Below, piece after piece: positions 1 to 64,000 of a stretch of DNA of 64,000 bases. Position numbers and translations under genes: made by a program. How positions within the stretch are numbered: the stretch's first letter is position 1; each line of letters starts with the position of its first letter. The stretch comes from Clostridiales bacterium 38-18 (GTDB taxonomy: Bacteria > Bacillota > Clostridia > Peptostreptococcales > Acidaminobacteraceae): assembly GCA_001897605.1 (NCBI GenBank), contig MKTL01000002.1, forward strand, positions 100,856 through 164,855. Reading direction: 5' to 3'. The notes under the pieces are model-generated. The model worked only from the letters and a program-made list of their open reading frames with translations. It had not been told where the DNA came from and searched no databases.

Positions 1-1
1 A

Positions 2-85
2 GAAATTATGCTAGATCGACGCGTCGATGTAAGAAAAATACAAGGGCTTTTGCGGCAGGAGGTTTCATATGCAGAAGAAGCATAG
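2..85 (+). CDS. C-terminal end of an upstream gene (partial)
   Basis: An open frame enters from the left edge and ends at TAG 83-85 with a short charged tail (about 27 residues, ending LRQEVSYAEEA). It overlaps the next gene by 17 bases, the usual arrangement in clusters of a MoxR-type ATPase, a DUF58 protein and a transglutaminase, so it may be the end of a DUF58-type protein. The fragment is too short to identify; the overlap with a well-formed downstream start is the main support. Confidence 0.35.
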   Translation, partial: EIMLDRRVDVRKIQGLLRQEVSYAEEA

Positions 86-1337
86 AGATCGTGCCCAATT
101 GATTTCAGATTTTATCAAGGGGCTAGAGTACACTTTATTTTTACTACTAATCGTGTTTACCGTTGCAGGCTTTTTTAGAAAAGAAACGCTGATGGTTTCA
201 AGATTTGGTCTTGCCTGGGCGATTAATTTTTTATTATATGGCTTCTCCGCGGCTACGATAGAATTCTTTAAAAAGAAACCCGCTGGGTGGTTTATGACGG
301 TTTTTATTACCTTGATAGGCATTTCAATTCTTTTGATTACTAATGGCGTGTTTTATTTGCTAAGTGGTCCTTTAGTAGTGGTGTTTGTCTTAAGCATGAT
401 TCGAGGGATGAATTATTCTATACTAGAGGAAAAAATTGAACCACTTAAATCTAGAATTTTTTACACGGATATCATTCTTGGTTTGATTATATTTATATTA
501 AAGCTTGGCGACATTGAAGGCTATGGTGCATTAAAATCCTATTATTTAATATATGTGATTATTAGTCTTTTGCTACTCAATTTAGTTAATATGAACAATG
601 CATATGCAAGTGGTACACATCAAATCAATCGCTCAAAGAACGTTGAAAAGTTTGGTAGAATTGCCCTTGGAATTTCAATATCTCTAATCATCATCGTTCA
701 GCTTCAGATTTTTGATTTTTGGTCGTTGATTCTAGCGTTATTAGACAAAGCTTATAATGTCATCTATAGGGTGGTTTCATTAATTATCTATCCGCTGTTG
801 TATCTAATGGATAAATTATTGGGCTTGTTTCGATTAGATGGTTTAAAGGAGGTTGACATCGCTGGTCCCTTATCGCCAGATATGCAAGAGCAGCTTCCCA
901 ATTTACCTAATAACACAGGTATTCCAAATTGGATGGTTACTGTGTTCTATGTGATAACTTGGTCGGTAATCATTCTCATTAGTATCCTTCTTCTTAAAAA
1001 AGCCTATGATGTCTTTAAAAGTAGGAAAAAGAAGATGGATAGCTATGGCAGTGAAGAAAGATCGTTTGTGTTCAATAGAAAAGAAATGTTAGGCAATTTA
1101 CTAGGTCGATTTAAAAAAGAGGCTTCAAAGCTGCCTCAAAATGAGGTTAGAAAAAAATATCGAGAGCAGCTGATTAAAAATGATAACCTATATTTGGGTA
1201 AGAAGAAATATGAAACCCCCTATGAATATATGATACGAATTAGTGCAGATGAGTCACTCTCAGATGAGGATAAACTAAGTTTTGAGAAGCTCACAATGGC
1301 ATATCAGATTGCTCGGTATCGCGAGGATTTAGATTGA
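69..1337 (+). CDS. Multi-pass membrane protein with DUF4129-like tail
   Basis: 422-residue membrane protein. Roughly the first 260 residues hold several hydrophobic spans (near residues 20-40, 50-70, 75-110, 130-180, 195-255), then a soluble stretch, another span around 295-315, and a basic cytosolic C-terminal part. The last 80 residues (KKYREQL..., KKYETPYEYM, then a helical end with YQIARYRED) resemble the DUF4129 module found at the end of transglutaminase-like membrane proteins. The start has an AGGAGG site and lies inside the end of the preceding frame, suggesting coupling. The transglutaminase core itself is not visible, so this is probably an accessory member of a DUF58/MoxR/transglutaminase cluster. 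Exact function unknown. Confidence 0.6.
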   Translation: MQKKHRDRAQLISDFIKGLEYTLFLLLIVFTVAGFFRKETLMVSRFGLAWAINFLLYGFSAATIEFFKKKPAGWFMTVFITLIGISILLITNGVFYLLSGPLVVVFVLSMIRGMNYSILEEKIEPLKSRIFYTDIILGLIIFILKLGDIEGYGALKSYYLIYVIISLLLLNLVNMNNAYASGTHQINRSKNVEKFGRIALGISISLIIIVQLQIFDFWSLILALLDKAYNVIYRVVSLIIYPLLYLMDKLLGLFRLDGLKEVDIAGPLSPDMQEQLPNLPNNTGIPNWMVTVFYVITWSVIILISILLLKKAYDVFKSRKKKMDSYGSEERSFVFNRKEMLGNLLGRFKKEASKLPQNEVRKKYREQLIKNDNLYLGKKKYETPYEYMIRISADESLSDEDKLSFEKLTMAYQIARYREDLD

Positions 1338-1344
1338 TGTTTGA

Positions 1345-1373
1345 TTGCACACACATAGCAATAGTGATATAAT
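1345..1373 (+). promoter_or_regulatory. Promoter of the riboswitch-oadBG unit
   Basis: TTGCAC (1345-1350), a 17-base spacer, then a perfect TATAAT (1368-1373). It places the transcription start near 1380, immediately 5' of the riboswitch core. Confidence 0.6.
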
Positions 1374-1379
1374 TATTTT

Positions 1380-1480
1380 AAGTTTAGGGGAGTAGCTTGC
1401 AATCTTCGGATTGTGTTGATGGTCGTCATGACGGCGTAAGCCCGGTCATCAGCTCTATTGATAGCGAGACTTATACTTCA
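1380..1480 (+). ncRNA. yybP-ykoY (Mn2+) riboswitch
   Basis: The leader carries the two conserved blocks of the yybP-ykoY class: GGGGAGTAGC directly after the P1 5' strand (about 1387-1396) and TAGCGAGACTTATACTT at the 3' side (about 1462-1478). Between them lie a small UUCG-capped hairpin (GCAATC/GATTGT) and a second arm with GTCATGAC. The 3' strand of P1 (TTATACTT) is also the first half of the terminator that follows, so P1 formation and termination exclude each other: ligand binding should prevent termination. This class is known to sense Mn2+ and usually controls MntP, TerC/YkoY or P-type ATPase genes. Here the downstream genes are oadB and oadG. Confidence 0.82.
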
Positions 1481-1513
1481 ATTTCCTATGGAATTGAAGT
1501 ATAAGTCTTTTTT
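1468..1513 (+). terminator. Riboswitch expression-platform terminator
   Basis: A 17-bp stem (GACTTATACTTCAATTT paired with its complement around CCTATG), followed by six or more T. The 5' arm overlaps riboswitch P1, as expected for ligand-controlled attenuation. Confidence 0.85.
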
Positions 1514-1630
1514 ATTATGTAGCGAATTATCTGATGCAAAATCAATAGCATCAAATCAATAAGGAATTACTTTCGAAATTGCTGGACGATAAGCCCTATA
1601 CATTATAAAATCATATTTGGGAGGAGAACC

Positions 1631-2776
1631 ATGAGTCAATTATTTCAAGGCATTGCAGAGTTTCATTGGCAGTATCTTATCATGTACGCCATTGGGATTG
1701 CACTGATTTATTTAGCAATAAAGAAAGACTATGAGCCAATGCTGTTATTACCGATTGGGTTTGGAGCGATTTTAGTCAACTTACCATTTAGCTCAATATG
1801 GGAATATGAGGGGACACCTGGCGTTTTACAGATTTTTTATAACTCGGGGATTCTAACTGAAATATTTCCAGTATTGATATTTGTGGCAGTTGGAGCGATG
1901 ATTGATTTCACGCCATTGCTCAAGCAGCCACGCATGTTGTTCTTTGGTGCTGCAGCGCAGTTTGGTATTTTTTTCACGACTTTGGCCGCGCTTTATATTG
2001 GTCATTTGTTCCCTGAGCTTGGCTTTGATTTAAAAACCTCCTCTGCTATTGGTATTATTGGTGCAGCGGACGGGCCAACTTCAATTTTTGTCGCTTCAAA
2101 GTTTGCAAAGGATTGGCTTGGACCTATATCTGTCGCTGCCTATTCTTACATGGCTCTTGTGCCTGTGATTCAACCTCCAGTGATCAGAGCGCTTACGACG
2201 AAAAAAGAAAGAATGATCAAAATGCCTTATCACGATGTCAAGGTTTCTAAAACGGTATTAATCGCATTTCCGATTTTAATTACGATCATTTCAGGCATTA
2301 TCGCACCAATTTCAGTTCCCTTAGTTGGCCTTTTGATGTTCGGTAATCTCATTAGAGAATCTGGGGTTTTAGAAAGACTCTCGAAGGCAGCTCAAAACGA
2401 ACTGGCTAACCTTGTGACGTTGCTCCTTGGAATCACAATTGGTGCAACGATGTATTATGATAAATTCTTAGATGTTAAAACATTAATCATTATGGTGATG
2501 GGATTGGTTGCTTTTGTCTTCGATACTGCAGGCGGTGTTTTATTTGCAAAGCTGATGAATCTTTTTACCAAAGATAAAGTGAACCCGATGGTGGGCGCAG
2601 CTGGAATCTCGGCATTTCCTATGTCTGCTAGAATTGTTCAGAAGATGGCAAAACAAGAGGATCCACATAACTTTATATTGATGCAAGCGGTGAGTGCAAA
2701 TGTTGCTGGCCAGCTTGGATCTATAGTTGCAGGTGGTATGGTCTTGGCACTGGTACCTTGGTTATTGATGAAATAG
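1631..2776 (+). CDS. oadB: Sodium ion-translocating decarboxylase beta-subunit family protein
   Basis: 381 residues, the normal length of the OadB/GcdB/MmdB family, the membrane subunit that couples decarboxylation of a carboxybiotin carrier to Na+ export. About ten hydrophobic spans are seen. Family signatures include GAMIDFTPLL (near 97-106), the GIIGAADGPTSIF block (near 140-153), PVIQPPVIRAL and the C-terminal GAAGISAFPMSARIVQ and ANVAGQLGSIVAGG stretches. GGAGGAG lies 5 bases before the ATG. It is followed 9 bases later by a gamma-subunit gene, but no alpha (carboxyltransferase) or biotin-carrier gene is present here. Expression is predicted to be gated by the yybP-ykoY riboswitch in its leader. 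Which decarboxylase, if any, it serves cannot be told. Confidence 0.9.
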   Translation: MSQLFQGIAEFHWQYLIMYAIGIALIYLAIKKDYEPMLLLPIGFGAILVNLPFSSIWEYEGTPGVLQIFYNSGILTEIFPVLIFVAVGAMIDFTPLLKQPRMLFFGAAAQFGIFFTTLAALYIGHLFPELGFDLKTSSAIGIIGAADGPTSIFVASKFAKDWLGPISVAAYSYMALVPVIQPPVIRALTTKKERMIKMPYHDVKVSKTVLIAFPILITIISGIIAPISVPLVGLLMFGNLIRESGVLERLSKAAQNELANLVTLLLGITIGATMYYDKFLDVKTLIIMVMGLVAFVFDTAGGVLFAKLMNLFTKDKVNPMVGAAGISAFPMSARIVQKMAKQEDPHNFILMQAVSANVAGQLGSIVAGGMVLALVPWLLMK

Positions 2777-2785
2777 GAGAGGCAT

Positions 2786-2917
2786 ATGAGTGAATTTTAT
2801 CTCGGACTGGAATTAATGGGCTATGGTCTTGCAGGCGTTTTCATCGTTTTAATAATGTTTTTTATCGTTATTAAGCTTTTGATTAAAATTTTTCCGTATA
2901 AAGAAGATCAAAAATGA
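2786..2917 (+). CDS. oadG: Sodium pump decarboxylase gamma subunit (small)
   Basis: A 43-codon gene with GAGAGG before ATG. The product has a single membrane span with the OadG_gamma signature: LELMGYGLAGVFIVLIMFF followed by a basic cytosolic end (IKLLIKIFPYKEDQK). OadG anchors and stabilises the decarboxylase complex; in short gammas only the helix and a brief tail are kept. It starts 9 bases after oadB and must be co-transcribed with it. Confidence 0.82.
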   Translation: MSEFYLGLELMGYGLAGVFIVLIMFFIVIKLLIKIFPYKEDQK

Positions 2918-2920
2918 GTA

Positions 2921-2949
2921 TTGACATAAATCATTCGATGAAGTACTAT
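2921..2949 (+). promoter_or_regulatory. carAB promoter
   Basis: Consensus TTGACA (2921-2926), 17-base spacer, TACTAT (2944-2949). It begins just after the oadG stop codon, so the pyrimidine operon is transcribed independently. Confidence 0.7.
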
Positions 2950-2955
2950 ATCTCT

Positions 2956-3138
2956 TAATGAATACACTTTAAATTGGTCCTGTGAGGCCAGCAAGAGGTA
3001 TGGTATGAAAAACAAGGGTTTATTATGTCAATTATTAATATTTAAGGAAGCAGACGCATTATAAATAATGTGTTAGCTTCCTTTTTTGTCATATAAAGCT
3101 TTGAATTACCTTCTCTAGTGTATGAAAGGGAGGTTAAT
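2956..3138 (+). promoter_or_regulatory. PyrR-dependent attenuator leader of carAB
   Basis: The leader holds GGTCCTGTGAGGCC (about 2977-2990) followed by AGCAAGAGG, matching the PyrR-binding loop consensus ARUCCNGNGAGGYU. A terminator hairpin (3044-3087) follows and carA starts 50 bases later. By analogy with Bacillota pyr operons, UMP-loaded PyrR binds this element and favours the terminator. No pyrR gene lies in the window. Confidence 0.78.
3044..3087 (+). terminator. Attenuator terminator upstream of carA
   Basis: AAGGAAGC ... GCTTCCTTTTTT with inner pairing of GCATTA to TAATGT around a short loop, ending in a T run. Confidence 0.8.
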
Positions 3139-4197
3139 ATGAAGGCAAAATTAATACTAGAAAATGGCATGATCTTCGAAGGTAAAAGCTTCGGATATCC
3201 TGTTGATACAGTTGGCGAGGTCGTTTTTAATACAGGGATGACAGGTTATCAAGAACTTCTTACAGATCCTTCGTATCATGGGCAAATCGTAGTAATGACT
3301 TATCCATTAATCGGAAATTACGGTATTAATACAGATGATTTTGAATCCGCTAAGGTACAAGCCTGTGGGTTTATCGTACGAGAACTAACCGAGTTATCCA
3401 GTAACTTTAGATCAGAAATGGAGCTAAATCACTTTCTAAAAAGACATAAAGTAATGGGCATAGAGGGGATTGACACGAGAGCATTAACCTTGGTTTTAAG
3501 AAATGAAGGAACAATGAGAGGTGTCATCACCACTGGTGAGTTAAGTCAAGAGCAACTAGAAGCTTTCTATAAAAGCTATGACAATAGCAATGCTGTGTTT
3601 GAGGTAACTTCAAAAGTAAAAAAATTGGTACAACCAATAACGCCAGCCTCGACATCAGTTGCACTTATGGATTTTGGTGCTAAATCCAATATCGTTAGAG
3701 AGCTGGTACAAAGAGGCGCTGAGGTAACACTCTATCCAGCAGAGACGACTGCTGAGGAAATTTTAAGCGGTGGACACGATTTGGTCTTCTTATCAAATGG
3801 ACCAGGTAACCCTGAAGATTTAACTGGTGTGATCGATGAAATTAAAAAATTAATGCGTGAAATACCAATTGCAGGAATCTGCTTGGGACATCAGCTATTA
3901 GCTTTAGCAGGTGGTGGTTCGACCACTCGGTTAAAATTTGGTCATAGAGGCTGCAATCATCCGGTTAAGGATCTGGTGAAAGACAAGGTATATATCACTT
4001 CACAGAATCATGGCTATGTTGTAGATCAAATGCCAGAGGCTTTTGATGTGACCCATATCAATGTCAACGATGCATCGATAGAAGGTATGAAACATCAAGT
4101 CCTTCCAATATACTCCGTTCAGTTTCATCCAGAAGCATCACCAGGACCAGTAGAGAGCGCATATTTATTTGATGAATTTTTAGAGTTAGCGAGATAG
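3139..4197 (+). CDS. carA: Carbamoyl-phosphate synthase small (glutaminase) chain
   Basis: 352 residues. CarA hydrolyses glutamine and channels ammonia to CarB for carbamoyl phosphate (pyrimidines and arginine). The N-terminal CPSase small domain has [20 protein letters not shown]; the C-terminal class I amidotransferase domain has [10 protein letters not shown], the nucleophile elbow [12 protein letters not shown] (Cys, near residue 246) and the HPEASPGP His/Glu pair. The start at 3139 is chosen because GGGAGG sits 5 bases upstream; an in-frame ATG at 3118 lies before the ribosome site. It is 8 bases from carB. Control is by the PyrR-type leader. Confidence 0.95.
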
Positions 4198-4205
4198 GAG
4201 GAATT

Positions 4206-7200
4206 ATGCCAAGACAGACGGAAATTAAAAAGACACTTGTAATTGGATCAGGACCAATCATTATTGGGCAGGCGGCAGAATTTGACTATTCGGGAACGCA
4301 AGCGTGTCAGGCTTTAAGAGAAGAAGGGGTTGAGGTTGTATTAATTAATTCTAACCCAGCGACCATCATGACAGATAATGAAGTTGCAGATAAAATATAT
4401 ATTGAACCCATCACGAGCGAAATGCTTGAAGTGATTATTAGAGATGAAAAGCCGGATAGTTTATTAGCGGGAATGGGTGGTCAGACCGCTCTTAATATGG
4501 CTTTAACGCTACATGAGAAAGGCATACTTGAAAAATATGGCGTTAAACTAATTGGCACGTCTATCAATGGTATTATGCAAGGGGAAGACCGAGCATTGTT
4601 TAAGGATATGATGGCGTGTATCAATGAGCCAGTCATTCAATCAGAAATCGTTACAGAGGTTGAAGCTGCGGTTGTATTTGCAAATCAAGTTGGCTATCCA
4701 GTGATCATCCGTCCAGCCTATACCTTAGGTGGTACTGGTGGTGGTATCGCTGATGATGAAGAGATGCTGAGAACGATTGCTAAATCTGGTATAGATAATA
4801 GCCCAGTGAATCAAGTATTAATTGAAAAGAGTATAAAAGGCTGGAAAGAAATAGAGTATGAGGTGATGCGTGATGCTAAAGGTAATCGCATCTCTGTATG
4901 TAACATGGAAAACATCGATCCTGTTGGGATTCACACAGGCGATAGCATCGTAGTTGCACCTAGCCAAACCTTATCAGATAAAGAATATCAAATGCTTCGT
5001 ACATCAGCATTTAAAATCATAGAGGCGATAGGGATAGAAGGAGGTTGTAACGTTCAGTTTGCACTTCACCCAGAGAGCTTTGAATATGCGGTTATAGAAA
5101 TTAACCCTAGGGTGAGCCGTTCGTCTGCGCTTGCTTCAAAAGCAACAGGTTATCCAATTGCAAAGGTTGCAGCGAAAATAGCTTTAGGATATGGACTTGA
5201 TGAAATTAAAAATGCAGTAATAGGCGTTACGTATGCCTGTTTCGAGCCAAGTTTGGATTATGTGGTCGTTAAGTTTCCTAAATGGCCATTTGAAAAGTTT
5301 TATAAAGCCGATCGTACTTTGGGAACAAAGATGATGGCAACGGGTGAAATCATGGCGATTGGCAGTAACTTTGAAGCGGCATTTTTAAAAGGGTTACGCT
5401 CACTTGAACTCGGTCAATACCATTTAAAACACAAAGGCTTTATCGATAAAAGTACGGATGCGTTAAAAAATCTAATAAAAAAGCCAAATGACGAAAGAAT
5501 TTTTGCACTGACAGAATTAATTCGTAGAGATTATAAGCTAGATATGATTCACAAAATCACTGGTATTGATGAATGGTTTTTAGATAAGATTAAAAATCTG
5601 ATTCAACTTGAAAGTGAAATCGAAGCTCAGAGATTAGTGGATATCAAACCAGAAAAAATGAGACTTTTAAAACGTAAAGGTTTCTCAGATAAAGGCCTAG
5701 CTGAGCTTTTAAGTGTTTCGCCTAAGGACATCTATAACTATAGAAAAGCGCATAAGATTGTACCAGTCTTTCACATGGTTGACACCTGTGCCGGTGAGTT
5801 TGAAGCGGTTTCACCATACTATTATTCGAGCTACGAGACCTACGACGAAGTTAAAGTAACTGAAAAAGAGAAAATTGTAGTCATCGGATCAGGTCCAATC
5901 CGAATCGGACAGGGAATAGAGTTTGACTACGCCTCAGTTCACTGTATTAAAGCATTAAAAGCGATTGGTTATGAAACGATTATTATTAACAGCAATCCTG
6001 AAACCGTAAGTACAGATTTCTCAATTGCAGATAAATTATACTTTGAACCTTTAACTGAAGAAGAAGTTCTCAATATCCTTCAAAAAGAAAATCCGAAAGG
6101 TGTTATCGTACAGTTTGGTGGACAAACGGCGATTAAACTAGCGGACTTTATCGAAAAGTCAGGCTATCCAATCTTTGGTGCATCCTATGATCAAATCGAT
6201 ATCTGTGAAGACAGAGATCGCTTTGAAATATTCTTAGAAGCACAAGGAATTGCTCGTCCAAAAGGCATCGGTGTCGAAAACATTGAAGCAGGTTTATCAG
6301 CCGTTGAAAAGCTAGGATTACCCGTTCTGGTTCGCCCAAGCTACGTTTTGGGCGGTCAAGGAATGAAGATTTGTAGAGATGTGTCTGAAGTGAAGCACTA
6401 CTTAACAGATGCGTTTGCAAAAAATAAAAAGAATCCAGTGTTGATCGACAAATATCTCGTTGGTATGGAAGTCGAGGTTGATGCTATCAGTGATGGCAAT
6501 TCTGTCTTAATCCCTGGCATCATGGAGCATATTGAAAGGGCGGGAATCCACTCAGGAGACAGTATGACGGTTTATCCGCCACAAAACATCTCTCAAGCAT
6601 TAAAAAATGAGATCTTAAATGTCACAAAGAAAATTGCAAGTGGACTAAATCTAAAAGGGATGATCAATATCCAGTTCGTCGTAGCTGAAGACAAGCTGTA
6701 TGTCATAGAGGTAAACCCAAGAGCTTCAAGAACGGTACCGTATCTTTCAAAGGTAAGCGGGGTTCCAATTGTGGATTTAGCGACGAAAGTTTCCTTAGGA
6801 GAGTCTTTATGTGACTTAGAATATGGCGTGGATCTTTATCCTGAAGCAGAATTGATTTCAGTAAAAGTGCCAGTGTTCTCAACACAAAAATTACCTGACG
6901 TAGAGATTTCACTTGGACCAGAAATGAAGTCTACAGGCGAAGTCTTAGGGATTGGCAAAACCTATGCAGAAGCTTTAACTAAGGGATTCCTTGCTGCTAA
7001 AACTGAAATCGACCTTAAAGGTGCGAAAATACTTCTGACTTTAAATGAGAATGATAAAGCAGAGCTCTGTGAAAGCGATCTTCCAAAGAAAGCCCAGTTT
7101 GTGGCAACAACGGGTACTGCAAAACGAATCGAAGCTTTAGGACGCAATGTACACATAACGAGAAAAATAAGAAATGAAAGCTCAAATCTTCTCAGTTTAA

Positions 7201-7394
7201 TTAAAGATAGAGAAATCGGATTCATCATTAATACGCCAACGGTTGGAGAAGATAGTGAACGAGACGGCTTTATGATGAGAAGACTGGCTGCTGAGCATAA
7301 TATTCCTATGTTCACTTCGCTCGATACCTACAGAGCTTGGTTAAAAGCGTTTGAGTATTCTGAAGCATTAACTGCCTACCAATTAAAGAAATAA
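4206..7394 (+). CDS. carB: Carbamoyl-phosphate synthase large chain
   Basis: 1062 residues, full family length. Two homologous ATP-grasp halves are evident: [18 protein letters not shown] near the start and [18 protein letters not shown] near residue 560, each followed by [13 protein letters not shown] or [11 protein letters not shown] nucleotide-binding loops and the [18 protein letters not shown] / [18 protein letters not shown] metal-binding motifs. The oligomerisation domain separates them and the C-terminal MGS-like allosteric domain ends near residue 1055. Makes carbamoyl phosphate with CarA. Ribosome site AGGAGG 5 bases before ATG. A terminator follows. Confidence 0.96.
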
Positions 7395-7418
7395 TCGACC
7401 CTATCGTTCTTACTATAG

Positions 7419-7469
7419 AAGCCCCCATCGACCTACCACCTAGGTTAATGGGGGCTACTTCCTTTTTAT
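7419..7469. terminator. Terminator between convergent carB and the GGDEF gene
   Basis: AGCCCCCAT paired with ATGGGGGCT around an 18-base loop, then TACTTCCTTTTTATT. The stem is near the end of both convergent genes; the T tract is best on the plus strand. Confidence 0.75.
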
Positions 7470-9859
7470 TCGTTCTTGCTCAATGAGTTATGCTTCAATT
7501 TCATAAAATTAAAGAATGACACATCATCAATCATCATATGATTAATGATCACGTCCTGAATGAGCGTAATAATGACTTCAGTTGGTTTATTCAGCAGCGA
7601 TTCTGAACAAGAATTTAGACGTTTAATCAGATCTTGATGTATGGTGTGATGATGTTGTATTTCATCCTCAAAGTAGTTGAGTTTATACATTAAATTTTCC
7701 TCGTAAATGGTGTGAGAGGTAAAATCAATACAAAGCGAATCAAATGTCGTCTGCATTTTTTCAAAATTATAATTACCTGAAGTGGCACAGTTAATAATTC
7801 GATCGACACTGTCGATGAGGTGCTGATGTTGCAGATCCAGTTCACGATCGCCACTTATTAACAACGAACGCCAGCTATCCTTTGATGTCTTGCAGGTATT
7901 AAATTCAGGATTAATTTCAGAAGATATTTGATTTCTACCTGATTCCTTTGCGTTGAATAAGGCTTTGTCAGCTCTGTCAAAGAAGGAACTGTACTGGTCG
8001 CCTGATTGAATTTCTGATACACCAAAGCTGGCTGTAACCACACCAACATTATCATGGTAATTAATTTCAAATGCAGCTCTAATTTTCTCTGCCACGATAA
8101 CCGCTTGACTTATATCGGTTTCAGGTAAGAGGATTGCAAATTCTTCGCCGCCCCAACGCACTAATAGATCGGTATTTCGTATTAGGGTTTTAGCTATTTG
8201 TGCGGTCCTAACGAGTACCTCATCTCCAGCAATATGGCCAAAGGTATCGTTGACAGCTTTGAAATGATCTAGGTCAAATACAATGAGTGAAAAGGTATTC
8301 CCATACCTGTAGTATCGATCGAGCTCACGTCTTAATACTTCCTCGAAGAGATGGCGATTTGCAAGACCAGTTAAGCTATCGTGAGACGCTCTTTGAATCA
8401 AGAGTGCTTCGTAATCCTTTTTACTTTGTATATCCACAATTATGGCGACATAATGGTCGCTATCTGATATCGGATGCAGGTGAATTTCACCCCAAAATAC
8501 GCTGTGGTTGAGCGTCATAAATTGGGTCTCATAAATACTAATTCCTTCATTATGATTTAAGTTGTGTTTTAAAGCGGCATAATCTGTAGGGGATGAAAAC
8601 AGAAGCTCTGGATGCTGGCTAAAGATTTCATCAAACTCAGTTTTATCTTGTGTACCAAATAAGCTAGACATATAGGCATTGGTATACTTAATCATAAAGT
8701 TTTGATCCACTAATACGAGACCGACGGGTAGGGTGTTAATTAATCTTTCTGACATGAGCTGAATCGAATGCGCTAGCTCACCAAATTCATCTGTTCTGTC
8801 AAAGTCATAGAGTGACTCATCCCAGAATAGATTTTTTAAATTGATGCTTTCCTTGAGCTGCGTAAATGGTTTTACAAAGTTTCTTCGTATAAACCAATTA
8901 ATGACGAATAAGATGATTAGAATAGTTGAAATGCCTGAAAATAAAAATACAAACAGATTATTACCGTTGTAAAATGCATTTTGACTATATAGGGTCCCCA
9001 CAAACCAATCTGTATTTTCAATTCTTTGGAGGGCGATATAGGTATAAGCATCGTTACGTATTTTAATTTGAAGCTGTGTTTCCATTGAGTCAATAAAATC
9101 GTTTAATAGAGGCTTGAACTGACTATCAGCAGATACAGAAAATACACTTTGAAGAGTTGAATCAAAGGGATTAGAGCTTGAACTATCAAGCAAAATCTCA
9201 CCATGTCTATTAAAAATCAAACTAACAGAGTTTGTTTCTGCATTTTGAAAGTCGGTATCCGATATGAAGTCGTTAAATGAAAGTCCAGTTCCAATAACCC
9301 CGAGCGGCTTGCCTTCATAAAGTATTGGAACATTAATCCAAACGCGATATGACTTTAAAATTCTGTCCTCATCCACATTGAGAAGATAATCTTGCTTACT
9401 ATTGCGTGCCTCCCAATACCATTGATCTGATTCTTTTGTAGGGTTGACCTGCGCCACAGGAACTAACACCACTTCGTTATTAGAAAGGTGTGGATAATAT
9501 AAATTTTTAGAGGCGTCAATCGCTAAAAACAAGTCTTGCGAGGACATAAGCTCAATAAAGGTAAAGTAGTCAGCTTTGGCAATACTCTTAAGCTCAGAGT
9601 CGTATTCTGAACGTATCCAGTTTAATAGCGCAGAAGAATTAGCCATCTTTTCGGAGAGAGCAATCTCCTTGATAAGATGACTGTGTACAGAGGAAGCAAT
9701 ATTGTACCAATACATTCGCGCGTATTGTTCGGAAATGGTTTCTTTAATTCTATGGATTTGACCAATTGATAGGACAAGATTTAAAATGATCATCAAGGTC
9801 AAAACTGCAATAATCATTAAATTGATTTTACCTTTGATTGATTCAGTTAGCCTTTTCAT
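7466..9859 (-). CDS. Membrane diguanylate cyclase with C-terminal hemerythrin domain
   Basis: 797 residues. Order: membrane span (about 12-30), large extracytoplasmic dCache-like sensor (about 35-300), second span (about 303-325), HAMP-like linker, PAS-like domain (about 375-490), GGDEF domain (about 500-655) and a bacteriohemerythrin domain (about 665-790). The cyclase looks active: GGEEF at 570-574, preceded by RNTD, an intact inhibitory I-site. The hemerythrin part keeps the di-iron ligand pattern (HQHLID, HTIYEEN, HHHTIH, NHMMIDD). It should make c-di-GMP in response to an external ligand and to O2 or NO through the di-iron site. Monocistronic, with a terminator in common with carB. Confidence 0.88.
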   Translation of the reverse strand: MKRLTESIKGKINLMIIAVLTLMIILNLVLSIGQIHRIKETISEQYARMYWYNIASSVHSHLIKEIALSEKMANSSALLNWIRSEYDSELKSIAKADYFTFIELMSSQDLFLAIDASKNLYYPHLSNNEVVLVPVAQVNPTKESDQWYWEARNSKQDYLLNVDEDRILKSYRVWINVPILYEGKPLGVIGTGLSFNDFISDTDFQNAETNSVSLIFNRHGEILLDSSSSNPFDSTLQSVFSVSADSQFKPLLNDFIDSMETQLQIKIRNDAYTYIALQRIENTDWFVGTLYSQNAFYNGNNLFVFLFSGISTILIILFVINWFIRRNFVKPFTQLKESINLKNLFWDESLYDFDRTDEFGELAHSIQLMSERLINTLPVGLVLVDQNFMIKYTNAYMSSLFGTQDKTEFDEIFSQHPELLFSSPTDYAALKHNLNHNEGISIYETQFMTLNHSVFWGEIHLHPISDSDHYVAIIVDIQSKKDYEALLIQRASHDSLTGLANRHLFEEVLRRELDRYYRYGNTFSLIVFDLDHFKAVNDTFGHIAGDEVLVRTAQIAKTLIRNTDLLVRWGGEEFAILLPETDISQAVIVAEKIRAAFEINYHDNVGVVTASFGVSEIQSGDQYSSFFDRADKALFNAKESGRNQISSEINPEFNTCKTSKDSWRSLLISGDRELDLQHQHLIDSVDRIINCATSGNYNFEKMQTTFDSLCIDFTSHTIYEENLMYKLNYFEDEIQHHHTIHQDLIKRLNSCSESLLNKPTEVIITLIQDVIINHMMIDDVSFFNFMKLKHNSLSKNE

Positions 9860-9925
9860 AAAAGCCTCATTTCCAATTAGGGTGTTGATAGTATACCCTC
9901 TTCAGGTAAATATAGTCATGAAACG

Positions 9926-9988
9926 TAAAAATGCTCCCACGATGGTATTGCAGCTCTAAAGAGTTACAATATCATTGTGAGAGCATCA
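9926..9988 (-). terminator. Terminator of the RND exporter gene
   Basis: Read on the minus strand, a long stem (TGCTCTCACAATGATATTG pairing with CAATACCATCGTGGGAGCA with a few mismatches) is followed by TTTTT. It lies just after the stop codon of the RND gene. Confidence 0.8.
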
Positions 9989-10006
9989 AATATCTAAGTG
10001 AGATAT

Positions 10007-13000
10007 TTAGTCTTGATTTTTGGGCTGATCTTTTTTGTGGAAGAGATCAAATAGAACCGGAATAAAGAGTAAGGTTAACAAGGTTGCGTAGATGAGACCA
10101 CCGATTGTTGTTATCGCCATTGGCTGCATCATTTCAGTACCCTGTCCTGCACCAACTGACATCGTTGAAAGAGCAATAATGGTAGTAAGTGCCGTCATTA
10201 ATATAGGTCTTAGTCGGTCTCTACCGGTTTTGATTAAGGCCTCCCGCTTTGACATTCCTTCCTCACGCATTTTATTGGCATAGTCTACAAATACGATACC
10301 ATTGTTGACGACAACCCCTGTTAGAATAATCATACCTAAGAAAGCGACGATGGAAAGAGGCTTTCCAGTCATCAAAAGTGCAAAGAAGCCACCTGTAAAC
10401 GCCAAAGGAATAGTAAACATAACGATAAATGGTGATAATAAAGACTGGAACTGAGCTACCATTATTAGGTAAATAAAAACAAGTGCTAGAAGAAGCATTT
10501 TACCTAAATCTCTAAAGGAATCGTTAATCGTTTGGTTTTCACCTGTCATCGTTACAGAATAACCATTTGGAATTTCAAGGTTGTCAAGCCCCGCCTGAAT
10601 TTTATCCGAGACGATTCCGATATTGTAGTTCGTCTCAAGTGCACCTGTTACGGTTACATAGCGTTGCTGATTCGTTCTTCTGATTGATTTGAAGCCATTA
10701 GATTCTTCAAGTGATGCGATATCTGAAATTTTTACGGTTTCACCCTGAGGTGATGTAATCTCAAGTGCCATGATATCACTTCTCGATAAGGATTTCGTAC
10801 TTTCTTCATCTAGAACGACGACACCTAAATCATTGCCATCTACATTAATATTAGTAGCTGCTGAATCAGTGGTTAGCGCTTTATTGATTTCCATAAAAAC
10901 CTGAGCAACTGTCAAACCCTTTGAGATACTTTTTTCTTTATCTACAACTATTTGCAGCTCAGGTGAGGTTACCTCAACACCACTTGACACGTCTTTAGTG
11001 CCTTCAACCGATTTAACTATATCTGAGATACGGATTGCCAAATCTTCTAGCGTATCAAAGTCTCTACCTTTAATTTCGATGGTAATTTCACCACCAGTTA
11101 AGGAGCCCATATTCATATCTGTTCCTGTGACGCTTAATTCGTATTGATCAGAGCCAGCGACCTTTAAGATTTCATCTCCTAACGCTTGAGTTGAAAGAGA
11201 ACGTTCATCTGACAGCGTAACATAGAAGGTCGCAGAGTTTCCAGAACCTCCAGCACCACTCAGACCACCTCCCATACCGCCAAACATACCTCCACCTACA
11301 GAAGCGCCAATGCTTTCGATCCCATCAAGGCTCTGTATTTTTGATGTTACATCATCAGCTGCTGTTCTAAGATCCTCAAACGTTGCTTCAAGAGGCATGT
11401 TGAGTGTCACCGTGAGCTGACCGGAATCCATACTAGGGAAAAGTTCAGTACCTACCGAGGTAATACCGTATATACTCCCTGCAAAAAGACCAATGACTAA
11501 TATGATAATGATCCACTTATGATCTAAGGAAAAATTTAGTATTTTTGAGTAGCCATTTTTAAGACCTGAGAACACACGATGATCTTGATTGACCTCTTTT
11601 ACGAGGATTTTAGATGCCATGGTTGGAACGAGAGTGAGTGCTACCATTAAACTCGCAAGTAGCGAAAAGGCAATCGTCAATGCCATATCTGTAAAAATCT
11701 CTCTAGTAAACCCTTCTATAAAGACAATAGGCAAAAAGACGGCAACTGTCGTTAAAGTAGAGGCCATAATAGCACCTGAAACTTGCTTAGCGCCTTCAAC
11801 AGAAGCTTCAATAGCTGATTTACCTTCACTTCTCATACGATAGATGTTCTCAATCACGACGATGGAGTTATCCACCAGCATCCCTACACCCAGAGCTAAG
11901 CCACCCATAGAGATGATGTTAAGTGTGATGTCACTGAAATACATTAGAACAAAGGCAGTGACAACGCTGATAGGTATTGAAAAGCCGACGACCAATGTCG
12001 GTTTTAAGTCTCTTAAGAAAATAAGTAGAATGACAATTGCTAGTAAGCCACCATAGATAAGATTATTCAAAAGTGAATCTACGACAATGTCAATGTACTC
12101 TCCTTGATTCATCAAGGTTACCATTTGCAAATCTGGATAGGTTTGTTTTAAGTCATCCATTTTATCAAGCACACGATTTGTAATATCAGAGGTTACATAC
12201 TCTGTTTGTTTTTGGAGCGTTAGAGTAATGGCATCGATGCCATTGACCTTAGAATACATATCATCTGTGTTGTCAACGAGCATAATATCGGCAACCTCAG
12301 ACAGCTTAATGGGGTCAACGCCCTCTATTGGAAGAGACATGATGACAAGATCTGAAAGTGCTTGATCGTCTTCAATTGCATCACCAGTTCTTACGAGATA
12401 ATCAACGCCTTGCTCGGTAATATATCCCGTAGGCATACTAAAGTTCTGGCCTTTTAAAATCCCGGAAATCATATCCTTAGTTATAGAAATTTGAGGAATA
12501 TCAGGCTGTGTGGCTGCTTCGGTAGGCTGTGTAGCCATATAAGCCAGTTGCTCAGGTGTGAGTTTTGCCAGTGCTTCAGCCTTAGCTGCCTCAATTTGAG
12601 CTTCAATGGCATCTTTAATTTCCTTGTTAACTGCATCAATTTTTTCTTGACGAATTAACACGTGAATTTCATTTTCTACAAGTCCAGAGGATTCGACAGA
12701 TGCAACCCCTTCAACACTTTCAATTTCAGGGATGATTTTTGTTTCTAGAAATGATGAGGATTCACCAATACTCTGACCTTCCACAGCCGCAGATACGACC
12801 ATTATAGGCACCATATCTGGATTGAGCTTCATAATAGTTGACGAGCCGACGCCTTCAGGAAGATAGCTACCAAGCATATCTAGGTTTTCTCTCATTTCAA
12901 TAACTGCAGAATCCATGTTGGTGGTTTCGGCAAATTCGAGGATGACCAAAGACATATTTTCTCTCGATATGGACTGAACATTTTTAATATTGCTAATAGA

Positions 13001-13213
13001 AGCCATACTTTGCTCAATTGGCTTTGTGACTACCAGTTCAACCTCCTCTGGACTAGCGCCAATATAAGGCGTAATGATGACTGAGTAGGGGAGGTTCACG
13101 CTGGGTAATAGATCCGTCGAAATGTTGCTAAATGAAACAAAACCGAGTATGAGCACAAGGATAATTGCAACGACGACGGTAAACGGTTTTCTAACACTGT
13201 AATTTGAAAGCAT
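10007..13213 (-). CDS. RND-family (HAE1/AcrB-like) efflux transporter
   Basis: 1068 residues with the twelve-helix RND plan: one span at the N-terminus (about 12-30), a large extracytoplasmic loop, five or six spans (about 385-590), a second loop and a final set of spans. Signatures include GASPEEVELVVTKPIEQ, GVGMLVDNSIVVIENIYR (the charged helix 4 motif) and GRDRLRPILMTALTT. An Ala-, Glu- and Gln-rich insertion near residues 195-235 and a Gly/Met-rich stretch near 640-660 sit in the loops. Such proteins in Gram-positives (SwrC-like) export lipopeptides, fatty acids or drugs. No membrane-fusion or TolC-type partner is next to it. The TetR gene directly upstream, 45 bases away, likely represses it. 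Confidence 0.9.
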   Translation of the reverse strand: MLSNYSVRKPFTVVVAIILVLILGFVSFSNISTDLLPSVNLPYSVIITPYIGASPEEVELVVTKPIEQSMASISNIKNVQSISRENMSLVILEFAETTNMDSAVIEMRENLDMLGSYLPEGVGSSTIMKLNPDMVPIMVVSAAVEGQSIGESSSFLETKIIPEIESVEGVASVESSGLVENEIHVLIRQEKIDAVNKEIKDAIEAQIEAAKAEALAKLTPEQLAYMATQPTEAATQPDIPQISITKDMISGILKGQNFSMPTGYITEQGVDYLVRTGDAIEDDQALSDLVIMSLPIEGVDPIKLSEVADIMLVDNTDDMYSKVNGIDAITLTLQKQTEYVTSDITNRVLDKMDDLKQTYPDLQMVTLMNQGEYIDIVVDSLLNNLIYGGLLAIVILLIFLRDLKPTLVVGFSIPISVVTAFVLMYFSDITLNIISMGGLALGVGMLVDNSIVVIENIYRMRSEGKSAIEASVEGAKQVSGAIMASTLTTVAVFLPIVFIEGFTREIFTDMALTIAFSLLASLMVALTLVPTMASKILVKEVNQDHRVFSGLKNGYSKILNFSLDHKWIIIILVIGLFAGSIYGITSVGTELFPSMDSGQLTVTLNMPLEATFEDLRTAADDVTSKIQSLDGIESIGASVGGGMFGGMGGGLSGAGGSGNSATFYVTLSDERSLSTQALGDEILKVAGSDQYELSVTGTDMNMGSLTGGEITIEIKGRDFDTLEDLAIRISDIVKSVEGTKDVSSGVEVTSPELQIVVDKEKSISKGLTVAQVFMEINKALTTDSAATNINVDGNDLGVVVLDEESTKSLSRSDIMALEITSPQGETVKISDIASLEESNGFKSIRRTNQQRYVTVTGALETNYNIGIVSDKIQAGLDNLEIPNGYSVTMTGENQTINDSFRDLGKMLLLALVFIYLIMVAQFQSLLSPFIVMFTIPLAFTGGFFALLMTGKPLSIVAFLGMIILTGVVVNNGIVFVDYANKMREEGMSKREALIKTGRDRLRPILMTALTTIIALSTMSVGAGQGTEMMQPMAITTIGGLIYATLLTLLFIPVLFDLFHKKDQPKNQD

Positions 13214-13257
13214 ATTAGACTCCTTAAAATGTGTTTGATAAAAATTGAGGGTTGATA

Positions 13258-13851
13258 TTAATTAATGCCTTTCACTAACATTTGAACTAACAAATCCTTC
13301 TCTTTATTAAATGTAGCCTCATCCAATTTAAAAATGTATTTTCTCATTGCAGTTCTATTGAGCATATCAAAGAACAAATCAGAATAATACGATAGAGCTG
13401 AAGAGGAAAATCTACCCTCTGCTTGTCCTAGCTCTAAAATATCCAGTATAATTTGTACCACTTCGAACCGTGCTGTTAATAGTAGCTTTAGGGCTTCCTG
13501 CATACCATTTGGAATTTTAAATTGATTTGGATTCTCAATCATCATCCCTGTTGCCCGCATGTTTTCTTGTACGATATCACTATGGTGATCTATAAAGGCA
13601 TTGAGTTTACCCTCAAAATGATTAAAACACAAAATACTGGTTCTTATCCGTGTTAAATACCGCTCAATATTGAACTTTACGACCTCAATGTACAGTTCGT
13701 CCTTACTTGAAAAATACTCGTAAACAGTTCCTTTTCCGATTCCAGCAGAGTGAGCGATGTCGGTAATATTGGTTTCGTGGAAACCATTTTTGGCAAATAA
13801 TTCTGCAGCAGACATTAGTATTATTTCCCTTTTTTCCTTCTTTCTAGCCAA
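13258..13851 (-). CDS. TetR/AcrR-family repressor
   Basis: 197 residues. N-terminal helix-turn-helix of the TetR type (about 10-55) with AAELFAKNGFHETNITDIAHSAGIGKGTVY, split across the recognition helix GKGTVYEYFSSKDEL; the rest is an all-helical ligand domain. It is transcribed in the same direction as, and just ahead of, the RND exporter, so both can share a promoter and be autoregulated through the palindrome at 13887-13904. Confidence 0.88.
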   Translation of the reverse strand: MARKKEKREIILMSAAELFAKNGFHETNITDIAHSAGIGKGTVYEYFSSKDELYIEVVKFNIERYLTRIRTSILCFNHFEGKLNAFIDHHSDIVQENMRATGMMIENPNQFKIPNGMQEALKLLLTARFEVVQIILDILELGQAEGRFSSSALSYYSDLFFDMLNRTAMRKYIFKLDEATFNKEKDLLVQMLVKGIN

Positions 13852-13886
13852 AACTTCACCTCGCTTAAATAATATGCTTCATTATA

Positions 13887-13904
13887 ACTGACTGGGTGGT
13901 CAGT
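13887..13904. promoter_or_regulatory. Probable TetR operator
   Basis: A perfect inverted repeat ACTGAC-(6)-GTCAGT with the core TGGGTG lies 36 bases upstream of the tetR start codon, a typical site and spacing for an AcrR/TetR autoregulator. Confidence 0.65.
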
Positions 13905-14013
13905 CGCAATATATCGATGTGAAATTTAACATTGCGTTCACAATATTCTGATATGTTTAATTAAGTAATTTAAGGGTAAATCTTATTAAAATAACTATTG
14001 TGAGGTAAATATT

Positions 14014-14412
14014 ATGTGGAAGGATTTTAAAAAATTTGCGATTAGGGGTAATGTTATTGATTTGGCGGTTGCTGTTATAATAGGTGGTGCTTTTGGTAAA
14101 ATAGTGACTTCCTTTGTTAACGACGTTATAATGCCGTTAATAGGCATACTGCTTGGAAAGGTTGATTTCAAGTCCTTAAAATGGGTTCTTGAATCAGCTG
14201 TGGGAGATCAACCAGAGGTTGCTGTGTATTATGGTAATTTTATACAAAATGTGGTTGACTTTGTCATCATTGCTTTTGTGATCTTCATCATGATTCGTTT
14301 GATCGAAAAAGTGAAGGCAAAACCTGAAACAGCGCCAGCAGAGCCTCCTAAGCCAACAGAGGAAGTCGTTTTATTAGGTGAAATAAGAGATTTGTTAAGA
14401 GCAAAAAAGTAA
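14014..14412 (+). CDS. mscL: Large-conductance mechanosensitive channel
   Basis: 132 residues, the usual MscL length. The amphipathic N-terminus and first span show [20 protein letters not shown] and the family motif continuing into [18 protein letters not shown]; the second span is around residues 75-98, and the cytoplasmic helix ends with [13 protein letters not shown]. It opens under osmotic downshock to release solutes. Monocistronic: own terminator follows. The C-terminal linker is Pro- and Ala-rich. Confidence 0.95.
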
Positions 14413-14441
14413 GCCAATCAAATACCAATATTTGAAGGTTT

Positions 14442-14490
14442 TCCTGCTTTCATAAGTGTATGAGTGCACTGTGAGAGCAGGATTTTTATT
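14442..14490 (+). terminator. mscL terminator
   Basis: TCCTGCT ... AGCAGGA stem with a partly paired loop, then TTTTTATTT. Confidence 0.75.
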
Positions 14491-14612
14491 TGTGTGGCTA
14501 GAGTCGCTATGATAATTGTGATAAAATAAATTAAGGTAAAATCGATCTATACTAATCGTCTGCAACGCATAATTGAAAGTCTAAGAATTGAAGTCAAATC
14601 AAGGAGGAAGCG

Positions 14613-16967
14613 ATGATTTATATAGAAAATTCTGACTCAAAAACGCCTTTGTTTCATTTGCAAACTTTAAAGAGCAGTTATATTTTAAAGGTTCTTGAGA
14701 ATGGGAAAGTGGTTAACCTACATTATGGTGATCGCGTTGAACATTCCGATTACTTATCTACTTTATACCAAAATTATGACATTCAGGTTGGTTCTGCAGT
14801 TTTATATGAAAAGGGCTCTCAGATTACTTTAGAAACGCTTTTGCTTGAACAATCTACATATGGTAAGGGAGATTATCGACACGCTTCGCTTAAAATAGAA
14901 TTTGATGATGGGATAAGTGTCTCAGATTTTATCTATCATAGTCATGTGATTCATGAACGGATGGTTCATCCTGATGGGATGCCACATGCGAGAGCAGAGG
15001 CTGTCGGCTATACGCTGGAGATTGTACTTAAGGAGACGCAAAGGGAAGTTTTCCAGCATCTCTATTACTCGCCCTTTGAGGCTTCAAATTGCATCGTTAG
15101 ATGGACTAAAATTAACAATCTAACGACATCCTCTTTTTTGATACACGCGATTAAAAGCTTACAGCTAGATTTGCCAAATAGTGATTATGAGTGTCTGTCT
15201 CTTGATGGTACATGGATTCACGAAAGGCAACTCAATCAAGGCAAGCTAAGACCTGGAATTTTGACCATAGATTCAAAAAAAGGTGTTAGTAGCTCAGCAC
15301 ACAATCCCTATATTGGATTAAAGGGTCTACAAACTACTGAAAATCAAGGAGAGGCAATTGGGTTCGCGCTGGTATACAGTGGCAATCATATGGCGAGCGT
15401 TGAAGTTTCACCTTATCAAATGACTCGAGTCACAATAGGACTTTCAGAGGTAGACTTCAGATGGCTATTAAAATCAGGCGAGTCCTTTGATACACCAGAA
15501 TGTGTCATGTCCTTTTCTGGAAATGGTCTTAATGGGCTGAGCCAAAATTTTCATCACATAATTAATCACCATATTGTATCGCCCTATTGGCAGTATCGCT
15601 CTAGACCGATTGGATTTAACAATTGGGAAGCAACCTACTTTGATTTTAATCAAAAGAAGCTTTTGTCTATGGCTAAGATTGGCAAACAACTGGGTATGGA
15701 GCTTTTTGTTATGGATGACGGGTGGTTTAAAAATCGAACTGATGATACTAAGGCACTTGGAGACTGGACGGCTGACGATAAAAAACTGCCAAACGGACTT
15801 TCTGGAATTGGTAAAGCCATAAGAAAGCTAGGGCTACAATTTGGCATTTGGGTGGAGCCTGAGATGATTTCTGAGGATAGCGATCTATATCGAAAACACT
15901 CAGAGTGGGCGATTCGCTTACCAGATCGAGCGCCAAGCCTTGGTCGAAATCAGTTGGTTTTAGACTTATCCAATCCCGAAGTGGTGGACTATCTATTTAA
16001 GTCAATATCTAATGTGATAATGTCGTCAGGTGCCACATTTGTAAAATGGGATATGAATCGAAATTTTTCAGATTTGCATAGCTTTTATCTTTCTAAATAC
16101 AATCAAAGTGAGCTGACACATAGGTATGTACTGGGTCTCTATCGACTACTGGATCAACTGACACAAGCCTATCCTGAAGTACTTTTTGAGTCCTGTGCCA
16201 GTGGAGGCAACCGATACGATATGGGCATGCTATATTACATGCCACAGATATGGACCAGTGATAATACGGATGCAATCGAACGAATCGAAATTCAGCAGGG
16301 TACGGGAATGGTATATCCATTATCGACGATGAGTGCGCATGTCAGTGGTCAACCCTCACATCAGGTTTTAAGAAAGACACCTATTGAAACAAGATTTAAT
16401 GTAGCCTGCTTTGGCATTTTGGGCTACGAGATGAACCTATTGCATTTGACACCTTTTGATAAAAAAGTCATTATAAAGCAGATTGAATTTTATAAAAAAC
16501 ACCGCAGCCTATTTCAGTTTGGAACCTTATATCGTCATGACAACACTTCCAACGTTGATCGTACGGTGTGGACGGTAATGGATGAAACAAGGTCAAAATT
16601 TATAACCGGCTATTTCTTAAAGCTACATCGCCCTTGTCCACCGCTTGAAACGATTAAAATTATTGATTTAGATCAGAGCTCAGTATATAAAATAGCCAAT
16701 CGATTACAATATCAGGATATACGAGCATTTGGCGAGCTGATCAATCCCTATATACCAATCAAGCTCAAGGAGAATGGTATTTTGCAAACCGTGATTGCCA
16801 ATCGATATCTCTATCCATTAGAGGTGCAACAAATAAATGTAACAGGTGAAATTGCAACTAAAATCGGTCTGAAGCTTTACACGCAATTCACTGGAACAGG
16901 TATAAGCGATAGGACCAGACTGATGACAGATTTTGGGTCGAGGCTCTACATTGGCGAACGGGAATAA
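14613..16967 (+). CDS. Alpha-galactosidase, GH36
   Basis: 784 residues, close to Geobacillus AgaA/AgaN-type GH36 enzymes. An N-terminal beta-sandwich (about 1-330) precedes the (beta/alpha)8 barrel that begins at RPIGFNNWEATYFDF. Barrel motifs FVMDDGWF, GIWVEPEM, VKWDMNR (nucleophile Asp480) and SDNTDA (acid/base Asp550) are intact, as is ESCASGGNRYDMG. It releases terminal alpha-galactose from raffinose-type oligosaccharides or galactosides. No signal peptide, so it acts in the cytosol. There is no sugar transporter or regulator beside it, which is unusual for an alpha-galactosidase. AAGGAGG precedes the ATG. Confidence 0.93.
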   Translation: MIYIENSDSKTPLFHLQTLKSSYILKVLENGKVVNLHYGDRVEHSDYLSTLYQNYDIQVGSAVLYEKGSQITLETLLLEQSTYGKGDYRHASLKIEFDDGISVSDFIYHSHVIHERMVHPDGMPHARAEAVGYTLEIVLKETQREVFQHLYYSPFEASNCIVRWTKINNLTTSSFLIHAIKSLQLDLPNSDYECLSLDGTWIHERQLNQGKLRPGILTIDSKKGVSSSAHNPYIGLKGLQTTENQGEAIGFALVYSGNHMASVEVSPYQMTRVTIGLSEVDFRWLLKSGESFDTPECVMSFSGNGLNGLSQNFHHIINHHIVSPYWQYRSRPIGFNNWEATYFDFNQKKLLSMAKIGKQLGMELFVMDDGWFKNRTDDTKALGDWTADDKKLPNGLSGIGKAIRKLGLQFGIWVEPEMISEDSDLYRKHSEWAIRLPDRAPSLGRNQLVLDLSNPEVVDYLFKSISNVIMSSGATFVKWDMNRNFSDLHSFYLSKYNQSELTHRYVLGLYRLLDQLTQAYPEVLFESCASGGNRYDMGMLYYMPQIWTSDNTDAIERIEIQQGTGMVYPLSTMSAHVSGQPSHQVLRKTPIETRFNVACFGILGYEMNLLHLTPFDKKVIIKQIEFYKKHRSLFQFGTLYRHDNTSNVDRTVWTVMDETRSKFITGYFLKLHRPCPPLETIKIIDLDQSSVYKIANRLQYQDIRAFGELINPYIPIKLKENGILQTVIANRYLYPLEVQQINVTGEIATKIGLKLYTQFTGTGISDRTRLMTDFGSRLYIGERE

Positions 16968-17027
16968 ATCTTGTAATCACTCTACACTCACTATAGAATA
17001 AAAATATGATAAAACTAGGAGAAGATT

Positions 17028-17798
17028 ATGAATACTGAAAGTAGAGAAACGAGAGATCGAAGAATTGCGGTTCTTATTGATGCAGATAATGTTTCTGACA
17101 AGTATATCAAATCCATTATAGATGAAGTTTCTAACCATGGGACACCGACGTATAAAAGAATCTATGGGGATTGGACGAAGCCGCAATTGGCATCTTGGAA
17201 GAACGTATTGCTCAACCATTCGATTTCACCAATACAACAATATGGCTACACAACGGGAAAAAATTCTACCGATGCTGCTTTGATTATCGATGCGATGGAT
17301 ATCCTATATTCTAGTAATGTAGATGGCTTTTGTATCGTATCAAGTGACAGTGACTTTACACGGTTAGCCTCTAGATTAAGAGAAGCTGGTATGTATGTTT
17401 TAGGTATGGGGGAAAAGAAAACGCCTACTCCATTTATTGCCGCTTGCGAAAAATTCAAGTACCTTGAGGTGTTAACGGCGACCACCTTGGATCGCCCTGA
17501 GGTAAACAAGTCAAAGACCCATAATGTTAAGGATGCCATGATAACTAAGGAAGAGTTAATCGATGTAATAAAAGCAATTATCAGTGAAATCTCGGATGAT
17601 GATGGTTGGGCGTTCTTAGGTGAGCTTGGAAGCACACTTAACAAAAGATATCCTGATTTTGACACTCGGAACTATGGCTTTTCTAAGTTAACCCCTTTGG
17701 TTTCTTCATTGAAGCAATTTGATATTCGGTCTAGAAAAACCAATAACCCTAGCGTCAGCCTCAAGTACATTCGCATAAAGGAAAAGGGAGAGAACTAA
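17028..17798 (+). CDS. NYN-domain (PIN-like) nuclease with LOTUS/OST-HTH tail
   Basis: 256 residues. The NYN domain (about 10-150) begins with RRIAVLIDADNVSDKY, has acidic residues in GKNSTDAALIIDAMD and the FCIVSSDSDFTRLASRLREAG block; together these are the Asp-rich metal site of LabA-like PIN nucleases. Residues about 175-250 form an OST-HTH/LOTUS module (GWAFLGELGSTLNKRYPDFD, GFSKLTPLVSSL), a putative RNA-binding domain. Such proteins are thought to be RNases; the target is unknown. It starts a same-strand run and ends 2 bases before the EFR1 gene. Confidence 0.85.
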   Translation: MNTESRETRDRRIAVLIDADNVSDKYIKSIIDEVSNHGTPTYKRIYGDWTKPQLASWKNVLLNHSISPIQQYGYTTGKNSTDAALIIDAMDILYSSNVDGFCIVSSDSDFTRLASRLREAGMYVLGMGEKKTPTPFIAACEKFKYLEVLTATTLDRPEVNKSKTHNVKDAMITKEELIDVIKAIISEISDDDGWAFLGELGSTLNKRYPDFDTRNYGFSKLTPLVSSLKQFDIRSRKTNNPSVSLKYIRIKEKGEN

Positions 17799-17800
17799 CC

Positions 17801-18577
17801 ATGAAAATTTTGGCATTTTATTTTTCAGGGACTGGCAATACAGCGTTTATCGTAAACCAATTACAAAATTCGTTTGGTAAGAACAATGTTGAGATGGAAT
17901 GCATCAATATAGAAAATTATGAAGCTACAGATGACGATAAAATTGCGAGTGCAGATTATCTTCTGTTTGCATACCCAGTCTATGGAGCGATGGCACCAAT
18001 GATCATGTGGCGATTTGTTAAGCAAATTGCTTCACACCTAGAGGACAAGCAAGCAATTGTCATTGCCAATCAAATGCTATTTTCAGGAGATGGTGGTTCT
18101 TATCTTGCTAGAATTTTGAGAAAATGCCATGCTCAGATCGTTGCTATTGAACATTTCAAAATGCCTACCAATTTATCTGATGTTAAAATGTTCAAAGTGA
18201 AAAATGGCTCTCAGGCAAAGGCATTGGCACTTAAAGCAGAGCAGCAAATCGATCTGTTTTGCTCTGATTTTGTTAAAGGTATAAGATTTAAACGAGGTGA
18301 TGGTGCTGGTTCAATTTTATTGGGATCACTACTTCGCATTCCATTTTCTAAAGGTGAAAGAAAATGGGTTAAGAAAGTTAAAATAAATGAAAGCAAGTGT
18401 ACAAGGTGCGGAAAGTGTGAGCGAGAATGTCCAGTGGAGGCACTGCGTTTGGTTGACGGAAAAATCAGCCAAGTGGCAGATTGTACGCTTTGTTATAGAT
18501 GTGTAAATCGATGTCCAGATTTGGCGATTTCTATTTTAGGCAAAAATGGACCTTCTAAAAGATACGAAGGATTATGA
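17801..18577 (+). CDS. EFR1-family flavodoxin / ferredoxin protein
   Basis: 258 residues. An N-terminal flavodoxin-like domain (YFSGTGNTAFIV binds FMN phosphate; AYPVYGAMAPM) is fused to a C-terminal pair of 4Fe-4S motifs (CTRCGKCERECP and CTLCYRCVNRCP, about residues 200-245). EFR1 proteins are electron carriers of anaerobes with unknown partners. The gene begins 2 bases after the NYN gene and ends 7 bases before dapF, so the three are co-transcribed. Confidence 0.88.
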   Translation: MKILAFYFSGTGNTAFIVNQLQNSFGKNNVEMECINIENYEATDDDKIASADYLLFAYPVYGAMAPMIMWRFVKQIASHLEDKQAIVIANQMLFSGDGGSYLARILRKCHAQIVAIEHFKMPTNLSDVKMFKVKNGSQAKALALKAEQQIDLFCSDFVKGIRFKRGDGAGSILLGSLLRIPFSKGERKWVKKVKINESKCTRCGKCERECPVEALRLVDGKISQVADCTLCYRCVNRCPDLAISILGKNGPSKRYEGL

Positions 18578-18584
18578 GGTTGAA

Positions 18585-19388
18585 ATGGTTAGATACAAGA
18601 AGGTACAAAGTAATGGTAACAATTTCTTATTACTCGATAATAGAGGTCAGATTTACTCTGACGTAAAGCTTAGGGACATGACCATAAGAGATTGTGATAT
18701 TAAAAAAGGAATTGGTGCAGATGGTATGCTGGTGATAGAGCCGTCTAATGATGCCGAGTTTAAAATGAGAATTATCAATGCCAATGGCTTTGAAAGTGAA
18801 ATGTGTGGTAATGGCGCAAGATGTATCGCTAAATACGCCTATGATCATGGTATAGCAGACAAGATGATGTCCTTTGAGACCTTAGCGGGTAAAATTGGAG
18901 CAGTCGTCACCGATACACGCGTGAAGGTTACCATGGGAGACTACGAGTTACCTGACCAAAACGTTTTTGTACTCGATGGGGTCAATTATCGTTTTATGAC
19001 ACTGGGTGTCCCACATGTGGTCGTATTCGAGGATGAGAATAAGCCACTTTCAAGAGCTGAGATGAAGCAAATTGGTTATCGCTTTGATATGAACCATGAT
19101 GTCTTTGAACGTGGTACCAATGTGAATTTTGTTAGGAAAATAGGAAAAGATGAGATTGAGGTCATCACCTACGAACGCGGTGTTGAAGACATCACTGATT
19201 CTTGTGGGACGGGTTCGTGTGCCAGTGCAGTTATGGCAGCAAGCTTTTATGGCATGCACTCACCGATTAGTGTTCAAAATATTGGTGGCGTTAATATGGT
19301 TCACTTTGTACAGTCGGCTTCTGATGTGACCGTAGAGCTAGAGGGTCATGTCGGTTATTCAGGGAGTATTGAATGTGAGGATTTATAG
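18585..19388 (+). CDS. dapF: Diaminopimelate epimerase
   Basis: 267 residues. DapF interconverts LL- and meso-diaminopimelate for lysine and/or cell wall synthesis. Both catalytic-cysteine motifs are present: EMCGNGARCIAKYA (near residue 70) and SCGTGSCASAVMA (near 210); the N-terminus KVQSNGNNFLLLD is typical. I chose ATG 18585 because GAGG sits 6 bases upstream and conserved sequence begins there; an in-frame ATG at 18546 would overlap the EFR1 gene by 32 bases. In view of the D-Asp bridge genes elsewhere in the window, its DAP may mainly serve lysine synthesis; this is inference. Confidence 0.9.
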   Translation: MVRYKKVQSNGNNFLLLDNRGQIYSDVKLRDMTIRDCDIKKGIGADGMLVIEPSNDAEFKMRIINANGFESEMCGNGARCIAKYAYDHGIADKMMSFETLAGKIGAVVTDTRVKVTMGDYELPDQNVFVLDGVNYRFMTLGVPHVVVFEDENKPLSRAEMKQIGYRFDMNHDVFERGTNVNFVRKIGKDEIEVITYERGVEDITDSCGTGSCASAVMAASFYGMHSPISVQNIGGVNMVHFVQSASDVTVELEGHVGYSGSIECEDL

Positions 19389-19396
19389 GGGTAGTT

Positions 19397-20467
19397 GTGA
19401 ATCAGTCAATGAAGCTTAATCAACCAACGAAACTCAATTTACCACCAGAATCGGTGGTTTATACAGGCAAATTCAAAAATACTGAGACCCATTTTCAGGT
19501 GTATTTCTATGACGATCATGGTGCTACCCTAGAGGTCTATAGAGACAATGATATCGATACGATGTTTTCTGAGATCAAAAACCGCGAAATGAAGGCTTGG
19601 ATTAACATTATTGGACTAAACTGTATCGACACGATGCTCGCTTTGGGCGATAGGCTGTCGTTATCAATGCTTGTTCTTGAAGATATCGTCCATGTTTCGC
19701 AGAGAAGTAAGATTGAAAGACATGAATCGTTCTTGTTTACCATTGTAAAAATGATTTATCAAACAGAGGCTTCAGGTGTGATCCATGAGCATCTGTCTCT
19801 TGTACTCAAGGATAAACTGGTGATTACCTTCCAAGAGAATGAAGGCGATGTATTTGATGGAATAAGAAAGCGGCTTACTGAAGAGAGAAGCCGTATGAGA
19901 GCTAGAGGGACCGATTATTTGTACTATGCATTGCTAGACGCTATCGTGGATCATCAGCTCGAAATTTTATACGGCATTGGCAATCTGATAGACACCTACG
20001 ATCGACAGCTCATTGAAACCGAAAAGCTATCCATTAATCTACTTTTTGAACTTAGAAAACAGATTATGCTGATTCGTTCGGAGGTGGCACCATTTAAGGA
20101 AATTCTTAAAGAATTATACGACAAAGAGGATCATTTTATTAAAGATGAGACACGTGTTTTTATAAGAGATGTATCGGACCATGTCAATCATGTAAACGAT
20201 CAGGTTGGTCTCTATCAGGATATGGTTACAAATTTGTATGATATGAATATGAATTATTCAAGCAATCGATTAAATCATATTATGACGATTTTAACCGTTT
20301 TTTCAGCTATCTTTATTCCATTAAATTTTATGACTGGTTTTTTCGGAATGAATTTCAAGCATTTTCCAGGATTGGACAACCCGCTTGCCATACCAATATT
20401 TTTATTTACAGCTGCCGGAATTGCTATCATTATGGGGATATTTTTCCTGAGAAAAAAATGGTACTAA
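19397..20467 (+). CDS. corA: CorA-family Mg2+/Co2+ transporter
   Basis: 356 residues with a GTG start after TAGGGG. The large cytosolic N-terminal domain and long stalk helix (about 150-290) lead to two C-terminal membrane spans. The channel signature GMN is in GFFGMNFKHFPG, between the spans, and the protein ends with a short basic tail (FFLRKKWY), as in CorA channels. It moves Mg2+ (or Co2+) inward along its gradient. It lies 8 bases after dapF and 13 before the NRDE gene in the same run. Confidence 0.92.
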   Translation: MNQSMKLNQPTKLNLPPESVVYTGKFKNTETHFQVYFYDDHGATLEVYRDNDIDTMFSEIKNREMKAWINIIGLNCIDTMLALGDRLSLSMLVLEDIVHVSQRSKIERHESFLFTIVKMIYQTEASGVIHEHLSLVLKDKLVITFQENEGDVFDGIRKRLTEERSRMRARGTDYLYYALLDAIVDHQLEILYGIGNLIDTYDRQLIETEKLSINLLFELRKQIMLIRSEVAPFKEILKELYDKEDHFIKDETRVFIRDVSDHVNHVNDQVGLYQDMVTNLYDMNMNYSSNRLNHIMTILTVFSAIFIPLNFMTGFFGMNFKHFPGLDNPLAIPIFLFTAAGIAIIMGIFFLRKKWY

Positions 20468-20480
20468 GAAAAGAGGTCTT

Positions 20481-21236
20481 ATGTGTACACTTGCAATTGC
20501 ATATAAAGTAGTTAAGGACTATCCCTTAATATTTTTGGGCAATCGAGATGAATTTTATAAAAGACCAAGTCAAAATGCCACCTTGAAAAAGGGTGTAATC
20601 TGTGGAACAGATTTAGAAAAAGGTGGTACTTGGACGGGTATCAATGAGAGAGGCGCTTTTGCCTTCATTACGAATTATAGAGATTTTACAAAGCATGTGG
20701 ACCAGCCACTATCGAGAGGTGAGCTGACACGTACTTTTTTGCATTCGAATAGCTTACCGATTACCTATTTAAATTCGCTTTCAGAAAAGCCACATCTTTA
20801 TGATCCATATAACCTTATCGTGGGCGATATGAATCAGTTAGGGTTTTATTCTAATATTGAGAAAAAAGTTCGTATACTCGAGCCAGGTGTCTATGGATTA
20901 AGCAACGGTTTATTGAATTCGAATTGGCCAAAGGTTGACGCCATACGATTCGGGCTAAGCAGCTTGATTGAATCAGGGCGTGTGCTTGAAATAAACGCTT
21001 ATTTTGATATTTTAGAGGATGCGCACAAGTATGATAAAGGCCTGCCAGATACGGGTATCAAGGCAGAGCTTGAACATGATTTGTCCGCTTTATTCATTGC
21101 ACTTGATGGCTATGGCACACGCTTTGAAACGGTGATCATCGTCGATCATTCAGGACAGGTTCAGTATTACGAAAAGTCAAGAGATGAAGAGGGTAAGTGG
21201 CATTTACAGAGCTTGAATTTACAAATCCTTAAGTAA
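20481..21236 (+). CDS. NRDE-family (TANGO2-like) protein
   Basis: 251 residues. It begins MCTLAIAY and has FLGNRDEFYKRPS, the NRDE motif that names the family, then GGTWTGINERGAFAFITNYRD. The Cys after the initiator Met suggests an N-terminal nucleophile fold. The biochemical role in bacteria is not established; the eukaryotic relative TANGO2 has been linked to haem and lipid handling. It belongs to the corA/nhaC run. Confidence 0.88.
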   Translation: MCTLAIAYKVVKDYPLIFLGNRDEFYKRPSQNATLKKGVICGTDLEKGGTWTGINERGAFAFITNYRDFTKHVDQPLSRGELTRTFLHSNSLPITYLNSLSEKPHLYDPYNLIVGDMNQLGFYSNIEKKVRILEPGVYGLSNGLLNSNWPKVDAIRFGLSSLIESGRVLEINAYFDILEDAHKYDKGLPDTGIKAELEHDLSALFIALDGYGTRFETVIIVDHSGQVQYYEKSRDEEGKWHLQSLNLQILK

Positions 21237-21246
21237 GAGGTGTTAT

Positions 21247-22617
21247 ATGGTAATTAAGCTCCCATTGAAATGGGGACTATTGATTGGCTTGTTATTTGTT
21301 ACAAGCATTTTTACTTGTTTAGGCATAGGCGTATCTCTTGTTTGGGGTCTTGGTTTAACGTTAATGATAGCTACCCTTATTATAAAGCTAAATGGGGTAA
21401 CCGTCAGACAGACCCTACATTGGCTAGGAGAAGGTATTTTAAGTATAAAGGATATCTATATTATCGTTTTTTTAATTGGCGTTAATGTCGCCATGTGGAT
21501 CGCATCTGGTATTGTTCCCACACTTATCTATTTCGGTTTTGGAATTGTGCATAGAGTCTATTTTCTATTATTTGCTTTTTTAATGAGTGCCTTGGTGGCA
21601 TTTTTTTTAGGTACTGGATTAGGAACGGTTTCTACAATAGGTATTGCTCTTTATACTTTAGGTAATGCTTCTGGCATACCAAGCGGGGTGCTGGTTGGAA
21701 CCTTAGTTTCTGGCGCCTATGTTGCAGATCGCCTTTCACCGATATCAGCGCTTTCTAATTTTACGCTTGAAACGGTAGGCGTTCGTTTCAAGCCTTACTT
21801 TAAGCAAACCATGCTCGTCATGGTGCCGGCGTTTATTTTGTCTGTATTGGGTTACTTTTTATTAAGCTTAAAATATCCTGCACATATTAATTTGGATGAA
21901 ATTGCAGCCTATAAAGGGCTAATTAAAACGTATATCAAGGTCAGTCCAGTATTATTTTTACTTCCTATATACGTTTTGATAACGAGCTTTATGGGGATTA
22001 AATCAAAAAAAGTACTTGGCTCAGGTATACTGATTGCCATGCTGATAGCAATATTATTTCAGGGCTACTCGTTTAGTCAGCTTTTAAGCTTTTCATGGCT
22101 AGGATTCCAATCAGGGAATTCAAATGCCTTTATGAAATCCCTTGAGATTGGTGGTGCAAAGGCGATGATTGAAGTGGTTTTAATCATAATGGCAGGCATC
22201 TCCATGAGCACTTTATTTGAAAAGTGTGGCTGGATTCATCCTATTATTGAACTTGTTAAGGTGAAAAGTCGTACAAAAAGCCAGCTCGTATTGAATACGG
22301 GTATTTTGTCCACGCTTTTAAATGCGCTTACCTGCGATCAAACCGTAGGTATTCTAGTACCTGGAAAGTACATGAAAAACACTTATACTGATCGCGGGCT
22401 TACCGAGATAAATTTGGCTCAAAACATTGCGAACACTGGGACGGCACTTGCGCCTATGATGCCTTGGAACGTCAACGCGATTATTATACTTGCAATTACT
22501 GGCGTCAATGCAACGCTTTATGCGCCATACACTCTGTTAAATTGGCTTTCCTTTCCGTTTGCAATAATTGTGACCACATGGCTACAAAAACATCCAAAGC
22601 TGAGCGACTTGACATAG
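21247..22617 (+). CDS. nhaC: NhaC-family Na+/H+ antiporter
   Basis: 456 residues with about eleven to twelve hydrophobic spans. It has the NhaC/ion transporter features: GTGLGTVSTIGIALY, GAYVADRLSPISALSNFTLE (a conserved charged re-entrant region), a mid-protein LEIGGAKAMIEVVLIIMAG and the C-terminal CDQTVGILVPGKYMK and NTGTALAPMMPWN motifs. It should exchange Na+ for H+, or Na+-linked organic anions in some members. It is 10 bases after the NRDE gene, and the promoter of the next gene overlaps its stop codon. Confidence 0.85.
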   Translation: MVIKLPLKWGLLIGLLFVTSIFTCLGIGVSLVWGLGLTLMIATLIIKLNGVTVRQTLHWLGEGILSIKDIYIIVFLIGVNVAMWIASGIVPTLIYFGFGIVHRVYFLLFAFLMSALVAFFLGTGLGTVSTIGIALYTLGNASGIPSGVLVGTLVSGAYVADRLSPISALSNFTLETVGVRFKPYFKQTMLVMVPAFILSVLGYFLLSLKYPAHINLDEIAAYKGLIKTYIKVSPVLFLLPIYVLITSFMGIKSKKVLGSGILIAMLIAILFQGYSFSQLLSFSWLGFQSGNSNAFMKSLEIGGAKAMIEVVLIIMAGISMSTLFEKCGWIHPIIELVKVKSRTKSQLVLNTGILSTLLNALTCDQTVGILVPGKYMKNTYTDRGLTEINLAQNIANTGTALAPMMPWNVNAIIILAITGVNATLYAPYTLLNWLSFPFAIIVTTWLQKHPKLSDLT

Positions 22618-22637
22618 GGTCGGTTAAAGTTTATACT
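22609..22637 (+). promoter_or_regulatory. marR (fabT-like) promoter
   Basis: TTGACA (22609-22614), 17-base spacer, TATACT (22632-22637). The -35 box lies inside the end of nhaC. Confidence 0.72.
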
Positions 22638-22647
22638 AATAATATAC

Positions 22648-22660
22648 TTTGACAATCAAA
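22648..22660. promoter_or_regulatory. FabT-like operator at the marR start site
   Basis: Inverted repeat TTTGA-CAA-TCAAA placed at the predicted transcription start. It is close to the FabT box core (TTTGATnATCAAA) known from streptococci and lactobacilli. A better copy lies downstream of the gene, before degV. Confidence 0.62.
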
Positions 22661-22675
22661 CTAATTGGAGTTGAT

Positions 22676-23122
22676 ATGGATTCAAGACGAGAGGTGCTTA
22701 ATCACCTGTTAGTAGAACTATTTAATCAGATATTAAGCATAGAAGAGAAAGCATTAAAAATAGGTGATTTTAGTGACTTGACATTAAATGAGCTTCACGT
22801 TATCGATGCAACTGGATACGATCAAACCAGCCCAATGACGCATATAGCGACTAAGCTTGGCGTTACAGTTGGCACCCTGACTATAGCCATGAACAATTTA
22901 GTAAAAAAGGGTTATATCAACAGGGTAAGGAGCGATGAAGATCGAAGGGTCGTATTGATCACTCTAACAGACAAGGGGAGACTTGCCTATCGACATCACA
23001 GTCAGTTCCATGAAGACATGATTAACTTTACGATAGACGCACTTGATGAATCCGAGGGAGATGTGTTAATAAAGTCTTTAACTAAAATAATCAATTATTT
23101 CGATCAAAAATACCTTGGCTAG
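22676..23122 (+). CDS. MarR-family regulator, FabT-like
   Basis: 148 residues. A winged helix-turn-helix is evident: ELHVIDATGYDQTSPMTHIA, GVTVGTLTIAMNNLVKKGYI and the wing RSDEDRRVVLITLTDKG. Start chosen at ATG 22676, 4 bases after TTGGAG; an in-frame TTG at 22649 would lie within the operator. The N-terminus (REVLNHLLVELFNQI) and palindromic TTTGA..TCAAA sites resemble FabT, the acyl-ACP-dependent repressor of fatty acid synthesis. No fab genes are in the window, so the assignment rests on sites and context. Its own promoter overlaps such a site, pointing to autoregulation. Confidence 0.8.
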   Translation: MDSRREVLNHLLVELFNQILSIEEKALKIGDFSDLTLNELHVIDATGYDQTSPMTHIATKLGVTVGTLTIAMNNLVKKGYINRVRSDEDRRVVLITLTDKGRLAYRHHSQFHEDMINFTIDALDESEGDVLIKSLTKIINYFDQKYLG

Positions 23123-23137
23123 CAAGGTATTTCTTTA
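23110..23137 (+). terminator. Weak terminator after marR
   Basis: ATACCTTG paired with CAAGGTAT around GGCTAG bases, followed by TTCTTT. Overlaps the end of the coding sequence by a few bases. Confidence 0.55.
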
Positions 23138-23147
23138 GTGCAATTTA

Positions 23148-23160
23148 TTTGATAATCAAA
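23148..23160. promoter_or_regulatory. FabT-like box upstream of degV
   Basis: Perfect palindrome TTTGAT-A-ATCAAA with A/T flanks, the core of the FabT consensus. It lies about 30 bases upstream of the predicted degV -35 box and 132 bases before the degV start. Confidence 0.62.
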
Positions 23161-23188
23161 ATAATAGAAATTCAAAATAACAAAGCTT

Positions 23189-23217
23189 TTTAGACTTGTA
23201 TTAATCTACAGTAGAAT
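23189..23217 (+). promoter_or_regulatory. Possible degV promoter
   Basis: TTTAGA (23189-23194), 17-base spacer, TAGAAT (23212-23217). Each box matches the consensus at four or five positions. Confidence 0.45.
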
Positions 23218-23279
23218 GTATGGCAAAGGCCTGTATGAAACAAAAATTTGACAAAGCAAATAGAGAGAGAGGGTATATT

Positions 23280-24125
23280 ATGAAAATTACTTTAATTACC
23301 GATAGTACATGTGATATTGCACCAGAGGTGCTTAAGGAAAAGGGCATATTATTTGCCCCCCTAAAGGTACTCTTTAAGGATCAAGAGTTTATTGATAAAA
23401 TTGATTTGACCAATGAGGCATTCTATAAGATGATGAAGGAAGCAAAGGAATTGCCTACAACCTCACAAGTAAACCCAGGTGAATTTTATGAGCTGTTCTC
23501 AACTGAGCTTGCAAAGGGGAATGATGTCATTGGTGTTTTTTTATCTTCTGAATTAAGCGGGACTTACAATTCTGCAGTTGTGGCAAAGGAAATGCTAGGT
23601 AGCGAGAGAATTCATTTAATCGACAGTAGAACCGTAAGCTTTGCATTGGGATTAATCGTTATTCAGCTTCAGGAAGCTATTGCATCGGGTGCCGATGTCG
23701 CTCAGGTGTTAGAAATAGCTAATCAATTAACCAAGCGTTCTCAGCTATATGGAATGCTAGATACCCTTGAAAACCTAAAAAAGGGTGGGAGACTTTCCTC
23801 TGGAACTGCGATGATAGGAAAAATGTTAAACTTAAAACCGATTATTGAAGTTAAAGAGGGCATCGTTAATATGGCTGAAAAAGCACGTGGCTCAAGAAAG
23901 GGATTATCCTGGATGCTAGAGCAGGTTAGGGGTCAATATCCTGAGGGCAAAATATCAGAAATAGCGATTGCACACGCCAATAACCTTGAAAAGCTGCAGG
24001 ACATCAAGCAATTAATATTAGAGAATTTTGAAGTTAATAAAATTTATGAATTTGAAATTGGAACAGTTGTTGGTACGCACGCAGGTGAAGGTGCCATCGG
24101 GATTACCTATTTTAAACAGAATTAA
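23280..24125 (+). CDS. DegV-family fatty-acid-binding protein (FakB-like)
   Basis: 281 residues. It begins ITLITDSTCDIAPE, the DegV signature loop, and has SQVNPGEFYELF, FLSSELSGTYNSA, DSRTVSFALG and KKGGRLSSGTAMIG, all in positions that line the fatty-acid pocket. DegV/FakB proteins carry a fatty acid to the kinase FakA. Start 23280 has AGAGAGG upstream; an in-frame ATG at 23220 lacks one. The FabT-like palindrome upstream agrees with a lipid-related role. No fakA/DAK2 gene is nearby. Confidence 0.88.
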   Translation: MKITLITDSTCDIAPEVLKEKGILFAPLKVLFKDQEFIDKIDLTNEAFYKMMKEAKELPTTSQVNPGEFYELFSTELAKGNDVIGVFLSSELSGTYNSAVVAKEMLGSERIHLIDSRTVSFALGLIVIQLQEAIASGADVAQVLEIANQLTKRSQLYGMLDTLENLKKGGRLSSGTAMIGKMLNLKPIIEVKEGIVNMAEKARGSRKGLSWMLEQVRGQYPEGKISEIAIAHANNLEKLQDIKQLILENFEVNKIYEFEIGTVVGTHAGEGAIGITYFKQN

Positions 24126-24156
24126 TTTAAACAAATAGAATTTATTTAGACAAATG

Positions 24157-24205
24157 CAAAATCCTGACGAAAGTATCTTAACGATCTTTTGGTCAGGATT
24201 TTATT
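24157..24205 (+). terminator. degV terminator
   Basis: AAATCCTGAC ... GTCAGGATTT with a 23-base partly structured loop, then a TTATTGTTATT tail. It also separates degV from the convergent mrpD-like gene. Confidence 0.7.
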
Positions 24206-24206
24206 G

Positions 24207-25796
24207 TTATTGGTTAAGATAGACGAGGGAAAAAATGAAAAAAGTAACAATTGCAAGGTTGATGCTATTAAAAGAGAGCTCAAGCCTTCTTATATATTTT
24301 AAAAGGAAGTTGTCTTTAATAATATAGACATAAACCAGATAACAGCCGAGATAATTAATCAAATAAGCGGGTAGCTTAGTCAATTGATCAACGAAGGAGT
24401 AGTCTAGCTGTACGTGAAATATATGATCCAATACGAGTGGACCGAAAGTACCAAGACCGATACAAAATGCTGCAAGCAGCCACATGCCAGTAAATTCACT
24501 TTTCCGAACACTAAAGAAATCAACGGAATGCTCCAATGGCTTGATGATCACATAAAAGAATTTGATGAAGGATATCATCGTTCCCCAATTAATAAGCATT
24601 AACAATCCCTTTTGCAATGGATCGTCTAAGCGGTAGCCAATCAGGTATTTTGAGAAGCCACCACTGAAAAATGGCGCTCCAGTGATACTAAAAACAGCGA
24701 TTACAAGTAGGATTGAGAGGGGCTTTGAAAGCTGCCAAAGCCCTTTCATATCCGTAATTTTACGAGTACCATACCGATAAATCAAAACGCCTGCTATTAT
24801 GAACAATAGCGATTTGAAGATACCGTGACTGAGAACGTGATATAAAGCGCCAAAATGATGAATTTCCATTGAACCGCCAATTCCGATTAGAATTAATCCT
24901 ATTTGTGAAACCGTATGATAAGCTAGGATAAGCTTTATGTCTGAATGCGATATAGCAAAGATAAACCCTGCTATAGCAGTTAAATATCCAATCGCTAAAA
25001 CAAGGGGCTGGATATCAATCATAGGCATATACATCCATTGAATTCTTATCAGCAAATAGATACCTATTTTGACGAAAACACCAGACAACACAGCTGAAAC
25101 GATAGACGGCGCACTTGCTGTTCCATGTGCCTTTGGTAACCAACTGAATAGTGGTAGAACAGCTGCTTTGATACTGACACCAGTAAATAATAGGGCGAAG
25201 GAAAGGTTTAAACGTTTTGTATCCTCAATGTTTTGAATGGCACTGCGAAGAGAACCAAAGTCTAAGACGCCTGTGGTCTTATATAAGACTGCGATACCAA
25301 ATAAAAAAAACGCCATTGCAATCATATTAATGGTTAAATAAATCATACCATCGTACATGGATTGCTTGTCCTTTTTATACATAATTAATATAGATACCGT
25401 GATGGTGGCTACCTCAATAAGCACATAGGCATTGAACAAGTCATATGAAAGAAAGACCCCATTGATTAAGCCTTGTAGGCTCATAAAAAGAAATAGAAAA
25501 AGCTTGTTCATGTATTTTTTTTGATTGCTAAATAAGGTAAGAGAAAAAAACAGTACACTGCTTAAAAATAGGAACAGATTTGAAGTCGCATCTACTTTTA
25601 AGATCATTCCAGTTGGCAAAGGCGTTCCCACTAAAGGAAACAATTGATTGGGAATCGAAAAAAAATAGATGGCAATCACAATAAAGCTAAACTGAAATAA
25701 GAGCCCCATATATTTGAAAAAGGGACGATTAAATATATATTGAGTCAAACCGACTGTGATTGGCGCAAGTACAAGATAATATAGAAGTAGTGTCAA
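24207..25796 (-). CDS. mrpD: Mrp/Mbh antiporter large subunit (MrpD/MbhH-like)
   Basis: 529 residues, about fourteen membrane spans, of the NADH-quinone oxidoreductase ND2/4/5 (proton_antipo_M) family. Motifs include NAYVLIEVATITVSILIMY (Glu of helix 5), LPLFSWLPKAHGTAS with the conserved Lys region, and HSDIKLILAYHTVSQIG. It is the only large antiporter-type subunit in the operon and the last gene of it. It overlaps mrpC by 4 bases (ATGA). Expected to form the ion channel of a multi-subunit Na+/H+ antiporter. Confidence 0.88.
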   Translation of the reverse strand: MTLLLYYLVLAPITVGLTQYIFNRPFFKYMGLLFQFSFIVIAIYFFSIPNQLFPLVGTPLPTGMILKVDATSNLFLFLSSVLFFSLTLFSNQKKYMNKLFLFLFMSLQGLINGVFLSYDLFNAYVLIEVATITVSILIMYKKDKQSMYDGMIYLTINMIAMAFFLFGIAVLYKTTGVLDFGSLRSAIQNIEDTKRLNLSFALLFTGVSIKAAVLPLFSWLPKAHGTASAPSIVSAVLSGVFVKIGIYLLIRIQWMYMPMIDIQPLVLAIGYLTAIAGFIFAISHSDIKLILAYHTVSQIGLILIGIGGSMEIHHFGALYHVLSHGIFKSLLFIIAGVLIYRYGTRKITDMKGLWQLSKPLSILLVIAVFSITGAPFFSGGFSKYLIGYRLDDPLQKGLLMLINWGTMISFIKFFYVIIKPLEHSVDFFSVRKSEFTGMWLLAAFCIGLGTFGPLVLDHIFHVQLDYSFVDQLTKLPAYLINYLGCYLVYVYIIKDNFLLKYIRRLELSFNSINLAIVTFFIFSLVYLNQ

Positions 25797-26152
25797 TCGA
25801 TTTCACTCCTTTTCTTTTTGACTTTGTTCCAGTTGGTTGTTCCGTATTTGTGAAACATAGAAACAAACATAGTGAGGCAGACAGCAGTCACTGATACGCC
25901 TATTACTACTGCGGTTATCGTCAATGCTTGAGGGAGTGGGTCAGCAACTCGCTCAAGGCTAGCAAGGTTTTTCCCAATGGGAGGAACAGCCGTTGACTCA
26001 TAGTTAGACGACAGAAAATAAAGCACGATTGCTGCTTGCATGATGCTCATGCTGATTATGGTTTTAAGGATGTTTCGTCGAGCGCATAGGCCGTAGACAC
26101 CTATAAAAAAAAGACAGATACTAACGGTTTCGCCATTGATTAGATCTTTCAT
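25793..26152 (-). CDS. mrpC: Mrp/Mbh antiporter subunit C (MnhC/MbhG, NuoK-like)
   Basis: 119 residues with three membrane spans and the NuoK-like pattern: VSICLFFIGVYGLCARRN, then a helix ending at a Pro-rich loop and the conserved DPLPQALTITAVVIGVSVTA. I chose the start at 26152 since AGAGG lies just upstream; an in-frame ATG at 26167 precedes the ribosome site. It follows mrpB with no significant gap and overlaps mrpD by 4 bases. Confidence 0.87.
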   Translation of the reverse strand: MKDLINGETVSICLFFIGVYGLCARRNILKTIISMSIMQAAIVLYFLSSNYESTAVPPIGKNLASLERVADPLPQALTITAVVIGVSVTAVCLTMFVSMFHKYGTTNWNKVKKKRSEID

Positions 26153-26167
26153 AAAACCTCTTTTCAT

Positions 26168-26557
26168 TTATTCTCTAGATTCATAGAAGGCAAAACGATA
26201 AAAAATGATGGTCATTCCACACGCAACCTTTAGTCCAATCAATAGATTTGCAAGAATTAAATAATAGGGAATTACTTGGATGAAGGTTTGGTATACATTG
26301 AGTGTTATAAACAATGTGACAAGTATTAAAAGCGCAAGTAATGCTGTTTTTTCTAAGGTTTGCACCCTCGCGAGGTCTAAAAACATTATGGGCTGACTTA
26401 GATATTTTGCAATGAATATTGCGCTGAGAACAGCACCACCTTGAAAGCCACCGCCAGGTGAAACATGACCATTGGCGATCATATATAAACCAAATAATAT
26501 GATAAATGGATAAATGATGCCCATAGAGCGATTGAGTAGCTGTGAATGATCATTCAT
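26168..26557 (-). CDS. mrpB: Mrp/Mbh antiporter subunit B (MnhB/MbhF)
   Basis: 129 residues, four hydrophobic spans, with the MnhB motif GHVSPGGGFQGGAVLSA between spans one and two. The start ATG 26557 follows GGAG by 9 bases and overlaps the preceding gene by 8 bases; the longer in-frame reading from 26647 would run through the preceding gene and is rejected. Confidence 0.87.
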   Translation of the reverse strand: MNDHSQLLNRSMGIIYPFIILFGLYMIANGHVSPGGGFQGGAVLSAIFIAKYLSQPIMFLDLARVQTLEKTALLALLILVTLFITLNVYQTFIQVIPYYLILANLLIGLKVACGMTIIFYRFAFYESRE

Positions 26558-26825
26558 CGTATCGATCTCCTTCGTGTTCGTGTACTGACATGTAAATAAC
26601 AGCAATAATGCTAAAAAGAAGCATAAGTGCTTCAAATAATGTGTCATAGTAGCGATAGAACAAATAGATTGCGGTTACAGCATTTGGTGCACCGGTTTCG
26701 GTATAGGCATTTTTTATGACATATTCTGAAATAGGCTTGGTAACCGAGAGCGGAATCAAATTATTTTGATAGATGACCACCAACGCAATAAAGAAAATAA
26801 ACAACCCAATATAGCTTCTTCTCAT
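26550..26825 (-). CDS. Small antiporter subunit, MbhE-like (C-terminal MrpA segment)
   Basis: 91 residues: an N-terminal span (about 5-22), a short linker and a second span (about 65-83) with FYRYYDTLFEALMLLFSIIAVI. That last motif matches the MbhE / MrpA C-terminal domain (TLGEVLVLVIA-like in relatives). In Bacillus Mrp this part is fused to the end of MrpA; here, as in Mbh-type complexes, it is a separate gene. Overlaps its neighbours by 4 and 8 bases. Confidence 0.75.
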   Translation of the reverse strand: MRRSYIGLFIFFIALVVIYQNNLIPLSVTKPISEYVIKNAYTETGAPNAVTAIYLFYRYYDTLFEALMLLFSIIAVIYMSVHEHEGDRYDE

Positions 26826-27364
26826 AGGATGTCCTCCTCGACCTTCAAAAACTCATAATGGTAGCGGGGATGCGCCTCAATTTCAAGAAATTGTTTTAAG
26901 GAATCGAATTTATAGTTTTCCGGATGAGCATATATCGTAATCACATCGTTTTTTTCTACTAAAATTAAGGCATATTGATGTTGAGCGATAATATGCTCTA
27001 AGGGTTCAGTTGAATAGATTATTTGAGCCTCGAGCTCCTGTTTTGTACAAAATTTTTCAAGTGTCTTAATGAGCTGCTGCTTGTGGATGGATAACTGACC
27101 ATTTTCCTCTAACTCGTCTGCTTGTAAAGCGTAGTAGATGGTATAAATTTTATATTTTTGTAGTGCAACGATAAACAGAATTGTAGAGAGTGTGCTTCCA
27201 ATAATTGCCTCAGCTAAAGCTACATCCGGTGCGCCATACATCAAATAGACAAAGGAAATGGCCATGGAAAAAAGTCCTAAATATAGAACGGCTTGTCGTA
27301 AATAGCGTGTCTGAATCGCTGTGATAGAGGTGATTACTATTAAAATTAATGCAATTTCAAGCAT
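26822..27364 (-). CDS. DUF4040/MbhD-like antiporter subunit with extra C-terminal domain
   Basis: 180 residues. The first 75 residues form three membrane helices with APDVALAEAIIGSTLSTILF, the DUF4040/MbhD motif also found near the end of MrpA. The remaining 100 residues are soluble and look like a small alpha/beta domain (FEDLxx-like: LVEKNDVITIYAHPENYKFD). That extension is longer than in most MbhD proteins I know; its role is not clear. Confidence 0.75.
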   Translation of the reverse strand: MLEIALILIVITSITAIQTRYLRQAVLYLGLFSMAISFVYLMYGAPDVALAEAIIGSTLSTILFIVALQKYKIYTIYYALQADELEENGQLSIHKQQLIKTLEKFCTKQELEAQIIYSTEPLEHIIAQHQYALILVEKNDVITIYAHPENYKFDSLKQFLEIEAHPRYHYEFLKVEEDIL

Positions 27365-27366
27365 GC

Positions 27367-27651
27367 TTACTCCTTCCCAGATTTATAACCACTAATTTTT
27401 GCTGACCGAACGACGGAATGTGTAACGAGGGGATTTATTAAAAGTGAAATAGAGAGAATTAACAATACCTTTAACGAAAAGGCGTTTAGACCACTTTTGA
27501 CAATTATCCCAATAATTAAAGTAATATAGCCCACAGTGTCTACCTTAGAGGCAACAAGGGCTCGAGTATAAAAGTTCTTAAAACGATAAATACCGATGAC
27601 TCCGATAAAGACAAAGGCTAAACCAAGATAAATGATAATCGTTCCAATCAT
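27367..27651 (-). CDS. mrpG: Mrp/Mbh antiporter subunit G (MnhG/MbhC)
   Basis: 94 residues, three spans, with the MnhG pattern GVIGIYRFKNFYTRALVASKVDTVG and the C-terminal NPLVTHSVVRSA. It shares one base with mrpF and is 2 bases from the MbhD-like gene. Needed for assembly in other Mrp complexes. Confidence 0.87.
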   Translation of the reverse strand: MIGTIIIYLGLAFVFIGVIGIYRFKNFYTRALVASKVDTVGYITLIIGIIVKSGLNAFSLKVLLILSISLLINPLVTHSVVRSAKISGYKSGKE

Positions 27652-27902
27652 TAGAATCGCCCCTTTCTTTGAATATAGAGTGCTATAAATATGATGCCGA
27701 CAAAGCTCAAGAGTGCGTAAACTAGAGCCAAATCAAGAAAAAAAGTTTGATTTTGTAGAAATGCAATAACAATTATAAGCATAATTAATTTGGAGGTCAC
27801 TAGATTAAGACCAAGCATTCTATCCCAAAGTGAAGGCCCAATAAGAATTCTAAGTGCACTTAAAATAGTGAGTATAACTAGTATTGTGACGACCGCAGTC
27901 AT
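27651..27902 (-). CDS. mrpF: Mrp/Mbh antiporter subunit F (MnhF/MbhB)
   Basis: 83 residues, three spans. RILIGPSLWDRMLGLNLVTS is the MnhF motif with its conserved Asp-Arg pair, followed by DLALVYALLSFVG. It overlaps mrpE by 4 bases. Confidence 0.87.
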   Translation of the reverse strand: MTAVVTILVILTILSALRILIGPSLWDRMLGLNLVTSKLIMLIIVIAFLQNQTFFLDLALVYALLSFVGIIFIALYIQRKGRF

Positions 27903-28390
27903 AGCCCCTCCTTAATTCGCTTTTCAAGCTTTCCCTTAATTCTAATACCTGCCATTGTAGGCTGTGTTGTCGTTGGGTTTATCCAAAGAACCGTCAACAA
28001 ATGCCCTTGTACGTCAACCGTTATTGTACCAGGGGTTAAGGTAATAGAGTTTGCCAAAACAACAATATCAATGTTTTTTTCAAGATCCGTGTAAATATCT
28101 ACAAAGCCTGGATTTGCTTTACCTGTGATAATATAAGGAATAATAGATAATCCAGATTTGTAGATTTCTATTAATAGAAAAAAAGCGTATCTCAAAAGCT
28201 TAAATACGTTGAAGGGGTAAAAGGCATATAAACGATCATCTACCAGATATTTTTCTGAGAAATAAATAATTGCCAACGAAATGAAAATACCAATAATGAT
28301 TAAGAAAACATTAAACGTTTCAAATAGAATCAGCCATACGGTAGTTAATAGAATAACCAATTGAAAATAGTAGAGGTATTTTTTCATCAT
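27899..28390 (-). CDS. mrpE: Mrp/Mbh antiporter subunit E (MnhE/MbhA)
   Basis: 163 residues, first gene of the antiporter operon, preceded by AGGAGG. Two N-terminal spans, a third near residue 65-85 and a C-terminal cytosolic domain with LANSITLTPGTITVDVQGHLL, the MnhE signature. Gene order from here is E-F-G-MbhD-MbhE-B-C-D, that of the MbhA-H module of membrane-bound hydrogenases, yet no hydrogenase genes follow. Confidence 0.88.
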   Translation of the reverse strand: MMKKYLYYFQLVILLTTVWLILFETFNVFLIIIGIFISLAIIYFSEKYLVDDRLYAFYPFNVFKLLRYAFFLLIEIYKSGLSIIPYIITGKANPGFVDIYTDLEKNIDIVVLANSITLTPGTITVDVQGHLLTVLWINPTTTQPTMAGIRIKGKLEKRIKEGL

Positions 28391-28472
28391 GCCTCCTTTG
28401 CATATGATAAACCGTGAAAATTAATTTAATTGTTTATACCCTAACAATAATTCTTATAAACAGTATAAATTC

Positions 28473-28519
28473 AAAAAAATAAAGGTGCTATCAAAGGATC
28501 AGCTTACCTTGATATCACC
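28473..28519 (-). terminator. Terminator of the ccdA-tlpA-M42 unit
   Basis: On the minus strand GGTGATATCAAGG pairs with CCTTTGATAGCACC (one or two mismatches), followed by TTTATTTTTTT. It lies 60 bases after the M42 stop codon and separates this unit from the antiporter operon; the rest of the 28391-28579 gap shows only A/T-rich sequence where an mrpE promoter would be expected. Confidence 0.75.
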
Positions 28520-28579
28520 CTGTTCAATAAATTAAGGTCTAAGTGACTTAAATCTCGTGTTAAAATAGACTCTTAAGGA

Positions 28580-29611
28580 CTATCTTGAAATAAGATAATG
28601 ATAAATAAGATGCATTGTGTTCTCAAGCGCTGAGTAATGCGTTCTTTCCATACCATGTGAAGCATGTACACCTGGACCGATCAAAGCGCCACGAATATTG
28701 TGACCTGCTCTCAGTGCAGCACTAACATCTGAACCGTAATAGGGATAGATGTCAATTGCGTATTTTAACTCATTTGCACTTGCTAGTCGAATTAAACGAC
28801 TGGTCATTTCATAATCGTATGGGCCACTCGAATCCTTTGCACAAATAGAAACATCGTACTCGGTGCAGGTTAAATCCTCACCAATACAGCCCATATCAAC
28901 TGCTAGTAGCTCTTCAACATCAGAGGGAATATATGAAGCGCCATGACCTACCTCTTCATAGGCAGAAATAATCACCTTTGTCGTAAAGGCAGGTTTAATA
29001 TGATTTCTTGAAAGATATGCCATCACGCCAAATAGGCAAGCCACAGAAGCTTTATCATCTAAAAATCTTGATTTTACAAAATCGTTGATTATAGTGGTTT
29101 TTGGCTCAATGCTTATAAAATCACCAACTTGTATACCTAACGCTTTTACTTCTTCCTTTGTTTTAACGGTTTCATCTAGCCTTACAAACATCGTTTCAGG
29201 TGTACGTGTCATAGTGGCACTATCCTTATACACATGCATTGCAGGTGCTTTGCTTAGGAATGTACCAGTAAATACCTTACCCTCTCGCGTGTGAATGCGA
29301 CAATACTCACTGTCAAGTGTAGGGACGATAGGGCCGCCCACCAAAGTGAAGTTCAAGGTACCATCTCCTGAAATGCTTCTTACCATAGCGCCAAGCGTAT
29401 CTACATGAGCAGATAAGCCAATGGTTTTTTCATCACTTTCACCTGGTATTGTGATAATGCCGCCACCTTTTTTAGTATATTCAAAATCATAACCTAAATG
29501 CGTTGATTCTTCTTCAATTAATTTCATGACCTGCATGGTAAATCCGCTGGGGCTGTCAGTTGTTAATATTCTTTGGATTAGATCTAAAAAATAAGCTCTG
29601 TCAATTTGCAT
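28580..29611 (-). CDS. M42-family metallo-aminopeptidase
   Basis: 343 residues, the usual M42 length. The di-metal site is visible: GLSAHVDTLGAMV (His, Asp), DDKASVAC (Asp), ISAYEEVGHGASY (catalytic Glu-Glu), VDMG (Asp) and the distal ASHGMERTH His. Such tetrahedral TET-type cytosolic aminopeptidases trim short peptides. The start at 29611 has GGAGG 5 bases upstream; GTG 29617 would overlap the ribosome site. It follows tlpA by 32 bases and probably shares its promoter. Confidence 0.92.
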   Translation of the reverse strand: MQIDRAYFLDLIQRILTTDSPSGFTMQVMKLIEEESTHLGYDFEYTKKGGGIITIPGESDEKTIGLSAHVDTLGAMVRSISGDGTLNFTLVGGPIVPTLDSEYCRIHTREGKVFTGTFLSKAPAMHVYKDSATMTRTPETMFVRLDETVKTKEEVKALGIQVGDFISIEPKTTIINDFVKSRFLDDKASVACLFGVMAYLSRNHIKPAFTTKVIISAYEEVGHGASYIPSDVEELLAVDMGCIGEDLTCTEYDVSICAKDSSGPYDYEMTSRLIRLASANELKYAIDIYPYYGSDVSAALRAGHNIRGALIGPGVHASHGMERTHYSALENTMHLIYHYLISR

Positions 29612-29643
29612 AACCACCTCCGAAATATTTTCTAATACATCTA

Positions 29644-30228
29644 TTATTGCCTGTTTTGGAGTACTTCGTCAATAGCATTAAATATACCTTCGATTGTGTT
29701 TTCTTCTAGCATGCCTGGAAATGAATAAAAGTACTCAAAATCTTTGCCTAAAAATAGTGATGTGGGAAAACCGGTCACGCCGAATTTACTTGCAAGAGTG
29801 CCTTCTTCATCAAGGAACACGTCAAATTCATAGCCGTATTTATCAATATAGTCCTTTACAGTTTTTTCATCTTCGCCGACGCTGATCGCAAGAACGACAA
29901 CATCGTCTCTTTTATTTAACTCATCGAGCAACGGCATTTCTTGGATGCAATACTTGCACCAGGTCGCCCAAAAATTGACGACAATCATTTTTCCCTCGTA
30001 CGCATATAAGGAGGTCTCAGTACCATCTAAAGCTGTTAATTTAAAATCTTCCATGATGTAAGGCTCCAAAGCTTCAGTTGTAGAGTCCTCACTGCTCGAC
30101 ACTGAATTGACTTCAGTCGTTTCAATGGGTTGTGTTACGCTAGCATCATCAGCTGTCGATTGACACCCTGCTAGAGTGAATACGAGAAGTAGCGTTAATA
30201 CCATTATAGCAAGAAATTTTGATTTCAT
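29644..30228 (-). CDS. TlpA-like thioredoxin lipoprotein
   Basis: 194 residues. Signal peptide with lipobox LAGC (Cys near residue 21), a Ser/Thr-rich linker, then a thioredoxin fold (about 55-190) with ATWCKYCIQEMP (CxxC) and a cis-Pro region FGVTGFPTSLFL. It is an extracytoplasmic thiol-disulfide protein that receives electrons from the CcdA-type membrane protein encoded directly upstream (11 bases). Start 30228 has GGAGG 5 bases upstream; the longer in-frame ATG at 30240 does not. Confidence 0.92.
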   Translation of the reverse strand: MKSKFLAIMVLTLLLVFTLAGCQSTADDASVTQPIETTEVNSVSSSEDSTTEALEPYIMEDFKLTALDGTETSLYAYEGKMIVVNFWATWCKYCIQEMPLLDELNKRDDVVVLAISVGEDEKTVKDYIDKYGYEFDVFLDEEGTLASKFGVTGFPTSLFLGKDFEYFYSFPGMLEENTIEGIFNAIDEVLQNRQ

Positions 30229-30239
30229 TTTGACCTCCA

Positions 30240-30941
30240 TTATGATCTTACCAGCCAGTTGGCAAGGATATATAGTTTATCTGAGAAAATTAATAATCCA
30301 ATAAGAATGAGTGTTACACCTGCAATTCTATTAAGTGTCTTTGAATACTTAGTAAGGACATTTAATTTTTGATCAAAAACATTTAGAAATACAGATGTGA
30401 GTAGAAAGGGAATTGCCATTCCTAATGAATAAATAAATAAAAGACGGACACCTTCGGCAACATTTTGACTCATGACGGCTGTCGAAGCTAAAATCGCACC
30501 CAGGATAGGACCAAAGCAAGGTGTCCAACCAAATGCAAATGCCATTCCGACTAATATTGCGGTTAAGAATGAGACTTCAGCCCTTTTTCTAGCCCTACGG
30601 TAATCTCTACTTAGAAAGGGAATCTTAATAAATCCAGACATTTGTAACCCGAAAAGGATAATTAGTATGCCACTTATTTTAGATAAAATTGCTTTATTTT
30701 GAGAAAGCAATCGACCTAAAACACTTGCTGATACACCGAGTAACATAAAAACAATCGTAAAACCAATAATGAAGCCCATCGTTTGCAAAACCGCCTTCCT
30801 ACGTTTCTGCTTTAAATCATCCGTATCATAGGTACCAGTTAAGTACATAATATAAGCAGGAACAAGTGGTAATAAACAGGGTGAAAAAAACGATAAAACA
30901 CCTGCGGTGAAAGCGGTCCAATTGTTAACTGTTAAAAACAT
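30240..30941 (-). CDS. ccdA: CcdA/DsbD-beta-like thiol-electron transporter
   Basis: 233 residues, six membrane spans. The two redox-active Cys positions are in FFSPCLLPLVPAY (near residue 22) and GWTPCFGPILGAIL (near 138), both in the characteristic Pro-Cys settings. It passes electrons from cytosolic thioredoxin across the membrane to the TlpA-like lipoprotein gene that follows. A clear promoter lies upstream. Confidence 0.92.
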   Translation of the reverse strand: MFLTVNNWTAFTAGVLSFFSPCLLPLVPAYIMYLTGTYDTDDLKQKRRKAVLQTMGFIIGFTIVFMLLGVSASVLGRLLSQNKAILSKISGILIILFGLQMSGFIKIPFLSRDYRRARKRAEVSFLTAILVGMAFAFGWTPCFGPILGAILASTAVMSQNVAEGVRLLFIYSLGMAIPFLLTSVFLNVFDQKLNVLTKYSKTLNRIAGVTLILIGLLIFSDKLYILANWLVRS

Positions 30942-30992
30942 AATTCACCTCTACGTTATTCGTCGATCAAATCGATAGACGATATTGAAACC

Positions 30993-31021
30993 AGTATATC
31001 CCACTAGGGAGGGGGTTGCAA
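30993..31021 (-). promoter_or_regulatory. Promoter of ccdA-tlpA-M42
   Basis: On the minus strand TTGCAA (31016-31021), 17-base spacer, TATACT (30993-30998). Confidence 0.65.
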
Positions 31022-31139
31022 ATTAAAATTTCATTAATTAGGTATGTTTCATAATTGTAAAAAAAACTGGAAAAATCCAGTTAATTAAAGTAAAATAGTG
31101 ACAAAGTACAGTAATCATTTGGAAAATGGAGGGATTAGC

Positions 31140-31307
31140 TTGGGTGATTACAAGTTAACGCGAAAAGGCATTGTGACTTTAGCACTCTTAATCATAGGCG
31201 TTATTGTCAGTTCAATTTTAGGTACAATTTACCTAGCGGTTCTTAGCTTTTTATGTTTAACGACTCTATTGGGTCTAACTTTGTATGAGGTTTTTTTTAA
31301 TCGCTAA
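31140..31307 (+). CDS. Small two-helix membrane protein
   Basis: 55 residues if read from TTG 31140, which has GGAGGG 6 bases upstream (an in-frame GTG at 31098 has none). GDYKLTRKG is followed by two membrane spans (about 10-30 and 33-50). No family recognised. An inverted repeat AACTGG-AAAAAT-CCAGTT at 31066-31083 lies between it and the divergent ccdA promoter. Confidence 0.5.
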   Translation: MGDYKLTRKGIVTLALLIIGVIVSSILGTIYLAVLSFLCLTTLLGLTLYEVFFNR

Positions 31308-31308
31308 T

Positions 31309-31849
31309 CTAGTGAGGATTGAGCTATCAGATCGTCATCACCATCTTCAGAGGTAACCACAGCGAAACAGTTTTCATAATTTGGATTCTAGCTAATGGTT
31401 TCTACATAACGGATGGCAGAATTACAGCGCGCACTACGCGATGGATTACCCTTGTCCGCTGCGATACCATCCAGAGTAACACCGATACCATGACAAACTC
31501 AGTCAAGATCCATTAATTACCGTCATCTATACGGGTAATTGAGCGAACCATCGAAGGCAATAAAGTGAGGGCTTCTATAAAAAACCTGATCTTTTATCGA
31601 TTGGATTCGCTTCTTGTATTTTTTGAGGATAAAAAAAGAGATCCTTTGTCCGCTAACTGCTATTAAGATAAGGCGGTTATGTCTTTCATAAACTTACTCC
31701 TTAAGTATTAAACCTTGGACACATTCGTTGATATAAGCCCGTATTTCATATATAATAGACGTATATAACAAGCGATATTCCAATTCCGAGGCTTCAGGCA
31801 CACGAATCAAATGTCGATTGATTTTGAGTCGAGCTGAATCATGAATTGG
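31309..31849 (-). pseudogene. Decayed gene, possibly a diadenylate-cyclase (DisA_N) relative
   Basis: Two open stretches on the minus strand are separated by stops and frameshifts. The first (31694-31849) reads HDSARLKINRHLIRVPEASE... and ends LILKE-stop. The second (about 31309-31515) contains LDGIAADKGNPSRSARCNSA followed by IRYVETIS, a stop, then CFAVVTSEDGDDDLI. The pattern G(A)RYNSAIRY...VVSEDG is reminiscent of DisA-N type diadenylate cyclases. The reading is by eye from short pieces, so the family call is tentative; that it is a broken gene is likely. No intact gene exists between 31308 and 31930. Confidence 0.4.
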
Positions 31850-31930
31850 TATTTTTTTTGATTATTTTTAAGGCATCTAGATTAAACCTCTTATTTATCA
31901 TTTCTCATCATCTATAACCGTTCCAAGTCT

Positions 31931-31968
31931 AAAAAAACAAAAAAAATACTAGAGATGGCACTCTAGTA
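31931..31968 (-). terminator. Terminator of the candidate small RNA
   Basis: Minus strand: TACTAGAG-TGCCAT-CTCTAGTA then TTTTTTTTGTTTTTTT. Confidence 0.85.
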
Positions 31969-32060
31969 TAAGGAATGACAGGAACAATTTAGCACAGACG
32001 AAATGTATCATAGGGATTTTCAGAGGGAGGTACATTCCTCGACTAAATTGTCTTTCATTA
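31940..32060 (-). ncRNA. Candidate small regulatory RNA
   Basis: About 120 bases with own promoter and terminator and no open frame. A 9-bp stem closes it (31984-31992 with 32043-32051, ACAATTTAG/CTAAATTGT), an inner helix pairs CGA..AATGTA with TACATT.CG, and the single-stranded apex on the minus strand reads ACCTCCCTCTGAAAATCCC. The 3' end is a TACTAGAG/CTCTAGTA hairpin with a run of eight T. The C-rich apex (CCUCC, UCCC) can pair with Shine-Dalgarno sequences, as in RsaE/RoxS-type RNAs. It matches no RNA family I can name. Confidence 0.65.
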
Positions 32061-32066
32061 ACATCA

Positions 32067-32096
32067 ATTTTAGCATAAGTATTACATAAATTTCAA
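32067..32096 (-). promoter_or_regulatory. Promoter of the candidate small RNA
   Basis: Minus strand: TTGAAA (32091-32096), 18-base spacer, TGC-TAAAAT (32067-32072) with an extended -10 TG. Predicted start near 32060. Confidence 0.65.
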
Positions 32097-32198
32097 CTGA
32101 TAATGAAATTTTGTGGAAATAATTCTACATAGGGTATATAGACTTTAGTTTTAACCTATAAATTAACATTGAAAATACATTTGAGAAAGGATCCTTAA

Positions 32199-33368
32199 AT
32201 GCATTCGATATTATTGATAACAAAAGACAAAGAATATGTAAGAAGCATTTCAAATAGAATTTCATCCGAGCGATATCGCATACAGCATACAATAGACTTA
32301 ATTGACGCACTAAATGTATTAAGGGAGCAGTCTATAGATGTCGTTTTAGTTGATTCAGAAAACGAAGATATGGATAAAGCCATTTTAACTAAAATCAAAG
32401 ATACCAATCCAAACGCTATACGGTTTTGTGTATCAGATGTACAAACGAATATTGAGCATTATCTTCCTAAAAAACTCAATAACTCTCAAATCCAGTGTAA
32501 TAAGAGTATGTCTATGGATGAGCTCATACTATTGATTGACAAAGTTATAGATATAGATCAAAAGGTTAAAGATAAAAATCTCGTGAATATTATGTCCAAT
32601 TTAAAGCACCTCCCCACTGTTCCTCAGGTCTACTTTCAGATGAGCAATATGATTATGAACAATGCATCAGTTGAAGACATTGCCAATAAGCTAGAGGAAG
32701 ATCCAGCGATTACTTCAAATATATTAAAGCTTGCAAACACCGCCTTTTATAACGCGAAGACAGGCTCTATTCGACAGGCTATAATGTATATTGGACTAAC
32801 AAATGTTAAGAATATTATTTTAACCAACGCCGTATTTGGCAATGATGGTCTAGATCCTAAGACAAGGGATTTACACTGGGAACATGTAATGAAAACCAAT
32901 AAAATATTAAATGGCTTTTATTACGAAGTATTGGGGAAAAAATTAAACAATAACATTTCATCAGTAGGGCTTTTACACGATATTGGTTCACTTGTAATGA
33001 TGAGTAATTTTCCAGTGGAGTTTAATAAGCTTATTAACCAAGTCAACGAACATCCAGAGTTAGATTTTCATGATCTAGAGCTTGAAATTTTTGGATTTAA
33101 TCATGAACAACTGGGAGGCTATCTTCTTGATTTGTGGGGGTTGCCTTACCCTGTAATTGAAGCGGCACTATCGCACCATAATCCACTCAATCCCAATATC
33201 ATCAATCAGGAGTTAGTTATGGCAGTACATATTGCTAACCACTATGCTTGGAAGGCAATGGCCTATAAGAAATACGACAATTATTTAGATGAAGATGTTT
33301 TTGATGCCTTTCATATCACAAAGCTCGAGTTTGAAAACTTTTTTAACGCTTTTGTAAAAAAATTATAG
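32199..33368 (+). CDS. HDOD-domain protein with receiver-like N-terminus
   Basis: 389 residues. Residues about 1-115 resemble a response-regulator receiver (HSILLITKDKEYV, VVLVDSENED) but the acidic pocket is changed: DD at the start is replaced by KD and the phospho-acceptor region is VDSEN, so classical phosphorylation is doubtful. Residues about 130-345 form an HDOD domain (LPTVPQVYFQMSNMI, IGLLHDIGSL-like VGLLHDIGSLVMMSN, GYLLDLWGLP), an HD-related fold lacking the full metal site. These act in c-di-GMP or stress signalling. Monocistronic; AGAAAGGA precedes the ATG. Confidence 0.82.
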   Translation: MHSILLITKDKEYVRSISNRISSERYRIQHTIDLIDALNVLREQSIDVVLVDSENEDMDKAILTKIKDTNPNAIRFCVSDVQTNIEHYLPKKLNNSQIQCNKSMSMDELILLIDKVIDIDQKVKDKNLVNIMSNLKHLPTVPQVYFQMSNMIMNNASVEDIANKLEEDPAITSNILKLANTAFYNAKTGSIRQAIMYIGLTNVKNIILTNAVFGNDGLDPKTRDLHWEHVMKTNKILNGFYYEVLGKKLNNNISSVGLLHDIGSLVMMSNFPVEFNKLINQVNEHPELDFHDLELEIFGFNHEQLGGYLLDLWGLPYPVIEAALSHHNPLNPNIINQELVMAVHIANHYAWKAMAYKKYDNYLDEDVFDAFHITKLEFENFFNAFVKKL

Positions 33369-33445
33369 TTTGTGTGGTCACACGGACTTTATTTTGATAA
33401 GATAAAAAACAGGTGATAAAATGCATAACAGGAAGGGAGACTATA

Positions 33446-34189
33446 ATGTCAAACAAAGTACTTGCTAAAGTCAATGGCAGAGAAATTACTGAAGGAGATT
33501 TAAACGGATTCTTTCAAACCTTAGGACCTCAAGTTCAAGGTCAATTCCAAGGCGAACAAGGAAGAAATCGTTTATTAGAAGAATTAATTTACCAAGAGCT
33601 TTTCTATGCTGAGGCAGTAGAAACTAAATTAGAGGAAACTGCTGAGTTCAAAGAAGAACTTGAAAAAATGAAACAAAACCTAATGAAACAGTTTAATATA
33701 AAAACGCTTGTTGAAGGTGTAGCTGTAGAAAGCGGCGAAGCAGAAGCCTTCTATAATCAAAATCCTCACTTTTTCCAAGGTCAAGAACAAGTTGAAGCTT
33801 CACATATCTTAGTTGATACAGAAGAAGAAGCAAATACTATTTTAACTGAATTAAACGGCGGTTTAGAGTTTGCTGAAGCAGCAAAAAAATACTCAAAATG
33901 CCCATCGAATCAACAAGGTGGTAGCTTAGGTGCCTTCTCAAGAGGTCAAATGGTTCCTGAGTTTGAGCAAGCTGCATTTGAAATGAAGCTCAACGAAGTA
34001 TCTGCACCCGTTCAAACGCAGTTCGGTTATCACTTAATTTTGAAGACGGCTGAGCATTCAGCTGAAACTCAACCATTTGATGCGGTTCAAGATCAAATCA
34101 AACACCAATTGTTGATTCAAAAGCAAAATGCCGCATATATTGGTAAGGTTGAAGCTTTAAAAGAAAAATATACAATTGAAAAAATGTAA
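33446..34189 (+). CDS. Cytosolic parvulin-type peptidyl-prolyl isomerase
   Basis: 247 residues. N-terminal helical SurA-like part (about 1-100), then a parvulin domain (about 118-215) with VEASHILVDTEEEA, GGSLGAFSRGQMVPEFEQAA and FGYHLI. There is no signal peptide or lipobox, unlike PrsA, so it should work in the cytosol. Start 33446 (ATG after AAGGGAG) begins MSNKVLAKVNGREIT, the normal N-terminus; an upstream in-frame ATG at 33413 lacks a site. Own terminator. Confidence 0.9.
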   Translation: MSNKVLAKVNGREITEGDLNGFFQTLGPQVQGQFQGEQGRNRLLEELIYQELFYAEAVETKLEETAEFKEELEKMKQNLMKQFNIKTLVEGVAVESGEAEAFYNQNPHFFQGQEQVEASHILVDTEEEANTILTELNGGLEFAEAAKKYSKCPSNQQGGSLGAFSRGQMVPEFEQAAFEMKLNEVSAPVQTQFGYHLILKTAEHSAETQPFDAVQDQIKHQLLIQKQNAAYIGKVEALKEKYTIEKM

Positions 34190-34195
34190 TTATGT

Positions 34196-34232
34196 GCCTA
34201 CTCTGATCACTTCGATGGAGTAGGCTTTTTTA
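34196..34232 (+). terminator. Terminator of the parvulin gene
   Basis: GCCTACTC-(14)-GAGTAGGC followed by seven T (one break). Confidence 0.85.
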
Positions 34233-34283
34233 TTGACTTAAGGTATAATAGTTTATAAGTATGAGTTCAAAATCAAGGTGATC

Positions 34284-35666
34284 ATGATGAAAAAAATAGC
34301 TAAATACGTATTAGGAATAACTTTATTGACTATAATTGGAATCATAATTATCCTTTCAAGTCAAAACGTGGGTCAGTTGGAAACGACTGTAGAAGCAGTT
34401 GAAAATCCAATTGCATCTGAGGATCAGTGGGTAAAGGCTGAGCTGCTATCACATCTTATTAAGCTCACCTCGGAAGAGATGGGTGGGCGACTGATTGGTA
34501 CTATGGGCAATCAGCTTGCAACAGACTATATTGCAGAGGAAATGAAACTGATTGGACTTGAAGCTCCAAATTTTACCAATCAATACAGAATGCAAATTTC
34601 TGCAAAGACACCAGTGACACATACCCCTTCATTTCTTGAGCTTACATTTGACGATCAAGTATTCAGCTTTCAATTTGGAACGGCGTTTATGCCATATATT
34701 GCAAGAAATTACATTCAGTCTAAGTGTGCCTTTGAAAGCAAGTTCAAGGTGATTGATGATCCAGAGCAGCTATTGTCCTTTAATGATGAGGAAGTTGTTT
34801 TGTACACCAAGTCAGCAATAGAAGGCTATAGGATAGATTTGTTGTTCAATGAGGTCATGTCTAGGGGACGTCATCCAAGGGTTCTGTTAATTGAGTCAGA
34901 TTACCAACATGATGGCTATTTTGTAGTGTCTCCTTATGTAAAGGACGTAACTGCTGATGAAAGTCAGGATGGGTTTGCGGTCATTAAGCTAAGTGAAAGT
35001 GCGACTCAGTTATTAATATCGCATAAGGAAGGTGTCATAAAGGGCGAGATCGATATGTCCGTTGAAACTGTAGAGGGTGAATCACTTATAGGGTTTTTAG
35101 ATGGTCCTTCTGATGAAGGCTTTGTGATCGTAGCGCATTTCGATCATGCAGGGACGAATCAGGACGGCACATATAACCCGGGGGCATTGGATAACGCCTC
35201 GGGCACCTCCTTATTATTAGCTCTAGCAAAAGGGCTAAGCTCCAATAATCCAGAAGGTTTGGACTTTTACTTTGTAGCTGCAAACGGAGAAGAAGAAGGA
35301 CTTGTTGGTTCGGAAAAGATTGCCTATTCAGGATTGATAGATAAGACAAAATTTAAAGTCATCAATCTCGATATGGTTGGCGCTCCTTTGGATGTACCAG
35401 TGCTTGTTACTGCAAATACGGAGAGCTCTAAGGCCTTTGCAGATTATTGTTTACCGATAATACAGGCTGAGGCATTAAAAGCGATGCCAAGTGAACTGGG
35501 CAGTAGCGATCACGTCTCGTTTGAAACGGCTGGCTTCGTGACCATTGCGCTGGTTCAAATGGATACCAGGTTTTATCATACACCTAGTGATACGATTGAA
35601 AATGCCGTGGACTTAGAGGTAATGCAAAGAATTTATAGGAGTGTCCTACGGATTGTTGCTAGATAG
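34284..35666 (+). CDS. Membrane-anchored M28-family peptidase
   Basis: About 460 residues. One N-terminal span (about 5-25) serves as signal anchor, then a PA-like/lid segment, then the M28 domain from about 265. Zn ligands are in VAHFDHAGT (His), GALDNASGTS (Asp), NGEEEGLVGS (Glu pair), NLDMVG (Asp) and FYHTPSDT (His). It is a di-zinc aminopeptidase or carboxypeptidase acting outside the membrane. Start ATG 34284 or 34287 (AAGGTG upstream) is preferred over GTG 34278. Confidence 0.88.
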   Translation: MMKKIAKYVLGITLLTIIGIIIILSSQNVGQLETTVEAVENPIASEDQWVKAELLSHLIKLTSEEMGGRLIGTMGNQLATDYIAEEMKLIGLEAPNFTNQYRMQISAKTPVTHTPSFLELTFDDQVFSFQFGTAFMPYIARNYIQSKCAFESKFKVIDDPEQLLSFNDEEVVLYTKSAIEGYRIDLLFNEVMSRGRHPRVLLIESDYQHDGYFVVSPYVKDVTADESQDGFAVIKLSESATQLLISHKEGVIKGEIDMSVETVEGESLIGFLDGPSDEGFVIVAHFDHAGTNQDGTYNPGALDNASGTSLLLALAKGLSSNNPEGLDFYFVAANGEEEGLVGSEKIAYSGLIDKTKFKVINLDMVGAPLDVPVLVTANTESSKAFADYCLPIIQAEALKAMPSELGSSDHVSFETAGFVTIALVQMDTRFYHTPSDTIENAVDLEVMQRIYRSVLRIVAR

Positions 35667-35782
35667 GTGCCCTGCAATATGTTAAACTGTTAGTGGATCC
35701 TTCGAGATCGATGTGTATACGATATGACGATGTAGCAACTATAAATAATCTGTCTAGATTAATGTAGATAAGGAGTATAAGT

Positions 35783-36739
35783 GTGTTAATAAAAGATTTT
35801 AAGGTAGGCGAGGAGATTACAGGCTTTTATCTGGTTAAAGCTAAAAATATAAAAACATCAAGTGCCAATAAAGCCTATATTGATTTTACTTTGCAGGATA
35901 TTTCTGGAGAGGTAAATGCCAAGCTATGGGATGCAAAGGGCGATGTAGAAAGTCTATATGCGCCAGGCGAAATCGTTAAAATTCAAGCCAGTGTAACACA
36001 ATGGCAGCAGTCTGTTCAACTGAAGATTATTAAAATTCGAACCAATTCGATGGAGGACGAAATTGACTACAGTCAATTCGTACCCACTGCACCAATTGCT
36101 GCAGACGCAATGCTAAATGAGATTCTTTCTTTCGTAGATAGCATGGACAACTATGACATTAAAAAGCTTGTAGGAGCGCTTATAGAGGACTACAGAGAAC
36201 AGCTAATGTTCTATCCAGCAGCAAAATCAAATCATCATGCCATCAAGTCAGGACTCTTATACCATATCTTAAGAATGCTCCGCTCTGCGAAGGCACTGGG
36301 TAGCGTGTATCACAATATCAATTTAGATCTCGTTTATGCAGGCGTTATTCTGCATGACATTGAAAAAATCAATGAGATGAATGCAAGTGAGGTTGGCGTT
36401 GTAGAAGATTATACTAAAGAAGGTCAACTACTTGGTCACATTATTATGGGAATTAAGCGTATTGACCGAAAAGCGGAGAGCTTGGGGGTTGATCCAGAGC
36501 TTTCGCTGTTAATTCAACATATGATACTAACCCATCATTATGAGCCAGAGTTTGGGAGCCCTAAAAAGCCTCTGATTCCAGAAGCTGAGGTGCTTCACTA
36601 CCTAGATATGATCGATGCGAGAATGTACGACATGAACAAAGCCCTAAGAGATGTTCAAGAGGATGGTTTTACAGATCCAATATTTGTACTGGATCGTCGT
36701 AGACTCTATAAATCGAAGTACGGTGTTTCTGAGGCGTAA
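35783..36739 (+). CDS. yhaM: 3'-5' exoribonuclease YhaM-like
   Basis: 318 residues (B. subtilis YhaM is about the same length). OB-fold nucleic-acid-binding domain at residues 1-95 (FTLQDISGEVNAKLWDAKG) then an HD domain (about 150-290) with NHHAIKSGLLYHILRM, GVILHDIEKI (HD pair) and LTHHYEPEFGSPKKP. It degrades RNA 3' to 5'. GTG start after AAGGAG. The HD pair and downstream His residues for metal binding are intact. Confidence 0.92.
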   Translation: MLIKDFKVGEEITGFYLVKAKNIKTSSANKAYIDFTLQDISGEVNAKLWDAKGDVESLYAPGEIVKIQASVTQWQQSVQLKIIKIRTNSMEDEIDYSQFVPTAPIAADAMLNEILSFVDSMDNYDIKKLVGALIEDYREQLMFYPAAKSNHHAIKSGLLYHILRMLRSAKALGSVYHNINLDLVYAGVILHDIEKINEMNASEVGVVEDYTKEGQLLGHIIMGIKRIDRKAESLGVDPELSLLIQHMILTHHYEPEFGSPKKPLIPEAEVLHYLDMIDARMYDMNKALRDVQEDGFTDPIFVLDRRRLYKSKYGVSEA

Positions 36740-36744
36740 AAAAA

Positions 36745-36806
36745 TAATCCTGCATTCAAAATCACTAGAGGTTAAACTCTAAAGATTTTGAATGCAGGAT
36801 TTTTAA
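36745..36806. terminator. Bidirectional terminator between yhaM and the SEC-C gene
   Basis: AATCCTGCATTCAAAATC and its complement pair over about 18 bp around a partly paired loop with CTCTA/TAGAG; A-rich on one side and T-rich on the other, so it serves both convergent genes. Confidence 0.85.
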
Positions 36807-36829
36807 TTTTTAGATCAGATTAAACGATA

Positions 36830-37348
36830 TTATTCTTTATCAATACAGCATTTTTTGTATTTTTTTCCGCTGCCACATGGACATGGATCGTTTCTTCCAA
36901 CTTTGTTTTCTACTCTAACCGTAACTGAGCTTACATATTCAGCTTTAATTGCTTTCATTTGCTCTTTTGTTAAAATATCATTCCAAAGTGGAATTTGATG
37001 TAACCAAGTAGCTTTCGCTTTGTGCATGTTTAAGAATAATTTTTCAAAATCGATTGTAAAGTTAAGCTCTGACTCTTCAGTCATTTCCTCGAGTGAAGGC
37101 TCTTCTTTCAAGCTTGTATGGATACCGTCGATAAAACCAATTGCTAACATTGGTTCGAGTTCGTATTTTTCACCAAATGATTTAACTGTGCCAGTAATTG
37201 TGTCTACGCCATTTTCAACTTTTTGAGATAAAATATCTTCGTAGATGCCCTTTTCGTGAGCAAGATAGGCGTTCCAAAACTCTTCTGATTGCGCTTGAGT
37301 AAGTCCTTTACCTTCGAGTATAGCATTCCATTGTTCTAATAATGACAT
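36830..37348 (-). CDS. SEC-C motif protein
   Basis: 172 residues, mostly helical and acidic, ending with the zinc-binding SEC-C motif [17 protein letters not shown] (about 153-169) as at the end of SecA. Zn ligands CxC..CC are complete. Function of such stand-alone SEC-C proteins is unknown; they may bind ribosomes or SecB-like partners. Monocistronic with GGAGGGG before the ATG. Confidence 0.85.
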
Positions 37349-37401
37349 AATGCCCCTCCTTCTAAATTTCCGAAATTAAGTCTATCATACATACTTTAAG
37401 G

Positions 37402-37430
37402 TTTCAACTCTAATATTTTTTTGTTATAAT
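37402..37430 (+). promoter_or_regulatory. Promoter of the M32 carboxypeptidase
   Basis: Perfect TATAAT at 37425-37430 with TTTCAA 17 bases upstream (37402-37407), a weak -35. Confidence 0.45.
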
Positions 37431-37488
37431 CGTAGAGTATTAGGGTAGAGGCATAACGGTAAACGTATTTTGAAAGGAGACTTCAAAC

Positions 37489-38997
37489 ATGCAAAATTTT
37501 AACGACGTAATTGAACGCTTCAGAGAAACGGAAAGCAAATTAAAGTCTTTAAGTTACGCCACCTCAATGCTGTTTTGGGATGCATCGACAGGTGCGCCTA
37601 AAAGCGGTGCTGACGCGAGAAGTCAAGCAGTAGGTGTTTTAAGCGGTCTCGGATATCAAATGCTTGTCAACCAGCAAATGGCAAGTGACTTAGACACACT
37701 GATGGCAAATCTCGATGCACTAGATGAAATGAATCGGGTTTTGGTCAAGGATACTAAAAAAGAGTATGATAAGTTGACTAAAATTCCTATGGACGACTAC
37801 CAAAAATACAACATGCTGATTTCTAAATCTTCAATGGTTTGGGAAGATGCTAAAGCAGACTCAGATTTTGAAAGTTTTAAACCTTATTTAACACAGGTAA
37901 TTGACTATCTACTAAAATTCGCAGACTATAGAGGCTATGAAGGTCACCCTTACAACCTTTATATAGGCGATTACGAGGATGGTATGACGGTGGAACAACT
38001 CAATGTCTTTTTCGATGAATTAAGAGAAAGAATTGTACCACTGCTTAAAAAAATCTCTGATAAGAATAAGGTCATCGATACAGAATTTTTGAGTAGAAAA
38101 TTTGAAGTCAACCTACAGGATCAAGTTTCAAGAGAGTTATTAACTCAAATGGGATTTGATTTAGAAAAAGGACAGCTTAAGGAAAGTGTACACCCTTTTA
38201 CTATGGGGGTAGACATTGACGACGTCAGACTGACAACACATTATTATGAAGATGATTTTGCATCTGCTTTGTTTAGCACTGCCCATGAAGGTGGACATGC
38301 GATATATGAGCAAAACTTCGATCGAAAGCTTCAAGGTACCTCTTTAGCTAGTGGCACATCCAACGGGATACATGAATCACAATCGAGAATTTATGAAAAT
38401 AATTTCTGTAAAAGCGAAGCTTTTCTAAATTATTTTTTACCAAAGCTAAAGAGCGTATTTCCAGAACAACTTTCCGATGTAACAACGAAGCATTTCTACG
38501 AAGCGATCAATCGTGTAGAACCTTCATTGATTCGAATTGAAGCAGATGAACTCACCTATTCACTTCATATCATGATTCGCTATGAAATTGAGTTAGGTCT
38601 AATCGATGGTAGCATTAAAGTAGCTGATTTACCTAAAGTTTGGAATGAAAAAGTTAAGGCTTATCTTGGCATAACGCCACCAGATGACCGTAGAGGTGTA
38701 CTTCAAGACGTACACTGGTCTGAAGGCTTGTTTGGCTACTTTCCAACCTATGCTTTAGGAAGTGCTTATGCTGCTCAGCTCGCACATTATATGTCGAAAG
38801 AAATCAATTTAGAGGCGTGCCTCAGCAAAGGCGACTTTAAAGAGATTACAAAGTGGCTGAATGAAAAAGTACACGTTCATGGTGCACTTGTAAAGCCAAA
38901 TGCGTTAATCGAGAAAATTACGGGCGAAAGACTTAATTCTAAGTATTATTGCGATTATTTAGAGGCGAAATACGCCAAACTCTACGAACTGGATTAG
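37489..38997 (+). CDS. M32-family carboxypeptidase (Taq type)
   Basis: 502 residues, full length for M32. The metal site HEGGH is at residues 266-270 (AHEGGHAIYEQNF), with the downstream ESQSR(I)YEN helix carrying the third ligand and the family motifs GTSNGIHESQSR and HIMIRYEIE, GVLQDVHWSEGLFGYFPTYALG. A cytosolic metallo-carboxypeptidase that trims peptides from the C-terminus. It ends 14 bases before pfp; co-transcription is likely. Confidence 0.93.
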   Translation: MQNFNDVIERFRETESKLKSLSYATSMLFWDASTGAPKSGADARSQAVGVLSGLGYQMLVNQQMASDLDTLMANLDALDEMNRVLVKDTKKEYDKLTKIPMDDYQKYNMLISKSSMVWEDAKADSDFESFKPYLTQVIDYLLKFADYRGYEGHPYNLYIGDYEDGMTVEQLNVFFDELRERIVPLLKKISDKNKVIDTEFLSRKFEVNLQDQVSRELLTQMGFDLEKGQLKESVHPFTMGVDIDDVRLTTHYYEDDFASALFSTAHEGGHAIYEQNFDRKLQGTSLASGTSNGIHESQSRIYENNFCKSEAFLNYFLPKLKSVFPEQLSDVTTKHFYEAINRVEPSLIRIEADELTYSLHIMIRYEIELGLIDGSIKVADLPKVWNEKVKAYLGITPPDDRRGVLQDVHWSEGLFGYFPTYALGSAYAAQLAHYMSKEINLEACLSKGDFKEITKWLNEKVHVHGALVKPNALIEKITGERLNSKYYCDYLEAKYAKLYELD

Positions 38998-39011
38998 GAG
39001 GAACAAAGAAT

Positions 39012-40226
39012 ATGTTAAAAGGTAATTTATTAGTCGCTCAAGGCGGCGGCCCAACTGCCGTAATTAACCAATCAATGGTAGGCGTTGTATTAGAAGCTAA
39101 AAAATACCCACAAGTTGAAAGAATATACGGCGCTGTTCACGGTGTTGAAGGTATCGTAAATGAAGAGTTTATGGATCTTACAAGAGAAACGGTTGCAAAT
39201 CTTGAAGCAGTTGCAGCGACACCTTCTTCAGGTTTACTCTCTACAAGAGTAAAGCCAACACCTGATTTCTGTGCAAAAATGTTTGAAGTAATGAAGGCAC
39301 ACAACATCAGATTTTTCTTCTATATCGGTGGTAACGATTCATCTGATACAGTAAGAATCGTTAACGAAGAAGCTAAAAAACAAAACTATGAGTTCAGAGC
39401 AGTTCATATCCCTAAAACAGTAGATAACGATTTAGTAATTAACGACCATACACCAGGTTTTGGATCGGCTGCTAGATACGTTGCGTCTGCATTTGCTGGT
39501 ATCAACTACGATAATCGTGCATTGGCTGGGGTTTACATCGGTGTAATCATGGGTAGACATGCTGGTTTCTTAACTGGTGCTTCTGCACTTGGCAGAGTAT
39601 TTGAAGATGATGGTCCACACTTAATCTACTTCCCAGAAAGACCATTTATCGTTGAAGACTTCTTAAAAGACGTTAAGGCAACTTATGAGAAGTATGGTAG
39701 ATGTATCGTCGCGGTTTCAGAAGGGATTCAAGATGAAAATGGTACAGCGATCATTACTAAACTTCAAGAAAACGTTGAAACAGATGCTCATGGTAACGTT
39801 CAGTTATCAGGTACAGGCGCACTTGGTGACCTTTTAGTAGCAGAAGTTAAAGCAAAATTAGGCATCGGTCGTGTACGTGCAGATACTTTAGGCTATATGC
39901 AACGTTCTTTCTTAGGCTGTGTTTCTGATACAGATCAAAAAGAAGCAAGAGAAGTTGCTGAAAAAGCAGTTCAATTCGCTTTAATCGACGATTTAGATGG
40001 TTCAGTTGTAATGGAAAGAACTGGCGACTATGCAGTTAACTACCGTTTGGTTGACCTTAAAGAAATCGCTGCTAAAACAAAACACATGCCAGATTCATTC
40101 ATCAACGAAGCTGGTAACAACGTTACAGAAGCATTTATCAAATATGCAAAACCACTTATCGGTAGCGGCTTCAACCCAGGCGCAAGATTAAGATCACCAA
40201 TGATCGATCCAATCTTAAAAAAATAG
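39012..40226 (+). CDS. pfp: PPi-type 6-phosphofructokinase
   Basis: 404 residues. Start 39012 follows GGAGG; the longer in-frame reading from 38949 overlaps the M32 gene. Motifs: AQGGGPTAVINQSM, FYIGGNDSSDT and PKTVDND. In this family Asp after GG(N/D) and Lys in PKTVDND mark use of pyrophosphate instead of ATP; here the first residue of the usual GGDD is Asn. It phosphorylates fructose-6-phosphate reversibly, saving ATP in glycolysis. The gene's codons and strong ribosome site suggest high expression. Confidence 0.9.
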   Translation: MLKGNLLVAQGGGPTAVINQSMVGVVLEAKKYPQVERIYGAVHGVEGIVNEEFMDLTRETVANLEAVAATPSSGLLSTRVKPTPDFCAKMFEVMKAHNIRFFFYIGGNDSSDTVRIVNEEAKKQNYEFRAVHIPKTVDNDLVINDHTPGFGSAARYVASAFAGINYDNRALAGVYIGVIMGRHAGFLTGASALGRVFEDDGPHLIYFPERPFIVEDFLKDVKATYEKYGRCIVAVSEGIQDENGTAIITKLQENVETDAHGNVQLSGTGALGDLLVAEVKAKLGIGRVRADTLGYMQRSFLGCVSDTDQKEAREVAEKAVQFALIDDLDGSVVMERTGDYAVNYRLVDLKEIAAKTKHMPDSFINEAGNNVTEAFIKYAKPLIGSGFNPGARLRSPMIDPILKK

Positions 40227-40243
40227 TTTAATATCAATCAAAA

Positions 40244-40264
40244 GGGATGCTTCAGTGAAGCATC
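40244..40264 (+). terminator. Truncated pfp terminator at the IS boundary
   Basis: AAAAGGGATGCTTCA-G-TGAAGCATC just after pfp looks like the ascending arm and most of the descending arm of a terminator (AAAAGGG would pair with CCCTTTT), but the sequence switches at 40264 to the IS inverted repeat and no T run follows. Confidence 0.5.
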
Positions 40265-40286
40265 GTAAACGGTAAATAGTGCGTAC
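40264..40286 (+). repeat. Right terminal inverted repeat of the IS4-like element
   Basis: 23 bases identical to the reverse complement of 41098-41120. Confidence 0.85.
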
Positions 40287-40345
40287 GTCATAAAAATAAA
40301 ACCGCTAAATAGCCAATGTCATTAAGTTAAGACACTATTCAAAAC

Positions 40346-40393
40346 AAAACAGCAGCAGCAGAATGCGAAAGTATATTCTGTTGCTGCTGTTTT
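40346..40393. terminator. Terminator hairpin inside the IS4-like element
   Basis: AAAACAGCAGCAGCAGAAT paired with ATTCTGTTGCTGCTGTTTT (one mismatch) around ten bases. T-rich on both sides; likely ends the transposase transcript and now also any read-through from pfp. Confidence 0.75.
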
Positions 40394-40474
40394 ATATTAA
40401 ATAGAAAGTTTTAAACACGACAAATAAGCAGAGTATGCTCTGCAATTAAAATTTACTCTTGAACTATAATGATT

Positions 40475-41039
40475 TTATGCTACTCTGTAGAGGAAGCTCA
40501 TTGCTGACCGGGTTTTGACTTTGCGAGGGTCGTTTCGCCCAGGTCTTAAAGGTAGAATATTCTTTTTGATGAGTGCTTCAACATTAGGTGGCGATAAATT
40601 CCTGACTCTAAAGAATTGTAGGCAAATGGCTATAGCAACGGTGAAATTAACTTGATATTCATATTTTCTGTCCGCATGAAGGATTACAACATGTGTTGTA
40701 ATTGCTTCACAAAAGTTATACATCGTAAGCCGAGCAAATATTTCTTGAAGGATATATGCCACCTTTTTCGCATGAAAATTTGAAAAGATATGTCTCTTTG
40801 CTATCTAGTGGGAGAAAATCGAAAAACTGATTTTTAGGAAGAAACTTATAACGCAAAGGATTCGCTTTTACCTCTTTTGTTTGTTGGCGCGTCATCTCAA
40901 AGGCATAATCTATATCAAAGATTTCTTTTTTAGGTAAAAATAACCCAGATGCGATTCCATTACGGTTTCGTTCTTCAATTATCTTGATCCAATTTTCTTT
41001 ACGTATCTTTGACGTCATTACACTTACTTGATTTTCCAT
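40475..41039 (-). pseudogene. IS4-family transposase, internally deleted and frameshifted
   Basis: From ATG 41039 (AAGGAG upstream) the frame gives ERNRNGIASGLFLPKKE, FEMTRQQTKEVKANPLRYKF and LPKNQFFDFLPLDSKETYLF, an IS4 central region. It then jumps, near 40755, to a different frame carrying the C-terminus LQEIFARLTMYNFCEAITTH, YQVNFTVAIAICLQFFR and PPNVEALIKKNILPLRPGR. The DDE stretch with YREK between them is missing, so the protein is inactive. Confidence 0.8.
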
Positions 41040-41097
41040 AAAATTTCTCCTTGAATTACTATAATTTAAGGATAACAGTATTGATTTTTTTGAAAAG

Positions 41098-41120
41098 GTA
41101 CGCACTATTTACCGTTTACG
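41098..41120 (-). repeat. Left terminal inverted repeat of the IS4-like element
   Basis: Perfect inverted copy of 40264-40286, about 60 bases upstream of the transposase start codon. Confidence 0.85.
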
Positions 41121-41189
41121 TGGAAACGTGTGTTGAGCTACTCATCCAGCTTCGCATGATTTACGACCGCATCACTTGGAATAAATTAA

Positions 41190-41251
41190 AAAGTCCTTCC
41201 CGTATCGACACTCTTGAGCGCACGCCAAAGAGGTTATATGGGAGGGACTTT
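41190..41251 (+). other. Unassigned hairpin in a gene-poor stretch
   Basis: AAAGTCCTTCCC and GGGAGGGACTTT pair over 12 bases with one mismatch around a 38-base loop, followed by ATTTTAG. The 41121-41395 interval otherwise shows no convincing gene; the frame that crosses it starts inside the IS repeat. It may be an old terminator or leader fragment. Confidence 0.4.
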
Positions 41252-41395
41252 ATTTTAGTTGAAGCTGGATTTCACAATGACTTATTTTATAAAACTTCTA
41301 CCTTGACAATAAAGGGCATTATGGTTTTCCGAATCGAGTAATTCAATATCTACCTTAAGCTAGAACGCAAAGGCATAAAATTCTTGACAGGCAAA

Positions 41396-41860
41396 TTAAT
41401 ATCCTATCTCCTCTATTAACCACATCATGTTAGAATTCTTAAGTTTTATCAAAGTTATAAACTGATTGATCTCTCCATCTGTGACTTGAAACAAATGCCT
41501 AAATTTCTTTTGGTACTTTACGTCATATGTTATTTCAAAAACTAACACCTTTTCAAGGGTATCATATTTATCTAACAAGGTCTTTGTGTTTGCTCTTCCT
41601 ATTATGGGGTTAGCACTTATTTTAAGCAGCTTAATCTCCTTGATTATTTTTTCATCAAAAAATATATCAGTAGCACCTAATTCTAATTGATGATAATTTT
41701 TTGACAACAACTTGTCAAAGTAATTATAGATTACACTCTTAGCTTCGTAATACTCGTCTTTGGCTATTTCTATCCTAGGCTTACTTTGAAACAGATAAAC
41801 TAAAAATACTGAAATTAATATGACAAATAGAAGAACAACCCACTTAACGTTTTCTTTCAT
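41396..41860 (-). CDS. Hypothetical membrane-anchored protein
   Basis: 154 residues. One N-terminal span (about 6-24), then a soluble domain of about 125 residues with alternating helices and strands (YYEAKSVIYNYFDKLLSKNY, VLVFEITYDVKY, ITLIKLKNSNMMWLIEEIGY), reminiscent of NTF2-like or DUF4829 extracytoplasmic domains. I do not recognise a family. Codon use is more A/T-rich than in the flanking core genes, in keeping with the accessory character of this zone. A weak ribosome site precedes the ATG. Confidence 0.6.
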   Translation of the reverse strand: MKENVKWVVLLFVILISVFLVYLFQSKPRIEIAKDEYYEAKSVIYNYFDKLLSKNYHQLELGATDIFFDEKIIKEIKLLKISANPIIGRANTKTLLDKYDTLEKVLVFEITYDVKYQKKFRHLFQVTDGEINQFITLIKLKNSNMMWLIEEIGY

Positions 41861-42054
41861 ACCTCACACATCCTTATCGCTTTTATGAGTGCCTGAAATA
41901 GATATAAATACACCTAGTATGTTAAAAATTTTAAAACGAACTATTCTGATTAATATACTGAATAGATTAGTAAAAAAATTGCTAAGTCATTTCTACGCAA
42001 AAATATGATAAACTTTGTTATTACTACTCAAAGCTCATCATATTTAAAGATAAA

Positions 42055-43203
42055 TTATTTACTACCTAAAATGTCAATAAATCTATTATATGGTGGGTTA
42101 TAGTAGTAATACATAAAAGAAACATTTTTTCTATTTGTAGAATGAGCTGATATAAAAAGATCTGCTCTTGAACTTCCTGAATTTTGTATACCAGTCACCA
42201 TGTATGAGTGATAAGCATTTGTTCCTGATAATGATTGGATTACATCTCCGATTCCAATATTGTAAAAGCTTGATAGCTGGGCATTAATTTTTGATTCAGT
42301 TGAAAACACATACTCACCAAACTGATTTGCTCCAGTCCAGGTAGCGGAGCGGTTGGAACCACTAATATAGAACCAAGAATTTGTATCATACTGAGTTCCA
42401 AAGTGTTCAGGTAAATTTCCACCTTCATGAATAGCTTGAGAAACAAAATTGGTACAATCTCCTCCTGAAGAAGTAAAATCATAATAATTTGAATTGAAGT
42501 TTAATGCGTATTGTAATGCATAATTTGCAGCACCAACACCATTATAACTAACTGCTCGATTTGAGACAGGTTGAGATTCAGTAACGATATTTTCTATATC
42601 TCTTTTCAACAACTCATTATAAAGATATTTCACATCATTATCGAGTCTATCATTGTACTCATTCAATGAGCTTCTATCTTTTAAATCCACATTAATTGAG
42701 TTTAAATACTCCTTAAAATTAGTATCAACAAATCCATCAATATTGCTAATAAGCCATTTATTGTTAATTCTTACAAATGTAACAGTATATAAATCTCCCA
42801 CTGAAGAATCAATATTGGGACTGAAAGTATAATTAAAATCTTTGATTACAAAAACCCTCATTTTCCCGATATTATTATCTAGACTTTCAATCTCATATTT
42901 ATAGTTTATAACTTTATTTATCTCTTCTAAACCTAACGAATGCATTTGAGACATTAAAATTTTTCTTTTTAGCACTGTCTTTATTATAAGTTTATCTTTA
43001 TCTGTCTGTTCAGATTTAACAAAATACTTATCCATTTCAATGAAATCCGAATCATAATTGTCAAAGGCATCCTCATAGTCTTGATATAGCGCTTTAAACA
43101 AACTAAAAATTTCGATTTGATCATTCGAGACAGATGCGTATGACAAAAAATTTCCAGCTAATAACAAATAAGTAGCTAAGATTAAACAAAATACTTTATT
43201 CAT
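42055..43203 (-). CDS. Secreted Amidase_6-domain protein
   Basis: 382 residues with a signal peptide (about 1-24, ending SYAS). The first half (about 30-190) is a helical and NTF2-like region; the second half (about 215-380) is a putative amidase domain (PF12671 type): ANYALQYALNFN, GGDCTNFVSQAIHEGG with the catalytic Cys, WTGANQFGEYVFS, GDVIQ and AYHSYMVTG with the His. Such proteins are thought to cleave peptide or amide bonds in the cell wall. AGGAGG precedes the ATG. A/T-rich codon use suggests acquisition. The 41861-42054 gap before it holds no feature I can see. Confidence 0.8.
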   Translation of the reverse strand: MNKVFCLILATYLLLAGNFLSYASVSNDQIEIFSLFKALYQDYEDAFDNYDSDFIEMDKYFVKSEQTDKDKLIIKTVLKRKILMSQMHSLGLEEINKVINYKYEIESLDNNIGKMRVFVIKDFNYTFSPNIDSSVGDLYTVTFVRINNKWLISNIDGFVDTNFKEYLNSINVDLKDRSSLNEYNDRLDNDVKYLYNELLKRDIENIVTESQPVSNRAVSYNGVGAANYALQYALNFNSNYYDFTSSGGDCTNFVSQAIHEGGNLPEHFGTQYDTNSWFYISGSNRSATWTGANQFGEYVFSTESKINAQLSSFYNIGIGDVIQSLSGTNAYHSYMVTGIQNSGSSRADLFISAHSTNRKNVSFMYYYYNPPYNRFIDILGSK

Positions 43204-43310
43204 ATAATACCTCCTTGTAAGATAAATATTGAGTAACGGTTTAATAATCGCCCAAAATGCTCTTAGATAATTTCAATTCTATTGTTTCGATAAACCACTG
43301 ACACCTTACC

Positions 43311-43338
43311 TTGATTTCACTAAAAATCGTGCTATAAT
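43311..43338 (+). promoter_or_regulatory. Orphan promoter in a gene-less stretch
   Basis: TTGATT (43311-43316), 16-base spacer, perfect TATAAT (43333-43338). No intact gene follows for 440 bases. Short broken frames after it read MKDLSVKKRVTPQERFDV-stop and, near 43550-43650, SINYFVVDINVSSE, faintly like the start of an IS110-type transposase. The rest of 43204-43777 shows nothing else. Confidence 0.45.
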
Positions 43339-43777
43339 CTCACTTGTCAGAGAGATAGATATGAGTTCATTCTGAATCCCTTCTTACATGAAGGATTTAT
43401 CCGTTAAAAAGCGTGTCACTCCGCAAGAACGTTTCGATGTTTAGCAGGTTGGGTCTCATATTTGAGCCCCCCATTTCAAATGCAAGATTGTTTGGCATTC
43501 TTGACATAGTGAATACACTGATTCATTCTAAAATGAAAGGTTGGTTTCTTTGTCCAAATCTATCAATTATTTCGTTGTTGACATCAACGTATCCTCAGAA
43601 ATCATCCCAGCAATGGTAATCAAACGGTGTTCAATAGAATTATACGCCCTATAATTCATAACTCAATTACTGAAAAAATAACACCTCCTCTAAAAATTTG
43701 AGACTTAATTCACTATCTTTATGTTAAACTAATATCATATAAATATAAACCCGATTAAAATCGGGGTAGGAGGCAAA

Positions 43778-44722
43778 ATGTTTGAAACCTATGATCTTAA
43801 AAACTTTTCCGAGCGATTAAAAAACATGCGTACCTCACTGGGATATTCACAATCCGACGTCTCCATTGCTACAGGTATTAGTACGGACACCCTTAGAAAG
43901 CTTGAAAATGGTTATTCCCTGCCTCGGTATGATACACTTTCTTATCTCAGTCACTTTTATAAGACTGACCTTCATAGACTCCTTAATACATATCAGCAAA
44001 ATCATGTCCTGTTTGAATTTTACAAGTCCTTAGATTATCTTATGATGCATGGCAAATTTGAAGCCCTAAAGGATTGTCATAATCAATTTTTGCTTACTCT
44101 TGAAGAGAGCGGCGATTTAAAGCTAATCAATCCTGTTGCTCTCAAGCAAATAGAACTTTTTATCTCTGGAATTAGCTTAAGCTATAATAATCAATCCCTT
44201 CTAGCCCTTGAAAAGCTTTATTCTGCACTTGAATTAAGTCTGCCTGAGTTTGAAGTTAACGCTTTTGAAAGCTTCAGCTATAGCTTTTTTGAACTACGGA
44301 TTTTAATCACAGTAGCTGCTTGTCTTGGAGAAATTAGAAAATGTCACTTGAGCACTCGTATTTCCAAGTTTATTCTCACTAAATTTGAAAGCAGCTTATA
44401 CAGCGATAAGCACGACGACATAAATATTATTAAATCACTAAGTATTATTTCTTATAACTATCATCGCCTTGACCATCACGATCAGGCTCTAAACTATGCA
44501 CAGCAAGCGATTGATATCTCCATTGAAAAAGGACATTTAAATGCATTGCCTTTTTTACTTTTGCGAAAAGCTGTTGCTAAAATGTACCTTGGAGATTTGG
44601 CGCATCATGATGCTTTTAAAGAATGCCTCTACTTAATCAAAATTACCGGTGACTCTGATTTTTATACCCATGTGCTCCACCTTGTTAAAAATCAGTACAA
44701 GCTCGATTTTTCAAGTTTGTAG
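43778..44722 (+). CDS. XRE-family regulator with TPR-like C-terminus
   Basis: 314 residues. Helix-turn-helix of the Xre/Cro type (about 8-62: RLKNMRTSLGYSQSDVSIAT, TLRKLENGYSLPRYDTLSYL), then helical repeats (about 75-310) including LNYAQQAIDISIEKGHLNAL, of TPR or Rgg/PlcR/AimR style. Such proteins often sense short peptides, but no peptide gene is seen nearby. AGGAGG precedes the ATG. Lies in the scar zone, perhaps brought in with the mobile elements. Confidence 0.78.
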   Translation: MFETYDLKNFSERLKNMRTSLGYSQSDVSIATGISTDTLRKLENGYSLPRYDTLSYLSHFYKTDLHRLLNTYQQNHVLFEFYKSLDYLMMHGKFEALKDCHNQFLLTLEESGDLKLINPVALKQIELFISGISLSYNNQSLLALEKLYSALELSLPEFEVNAFESFSYSFFELRILITVAACLGEIRKCHLSTRISKFILTKFESSLYSDKHDDINIIKSLSIISYNYHRLDHHDQALNYAQQAIDISIEKGHLNALPFLLLRKAVAKMYLGDLAHHDAFKECLYLIKITGDSDFYTHVLHLVKNQYKLDFSSL

Positions 44723-44799
44723 AGTCATTTAAAAAACGCTCCTATACCTCATTTGCCACGCCTGCCACTTTTCAAGTCCCATACTGTCGCAATATAAGA

Positions 44800-45326
44800 A
44801 TGAACTTTGAAGTGAGGTTAAAGAAAGTGATTGAGAAAACGCGAGGTTGGGTGAATTATTTCAACCGAGCCGATATGTCGCATACCACGAGTGAAATTGA
44901 TGCATGGATTCGGCGAAGGCTTAGGGCGTGTATTTGGAAAACTTGGAAGAAGATATGAACACGATTTTCAAGTCTAATCAAACTTGGAATTGAGAGAAAT
45001 AAAGCATGGGCATATGCAAACACAACATGATATTTACAATTCCATTGCGTATGTGCTAGACTATTCTTATCTAACAACGGATCCTCCTTCTGATTTTAAT
45101 ATGGTTGGCGAACCAATATTATTTTATCAGAAGGAGGAATTTTATTGACTCAAAGCTAAAGCTCTTTGAAACCACCGGTAGAACCGGTGGTTTTCTTTAT
45201 ACAAAAAAAGGATATTGGAGAATCTCCAAAAGCCCTATTATGCAACGTGCTATTACCAATACAAGATTGGAAAAGCGAGGTTATGTTAGCATGTCTACAA
45301 TGTATAAGAAAGTAAAGTTAGCTTAA
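44800..45326 (+). pseudogene. Group II intron reverse transcriptase/maturase, C-terminal fragment
   Basis: In one frame: KKVIEKTRGWVNYFNRADMS, EIDAWIRRRLRACIWKTWKK, an in-frame TGA, then LIKLGIERNKAWAYANT. After the IS200 insertion the same protein resumes with KKGYWRISKSPIMQRAITNT and RLEKRGYVSMSTMYKKVKLA-stop. These are the maturase C-terminal motifs. Broken by a stop, an insertion and loss of the N-terminal two thirds. Confidence 0.82.
45012..45197 (-). mobile_element. IS200-family left-end fragment nested in the intron
   Basis: Read on the minus strand: a subterminal palindrome (45169-45193, AAACCACCGGT-AGA-ACCGGTGGTTT), then a second long hairpin (45083-45106 with 45111-45137) that buries GGAGG, as in IS200, then TTG 45077 and the first residues of TnpA, NSLAHTQWNCKYHVVFA. 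There TnpA breaks off and intron sequence resumes at shared bases (GTGTTTGCATATGCC on the minus strand). Only about 185 bp of the roughly 700-bp element remain. Confidence 0.78.
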
Positions 45327-45452
45327 TGAAACGCCGTATACCGAACGGTACGTACGGTGGTGTGAGAGGACGGAAATTGAAGTAATCAATTTCCTCCTAC
45401 TCGATTTTCTTCCCCAAAATGCTAATGGCATTGACTGAGCAAAAGACAATAA

Positions 45453-45583
45453 AAACTGAAACTAATAATAACCCTCAGAGGAGGCTCCGCAGTTAGGTTG
45501 CATAGGCGAGCAGTAATCGAAGATTACGACCAGCCGATAACGAGGACCGGTCCTCCAGAGAAGGTTATTATTAGGTTCAGTTT
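45453..45583 (-). repeat. Rod-like inverted-repeat element of unknown class
   Basis: Two 32-base arms (45453-45484 and 45552-45583) pair at 27 positions. Inside are a GTAATC-GAA-GATTAC hairpin (45513-45527) and the 14-bp palindrome GAGGACCGGTCCTC (45542-45555). On the minus strand the structure follows the amrS stop codon and is followed by TTTTTATT, so it could end that transcript; its size and internal structure exceed a simple terminator. It could instead be a MITE or an undescribed structured RNA. The remaining 45406-45612 interval holds nothing else. Confidence 0.6.
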
Positions 45584-45612
45584 GGTATATGCCAAGTCAA
45601 ATAACCATAAGC

Positions 45613-46473
45613 CTACAAAAAAGCATTGCCTATAAACACATAATTAAGATACTTCTCTGCAAGATCTCTCGCCATAGCAAGTGTATCCAGCCTCGTTTTT
45701 GGAACGGTCATCTGATACGCAGGGAAGTAGCGACTGATGTGCACAGGGATATCACTATTTAATTCGCCCACCCATTTGAAAGCAGACTCTAGCATCACAG
45801 GATCCGTATTGTATCCGTCGATAAGTAAGAAGGTGAGTTCAACATGTGTTAGACCGATGCATTTTGAAATTGTATTTAACACAGGCGATAACTGACCGTC
45901 ACAAATCTCTCGATAGAAATCATCAGAATAACTTTTTAAGTCGATGTTCATCGCATCGATATAGGGGAGAAGCTCGAGTAAGGGGGCTTCTTCAATAAAG
46001 CCATTGGTGACCAGTACATTTACAAGACCGTATTGCTTGGCTAGCTTACAACACTCGAGAACGTATTCAAACCATATAGTTGGCTCGTTATAAGTGTAGG
46101 CAATTCCGATAGAGCCGTTTTGCATTGCCATATTAATCGCTTCAGAAGGAGATGTTTGACGACATGATCCTTTAAAATGAACGAGTTCATGATTTTGGCA
46201 AAAATTACAGTTAAAATTACAACCGGAGGTACCAATGGAAAAGACCGTCGATCCAGATTCAAATCGCGCAAGTGGTTTTTTTTCTATCGGATCATAGGCA
46301 TATGAAACGACTTTGCCATAGCTGGTGGTATAGAGAACCTGGTCTTGATTCAGTCGCACACCACATCTACCATAATGTCCTTCAACGATCTTACAACGAT
46401 GTGGACAAAGGGTGCATTCAAGGCTGTTGTCGCTGTGAACTTTCCAGTATTTTGCAATCCTTTTTTTATCCAT
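45613..46473 (-). CDS. amrS: AmmeMemoRadiSam-type radical SAM protein, shortened 3' end
   Basis: 286 residues. N-terminal CTLCPHRCKIVEGHYGRCGV, then the radical SAM cluster motif GTSGCNFNCNFCQNHEL (CxxxCxxC), GIAYTYNEPTIWFEY and the AmrS pattern VHISRYFPAYQM. AmrS belongs to a three-protein system with AMMECR1-like and Memo-like partners, whose genes are absent here. Family members continue past YVFIGN with about 30-40 residues that include a C-terminal Cys pair (NTYCPNC-like); here the frame ends NAFL-stop beside the rod-like repeat, so it appears truncated. GGAGTG lies before the ATG. Confidence 0.85.
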   Translation of the reverse strand: MDKKRIAKYWKVHSDNSLECTLCPHRCKIVEGHYGRCGVRLNQDQVLYTTSYGKVVSYAYDPIEKKPLARFESGSTVFSIGTSGCNFNCNFCQNHELVHFKGSCRQTSPSEAINMAMQNGSIGIAYTYNEPTIWFEYVLECCKLAKQYGLVNVLVTNGFIEEAPLLELLPYIDAMNIDLKSYSDDFYREICDGQLSPVLNTISKCIGLTHVELTFLLIDGYNTDPVMLESAFKWVGELNSDIPVHISRYFPAYQMTVPKTRLDTLAMARDLAEKYLNYVFIGNAFL

Positions 46474-46572
46474 TGCCCCACTCCTTTTATGGTAATTTAA
46501 CTTGCATTTTCAAGGCTTCTATGACAAGATATAGGTATTGATTAAGTTTGAAACATCAAGCTGGAGGTGTCA

Positions 46573-48060
46573 ATGAAATTACAATTATGTCTACAAGGAA
46601 TTCATTATAATAGATTAAGTGGCAATCTTGATATCGATATCAAAAATGTCGCATTTGATTCTAGAAAAGTAACACCAGACACGGTGTTTGTTGCCATCGT
46701 TGGATTTAAATCCGATGGTCATGCCTATATTCGTCAAGCAATTGCACAAGGAGCAACTGCAATAGTGATTAGTCGACCAGATGCCGTTATAGAGGCTGAA
46801 GGCGTTACATTTATTCATGTTGAGGATACACGCTTTGCTTTAGCGGGTATTGCCTCAAAGTTTTATGGACAGCCAACACAAAATCTAAATTTAATCGGTA
46901 TAACAGGAACCAATGGCAAGACGTCCATTAGCTATTTTATTAAAAGTGTTTTAGCCGTTTTAAAATACAAAACTGGGGTTGTCGGTACAATGGGTACCTT
47001 AATTGACGATATGAAGATAGATACCCCGAACACAACACCTGAATCATTGACGCTTCAATCCATTTGCGCTGATATGGTCAAGGCAGAGGTATCGCACTGT
47101 ATTATGGAAGTCTCATCACATGCACTCGATTTATCGAGAGTGGCATTTTGTGAGTTTGATTATGGTATTTTTACCAACCTAACGCCAGATCATTTAGAAC
47201 TACATAAGGATATGGAACAATATTATCAGGCGAAGGCAAAGCTCTTTAAAATGACCAAAAAAGCAAATATTATTAATATGGATGACTCATATGGTGCAAG
47301 ACTCTGCAAAGAACTCACTGGTAACGGCGGTGTAGACGTCTTTACGTATGGACTTTCTCCCAATGCAGATATCTATCCTGAGAACATTCGTCCACATGCT
47401 GATTATACAGAGTATACTGCAGTAACACCTAGTGGTCGTGTGGAAATCAAGGTTCATATCCCTGGTGAAATTTATGTTTTAAATACCTTAGCGGTGATTG
47501 CATGGGCGGTTGCAGAAGGACTAGACCTACCAGTTGTAGCAGCGGGCATAGAGGCTTTAAAAGGTGTCAGAGGCAGATTTGAAACGGTCTATCATGCACA
47601 CGGCAGAAAAGTCGTCATAGATTTTGCACATACAGAGGACGGTCTTGATAAAGCACTTTCTACCTTAAGACCATTTGTAGCTGGAAAGCTAAAGCTCGTT
47701 TTTGGCGTATACGCAGCGCCTGGACATGACGGAGACGATAAACGAAAAGCAATGGGAGAAGTCGCTGCAAGGCTATCCGATTATGCGTACATTACATCAG
47801 ATAATCCAAAGGAACAAGATCCTCAGATGATAATTGATGAAGTTGCAACTGCATTTGCTACGATTGGATCACACTTTGAAAAAATAGTCGATCGCAAGAT
47901 AGCGATAGAAAAAGCACTAGATGAAATGGCGGAAGGCGATACTTTATTAATCTCAGGAAAAGGTCATGAAACCGCTCAGGTGATTGGTAAAGAAGATGTT
48001 CCGTTCAATGAAACCGAAATCGTTCAAAATAAAATGAAAGCAATTTTTGAGGGGAGATAG
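46573..48060 (+). CDS. murE: UDP-MurNAc-tripeptide synthetase (MurE ligase)
   Basis: 495 residues. Mur ligase with N-terminal UDP-binding domain (DSRKVTPDTVFVAIVGFKSD), ATP-binding GITGTNGKTSISYF, the EVSSHALDLSRVAF block and the C-terminal domain. It adds the third stem residue to UDP-MurNAc-L-Ala-D-Glu. The substrate-selecting motif reads DNPKEQDP: not DNPR (meso-DAP enzymes) nor DNPA (Lys enzymes), so the amino acid added is uncertain (Lys or Orn would fit the D-Asp ligase nearby). Start ATG 46573 follows GGAGG by 5 bases. One base separates it from asnB. Confidence 0.93.
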   Translation: MKLQLCLQGIHYNRLSGNLDIDIKNVAFDSRKVTPDTVFVAIVGFKSDGHAYIRQAIAQGATAIVISRPDAVIEAEGVTFIHVEDTRFALAGIASKFYGQPTQNLNLIGITGTNGKTSISYFIKSVLAVLKYKTGVVGTMGTLIDDMKIDTPNTTPESLTLQSICADMVKAEVSHCIMEVSSHALDLSRVAFCEFDYGIFTNLTPDHLELHKDMEQYYQAKAKLFKMTKKANIINMDDSYGARLCKELTGNGGVDVFTYGLSPNADIYPENIRPHADYTEYTAVTPSGRVEIKVHIPGEIYVLNTLAVIAWAVAEGLDLPVVAAGIEALKGVRGRFETVYHAHGRKVVIDFAHTEDGLDKALSTLRPFVAGKLKLVFGVYAAPGHDGDDKRKAMGEVAARLSDYAYITSDNPKEQDPQMIIDEVATAFATIGSHFEKIVDRKIAIEKALDEMAEGDTLLISGKGHETAQVIGKEDVPFNETEIVQNKMKAIFEGR

Positions 48061-48061
48061 T

Positions 48062-49909
48062 ATGTGTGGTTTTGTAGGATATACACATGTTGAGAAAATA
48101 GATGGTGTTGAAGTTATTAAAAAAATGTCAGATGCAATCGCGCATAGAGGACCAGACAGTGATGGTGCTTATGTAGACGAACAGGTTGCACTTGGCTTTA
48201 GAAGATTGAGTATCATCGACTTAACCGACGAAGGCAAACAACCGATGTTCAATGAAAATGAGGATATCGTTTTGGTCTTTAACGGTGAAGTCTACAATTA
48301 TCAGGCATTAAGAGAAGAGTTGATTCAGAAGGGACACCGTTTCCATTCACATACTGACAGTGAAGTCATTCTTCATGGTTATGAAGAGTATGGTGTGAAA
48401 ATCCTGGATCGTCTGAGAGGGATGTTTGCATTTTCGATTTGGGATATGAAGCTAAAAAAACTCTTTATTGCGAGAGATTATTTTGGAATCAAGCCACTTT
48501 ATTATACGCAAAATACAACCGATGGCTCTTTAATCTTTGGTTCAGAGATCAAATCGTTTTTACAGCATCCAAAATTCATAAAGAAACTGAATAAAAAAGC
48601 GCTTAGACCTTATTTAACGTTTCAATATTCGTCTATGGATGAGACTTTTTTTGAAGGCGTCTATAAATTGAAGCCAGCGCATTATTTAGTTTACGAGGCG
48701 GGCAAGTTACAGATGACCCCATACTGGCACAACGAGTTTAAACCCATCAGCAGAGACCTTAAGGAAAATGTCGAATCAATTAAGCAAATTCTCAAAGAAT
48801 CCGTTGAATACCATAGAATAAGTGATGTAAAGGTTGGCTCCTTCTTATCAGGTGGCATTGACTCAAGTTATATCACTGCACTTTTAATGCCAAATAAGAC
48901 TTTTTCTGTCGGCTTTACCGAGTATGAGGCGATGTTCAACGAGACAAAGCTTGCGGGAGAGTTATCAGATCTTCTCGGAATTGAGAACCATAAAAAAATC
49001 ATTACGCCAGAAGAGTGTTTTGATGCACTTCCTAAAATCCAATACCATATGGATGAACCACAATCGAACCCATCCTCAGTACCGCTTTACTTCTTAGCTG
49101 GGCTTGCAAGAGAACACGTTACGGTTGTTCTATCTGGCGAAGGCGCGGATGAAATTTTTGCAGGGTATCCTTGGTATCAAAATTCGCCTGCGATTGATGC
49201 TTATGAGAAGGTGCCATTTGGTGTTAGACGCGCAGTATCCAAAGTAGCGAAAGGATTGCCTAACAACCGCGTGACGAACTTCTTAGTAAAAGGTGGCATG
49301 GCTGTAGAGGAAAAATTCATCGGGGAAGCAAAAGTATTTGATGAAAATGATGCGATGCAGTTGCTTAAACCCGACTATCAAGTGGGACCAAGCGTTAGAA
49401 GCATTACTCAGAAGGTGTATGATAAAGTAAAGGACGAGGACGATTTGACAAAGATGCAATACCTCGACTTACATCTATGGCTACCTGGAGATATCCTTTT
49501 AAAAGCGGATAAAATGAGTATGGCGCATTCGCTTGAGCTTAGGGTGCCGTTCTTAGACCGCGAAGTTATGCAGTTTGCTTCAACCCTACCAAAAGAACAA
49601 CGTGTCAACCGTGAAAATACAAAATATGCGCTTCGCGTCGCTGCCAATGAAATCCTACCAGAAGCATGGGCAAAAAGACCAAAGCTCGGTTTCCCAGTTC
49701 CGATCAAGTATTGGATGAAGGAAGAAAAATTCTATAATTTAATCAAAGGTGAGTTTGACAGTGCACATGCTGCGGAGTTCTTTGATACGAAGCTACTTGT
49801 GAAGTATTTGGATGAACATTATACAGGCACACGTAACCGTGCAAGATACATTTGGACGGTGTACGTATTTTTAATTTGGCACAAACAGTTCTTCCCAGAA
49901 ACCATCTAA
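48062..49909 (+). CDS. asnB: AsnB/AsnH-type glutamine-dependent amidotransferase
   Basis: 615 residues. Class II glutamine amidotransferase domain starts MCGFVGY with Cys2 as nucleophile and AIAHRGPDSDG; the synthetase domain has VGSFLSGGIDSSYI (PP-loop), LSGEGADEIFAGYPWY and DKMSMAHSLELRVPF. By sequence it is an asparagine synthase. Paralogues amidate cell-wall residues: LtsA/AsnB on DAP and lactococcal AsnH on bridge D-Asp. Placement between murE and a D-aspartate ligase gene favours the latter. Starts 1 base after murE; ends 12 bases before the ligase. Confidence 0.9.
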   Translation: MCGFVGYTHVEKIDGVEVIKKMSDAIAHRGPDSDGAYVDEQVALGFRRLSIIDLTDEGKQPMFNENEDIVLVFNGEVYNYQALREELIQKGHRFHSHTDSEVILHGYEEYGVKILDRLRGMFAFSIWDMKLKKLFIARDYFGIKPLYYTQNTTDGSLIFGSEIKSFLQHPKFIKKLNKKALRPYLTFQYSSMDETFFEGVYKLKPAHYLVYEAGKLQMTPYWHNEFKPISRDLKENVESIKQILKESVEYHRISDVKVGSFLSGGIDSSYITALLMPNKTFSVGFTEYEAMFNETKLAGELSDLLGIENHKKIITPEECFDALPKIQYHMDEPQSNPSSVPLYFLAGLAREHVTVVLSGEGADEIFAGYPWYQNSPAIDAYEKVPFGVRRAVSKVAKGLPNNRVTNFLVKGGMAVEEKFIGEAKVFDENDAMQLLKPDYQVGPSVRSITQKVYDKVKDEDDLTKMQYLDLHLWLPGDILLKADKMSMAHSLELRVPFLDREVMQFASTLPKEQRVNRENTKYALRVAANEILPEAWAKRPKLGFPVPIKYWMKEEKFYNLIKGEFDSAHAAEFFDTKLLVKYLDEHYTGTRNRARYIWTVYVFLIWHKQFFPETI

Positions 49910-49921
49910 ATAGGAGGCGGT

Positions 49922-51151
49922 ATGAACACCGATTTTTTACCTGTCATACTTGGAACCGATAGCAACGCATACGGCATGGCAAAAGCATTTCATATGGCCT
50001 ATGGCATAAAAAGCTTAGTCGTTGGACAAGGTGCGCTTTTCACGACGTCCGGATCGACGATTTTAGACTTAAAGATCATACCAGACCTACAGTCTGAGCA
50101 CTTTGCAGTTCGATTAAACGACCTTGCAAAAACATTAAAGGCGACTTATCAAAAGTTGATTCTCGTCGCAAGTAGCGATGGGTACACGGAACTCATCATT
50201 CAAAATAAAAAAGCACTCGAAAATCAGTATGTCGTTCCATTTATCGACGAAGACCTGATGCTTACTCTAAACTCAAAAGCGGGTTTTTATGAAACTTGTG
50301 AGAAATACGGGCTAAGCTATCCAGAAACTGTCGTGGTTCGCAAGACCGATTTACCTACCATTGATGCAATCGTCGATGCTTTGGCGTGGCCATATCCAGT
50401 GGTTGTTAAACCATCTGACAGCATGCGCTATTTTAACGCAAAGTTTGAAGGCAAGCAAAAAGCATATATATTAGAATCTCCAGAAAAAGTAAAGGCTGTC
50501 ATTCGTACGATTTATCAGTCAAGCTATGATCAAGAGTTGATTCTGCAAGAGTATATCAAAGGCGATGACACGGGTATGCGCGTTTTAAACTGCGTATCTG
50601 GTCCTGATGGTAAAGTCAGACTGATGTGTCTAGGACAACCCCTTCTTGAAGACCCAACGCCGACACTCATCGGCAATTATACAGCGATTATCGATGCTTA
50701 TGATGAGGTGGTCTTTGCAGAATACAAAGCATTTCTTGAAGGGATTGGCTATGTTGGTTTTTCTAACTTCGACATGAAGTACGATAAAAGAACTGGAAAA
50801 TACAAAGTATTTGAAATCAACCTTAGACAAGGTAGAAGCAGCTTTTTCGTAACGGGAAGCGGCTATAATCAAGGTGCTTATCTGGCAGATGCATTTATCT
50901 ATGAAACCGTTCATGAGACCATCTACTCAGACAAGCCACATCTTTGGCTAGGGATACCAAAACGCGTACTTAAGAAGTACCTTGAAGATACGAAGCTGAA
51001 GCATGAAGTCGCACTTAGAATCGATCGAGATCAAACCAGTACGACGTTGTTCTATAGTGCAGATAAGAATATCAACCGTAACCTTCGCGTTTATCGCTAC
51101 TATCACAGATATCATCAAATCTTTAAGAATCATTTTGTAAAGAAAAAATAA
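49922..51151 (+). CDS. ATP-grasp D-aspartate ligase (Asl-like), cell-wall bridge
   Basis: 409 residues. Its start (LPVILGTDSNAYGMAKAFH), LVASSDGYTELI, NKKALENQY, FIDEDLML and the region KAGFYETCEKYGLSYPETVV line up by eye with Asl-fm of Enterococcus faecium, which ligates D-Asp to the side-chain amine of the stem-peptide diamino acid. ATP-grasp features: VVKPSDSMRYF, LQEYIKGDDTGM and the metal-binding FEINLRQGRSSFFVTG. AGGAGG before the ATG. Cytosolic. Followed 12 bases later by a FemX-like gene, and further on by an aspartate racemase. Confidence 0.85.
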   Translation: MNTDFLPVILGTDSNAYGMAKAFHMAYGIKSLVVGQGALFTTSGSTILDLKIIPDLQSEHFAVRLNDLAKTLKATYQKLILVASSDGYTELIIQNKKALENQYVVPFIDEDLMLTLNSKAGFYETCEKYGLSYPETVVVRKTDLPTIDAIVDALAWPYPVVVKPSDSMRYFNAKFEGKQKAYILESPEKVKAVIRTIYQSSYDQELILQEYIKGDDTGMRVLNCVSGPDGKVRLMCLGQPLLEDPTPTLIGNYTAIIDAYDEVVFAEYKAFLEGIGYVGFSNFDMKYDKRTGKYKVFEINLRQGRSSFFVTGSGYNQGAYLADAFIYETVHETIYSDKPHLWLGIPKRVLKKYLEDTKLKHEVALRIDRDQTSTTLFYSADKNINRNLRVYRYYHRYHQIFKNHFVKKK

Positions 51152-51163
51152 GGAGGCATTTAG

Positions 51164-52207
51164 ATGCCGTTATTAGATAAAACCAACCGCGAGCAGGTTA
51201 GGGCGTATCAAGACTTCGTTCAAGGATCACCCTTTGCCACTGCGACTCAGGACATGAACTGGTCGATTGTAAAACGCGGATGGGAAGACGTTCAGTTTTA
51301 TACGGAAGAAGATGGACAACTCACAGGTGCGATGTCGATACTGATCAAACGCACCTTTGGCTTTGCCCTTTTATATGCGCCAAGGGGACCAGTTTGCGAC
51401 CCGTTAGATTTTAAAACGCTTAAAGCATTGCTTGCTGAAATTAATACCTTTGCTAAAAAGAATCGGGCTTTTGTTTTGAGATTTGATCCAGAAGTGACCT
51501 ATGATGAAAAACTCGTAACTACTTACGAAAACGAAGGCTTTAAAGTTAGAGGACGTGGCGTTGATAAAAATGCGCTCATACAACCCATCTATAATATGAT
51601 TTTAAATTTAGACGGCGATACCGAAGAAACCTTACTTGCGAGATTTAGCCAAAAAACACGATACAACATCAACCTTGCAAGGCGAAAAGGCGTGACCGTC
51701 AGTTACGATACCTCTGAAGCTTATTTGAAGAAATTTTATGAGCTTTATGAAATCATGTCCAAACGCAACCGTCTCGTCATACGTGGTTACGACTACTTCG
51801 AGGCGATGATGAAGGCATTTGAAGGTAACATTCGCATCTATCTCACTGAACATGAGGGCGATGTCTTATCGGGTGCAATCGGTATTCATTATGGCGATAA
51901 GCTCTGGTACATCTATGGTGCCAGCTCAAACGAGAAACGCAACTTGATGCCCAATTACCTAATGCAATGGGAAATGATCTTATGGGGACTTGAGACCGGT
52001 ATCAAACGATATGACTTTGGTGGCGTATTTGAACTCAACAAAGAGGATGGCCTATATAAGTTTAAAGAGGGCTTTTGTCGTGAAGAAGGGGTAACTGAAC
52101 TTATTGGAGAAATCGATAAGGTTTATAAGCCCATTATCTATAATTTGTTTACTGAGGTCTATCCAAGACTTCAAAGACTTAAAATCAAACTACTTAGAAA
52201 TGGATAA
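51164..52207 (+). CDS. FemX/FemAB-family peptidoglycan bridge aminoacyltransferase
   Basis: 347 residues with the double GNAT fold of Fem transferases: SPFATATQDMNWSIVKRGWE, LLYAPRGPVCD, FSQKTRYNINLARRKGV, MSKRNRLVIRGYDYF, the GAIGIHYGDKLWYIYGASSN strand-helix and LMPNYLMQWEMILWG, then RYDFGGVFE. It transfers an amino acid from aminoacyl-tRNA to the lipid-linked precursor. It lacks the long helical-arm coiled coil of FemA. Its presence with an Asl ligase suggests either two bridge types or a mixed bridge. Part of the murE run. Confidence 0.87.
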   Translation: MPLLDKTNREQVRAYQDFVQGSPFATATQDMNWSIVKRGWEDVQFYTEEDGQLTGAMSILIKRTFGFALLYAPRGPVCDPLDFKTLKALLAEINTFAKKNRAFVLRFDPEVTYDEKLVTTYENEGFKVRGRGVDKNALIQPIYNMILNLDGDTEETLLARFSQKTRYNINLARRKGVTVSYDTSEAYLKKFYELYEIMSKRNRLVIRGYDYFEAMMKAFEGNIRIYLTEHEGDVLSGAIGIHYGDKLWYIYGASSNEKRNLMPNYLMQWEMILWGLETGIKRYDFGGVFELNKEDGLYKFKEGFCREEGVTELIGEIDKVYKPIIYNLFTEVYPRLQRLKIKLLRNG

Positions 52208-52225
52208 AGTAAGGAGAAGATCACA

Positions 52226-53413
52226 ATGAGAAGAAATAGAAATCCTTTTCCATTTAAAGCAATCATTATTATTTTGGCGATTGTTTTAGCTGGAACTATG
52301 GTTTACAATAGTGGCGTTTTAATTGATATAGGGCTATTGAAGGGAAAAATACCAGATGATATCGGCATAAAACCTAATGATCCTCGTGTCATTGCAAAAT
52401 TTGATGAAACTGTAGATCGAAAAGCAATTAAAGAAATTGTTGATAAAGCGATTAATTTGATAACTGGAAAAGAAGAACAGGGAAGCGTGAAAGTGGTTGC
52501 AGAGGACTCAAAGAGTGGCAAGGGCTTGGCTGGCTTGACATTTGAATTAAGAGATGCAATAACCAATGAGGTCCTAGATACAGTGACAACCGGTTCTGAC
52601 GGAACTGCGATGACCCTCAAAGTAGATTATCGCCAAGCCTATAGCTTAGTTCAAACTGAATCCGTTGATCCATTCGAAGTGAATCAGGAAGCGATTGTTT
52701 TTGAAATGGCTGCACCGATTATGGAGCTCCATATGAACGAAGTCGTTAATCCTTATGTGGTCAATTATACGATTGATGATCTAGGGCAAGCGACTGTTAC
52801 TGATATGACGCTCAATTTACCTGAGCTCCTTCAAAAACCAGAATTACCTAATGGGTGTGAAATTACTGCATTAACCTCTATACTAAATTTTTATAAGTTT
52901 GATATCGATAAAGTAACTTTATCAAATGATTATTTACCTAAATCACCATTTTTCAAGAAAAATGGCAAGCTTTATGGAGCCGATCCAAACAAAGCATTTT
53001 CAGGAGATCCAGCAGATCCAGCAGGGTGGTTCGTCTATGCAGCACCGACCGTTCAAGCCGCTAATGCATATCTTCGCGATCAAAATGCTAGCTATGAGGC
53101 GCTTGATTTAACTGGGAGCTCAGAAGAACAGATTATGTCGTATGTTGCATCTGGTCATCCTGTTGGCATTTGGGCGACTAGAGATTTAAGCCTTGCAAAC
53201 TATGGCTATGGCTGGTATCTTGAAGCAGATGATTCTTATTTTAGTGCTGCGACAAATCTTCATTGTATGGTGATTTATGGCTATGTGGGGGATCAACTTT
53301 ATGTGATGGACCCACTACAAGGCAATATGATTTACGATAAAGCGACTTTATTTGCTAGCTTTGAGAGCTTGGGCTCAAGAGCGATGATCGTTAAGGAGTT
53401 AGATAATGAGTAA
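52226..53413 (+). CDS. Exported C39-like cysteine peptidase with Cna-B/SpaA-type domain
   Basis: 395 residues. N-terminal signal anchor (about 9-30), a Cna-B/prealbumin-like beta domain (about 88-175: GSVKVVAEDSKSGKGLAGL, FELRDAITNEVLDTVTTGSD), then a Peptidase_C39_2 domain (about 195-390) with the Cys in LPNGCEITALTSIL, His in NLHCMVIYGYVGD and Asp in YVMDPLQG. The catalytic trio appears complete. Possibly a wall-localised peptidase or transpeptidase acting on the bridges made by its neighbours. It overlaps racD by 8 bases. Confidence 0.82.
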   Translation: MRRNRNPFPFKAIIIILAIVLAGTMVYNSGVLIDIGLLKGKIPDDIGIKPNDPRVIAKFDETVDRKAIKEIVDKAINLITGKEEQGSVKVVAEDSKSGKGLAGLTFELRDAITNEVLDTVTTGSDGTAMTLKVDYRQAYSLVQTESVDPFEVNQEAIVFEMAAPIMELHMNEVVNPYVVNYTIDDLGQATVTDMTLNLPELLQKPELPNGCEITALTSILNFYKFDIDKVTLSNDYLPKSPFFKKNGKLYGADPNKAFSGDPADPAGWFVYAAPTVQAANAYLRDQNASYEALDLTGSSEEQIMSYVASGHPVGIWATRDLSLANYGYGWYLEADDSYFSAATNLHCMVIYGYVGDQLYVMDPLQGNMIYDKATLFASFESLGSRAMIVKELDNE

Positions 53414-54116
53414 TTACACTTTAGGTGTAATAGGCGGTATGGGTCCTCTTGCAACCTCTGTCTATTATGAGCGCATAATTGAAAAAACAGATGCCACTAA
53501 GGATCAGGATCATTTGGATATGATTGTTCTCAGTCATGCGACGATGCAGGATCGCACACAAGCGATTTTATCAGGTCAATATGAAGGCTTCTTAGATCAA
53601 ATCGGTAAAGATATCGCCTTACTCGAGCAAATCGGCGTACAGCATATAGCGATTCCATGCAACACCTCTCATTATTTTATGCCTCAAATGAAGGCAATGA
53701 CGAAAGTGCATATTATCGATATGGTGGAAGAAACCGCTATTGAAATTAAAAACCGATTTGGTGCGGGAAAACGAGTAGGGATTCTTGCGACGAATGGCAC
53801 CATTCATGCGAAAACCTATGAAAATGCGTGTCTGGAGGAAGGATTAATCTTTGTCAAACCAGAGGGCGCACTTCAGGAGTCTGTCATGAAGACCATTTAT
53901 GATATTAAAGCGGATTGCTTCGCTGATGTGTCTAATTTTGAAACCATTGTGGCAACAATGATGGGTGAGTATGCCTGTGATTGTGTCATATTAGCATGTA
54001 CAGAGCTTTCATTAATTCCAATTAGTGAAAGCATTAGAACCGTAGTTATCGATGCGATGGACGTTTTAGTAGAGCGCTCTATCACTTACAGTGGTAAAAC
54101 GGTTATCAATCGTTAA
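53406..54116 (+). CDS. racD: Aspartate/glutamate racemase family, probable aspartate racemase
   Basis: 236 residues. LGVIGGMGPLATSVYYERII opens the fold; the two catalytic cysteines are in AIPCNTSHYFMPQM (near residue 82) and VILACTELSLIPI (near residue 194). Family members that start GGMGP are mostly aspartate racemases. It supplies D-Asp for the ligase encoded three genes upstream. Overlaps the C39-like gene (frame shift, coupled translation) and ends the operon before a strong terminator. Confidence 0.88.
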   Translation: MSNYTLGVIGGMGPLATSVYYERIIEKTDATKDQDHLDMIVLSHATMQDRTQAILSGQYEGFLDQIGKDIALLEQIGVQHIAIPCNTSHYFMPQMKAMTKVHIIDMVEETAIEIKNRFGAGKRVGILATNGTIHAKTYENACLEEGLIFVKPEGALQESVMKTIYDIKADCFADVSNFETIVATMMGEYACDCVILACTELSLIPISESIRTVVIDAMDVLVERSITYSGKTVINR

Positions 54117-54128
54117 TAAGTAATATAT

Positions 54129-54177
54129 CCTGATTTCTTCTGTACGATGTGACAAGTTGAAATCAGGATTTTTTATA
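54129..54177 (+). terminator. Terminator of the murE-racD cluster
   Basis: ATCCTGATTTC pairs with GAAATCAGGAT around a 21-base loop, followed by TTTTTTATAATTT. Confidence 0.85.
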
Positions 54178-54237
54178 ATTTACTGAAGCGAGTTTCGAAA
54201 GATAATTGACGCAAACTTTTTTTGGGAAGGAGATCTT

Positions 54238-55197
54238 ATGAAAATAGTCGTATTAGATGGCAGAACATTGAACCCTGGTGATTTATCGTGGGAGCCTTTA
54301 AAGGCATTAGGTGAAGTTACAATTTATGAGCGAACTGAACGAGAGCAAGTGGTGGAAAGAAGTCTTGAAGCAGAGATTCTCTTTACAAATAAAACCTTAA
54401 TTCGCAAAGAAACCATCGATCAGCTTCCTAGCCTTAAATATATAGGGGTGTTGGCAACGGGCTTTAACATTGTCGACGTGGATTACGCAAAAGAGAAGGG
54501 GATTGTCGTTACAAATGTACCCTCCTATGGCACACAGGCGGTTGCGCAATTTGTTTTCGCCCATCTGCTTGAAATTTGTCATCATATACCCGATCATGTC
54601 GCTTCGGTTCGCGAAGGTAAGTGGAACCGACAGGCTGATTTTTGCTATTGGAATCAAAGATTGATTGAGCTTGCTGGGAAAACGTTGGGGATTATCGGCA
54701 CTGGTCGAATAGGTGTTGAAACCGCAAAAATTGCAAGGGCGTTTGGTATGCGCATTATCGCATATACCCCAAGACCTAAGCCAGAGCTTATAGGTGGTGA
54801 CTTTGATTATGTTTCATTTGACCAATTATTGGCATCTTCAGATGTGATCAGCTTACATTGCCCATTGACGGATGAGACGAGAAACATTTTAAATCATGAT
54901 GCCTTTTCAAAGATGAAAGAGGGTGTTATCATCATCAATACCTCTCGAGGCCCATTGATAGATGAGTCCGCGCTAGTGGCTGCTTTTAAAAGTGGCAAGG
55001 TTTATGCAGCTGGACTAGACGTAATGGCGGTAGAACCACCAAAAGAGAGAAGTCCACTTTATGATATCCCAAACTGTCATATTACACCTCACATTGCATG
55101 GGCACCTGTTGAAGCAAGAGGCAGATTACTCGGTATTGCAGTAGATAATTTGAAAGCCTTTCTAGAAGGAAATATCATCAATCAGGTTAATCCCTAG
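54238..55197 (+). CDS. D-2-hydroxyacid dehydrogenase (glycerate dehydrogenase-like)
   Basis: 319 residues. NAD-binding motif TLGIIGTGRIGVETAKIA (about 147-165), catalytic Arg in NTSRGPLIDESAL, Glu in DVMAVEPP and His in ITPHIAWAP. Length and the PRPKPE region fit glycerate dehydrogenase/hydroxypyruvate reductase; the exact hydroxyacid cannot be fixed. GGAAGGAG before the ATG. Separated from the murE cluster by a terminator and 50 bases from the ALDH gene, probably a two-gene unit. Confidence 0.88.
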   Translation: MKIVVLDGRTLNPGDLSWEPLKALGEVTIYERTEREQVVERSLEAEILFTNKTLIRKETIDQLPSLKYIGVLATGFNIVDVDYAKEKGIVVTNVPSYGTQAVAQFVFAHLLEICHHIPDHVASVREGKWNRQADFCYWNQRLIELAGKTLGIIGTGRIGVETAKIARAFGMRIIAYTPRPKPELIGGDFDYVSFDQLLASSDVISLHCPLTDETRNILNHDAFSKMKEGVIIINTSRGPLIDESALVAAFKSGKVYAAGLDVMAVEPPKERSPLYDIPNCHITPHIAWAPVEARGRLLGIAVDNLKAFLEGNIINQVNP

Positions 55198-55246
55198 AAA
55201 AATAGGGCATAAATGAGGTAATGGATTCAAATAAGGAGGTCATACA

Positions 55247-56608
55247 GTGGAACAAATACTATTAAAACAAAATGAATACTTCCGTAGTGGTGCGACGCGC
55301 CCTATCCCTTTTAGAATCAAGCAATTAGAAAAACTAAGAGAAGCTGTTCAGGTCTTCGAAAAAAAATTGACACAGGCATTATACATTGACCTCGGTAAAT
55401 CAGAGTTTGAGGCCTATTCAACAGAGATCGGCTATGTACTACACAGTATAGAACATACGGTGAAGCACTTGGAAAAGTGGAGTAAGGAGCCAAGCATTCG
55501 ACTACCCTTTTACCTACAGCCAGGATCAGGTGAGGTCAAATACGATCCGTATGGAGCTGTGTTAATTATCGCACCTTTCAATTATCCTTTTCAGTTATTA
55601 GTGGAACCTTTAATTGGTGCCCTTTCAGCTGGAAATACAGCTGTACTTAAGCCTTCTGATTATACGCCAAATGTTGAAAAAGTGGTTAAAGAAATGATTG
55701 AAGCGTATTTCGAGCCTGAATATGTTGCAGTGATTACCGGAGGAAGAGCTGTCAATGAAGCCTTGTTAAAATTGAGATTTGACTATATTTTCTTTACCGG
55801 AAGTCCCAATGTAGGCAAGGTGGTTATGAAGGCGGCTGCAGAGAATTTAATCCCTGTAACGCTTGAATTAGGTGGGAAAAGTCCTGCAATTGTTCATAAG
55901 GATGCAAACCTTAAGGTTGCAGCTCTTCGAATCGCATGGGGTAAGTTTTCAAATGCGGGACAAACCTGCATTGCACCTGATTATGTTTACGTTCATAAAG
56001 AGGTAAGTGAAGCCTTTAAGGCACACCTTTTGAATACCATTCTAGATTTTTATGGACCTTTACCGATACAAAGTCCCGATTATGGCAGGATTGTTAACGA
56101 AAAAGCCATGCACCGCTTAATTGATTTACTTGATCATGACAAAGTCATACATGGTGGTCAATACGATTTGACACAGAGATACTTTGCGCCAACGGTTATG
56201 ACTGAAGTTACTTGGTCAGATCAAGTGATGCAGGATGAAATTTTTGGACCGATATTGCCGATCCTGACCTATGATTCACTTGAAAATGTAATAGATACTG
56301 TTTCTCGAGGAGAAAAACCTCTAGCGTTGTATCTCTTTAGCGAGGATCAGTTGGTTCAAAACTACGTGGTTGACAATCTTAGATTTGGCGGTGGGTGTAT
56401 TAATGATACACTTCTTCACGTCGCAACGCCATTTTTACCTTTTGGAGGTGTAGGTCATTCTGGGATGGGCTCATATCATGGCAAGGATAGCTTTAGGACC
56501 TTTACTCATAAAAAGGCCATACTAAAAAGAAGTACTAAATTAAGCAATCATTTAACCTATCCGCCGTATAAAAATAAGGTTGGCCTGATAAAAAAAATAC
56601 TAAAATAA
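55247..56608 (+). CDS. Aldehyde dehydrogenase, class 3 type
   Basis: 453 residues, the shorter ALDH3 length. GTG start after AGGAGG. Motifs: IIAPFNYPFQLLVEPLIGAL, FTGSPNVGKVVMKAA, the Glu in TLELGGKSPAIVHKDAN and the nucleophile Cys in NAGQTCIAPDYV; near the end FLPFGGVGHSGMGSYHGKDS. Oxidises medium-chain or aromatic aldehydes with NAD(P)+. The basic, hydrophobic C-terminal end (KNKVGLIKKILK) may touch the membrane, as in some class 3 enzymes. Confidence 0.9.
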   Translation: MEQILLKQNEYFRSGATRPIPFRIKQLEKLREAVQVFEKKLTQALYIDLGKSEFEAYSTEIGYVLHSIEHTVKHLEKWSKEPSIRLPFYLQPGSGEVKYDPYGAVLIIAPFNYPFQLLVEPLIGALSAGNTAVLKPSDYTPNVEKVVKEMIEAYFEPEYVAVITGGRAVNEALLKLRFDYIFFTGSPNVGKVVMKAAAENLIPVTLELGGKSPAIVHKDANLKVAALRIAWGKFSNAGQTCIAPDYVYVHKEVSEAFKAHLLNTILDFYGPLPIQSPDYGRIVNEKAMHRLIDLLDHDKVIHGGQYDLTQRYFAPTVMTEVTWSDQVMQDEIFGPILPILTYDSLENVIDTVSRGEKPLALYLFSEDQLVQNYVVDNLRFGGGCINDTLLHVATPFLPFGGVGHSGMGSYHGKDSFRTFTHKKAILKRSTKLSNHLTYPPYKNKVGLIKKILK

Positions 56609-56669
56609 AAAAATTCTCAGACAAATGCCTTTCAGACTTTATTTTCTGTGAGAAGGCGACTATAAAAAG

Positions 56670-56708
56670 AAACTGCTTCTCGTCAAAAAGACGGGAAGCA
56701 GTTTTTCA
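56670..56708. terminator. Terminator between ALDH and ohrR
   Basis: AAACTGCTTCTCGTC-AAAAA-GACGGGAAGCAGTTT followed by TT. The A/T flanks let it serve both convergent genes. Confidence 0.85.
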
Positions 56709-56728
56709 GTTTGATAATTAAGTTAATC

Positions 56729-57172
56729 CTATTTAACCTCAGTTTGAATACCCTGATCCAGTAGCTTATTGAGAATTCTGTAGAGAACCTGTGCATCATC
56801 CGCTTCAATTTTTAAGCATTTGATCAACTGTTCAGGGACTTTAATGGCACTTTCTCTAAGCTGCCATCCAGCTTCTGTCAAAGTGATAAAAACATTCCGC
56901 TCGTTGTCCTTTGATCTCGTACGCTTAACGAGGCCTTGAGCCTCAAGCTTTTTAAGCAGCGGAGTCAATGTACCAGAATCTAAGAAAAGACGCTCTCCAA
57001 GTGATTTAACATTGATACCATCAGTTTCCCACAACGCCATCATGGTTATGTATTGCGTGTAGGTTAGTCCAAGTGGGTCCAAAAAAGGTTTATATAGTCG
57101 AGTGACTTCTTTTGAAACCGCGTAAAGCGGAAAACACAATTGATTTTTAAGTTTTAAAGCATCATAGTTCAT
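56729..57172 (-). CDS. ohrR: OhrR-type MarR repressor (peroxide sensor)
   Basis: 147 residues. The start NYDALKLKNQLCFPLYAVSK has the peroxide-reactive Cys (Cys13) and YKPFLDPLGLTYTQYITMMA contains the Tyr pair that contacts it in OhrR. Winged helix with SGTLTPLLKKLEAQGLVKR and RSKDNERNVFITLT. It represses until organic hydroperoxides oxidise the Cys. No ohr gene adjoins; the nearest neighbours are ALDH (convergent) and a response regulator. Two palindromes at its promoter point to autoregulation. Confidence 0.87.
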   Translation of the reverse strand: MNYDALKLKNQLCFPLYAVSKEVTRLYKPFLDPLGLTYTQYITMMALWETDGINVKSLGERLFLDSGTLTPLLKKLEAQGLVKRTRSKDNERNVFITLTEAGWQLRESAIKVPEQLIKCLKIEADDAQVLYRILNKLLDQGIQTEVK

Positions 57173-57183
57173 CGCGTACTCCT

Positions 57184-57205
57184 TTGACCTAATTTATTAG
57201 GTCAA
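57184..57205. promoter_or_regulatory. Perfect palindrome ahead of ohrR
   Basis: TTGACCTAAT-TT-ATTAGGTCAA, ten-base arms, located between the ohrR -10 box and its ribosome site. Confidence 0.65.
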
Positions 57206-57206
57206 T

Positions 57207-57238
57207 TTAATTGTACGCAATTAATATGAAGCTGTCAA
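57207..57238 (-). promoter_or_regulatory. ohrR promoter with overlapping OhrR-like operator
   Basis: Minus strand: TTGACA (57233-57238), 17-base spacer, TACAAT (57210-57215). The repeat TTAATTG-CGTA-CAATTAA (57207-57224) covers the -10 and resembles the TACAATT-type OhrR boxes of Bacillus. Confidence 0.7.
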
Positions 57239-57931
57239 CTAAATGATTTTATAGCCAACACCCCAAACCGTTTCGATCAGAGGTGTATTTGGTGAATGGA
57301 CTTCAATTTTTTCGCGGATACGTTTGACGTGAACCGTTACTGTAAAAGCATCACCAAGTGAATCGAACTTCCATACGCGTTCATAGATTTCTTCCTTCGA
57401 AAAGACGCGGCCACGGTTCTTGGCTAGTAGGAGAATGATTTCAAATTCCTTAGGTGTCAATTCTAAAGGGTCACCACCTACTGAAAAGGTTTTGGTCATT
57501 TCATTAATCGTGAACTCTCTAATAACGATATTAGCGTCATCAAATGTGGTTGAACCGGCACTCTTCATTTTACCATAGCGTCTAAGCTGCGCTTTCACTC
57601 TGGCAATTAGCTCATTGGTGCTAAAGGGTTTTGTCATATAATCGTCTGCCCCAACGCCTAATCCTAATACGATGTCCATATCTTGATTTTTAGCAGATAC
57701 AATGATAATTGGCATATCCTTTAATGATTGGATACGCTTGCAAATTTCAATACCATCACCACTTGGAAGCATGAGATCGAGTATGACCAACGAAACGCCT
57801 TCAAGTAAGGGAATGATTTTTGTAATGTCTCCAGTGGATTCGATGACGACTTCATAACCGTTGATTTCAAGGTAATCACGTTGAAGCCTAGCGATGCTTT
57901 TATCGTCTTCTATTACCAGTATTTTTTCCAT
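57239..57931 (-). CDS. OmpR-family response regulator
   Basis: 230 residues. Receiver domain (about 1-120) with acidic pair EDD (9-10), phospho-acceptor Asp52 in VILDLMLPSGDG and Lys in MTKPFSTNELIARVKAQL; winged-helix output (about 130-230) with LTPKEFEIILLLAKNRGRVF and TVHVKRIREKIE...ETVWGVGY. It follows the histidine kinase gene by 45 bases and forms a pair with it. The usual order here is reversed: kinase first. Confidence 0.92.
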   Translation of the reverse strand: MEKILVIEDDKSIARLQRDYLEINGYEVVIESTGDITKIIPLLEGVSLVILDLMLPSGDGIEICKRIQSLKDMPIIIVSAKNQDMDIVLGLGVGADDYMTKPFSTNELIARVKAQLRRYGKMKSAGSTTFDDANIVIREFTINEMTKTFSVGGDPLELTPKEFEIILLLAKNRGRVFSKEEIYERVWKFDSLGDAFTVTVHVKRIREKIEVHSPNTPLIETVWGVGYKII

Positions 57932-57976
57932 ATTTGCCTCTTTCTAAGTTTAATTCGACGAGTTGCCGAATTTATA

Positions 57977-59410
57977 TTATTTATTCTCATGAGCCTTTAA
58001 GCGTATTGATAACGTCAATCCATTTGAGTCATTACCGAAGGCATTTATTTTGCCGCCGTGTGCTACAATAATCTCGCGACAGATACTTAAACCAATCCCG
58101 CTGCCCATAATATCTAGGTTTCTAGATTTATCACTTCTGAAAAAGCGGTCAAATATTTTTGATAAATCTTCTTCCTTTACACCAATGCCATTATCAGAAA
58201 CGTTGATAAAGACGCCATCGTCGTCCTGATTGGCTAGGATTACCACCTCAAGAGGTTGATCGCTCCTGTACTTTATTGAGTTTTCAATGATGTTGATAAA
58301 GACACGCATGAGCTTTTCAGGATCAACCTCAATTTGGGTATCCTTAATAATAAAATGAAGCGATAGCTTGCCGCCAATTTTAGTAACATCACTTTCTAGT
58401 TCATCGACACAGTCCATTAGGAAGTCCTTCAGATTTACCACTTGTTTATTGAGCTTTATGGTGTTTGTATCATATCTTGTGATGTCGAGTAGGTCATTGA
58501 GCAAACTTTCGATCATGTAGGTTTTAGATTCGATGGTTTCGAGGTATTCTCGTTGTGTTTCTTCGGTCCGAGCGACACCGTCCTTTAAGCCCTGAACGTA
58601 TCCTCTGATGGAGGTTATAGGCGTTCTCAAATCATGTGAAATGTTTGCGATGAGCTCCTTTTTTTCAATTTCTAGACGATGCTGTTTCTCTACAGAAAGC
58701 TCTAGCGATTCTCGCATGCTTTCCACACTTTTAGCAAGATCAAAGAAATCATCCTCGTCCTCATAGGAGAGTCTTGCACTAAGGTTACCTCTTCTAATTT
58801 CATTGGTCGTATAGGTCAAACGCTTAATTGCGCGTTTGATTGGATTCGAAATCCAGGAGAGCAAGATTGCAAGTAATAAGAGATTAAATGCGCCATATAG
58901 AATAAAGAATACTTTTTCAAATACCTTATAGGCAAGCTCAAGTCTTGAACTATCAATTATTAGCTTTATATCAATCGTACCTGAGGTCAAGGTTTCGTAA
59001 TGCTGGTGCATCAAAGAATATTTTACCATGGGTTGATCTGATGATAAACGTTTAAAGAGCTGACGTTCAATCCAATTCAGATGATTAATTTCATCACTAT
59101 ATGTGGTAAAGGTTAAAATATTGTTATCATAAACTTCTACACTGAGAAAGGCAGTGTTAAAATTTTCGTAGGCATATTGCTTAAAGTCGTCCGTCAAAAA
59201 GTAGTCTGGTGAGTTAGAATAAGGTGTTACATAGGTTTCAAACTCAGAGGATATCTCAGAAAAGTTGTTAAAGATATCGTAATAGGTATCAAAAAAATGC
59301 ACGAAATCTAAATTTTCACTAAAGAAATTATTGGTGATAAATAGAGTGAAAATAGCAGGCAATAATACCAATAATATTAAAGATATGATAAATTTGGTTC
59401 TAATTTTCAT
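57977..59410 (-). CDS. Sensor histidine kinase
   Basis: 477 residues. Span about 8-27, extracytoplasmic sensor (about 28-165), span about 168-192, HAMP (about 195-245: SNPIKRAIKRLTYTTNEIRR), HisKA with the phospho-His in ANISHDLRTPITSIRGY (near residue 262) and HATPase_c with NSIKYRSD, DNGIGVKEEDL and GSGIGLSICREI. Partner of the response regulator downstream. Signal unknown; the NAGPA-domain gene divergently upstream is a possible target. The 170-base divergent gap holds promoters for both but no clear operator. Confidence 0.9.
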   Translation of the reverse strand: MKIRTKFIISLILLVLLPAIFTLFITNNFFSENLDFVHFFDTYYDIFNNFSEISSEFETYVTPYSNSPDYFLTDDFKQYAYENFNTAFLSVEVYDNNILTFTTYSDEINHLNWIERQLFKRLSSDQPMVKYSLMHQHYETLTSGTIDIKLIIDSSRLELAYKVFEKVFFILYGAFNLLLLAILLSWISNPIKRAIKRLTYTTNEIRRGNLSARLSYEDEDDFFDLAKSVESMRESLELSVEKQHRLEIEKKELIANISHDLRTPITSIRGYVQGLKDGVARTEETQREYLETIESKTYMIESLLNDLLDITRYDTNTIKLNKQVVNLKDFLMDCVDELESDVTKIGGKLSLHFIIKDTQIEVDPEKLMRVFINIIENSIKYRSDQPLEVVILANQDDDGVFINVSDNGIGVKEEDLSKIFDRFFRSDKSRNLDIMGSGIGLSICREIIVAHGGKINAFGNDSNGLTLSIRLKAHENK

Positions 59411-59619
59411 GATATACCCCTTTAAATGATCTTCGTGCTAACTTTATTATAGCGTATTTCATATTAAAGTGCGAAATAACGATTTTATAAAGAAATATGA
59501 CAATAACTTACTAAATTTGTCATCTGATTTTAATTCAATTAACATGTGGGTGCAATATGTTTCTAGTATAATGATAGCAATTGCGACCTATCAGTTTTTA
59601 CAGACAAAAGGAGAATTTC

Positions 59620-62307
59620 ATGAAGAAAAAAATTAAGGTAACTGCCGCGATTGCTTTGCTTTCATTTGCGATGGGTGTGGTGAGCTTACCGAGCATGGCA
59701 TATAACAAAATATTGGAAAAGACAACAGGTGAGACTGCGTACGCAGATGGCATGACGCATGAAAATCTCAAGATATATACAGATGAAGGTTGGATTAATA
59801 TGAATATCCTTCGTATTGATCTTGAAAAAAATGTCGACATGACAGTTGTTACGGATACTTATTTCTCTTCAAGAGATACTTTGACCAACCTGGTTAAAAA
59901 GAACAATGATGATAAAACAATTGTTGCAGCGATTAATAGTGATTTTTTTGATACGAGCAATAACACAACCATGGGAACCTTGGTTAGAGATGGTGAAATA
60001 TTAAGTACAAGCATTGGTTACCCTGATTTTGCATCGTTTAACATTTCGGGAACCGGTATTCCCTATGTCGCTTATATCAACACGCCTAAAAATATCGTGA
60101 GCAATAGTACGTATTCTAAAACGCTAAGTTATATCAATAAGCCTTATCTTGCGTACAACAGAACGATTATGTTTGACAGTACCTTTGCAGCAAAATCATA
60201 TGGTAAGACACTTGGTGCGGATATATTAGAAATCCTTGTACAGGATGGCGTTATTAAAGAAATTAGAAGATCAGGTGAGCCATTTGCAATTCCTACAAAT
60301 GGATTTGTACTCGCATCTGTTGGAACTGACATTGCTGAAATGAGTAGTAAGTTTAAAGTAGGCGATGCGATAACCGTTAAATATGATGTCAATTTTAGAT
60401 ATTTGGATCTAAGCGTTGGCGGTGGTACGCAGCTTGTTAAGGATGGGAAGGTTTTAGATCCATTTACTCAAAATATTACAGGTGTACATCCACGAACAGG
60501 ACTTGGAATCACCAAAGATCGCAAGCATATCATATTGGTTACTGTAGATGGTAGAACGTCTTCCTATCGTGGTGTAACGCAAACAGAACTTGCAAAGCTC
60601 TTGATTCAGTTAGGCGCATATGAAGCGATAAACTTAGACGGTGGTGGCTCAACTCAAATGGTCACGACATCTCCCTTTACTGGCACGATTGGGACTGTAA
60701 ACTATCCGTCAGATCAGGTTGAAAGAAAAATGTATACTGGCTTAGCGATACGTAAGATACTTGTAGACAATCCAGTGCTTAGACAAATCCAGATCGGGCT
60801 TAAGTCGAGTGCAATGCTTTTAAACGAGAAGATGGCAATTAGTCTGCTTGCAAGTGATTCGAATTATAATCCAATGACGGTTGACACAGACAAGATTAAA
60901 TGGTCAGTAACCGGTGTCACTGGAACCTTTGAAAAAGGGTTTTTCACACCGACAGCTCTTGGAAAGGGAACAATTGTTGCAAGCTACGGTGATCAGATTG
61001 CTGAATATCCAATCGAAGTTAAAAAAAATGCGGTTAAACTGATTATTTCTTCGTCTGTTATCAAACCAGAGGCAGGTCAAGAAAAGCAGCTGTACTTCTC
61101 AGTAATTACAGACGAGGGCCAGCAAATTACAATTTCTTCAAAATCAATTAAGGCGACATTGGATGCATCAGTTGGTAGTTTTAGTTCTGATACAGGTATT
61201 TTTAAGGCACCTCAAACGGTTAAGGAGGGCTATATAACTTTTGAATACGACGGACTTAAAGCGTTTGTTGCTGTTGGTGCAGGTGTTGAAAAGCTTCTAT
61301 ATGCAGATTTCGAGAGTGCAACAGGGACCTTTAGCGGCTACCCATTGACGGTTACAGGCATCTATCAGGAAACCTCCGCAAATTCGAAATTTGGAAAATC
61401 TGGTTTATTGACCTATGATTTTACAAAGTCAACGGACACTAGGGCAGCCTATTTAATATTAAACAAACCAATTGCATTTGCTAAGGATGCACAAGGCTTC
61501 GGTCTTTGGGTGCTAGGTGATGAGGCCAATAGTCATTGGTTAAGAGCAAAAGTAGTTGATGCAAACGGTGTTTCAAGTAATCTTACCTTGGCAAGTAAGG
61601 TTGACTGGAAGGGCTGGAAGTATATTTCTATCGCTTTTCCTAAGGAGCTCGTTGGTCCTATTACTCTAGAGCGTCTCTATTTAGTTGAGACGGATGCTAC
61701 AAAGCAAGATGCTGGATACATTCAGTTTGATAACATCGAGGCTTACCAAAGTAAAGCGCTTAGTGTTTCTGTACCAGCGGATGTAACCCGAGTTAAAGTA
61801 GCCTCTGATTATAAGCTCACAAGTGGCGCGACATCAATTACGCAATTCCTAGTTAAGGCAAAAGGAAGCAAAACGGTTGATGCCTTGATTAAAAACAGTG
61901 GGAATTCATTTGTGTCACCATCAAATAGCTTTGGTATTAAAGATATGAATGGTTTTACCCTAGTAACGATGGTGAACAATAATAATAGTATTCGTAAAAG
62001 CGATTACACACAGTGGTCAAAGCTCAGTACATTTGTTAACGGAAGCGTAAAAAAACCCGTGGTAATCTTAATGAATGATGTCTATTCGTTTACAGATTCA
62101 CTTGAACAAGACCTCTTCTTTGAACAAGTCAAAGCACTTACAGATCGAGGAATTGATGTAGCTGTGTTGTTTACAACTTCAAATGCAACCTATAACTTTA
62201 CTAGAGTAAGTGGTGCAACGGTTATTAAGATTCCATCAAGCGATACGAGCTTGACCTATCTTAAAATAGGTGTCTCAGCTGGAAAGCTAAGCTTTGAAAC
62301 CAAATAG
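59620..62307 (+). CDS. Exported phosphodiester glycosidase (NAGPA) family protein
   Basis: About 895 residues, signal peptide (about 1-27, ending SMAYN). The NAGPA domain (about 95-385) has AAINSDFFDTSNNTTMGTLV, DLSVGGGTQLV, HPRTGLGITKDRKHIILVTV-DGR and EAINLDGGGSTQMV, the family's core motifs. Then a Big-2-like region (about 385-480), two further beta domains including a carbohydrate-binding-like one (about 560-690), and a C-terminal alpha/beta part (about 730-895). NAGPA relatives act on phosphodiester-linked sugars, in wall polymers or exopolysaccharide. Start 59620 has AAAGGAG; an upstream in-frame TTG at 59581 does not. Confidence 0.87.
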   Translation: MKKKIKVTAAIALLSFAMGVVSLPSMAYNKILEKTTGETAYADGMTHENLKIYTDEGWINMNILRIDLEKNVDMTVVTDTYFSSRDTLTNLVKKNNDDKTIVAAINSDFFDTSNNTTMGTLVRDGEILSTSIGYPDFASFNISGTGIPYVAYINTPKNIVSNSTYSKTLSYINKPYLAYNRTIMFDSTFAAKSYGKTLGADILEILVQDGVIKEIRRSGEPFAIPTNGFVLASVGTDIAEMSSKFKVGDAITVKYDVNFRYLDLSVGGGTQLVKDGKVLDPFTQNITGVHPRTGLGITKDRKHIILVTVDGRTSSYRGVTQTELAKLLIQLGAYEAINLDGGGSTQMVTTSPFTGTIGTVNYPSDQVERKMYTGLAIRKILVDNPVLRQIQIGLKSSAMLLNEKMAISLLASDSNYNPMTVDTDKIKWSVTGVTGTFEKGFFTPTALGKGTIVASYGDQIAEYPIEVKKNAVKLIISSSVIKPEAGQEKQLYFSVITDEGQQITISSKSIKATLDASVGSFSSDTGIFKAPQTVKEGYITFEYDGLKAFVAVGAGVEKLLYADFESATGTFSGYPLTVTGIYQETSANSKFGKSGLLTYDFTKSTDTRAAYLILNKPIAFAKDAQGFGLWVLGDEANSHWLRAKVVDANGVSSNLTLASKVDWKGWKYISIAFPKELVGPITLERLYLVETDATKQDAGYIQFDNIEAYQSKALSVSVPADVTRVKVASDYKLTSGATSITQFLVKAKGSKTVDALIKNSGNSFVSPSNSFGIKDMNGFTLVTMVNNNNSIRKSDYTQWSKLSTFVNGSVKKPVVILMNDVYSFTDSLEQDLFFEQVKALTDRGIDVAVLFTTSNATYNFTRVSGATVIKIPSSDTSLTYLKIGVSAGKLSFETK

Positions 62308-62335
62308 TTATCTTATTTAATAAAACAAAAGTCAT

Positions 62336-62381
62336 AGCCTGTGGTTATTGTCCTCATGACAGTTACCGCAGGTTTTTTTTA
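62336..62381 (+). terminator. Terminator of the NAGPA gene
   Basis: AGCCTGTGGTTATTGTC-CTCAT-GACAGTTACCGCAGGT with a few mismatches, then eight T. Confidence 0.85.
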
Positions 62382-62541
62382 TCTAAATTTTACCTGATAA
62401 GCCTTCTGGTTTTGTATTTAGTATAAAAGTAAGGATTTGATTAGAAAGCTGTTAGAAAATATTAAATCAATACTAAACTCACTCATGTAGAAGCAAAATA
62501 GGAGTTGATTTATAGTAAGTATAGAAAGACGAGGTGAGAAG

Positions 62542-63585
62542 ATGCTCAGTTTTAAGCCTAGACAAATAAGCGAAAATGAAATTGTTGAAAAAATCAAAGC
62601 GGCGCTTGACGCATGCGACTCAAGTGAACTTAAAACCAAGAAGTTCGTTGGTCTCCTCAACGACTTTATCCCATATGAAAATGGATTAAAAATGCGATTG
62701 GAGCTACTTGCGAAGGCAGGCTATATTGATCAAATTGATAAACTCAAAAGAGATCAAGGCAATGATCCCAAAATTGAAAAAATGGCGCAAGCATTTTCTA
62801 AAGAGTATGGATTTGTTTTAGAAGAAAGTTTAAATACCATAAGGTTGATTATGAAGGCAAAAGCTTTTAGTAAGGTGACACGTCAAAACACACCCGCTCT
62901 AAAAATTGTATCTGCAGTACAGACTCAGGGCAATTTTTCTAAGAAGCACCTTCAGTCCGAGCCATCAACTAATTTAAACACAGAACAGCCAGAAGGTAAA
63001 ATCCAGCTCAATCAAAGTACACCGCTAAATTTAGAGGTTAAGCCCGCAGATAAAGCCGTTCCTGGACAGAGAATAAGCCGTAAAAAATGGGTTAGAAATA
63101 AACGCAATTTGATTTCATATCTCTTTTTATTAATGGCGATACCAATTGGCTATTATACACTTTTGTCAAATCATGGTGCGGTTGTGGGAACGATAGCAAT
63201 TTTAGATCAGTTTTTTAGTTGGCCAATCGCATTTGAACCAAATGTCATTTCCCTATTGATTATAAGTGGTGTAATGACACTAGCGCCTTTTGTAGTTAAT
63301 AAGGTTAAAAAGTTAAACATACTTGGATTTTATCCTCTAGTGCTTTTGGGTATAGAGGTGATTTTAACGGCGCTTTCTTCGAAGCTTCCAGCCTATTTTA
63401 CAGTGGTTCAGTTTGGCATTGGTGTTTGCCTATTTCTATCTTTTTTGATTCTAGGCTTTTACGCAATGCATTTACCCAAGGGGGCTAAGGAATATACCGC
63501 ATATCGATCACTGCTTCCATATTACCTAATGACAGGGCTTTGGTTAGGTGCGCAATATCTTATCTTATCAAAGGTGGTCTTATGA
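62542..63585 (+). CDS. Membrane protein coupled to a Ser/Thr kinase
   Basis: 347 residues. N-terminal helical domain (about 1-115) with KKFVGLLNDFIPYENGLKMR and KMAQAFSKEYGFVLEESLNT, a pattern I associate with small domains near bacterial stress-type kinases; then a linker rich in Gln, Ser and Lys (about 118-185), and a C-terminal block of four or five membrane spans (about 190-345). No family name can be given. It overlaps the following kinase gene by 4 bases (ATGA), so the two products are likely partners. Confidence 0.65.
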   Translation: MLSFKPRQISENEIVEKIKAALDACDSSELKTKKFVGLLNDFIPYENGLKMRLELLAKAGYIDQIDKLKRDQGNDPKIEKMAQAFSKEYGFVLEESLNTIRLIMKAKAFSKVTRQNTPALKIVSAVQTQGNFSKKHLQSEPSTNLNTEQPEGKIQLNQSTPLNLEVKPADKAVPGQRISRKKWVRNKRNLISYLFLLMAIPIGYYTLLSNHGAVVGTIAILDQFFSWPIAFEPNVISLLIISGVMTLAPFVVNKVKKLNILGFYPLVLLGIEVILTALSSKLPAYFTVVQFGIGVCLFLSFLILGFYAMHLPKGAKEYTAYRSLLPYYLMTGLWLGAQYLILSKVVL

Positions 63586-64000
63586 AAATAGTAACGCAGC
63601 AAGGGCAAGCTATAAAAAATCAAAATCAAATGAGCAGCAATTTAGCTTCAAAAAAGAGTTCAAAAGATAGAGCAACAAATTATGAGAAAAAGGAGGCGCT
63701 TATGTCGGATTATTTAAACCCAGGCGACTATGTATCTGGTACAGATCGACGATTTAGAGTTTTAAAGGAAATCGGCGGCGGCGGTCAGGGTAATGTGTAC
63801 CTCGTTACCAGTGACGGCGAGCAATTTGCACTTAAATGGTACAGTCGTCAAGCATCAACTACCGAGCAATATCATGCGATTGAACAATTGGCATTAAAGG
63901 GTGCACCCAGTGACCGATTTATATGGCCGATTATGCTAGTTGAAGGTGAGTCTAAGGATAATTTTGGTTATATCATGCCATTAATTGATACTAAAAAGTA
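63582..64000 (+). CDS. Ser/Thr protein kinase (partial, runs off the window)
   Basis: Open to the right edge. From ATG 63582 (overlapping the previous stop) the first 40 residues are Lys-, Asn-, Ser- and Gln-rich; then from residue 41 the kinase begins at MSDYLNPGDYVSG, with FRVLKEIGGGGQGNVYLVTS (Gly-rich loop) and the Lys of QFALKWYS. A second in-frame ATG at 63702 has a perfect AGGAGG 5 bases before it, so two starts are possible. The HRD and DFG motifs lie beyond the window. Confidence 0.82.
   Translation, partial: MKIVTQQGQAIKNQNQMSSNLASKKSSKDRATNYEKKEALMSDYLNPGDYVSGTDRRFRVLKEIGGGGQGNVYLVTSDGEQFALKWYSRQASTTEQYHAIEQLALKGAPSDRFIWPIMLVEGESKDNFGYIMPLIDTKK

Follow-up and report, generated by a model that had tools for sequence, protein, structure and literature searches.

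What kind of interpeptide bridge is built by a locus in which a predicted D-aspartate ligase and a predicted FemX transferase are encoded side by side? D-amino-acid bridges are made by ATP-grasp ligases and glycine or L-amino-acid bridges by Fem ligases (PMC2922099). Genes for one candidate of each type lie in a run of six in the window, the stretch of 64,000 nucleotides of Clostridiales bacterium 38-18 DNA that we analysed. The host is a free-living anaerobe of the genus Fusibacter, and a literature search short of full texts returned no published cell-wall analysis of a Fusibacter. All papers are cited here from the portions consulted.

Organization of the locus

Six same-strand ORFs were confirmed at 46573-54116 (Table 1), with gaps from murE to racD of 1, 12, 12, 18 and −8 bases. 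A purine-rich site lies 5' of each of the six starts. For murE, a GTG start 6 bases upstream is possible; the sequence GGAGGTG favours the ATG. Downstream of racD an 11-bp stem is followed by a T run, and 0 of 200 shuffled sequences folded equally stably. This hairpin was omitted by a simple terminator scan, whose allowed loop length is exceeded by the outer loop. A compact one-strand locus with gaps of 1-18 bases or overlap, closed by a terminator, had been described in a sequence-only reading of this DNA, and its coordinates, gaps, ribosome-binding sites and hairpin all check out.

Table 1. Features of the six-gene locus and its downstream neighbourhood (positions in the window)
Feature	Position	Strand	Prediction and evidence
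murE	46573..48060	+	ATG start; predicted to add stem-peptide residue 3; motif DNPK...GKGHE; TIGR01085 438.5 bits, NF001126 514.6 bits
asnB	48062..49909	+	glutamine-dependent amidotransferase of the AsnB/AsnH/LtsA kind; TIGR01536 548 bits; predicted wall-precursor amidation
asl	49922..51151	+	predicted ATP-grasp D-aspartate ligase; tree, identity to Enterococcaceae relatives, AlphaFold model
femX	51164..52207	+	predicted aminoacyl-tRNA-dependent bridge transferase; FemAB Pfam, phmmer 1e-62 to FemX structures
C39 protein	52226..53413	+	predicted membrane-anchored exported protein; N-terminal helix, SpaA/CnaB-like domain, C39-like cysteine peptidase domain
racD	53406..54116	+	aspartate/glutamate-type racemase; TIGR00035 179.9 bits, match to aspartate racemase 1jfl
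Intrinsic terminator-like hairpin	54127..54174	+	closes the operon in this strain; sequence and fold (z −4.3)
2-hydroxyacid dehydrogenase and aldehyde dehydrogenase genes	54238..56608	+	conserved neighbourhood, outside the proposed pathway

The same gene order, which the sequence-only reading had proposed to seek in related bacteria, is kept in 4/4 sampled Fusibacter genomes, so the arrangement is not due to chance. In the other three, the 2-hydroxyacid dehydrogenase gene (longest ORF) starts about 15-55 bases past racD, and the transcription unit may continue beyond racD there. The downstream dehydrogenase genes are conserved in all four and in G020, G178, G166 and G021. In its own genome (97.9% complete, 30 contigs) Asl is the sole match at E ≤ 0.001, FemX at E ≤ 1e-8 and AsnB at E ≤ 1e-60; MurE is the sole match at E ≤ 1e-20, with no second copy elsewhere in these contigs at that threshold.

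Three other interpretations of the locus were set aside. The GC content of the six genes (0.39-0.41) is close to that of the window (0.38) and is uninformative about a recent foreign origin. PADLOC gave no match to a defence system for any of the six proteins. A lasso- or graspetide-type peptide pathway is disfavoured by AsnB, an ordinary member of the asparagine synthase family (548 bits versus 228 for the lasso cyclase model), and by the C39 protein, which appears to be membrane-anchored and outside.

The predicted ligase, racemase and FemX

The ATP-grasp protein has no Pfam match, its NCBIfam matches are weak and all below the cut-off, and a PDB sequence search returned nothing at E ≤ 1. 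Its AlphaFold model (pLDDT 92.7) has an ATP-grasp fold, with which PDB hits agree. Residues E298, N300, R302 and R305, which we take to be the conserved Glu/Asn and Arg of ATP-grasp enzymes, are found near the C-terminal lobe and are invariant in 25 rows. For the Asl tree (69 rows) we took loci from 30 of the order's 110 genomes with Asl, together with the named ones, all found before the phylum-wide search; the experimentally studied proteins of Enterococcus faecium and Lactococcus lactis stand outside it. As for the AsnB, MurE and FemX trees, duplicate locus copies and ORFs outside the length limits were removed beforehand. In this tree Asl groups with the Enterococcaceae Asl relatives (96/77), apart from another ATP-grasp clade of 18 rows (100/100); its nearest neighbour is the protein of G048, followed by that of G123 and then the Enterococcaceae. 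Identity to the Enterococcaceae relatives is 39-46%. The Asl of G397, which was found later and lies outside the tree, is 50% identical. Phylogeny had been named by the sequence-only reading as the test that could refute its Asl-like call, and on this sequence evidence the protein groups with the relatives of the Asl D-aspartate ligases.

Among the Enterococcaceae relatives, racD adjoins in 8/9, the ninth ending at a contig end; the arrangement is seen in named Enterococcus, Vagococcus and Tetragenococcus. An amino acid racemase gene adjoins asl in Latilactobacillus curvatus, and the Asl relative of Limosilactobacillus fermentum has no neighbouring racemase. In a plasmid search, the full-length Asl matches among those listed are from lactobacilli and Subdoligranulum, and the FemX matches are at about 30%. 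RacD of the present locus carries Cys85 and Cys198, in PCNT and ACTE contexts. We take these to be the two catalytic cysteines of aspartate racemase; both stand where expected, in support of the earlier racemase call. The earlier FemX call is likewise supported: the protein is of the type of the Weissella viridescens enzyme, from which we presume the matched structures to come; the aligned UDP-MurNAc-pentapeptide site residues are present, with roles assigned from our general knowledge of FemX.

Proposed bridge

We consider it fairly probable that the products of the operon make and maintain an interpeptide bridge in which a D-amino acid is combined with an L-amino acid. What favours this mixed bridge is that asl neighbours femX in further lineages as well. 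The proposal is based on gene content, sequence family, conservation, single copies and the recurring asl-femX proximity, from which we infer the bridge itself, all substrates, the sequence in which the enzymes act and co-transcription of the genes. Of the two possibilities raised earlier, a mixed bridge or a remodelling step, the first gains from that proximity.

RacD would convert L-Asp to D-Asp, which Asl would activate with ATP and join to an amino group of a peptidoglycan precursor, and FemX, using aminoacyl-tRNA, would attach an L-amino acid or glycine to the same precursor. A free precursor carboxyl would be amidated by AsnB: that of D-Asp, giving D-Asn, or that of DAP should residue 3 be DAP. 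MurE, detected in a single copy and apparently co-transcribed with the other genes, would supply the stem. The finished bridge would be trimmed or recognised by the C39 protein from its anchored position outside the membrane. The first step, on the side-chain amine, would fall to FemX and the second to Asl, so that the bridge would read stem diamino acid-L-Xaa-D-Asp/Asn. Precedents are the A4alpha bridges L-Lys-L-Ala-D-Asp, as in Sporosarcina highlanderae (PMC10628120), and L-Lys-Gly-D-Asp, as in Nesterenkonia (PMC5288335); Jonesia has L-Lys-L-Ser-D-Glu (PMC3035236). FemX and Asl could also compete for one amine rather than act sequentially.

MurE, AsnB and stem residue 3

The specificity motif of MurE is DNPK in 4/4 Fusibacter, and also in G048, G097 and G116. 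The sequence-only reading had remarked neither on this motif nor on the absence of another detected MurE. Neither the DNPR expected of a DAP-adding enzyme nor the non-basic fourth position expected of a Lys-adding enzyme is found in Fusibacter; Lys stands there. The S. aureus MurE has Ala at this position (DNPA), and a DNPR variant of it failed to gain activity with DAP, which shows that the motif is not the sole specificity determinant (PMC3829189). In the MurE tree, the DNPK clade (100/100) lies within the DNPR enzymes, joined to G015 and G004 at 92/89, which indicates descent from the DAP lineage. We leave residue 3 open because the motif is DNPK and yet the descent is from DAP enzymes. The mixed bridge as stated above therefore overlaps with a DAP-based wall, in which MurE would still add meso-DAP despite Lys for Arg, DAP would be the substrate of AsnB, as it is in C. 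difficile, L. plantarum and Listeria, and Asl and FemX would decorate or bridge via the D-centre amine of DAP.

We regard such a DAP wall, which is compatible with the mixed bridge, as possible but on the unlikely side. It is favoured by the position of the DNPK enzymes inside the DNPR clade with GKGHE retained, by a DAP ligase as best MurE equivalog and by the presence of DapF. Moreover, the DAP-amidating asnB1 of L. plantarum lies beside murE (PMC4155827), and C. difficile and Listeria are among the bacteria with a DAP-amidating AsnB homologue (PMC8554201). However, G048, G097 and G116 each hold a DNPR MurE besides the DNPK one, which suggests different substrates, and 12 other Asl-linked MurEs (10 loci groups) have neither Arg nor any basic residue at the DAP-binding position, where Fusibacter has Lys. 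DapF scores 192.6-201.3 bits in the four Fusibacter versus 241-284 in six genomes whose MurE is of the DNPR or MurE-2 kind, and the search detected none in two genomes with Asl (G038 and G056); this argument against DAP is weak because G056 also has a DNPR MurE.

AsnB bears on the same question. It has Cys2 and SGGxDS at 263, the catalytic Cys and ATP site of the AsnB/LtsA family. In a tree built without the studied AsnH proteins, it falls with its family's C39-linked copies (92/97), separate from the Enterococcaceae; the deeper forks are unsettled, and a distant C39-linked AsnB (G092) falls nearer to the Enterococcaceae. The order has 33 genomes with a C39 match, of which we read the neighbourhoods of the best 14, the 15th (G016) and the lower-ranking G060, G092 and G192. 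AsnB and C39 are paired in nine other genomes whose locus is without Asl; among G016, G060, G092 and G192, asnB adjoins the C39 gene only in G092. Because AsnB is tied to the C39 gene in the order with or without Asl, its target is uncertain, and a dedicated D-Asp amidase of the AsnH kind cannot be asserted. The same tie favours the DAP wall; together with the DAP descent of MurE and the presence of DapF, the pairing of AsnB and C39 in loci lacking Asl counts against the mixed bridge. The C39 protein itself matches Pfam Peptidase_C39_2 and SpaA as well as 3ERV, in line with its structure model, and the active-site residues Cys211 and His346 are kept in 12/13 alignment rows. Its export and membrane anchoring are predicted from an N-terminal hydrophobic helix.

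Proximity of asl and femX

Among 393 genomes of the order, 110 have Asl, six have a full-length FemX and five, the four Fusibacter and G048, have both, with the genes adjacent in 5/5. The co-occurrence (p 0.0075, counting only the six full-length FemX) is not independent evidence because four of the five genomes belong to one genus. Across 388 genomes of the phylum, Asl occurs in 11, FemX in 148 and both in five, without enrichment of the two genes in the same genomes (Fisher p 0.75). In three of these five the genes are adjacent and in two (G475 and G510, one genus) about 3.4 kb apart. Adjacent pairs include those of G397 and G448. In G475, femX, a MurJ gene, murE and asl form one run; G510 shows the same sizes and order, with an ORF of MurJ size. 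The FemX tree, comprising the best 30 of 148 phylum loci (own included), those of the order and a few others, places Fusibacter, G048, G397 and G448 in one supported group (99/97), with G475 and G510 elsewhere; the branch of G448 is long and its placement less sure. It is thus the proximity of asl and femX, not their co-occurrence, that is striking, and it spans two FemX lineages.

This bears on a plain D-Asp/D-Asn bridge as in E. faecium and Lactococcus, with FemX put to another use, on a different precursor amine or in a minor bridge of its own; enterococci and lactococci have D-Asp bridges (PMC4155827). MurE, Asl, RacD and AsnB would suffice for it, and Vagococcus has these four together, its fetched stretches showing no femX; in the order, 105 of the 110 genomes with Asl lack a FemX match at E ≤ 1e-20. 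But the adjacency in Fusibacter, G048, G397 and G448, with one FemX lineage accompanying asl, is unexplained by an unrelated FemX role, and we judge the plain bridge improbable. Least probable of all, to the point of being doubtful, is another ligated D-amino acid (D-Glu, D-Ser) or another racemase product such as cysteate: the racemase scores 189.8 bits with the cysteate racemase model CuyB (cut-off 190) and 179.9 with the general TIGR00035, and Asl specificity is beyond sequence reading, but Asl groups with the Enterococcaceae relatives, where asl and racD are linked.

Comparison with known systems

Like Aslfm/RacD of E. faecium and AslA/RacD/AsnH of L. lactis (L-Lys-D-Asp/Asn), compared here via Enterococcaceae relatives, the Fusibacter locus has an Asl-type ligase, an aspartate-type racemase and an AsnB-family amidotransferase. 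It differs in an operon that also includes MurE, FemX and an exported C39 protein, in its DNPK MurE, and in an AsnB that belongs with the C39-linked copies of its own family. Four of the six genes are common to the asnB-murE-asl-racD locus of Vagococcus, whose fetched stretches contain no femX or C39 gene and whose MurE has DDPG/GKGSD. An Oscillospiraceae MAG has asnB-asl-racD-murE. The grouping with MurE, first taken to be unusual, is thus already known, and the unusual part is FemX. The W. viridescens FemX is of the same size and family (1e-62) with aligned substrate-site residues; femX of Fusibacter differs in lying directly behind asl, and its amino acid preference is beyond sequence reading. 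The mixed bridges of Sporosarcina, Nesterenkonia and Jonesia share the predicted chemistry, and gene names are absent from the portions of their descriptions consulted. Our search of a partly covered literature found no report tying a mixed L/D bridge to an Asl and FemX gene pair.

More tentatively, and with less confidence than the mixed bridge itself, the locus may be a cross-bridge cassette that can be exchanged while the AsnB/C39 shell around it is conserved. In relatives the shell encloses another ATP-grasp ligase and a MurE paralogue, sometimes with a racemase; these two would be a second pair of bridge builders, one that the literature consulted for this locus does not recognise. Fusibacter instead has the DNPK MurE, Asl, FemX and RacD, without the usual DNPR MurE, for a mixed L/D bridge, possibly on DAP.

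If the asl-femX pair is a signature of mixed bridges, bridge type would become readable from genomes, and the order in which a tRNA-dependent and an ATP-dependent ligase act on one precursor would be testable with two purified enzymes. A cassette swap beside the only MurE detected would, if true, show that a bacterium has altered the chemistry of its wall.

Organization of the operon

The six open reading frames of the locus all lie on the plus strand, are separated by successive gaps of 1, 12, 12, 18 and -8 bases, and are each preceded by a purine-rich site. The last gene, racD, is followed by a hairpin that carries a T run. The one-strand arrangement, the short gaps and the hairpin bear out the six-gene grouping proposed in the sequence-only reading. 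Family searches identified MurE, an AsnB-type amidotransferase, FemAB/FemX, a SpaA and C39-like peptidase and an Asp/Glu racemase, while the Pfam search gave no match for the ATP-grasp protein, the third of the six. The operon is present in all four sampled Fusibacter genomes, including the 3.4 Mb genome containing the window, and a Fusibacter bizertensis contig shows identical gene order and neighbours, so the window is taken to come from this genus. A divergent radical SAM gene of the AmmeMemoRadiSam type adjoins the locus in three of the four Fusibacter genomes and in the sampled genomes G020, G178 and G166.

Coordinates of features in the window and in stretches (L handles) taken from sampled genomes (G handles)
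Feature	Source	Coordinates
Six-gene operon	window	46573-54116
C39-like protein	window	52226-53413
Radical SAM gene	window	45613-46473
DapF gene	window	18546-19388
DapF neighbourhood	window	17028-21236
FemX of G007	L133	8629-9831
C39/SpaA relative of G016	L134	8341-9486
MurE-type genes of G048	L085, L086, L051	
MurE-type genes of G097	L138, L155, L163	
MurE-type genes of G116	L139, L154, L161	
ATP-grasp-2 + MurE-2 pair	L090	8216-10969
ATP-grasp-2 + MurE-2 pair	L091	6150-9654
ATP-grasp-2 + MurE-2 pair	L092	6355-9838
ATP-grasp-2 + MurE-2 pair	L129	3008-5846
ATP-grasp-2 + MurE-2 pair	L130	3956-6739

The ATP-grasp ligase

Sequence comparison identifies the ATP-grasp protein as Asl, a predicted D-aspartate ligase. 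It shares 72% of its residues with its F. bizertensis counterpart and 39-46% with proteins from Enterococcus, Vagococcus and Tetragenococcus. racD adjoins these Enterococcaceae relatives in eight of nine loci, the ninth being interrupted by a contig end, and in three Vagococcus loci the asl relative also adjoins murE and asnB. The Latilactobacillus curvatus relative (37% identity) has an adjoining amino acid racemase; that of Limosilactobacillus fermentum has none. In a tree of 69 rows, from which biochemically studied Asl proteins are absent, the window's Asl groups with those of G048 and G123 and then with the Enterococcaceae relatives (branch supports 96/77), inside the Asl family as had been proposed. 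Eighteen ATP-grasp proteins, about 25% identical, make up a separate clade. AlphaFold predicts an ATP-grasp fold (pLDDT 92.7), and PurK, PylC and L-amino acid ligases are among the matches to the model. Asl is found in 110 of 393 genomes of the order (E<=1e-40) and in 4 of 37 of the own family, all four from the window's genus; a D-Asp bridge by itself would therefore be nothing unusual in the order.

MurE specificity

The operon MurE is the only one in its genome (E<=1e-20). Its motif reads DNPK in all four Fusibacter genomes, at the position of DNPR in DAP-adding enzymes. According to the account in PMC3829189, the Lys-adding MurE of S. aureus carries DNPA, the motif Arg of E. coli MurE binds the DAP carboxylate, and an Arg introduced into the S. 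aureus enzyme brought no DAP activity; the motif is thus only a hint of specificity. Twelve other Asl-linked MurEs examined carry DNPD, DDPG, EDPG, EDAG, EDYG or DDAG. In the MurE tree a supported clade of DNPK enzymes is nested inside the DNPR clade. The specificity seems to have changed, with Lys or Orn slightly favoured over DAP. Three genomes (G048, G097 and G116) each hold one MurE copy with DNPK and another with DNPR, and with a QGMD/QGMN type they have three MurE types apiece.

The window also contains a DapF gene, flanked by a flavodoxin/ferredoxin protein on one side and CorA and TANGO2 genes on the other, with an NYN/OST-HTH protein ahead. Lysine synthesis needs DapF anyway. The DapF score is 192.6 bits in the window's genome and 192.6-201.3 across the genus, below the 241-284 bits of G004, G012, G015, G020, G044 and G048 and close to the 189 bits of G055, an Asl genome. 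No DapF match was obtained in G038, G056 and G007. G056 has a DNPR MurE in addition to its Asl-linked MurE, yet no DapF match, which makes DapF a poor guide.

Pairing of FemX with Asl

FemX is the unusual partner in the operon. Of the 393 genomes sampled from the order, 10 carry a relative (E<=1e-20) and six of these a full-length one; five of the six hold Asl too, with asl and femX adjacent every time. Across 388 genomes sampled from the whole phylum, 11 have Asl, 148 FemX and five both (the window's own genome, G397, G448, G475 and G510). This co-occurrence is not above expectation (Fisher p 0.75), so the argument for a pairing rests on proximity: the genes are close in 5/5, adjacent in three and about 3.4 kb apart in two. 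asl adjoins femX in G397 and G448; femX, murJ, murE and asl are consecutive on one strand in G475, and a matching arrangement in G510, of the same genus, was judged from ORF sizes.

In the FemX tree, the proteins of Fusibacter, G048, G397 and G448 cluster together with support of 99/97, although the G448 branch is long, and the G475 and G510 proteins fall elsewhere. Three Bacilli MAGs have distant FemX relatives (23-26%) on the opposite strand, 1.3-4.2 kb from asl, also elsewhere in the tree. Since FemX proteins near asl occupy separate places, the association appears to have more than one origin. The FemX of G007 is sister to the Fusibacter group; this family member's genome has neither Asl nor a DapF match and carries an odd MurE (DDNR, GKAVD).

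A proposed exchangeable cassette in a shared shell

The neighbourhood in G020, G178 and G166 equals that of the window from the radical SAM gene through two dehydrogenases, except that another ligase (ATP-grasp-2) and a MurE paralogue (MurE-2) replace MurE, Asl, FemX and RacD; an extra 384-residue ORF precedes the dehydrogenases. C39 matches number 33 in 297 genomes of the order. Among the best 14 of the 33, asnB lies in the same gene run in all 14; nine directly adjoin asnB without asl there, and the other five (Fusibacter, G048) have asl and femX in between. Given the shared neighbourhood with a different ligase set and these runs without asl, AsnB and C39 form part of an Asl-independent shell, within which the bridge enzymes appear to have been exchanged.

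AsnB is the genome's sole such gene (E<=1e-60). Its tree places Fusibacter with own-family AsnBs from genomes without Asl (92/97), apart from the Asl-linked Enterococcaceae AsnBs, with deeper forks unsettled. AsnB may act on D-Asp or on a different carboxyl group. The model of the C39 protein resembles 3ERV as well as CnaB domains and shows a weaker likeness to the pseudomurein endoisopeptidase PeiR; a speculative role in cleaving the bridge or bound to the wall would fit these matches. The C39/SpaA relative of G016, which has MurE-2 in its locus, is without the active-site Cys and His.

ATP-grasp-2, about 25% identical to Asl, adjoins MurE-2 (motifs KD..QGMD) in G009, G012, G020, G044, G129 and G141, among others. 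MurE-2 is the sole MurE (E<=1e-20) in G009, G012, G036 and G044, which are 98-99% complete (G036 with 10% contamination), and so presumably functions as a MurE. In G012, G044 and G141 the run includes a racemase, and in G021 one adjoins MurE-2, asnB and C39. The pair could be a second bridge-building system.

A predicted mixed bridge

Asl and FemX together would build a mixed bridge such as L-Lys-L-Ala-D-Asp or L-Lys-Gly-D-Asp, which are known chemically, as described in PMC10628120 and PMC5288335, respectively. A mixed bridge as the operon's product is a supported prediction. Its D-Asp part is of an already known kind; the novelty lies in a variant arrangement, asl paired with femX beside the genome's only MurE, of DNPK type, at a locus that resembles a cassette.
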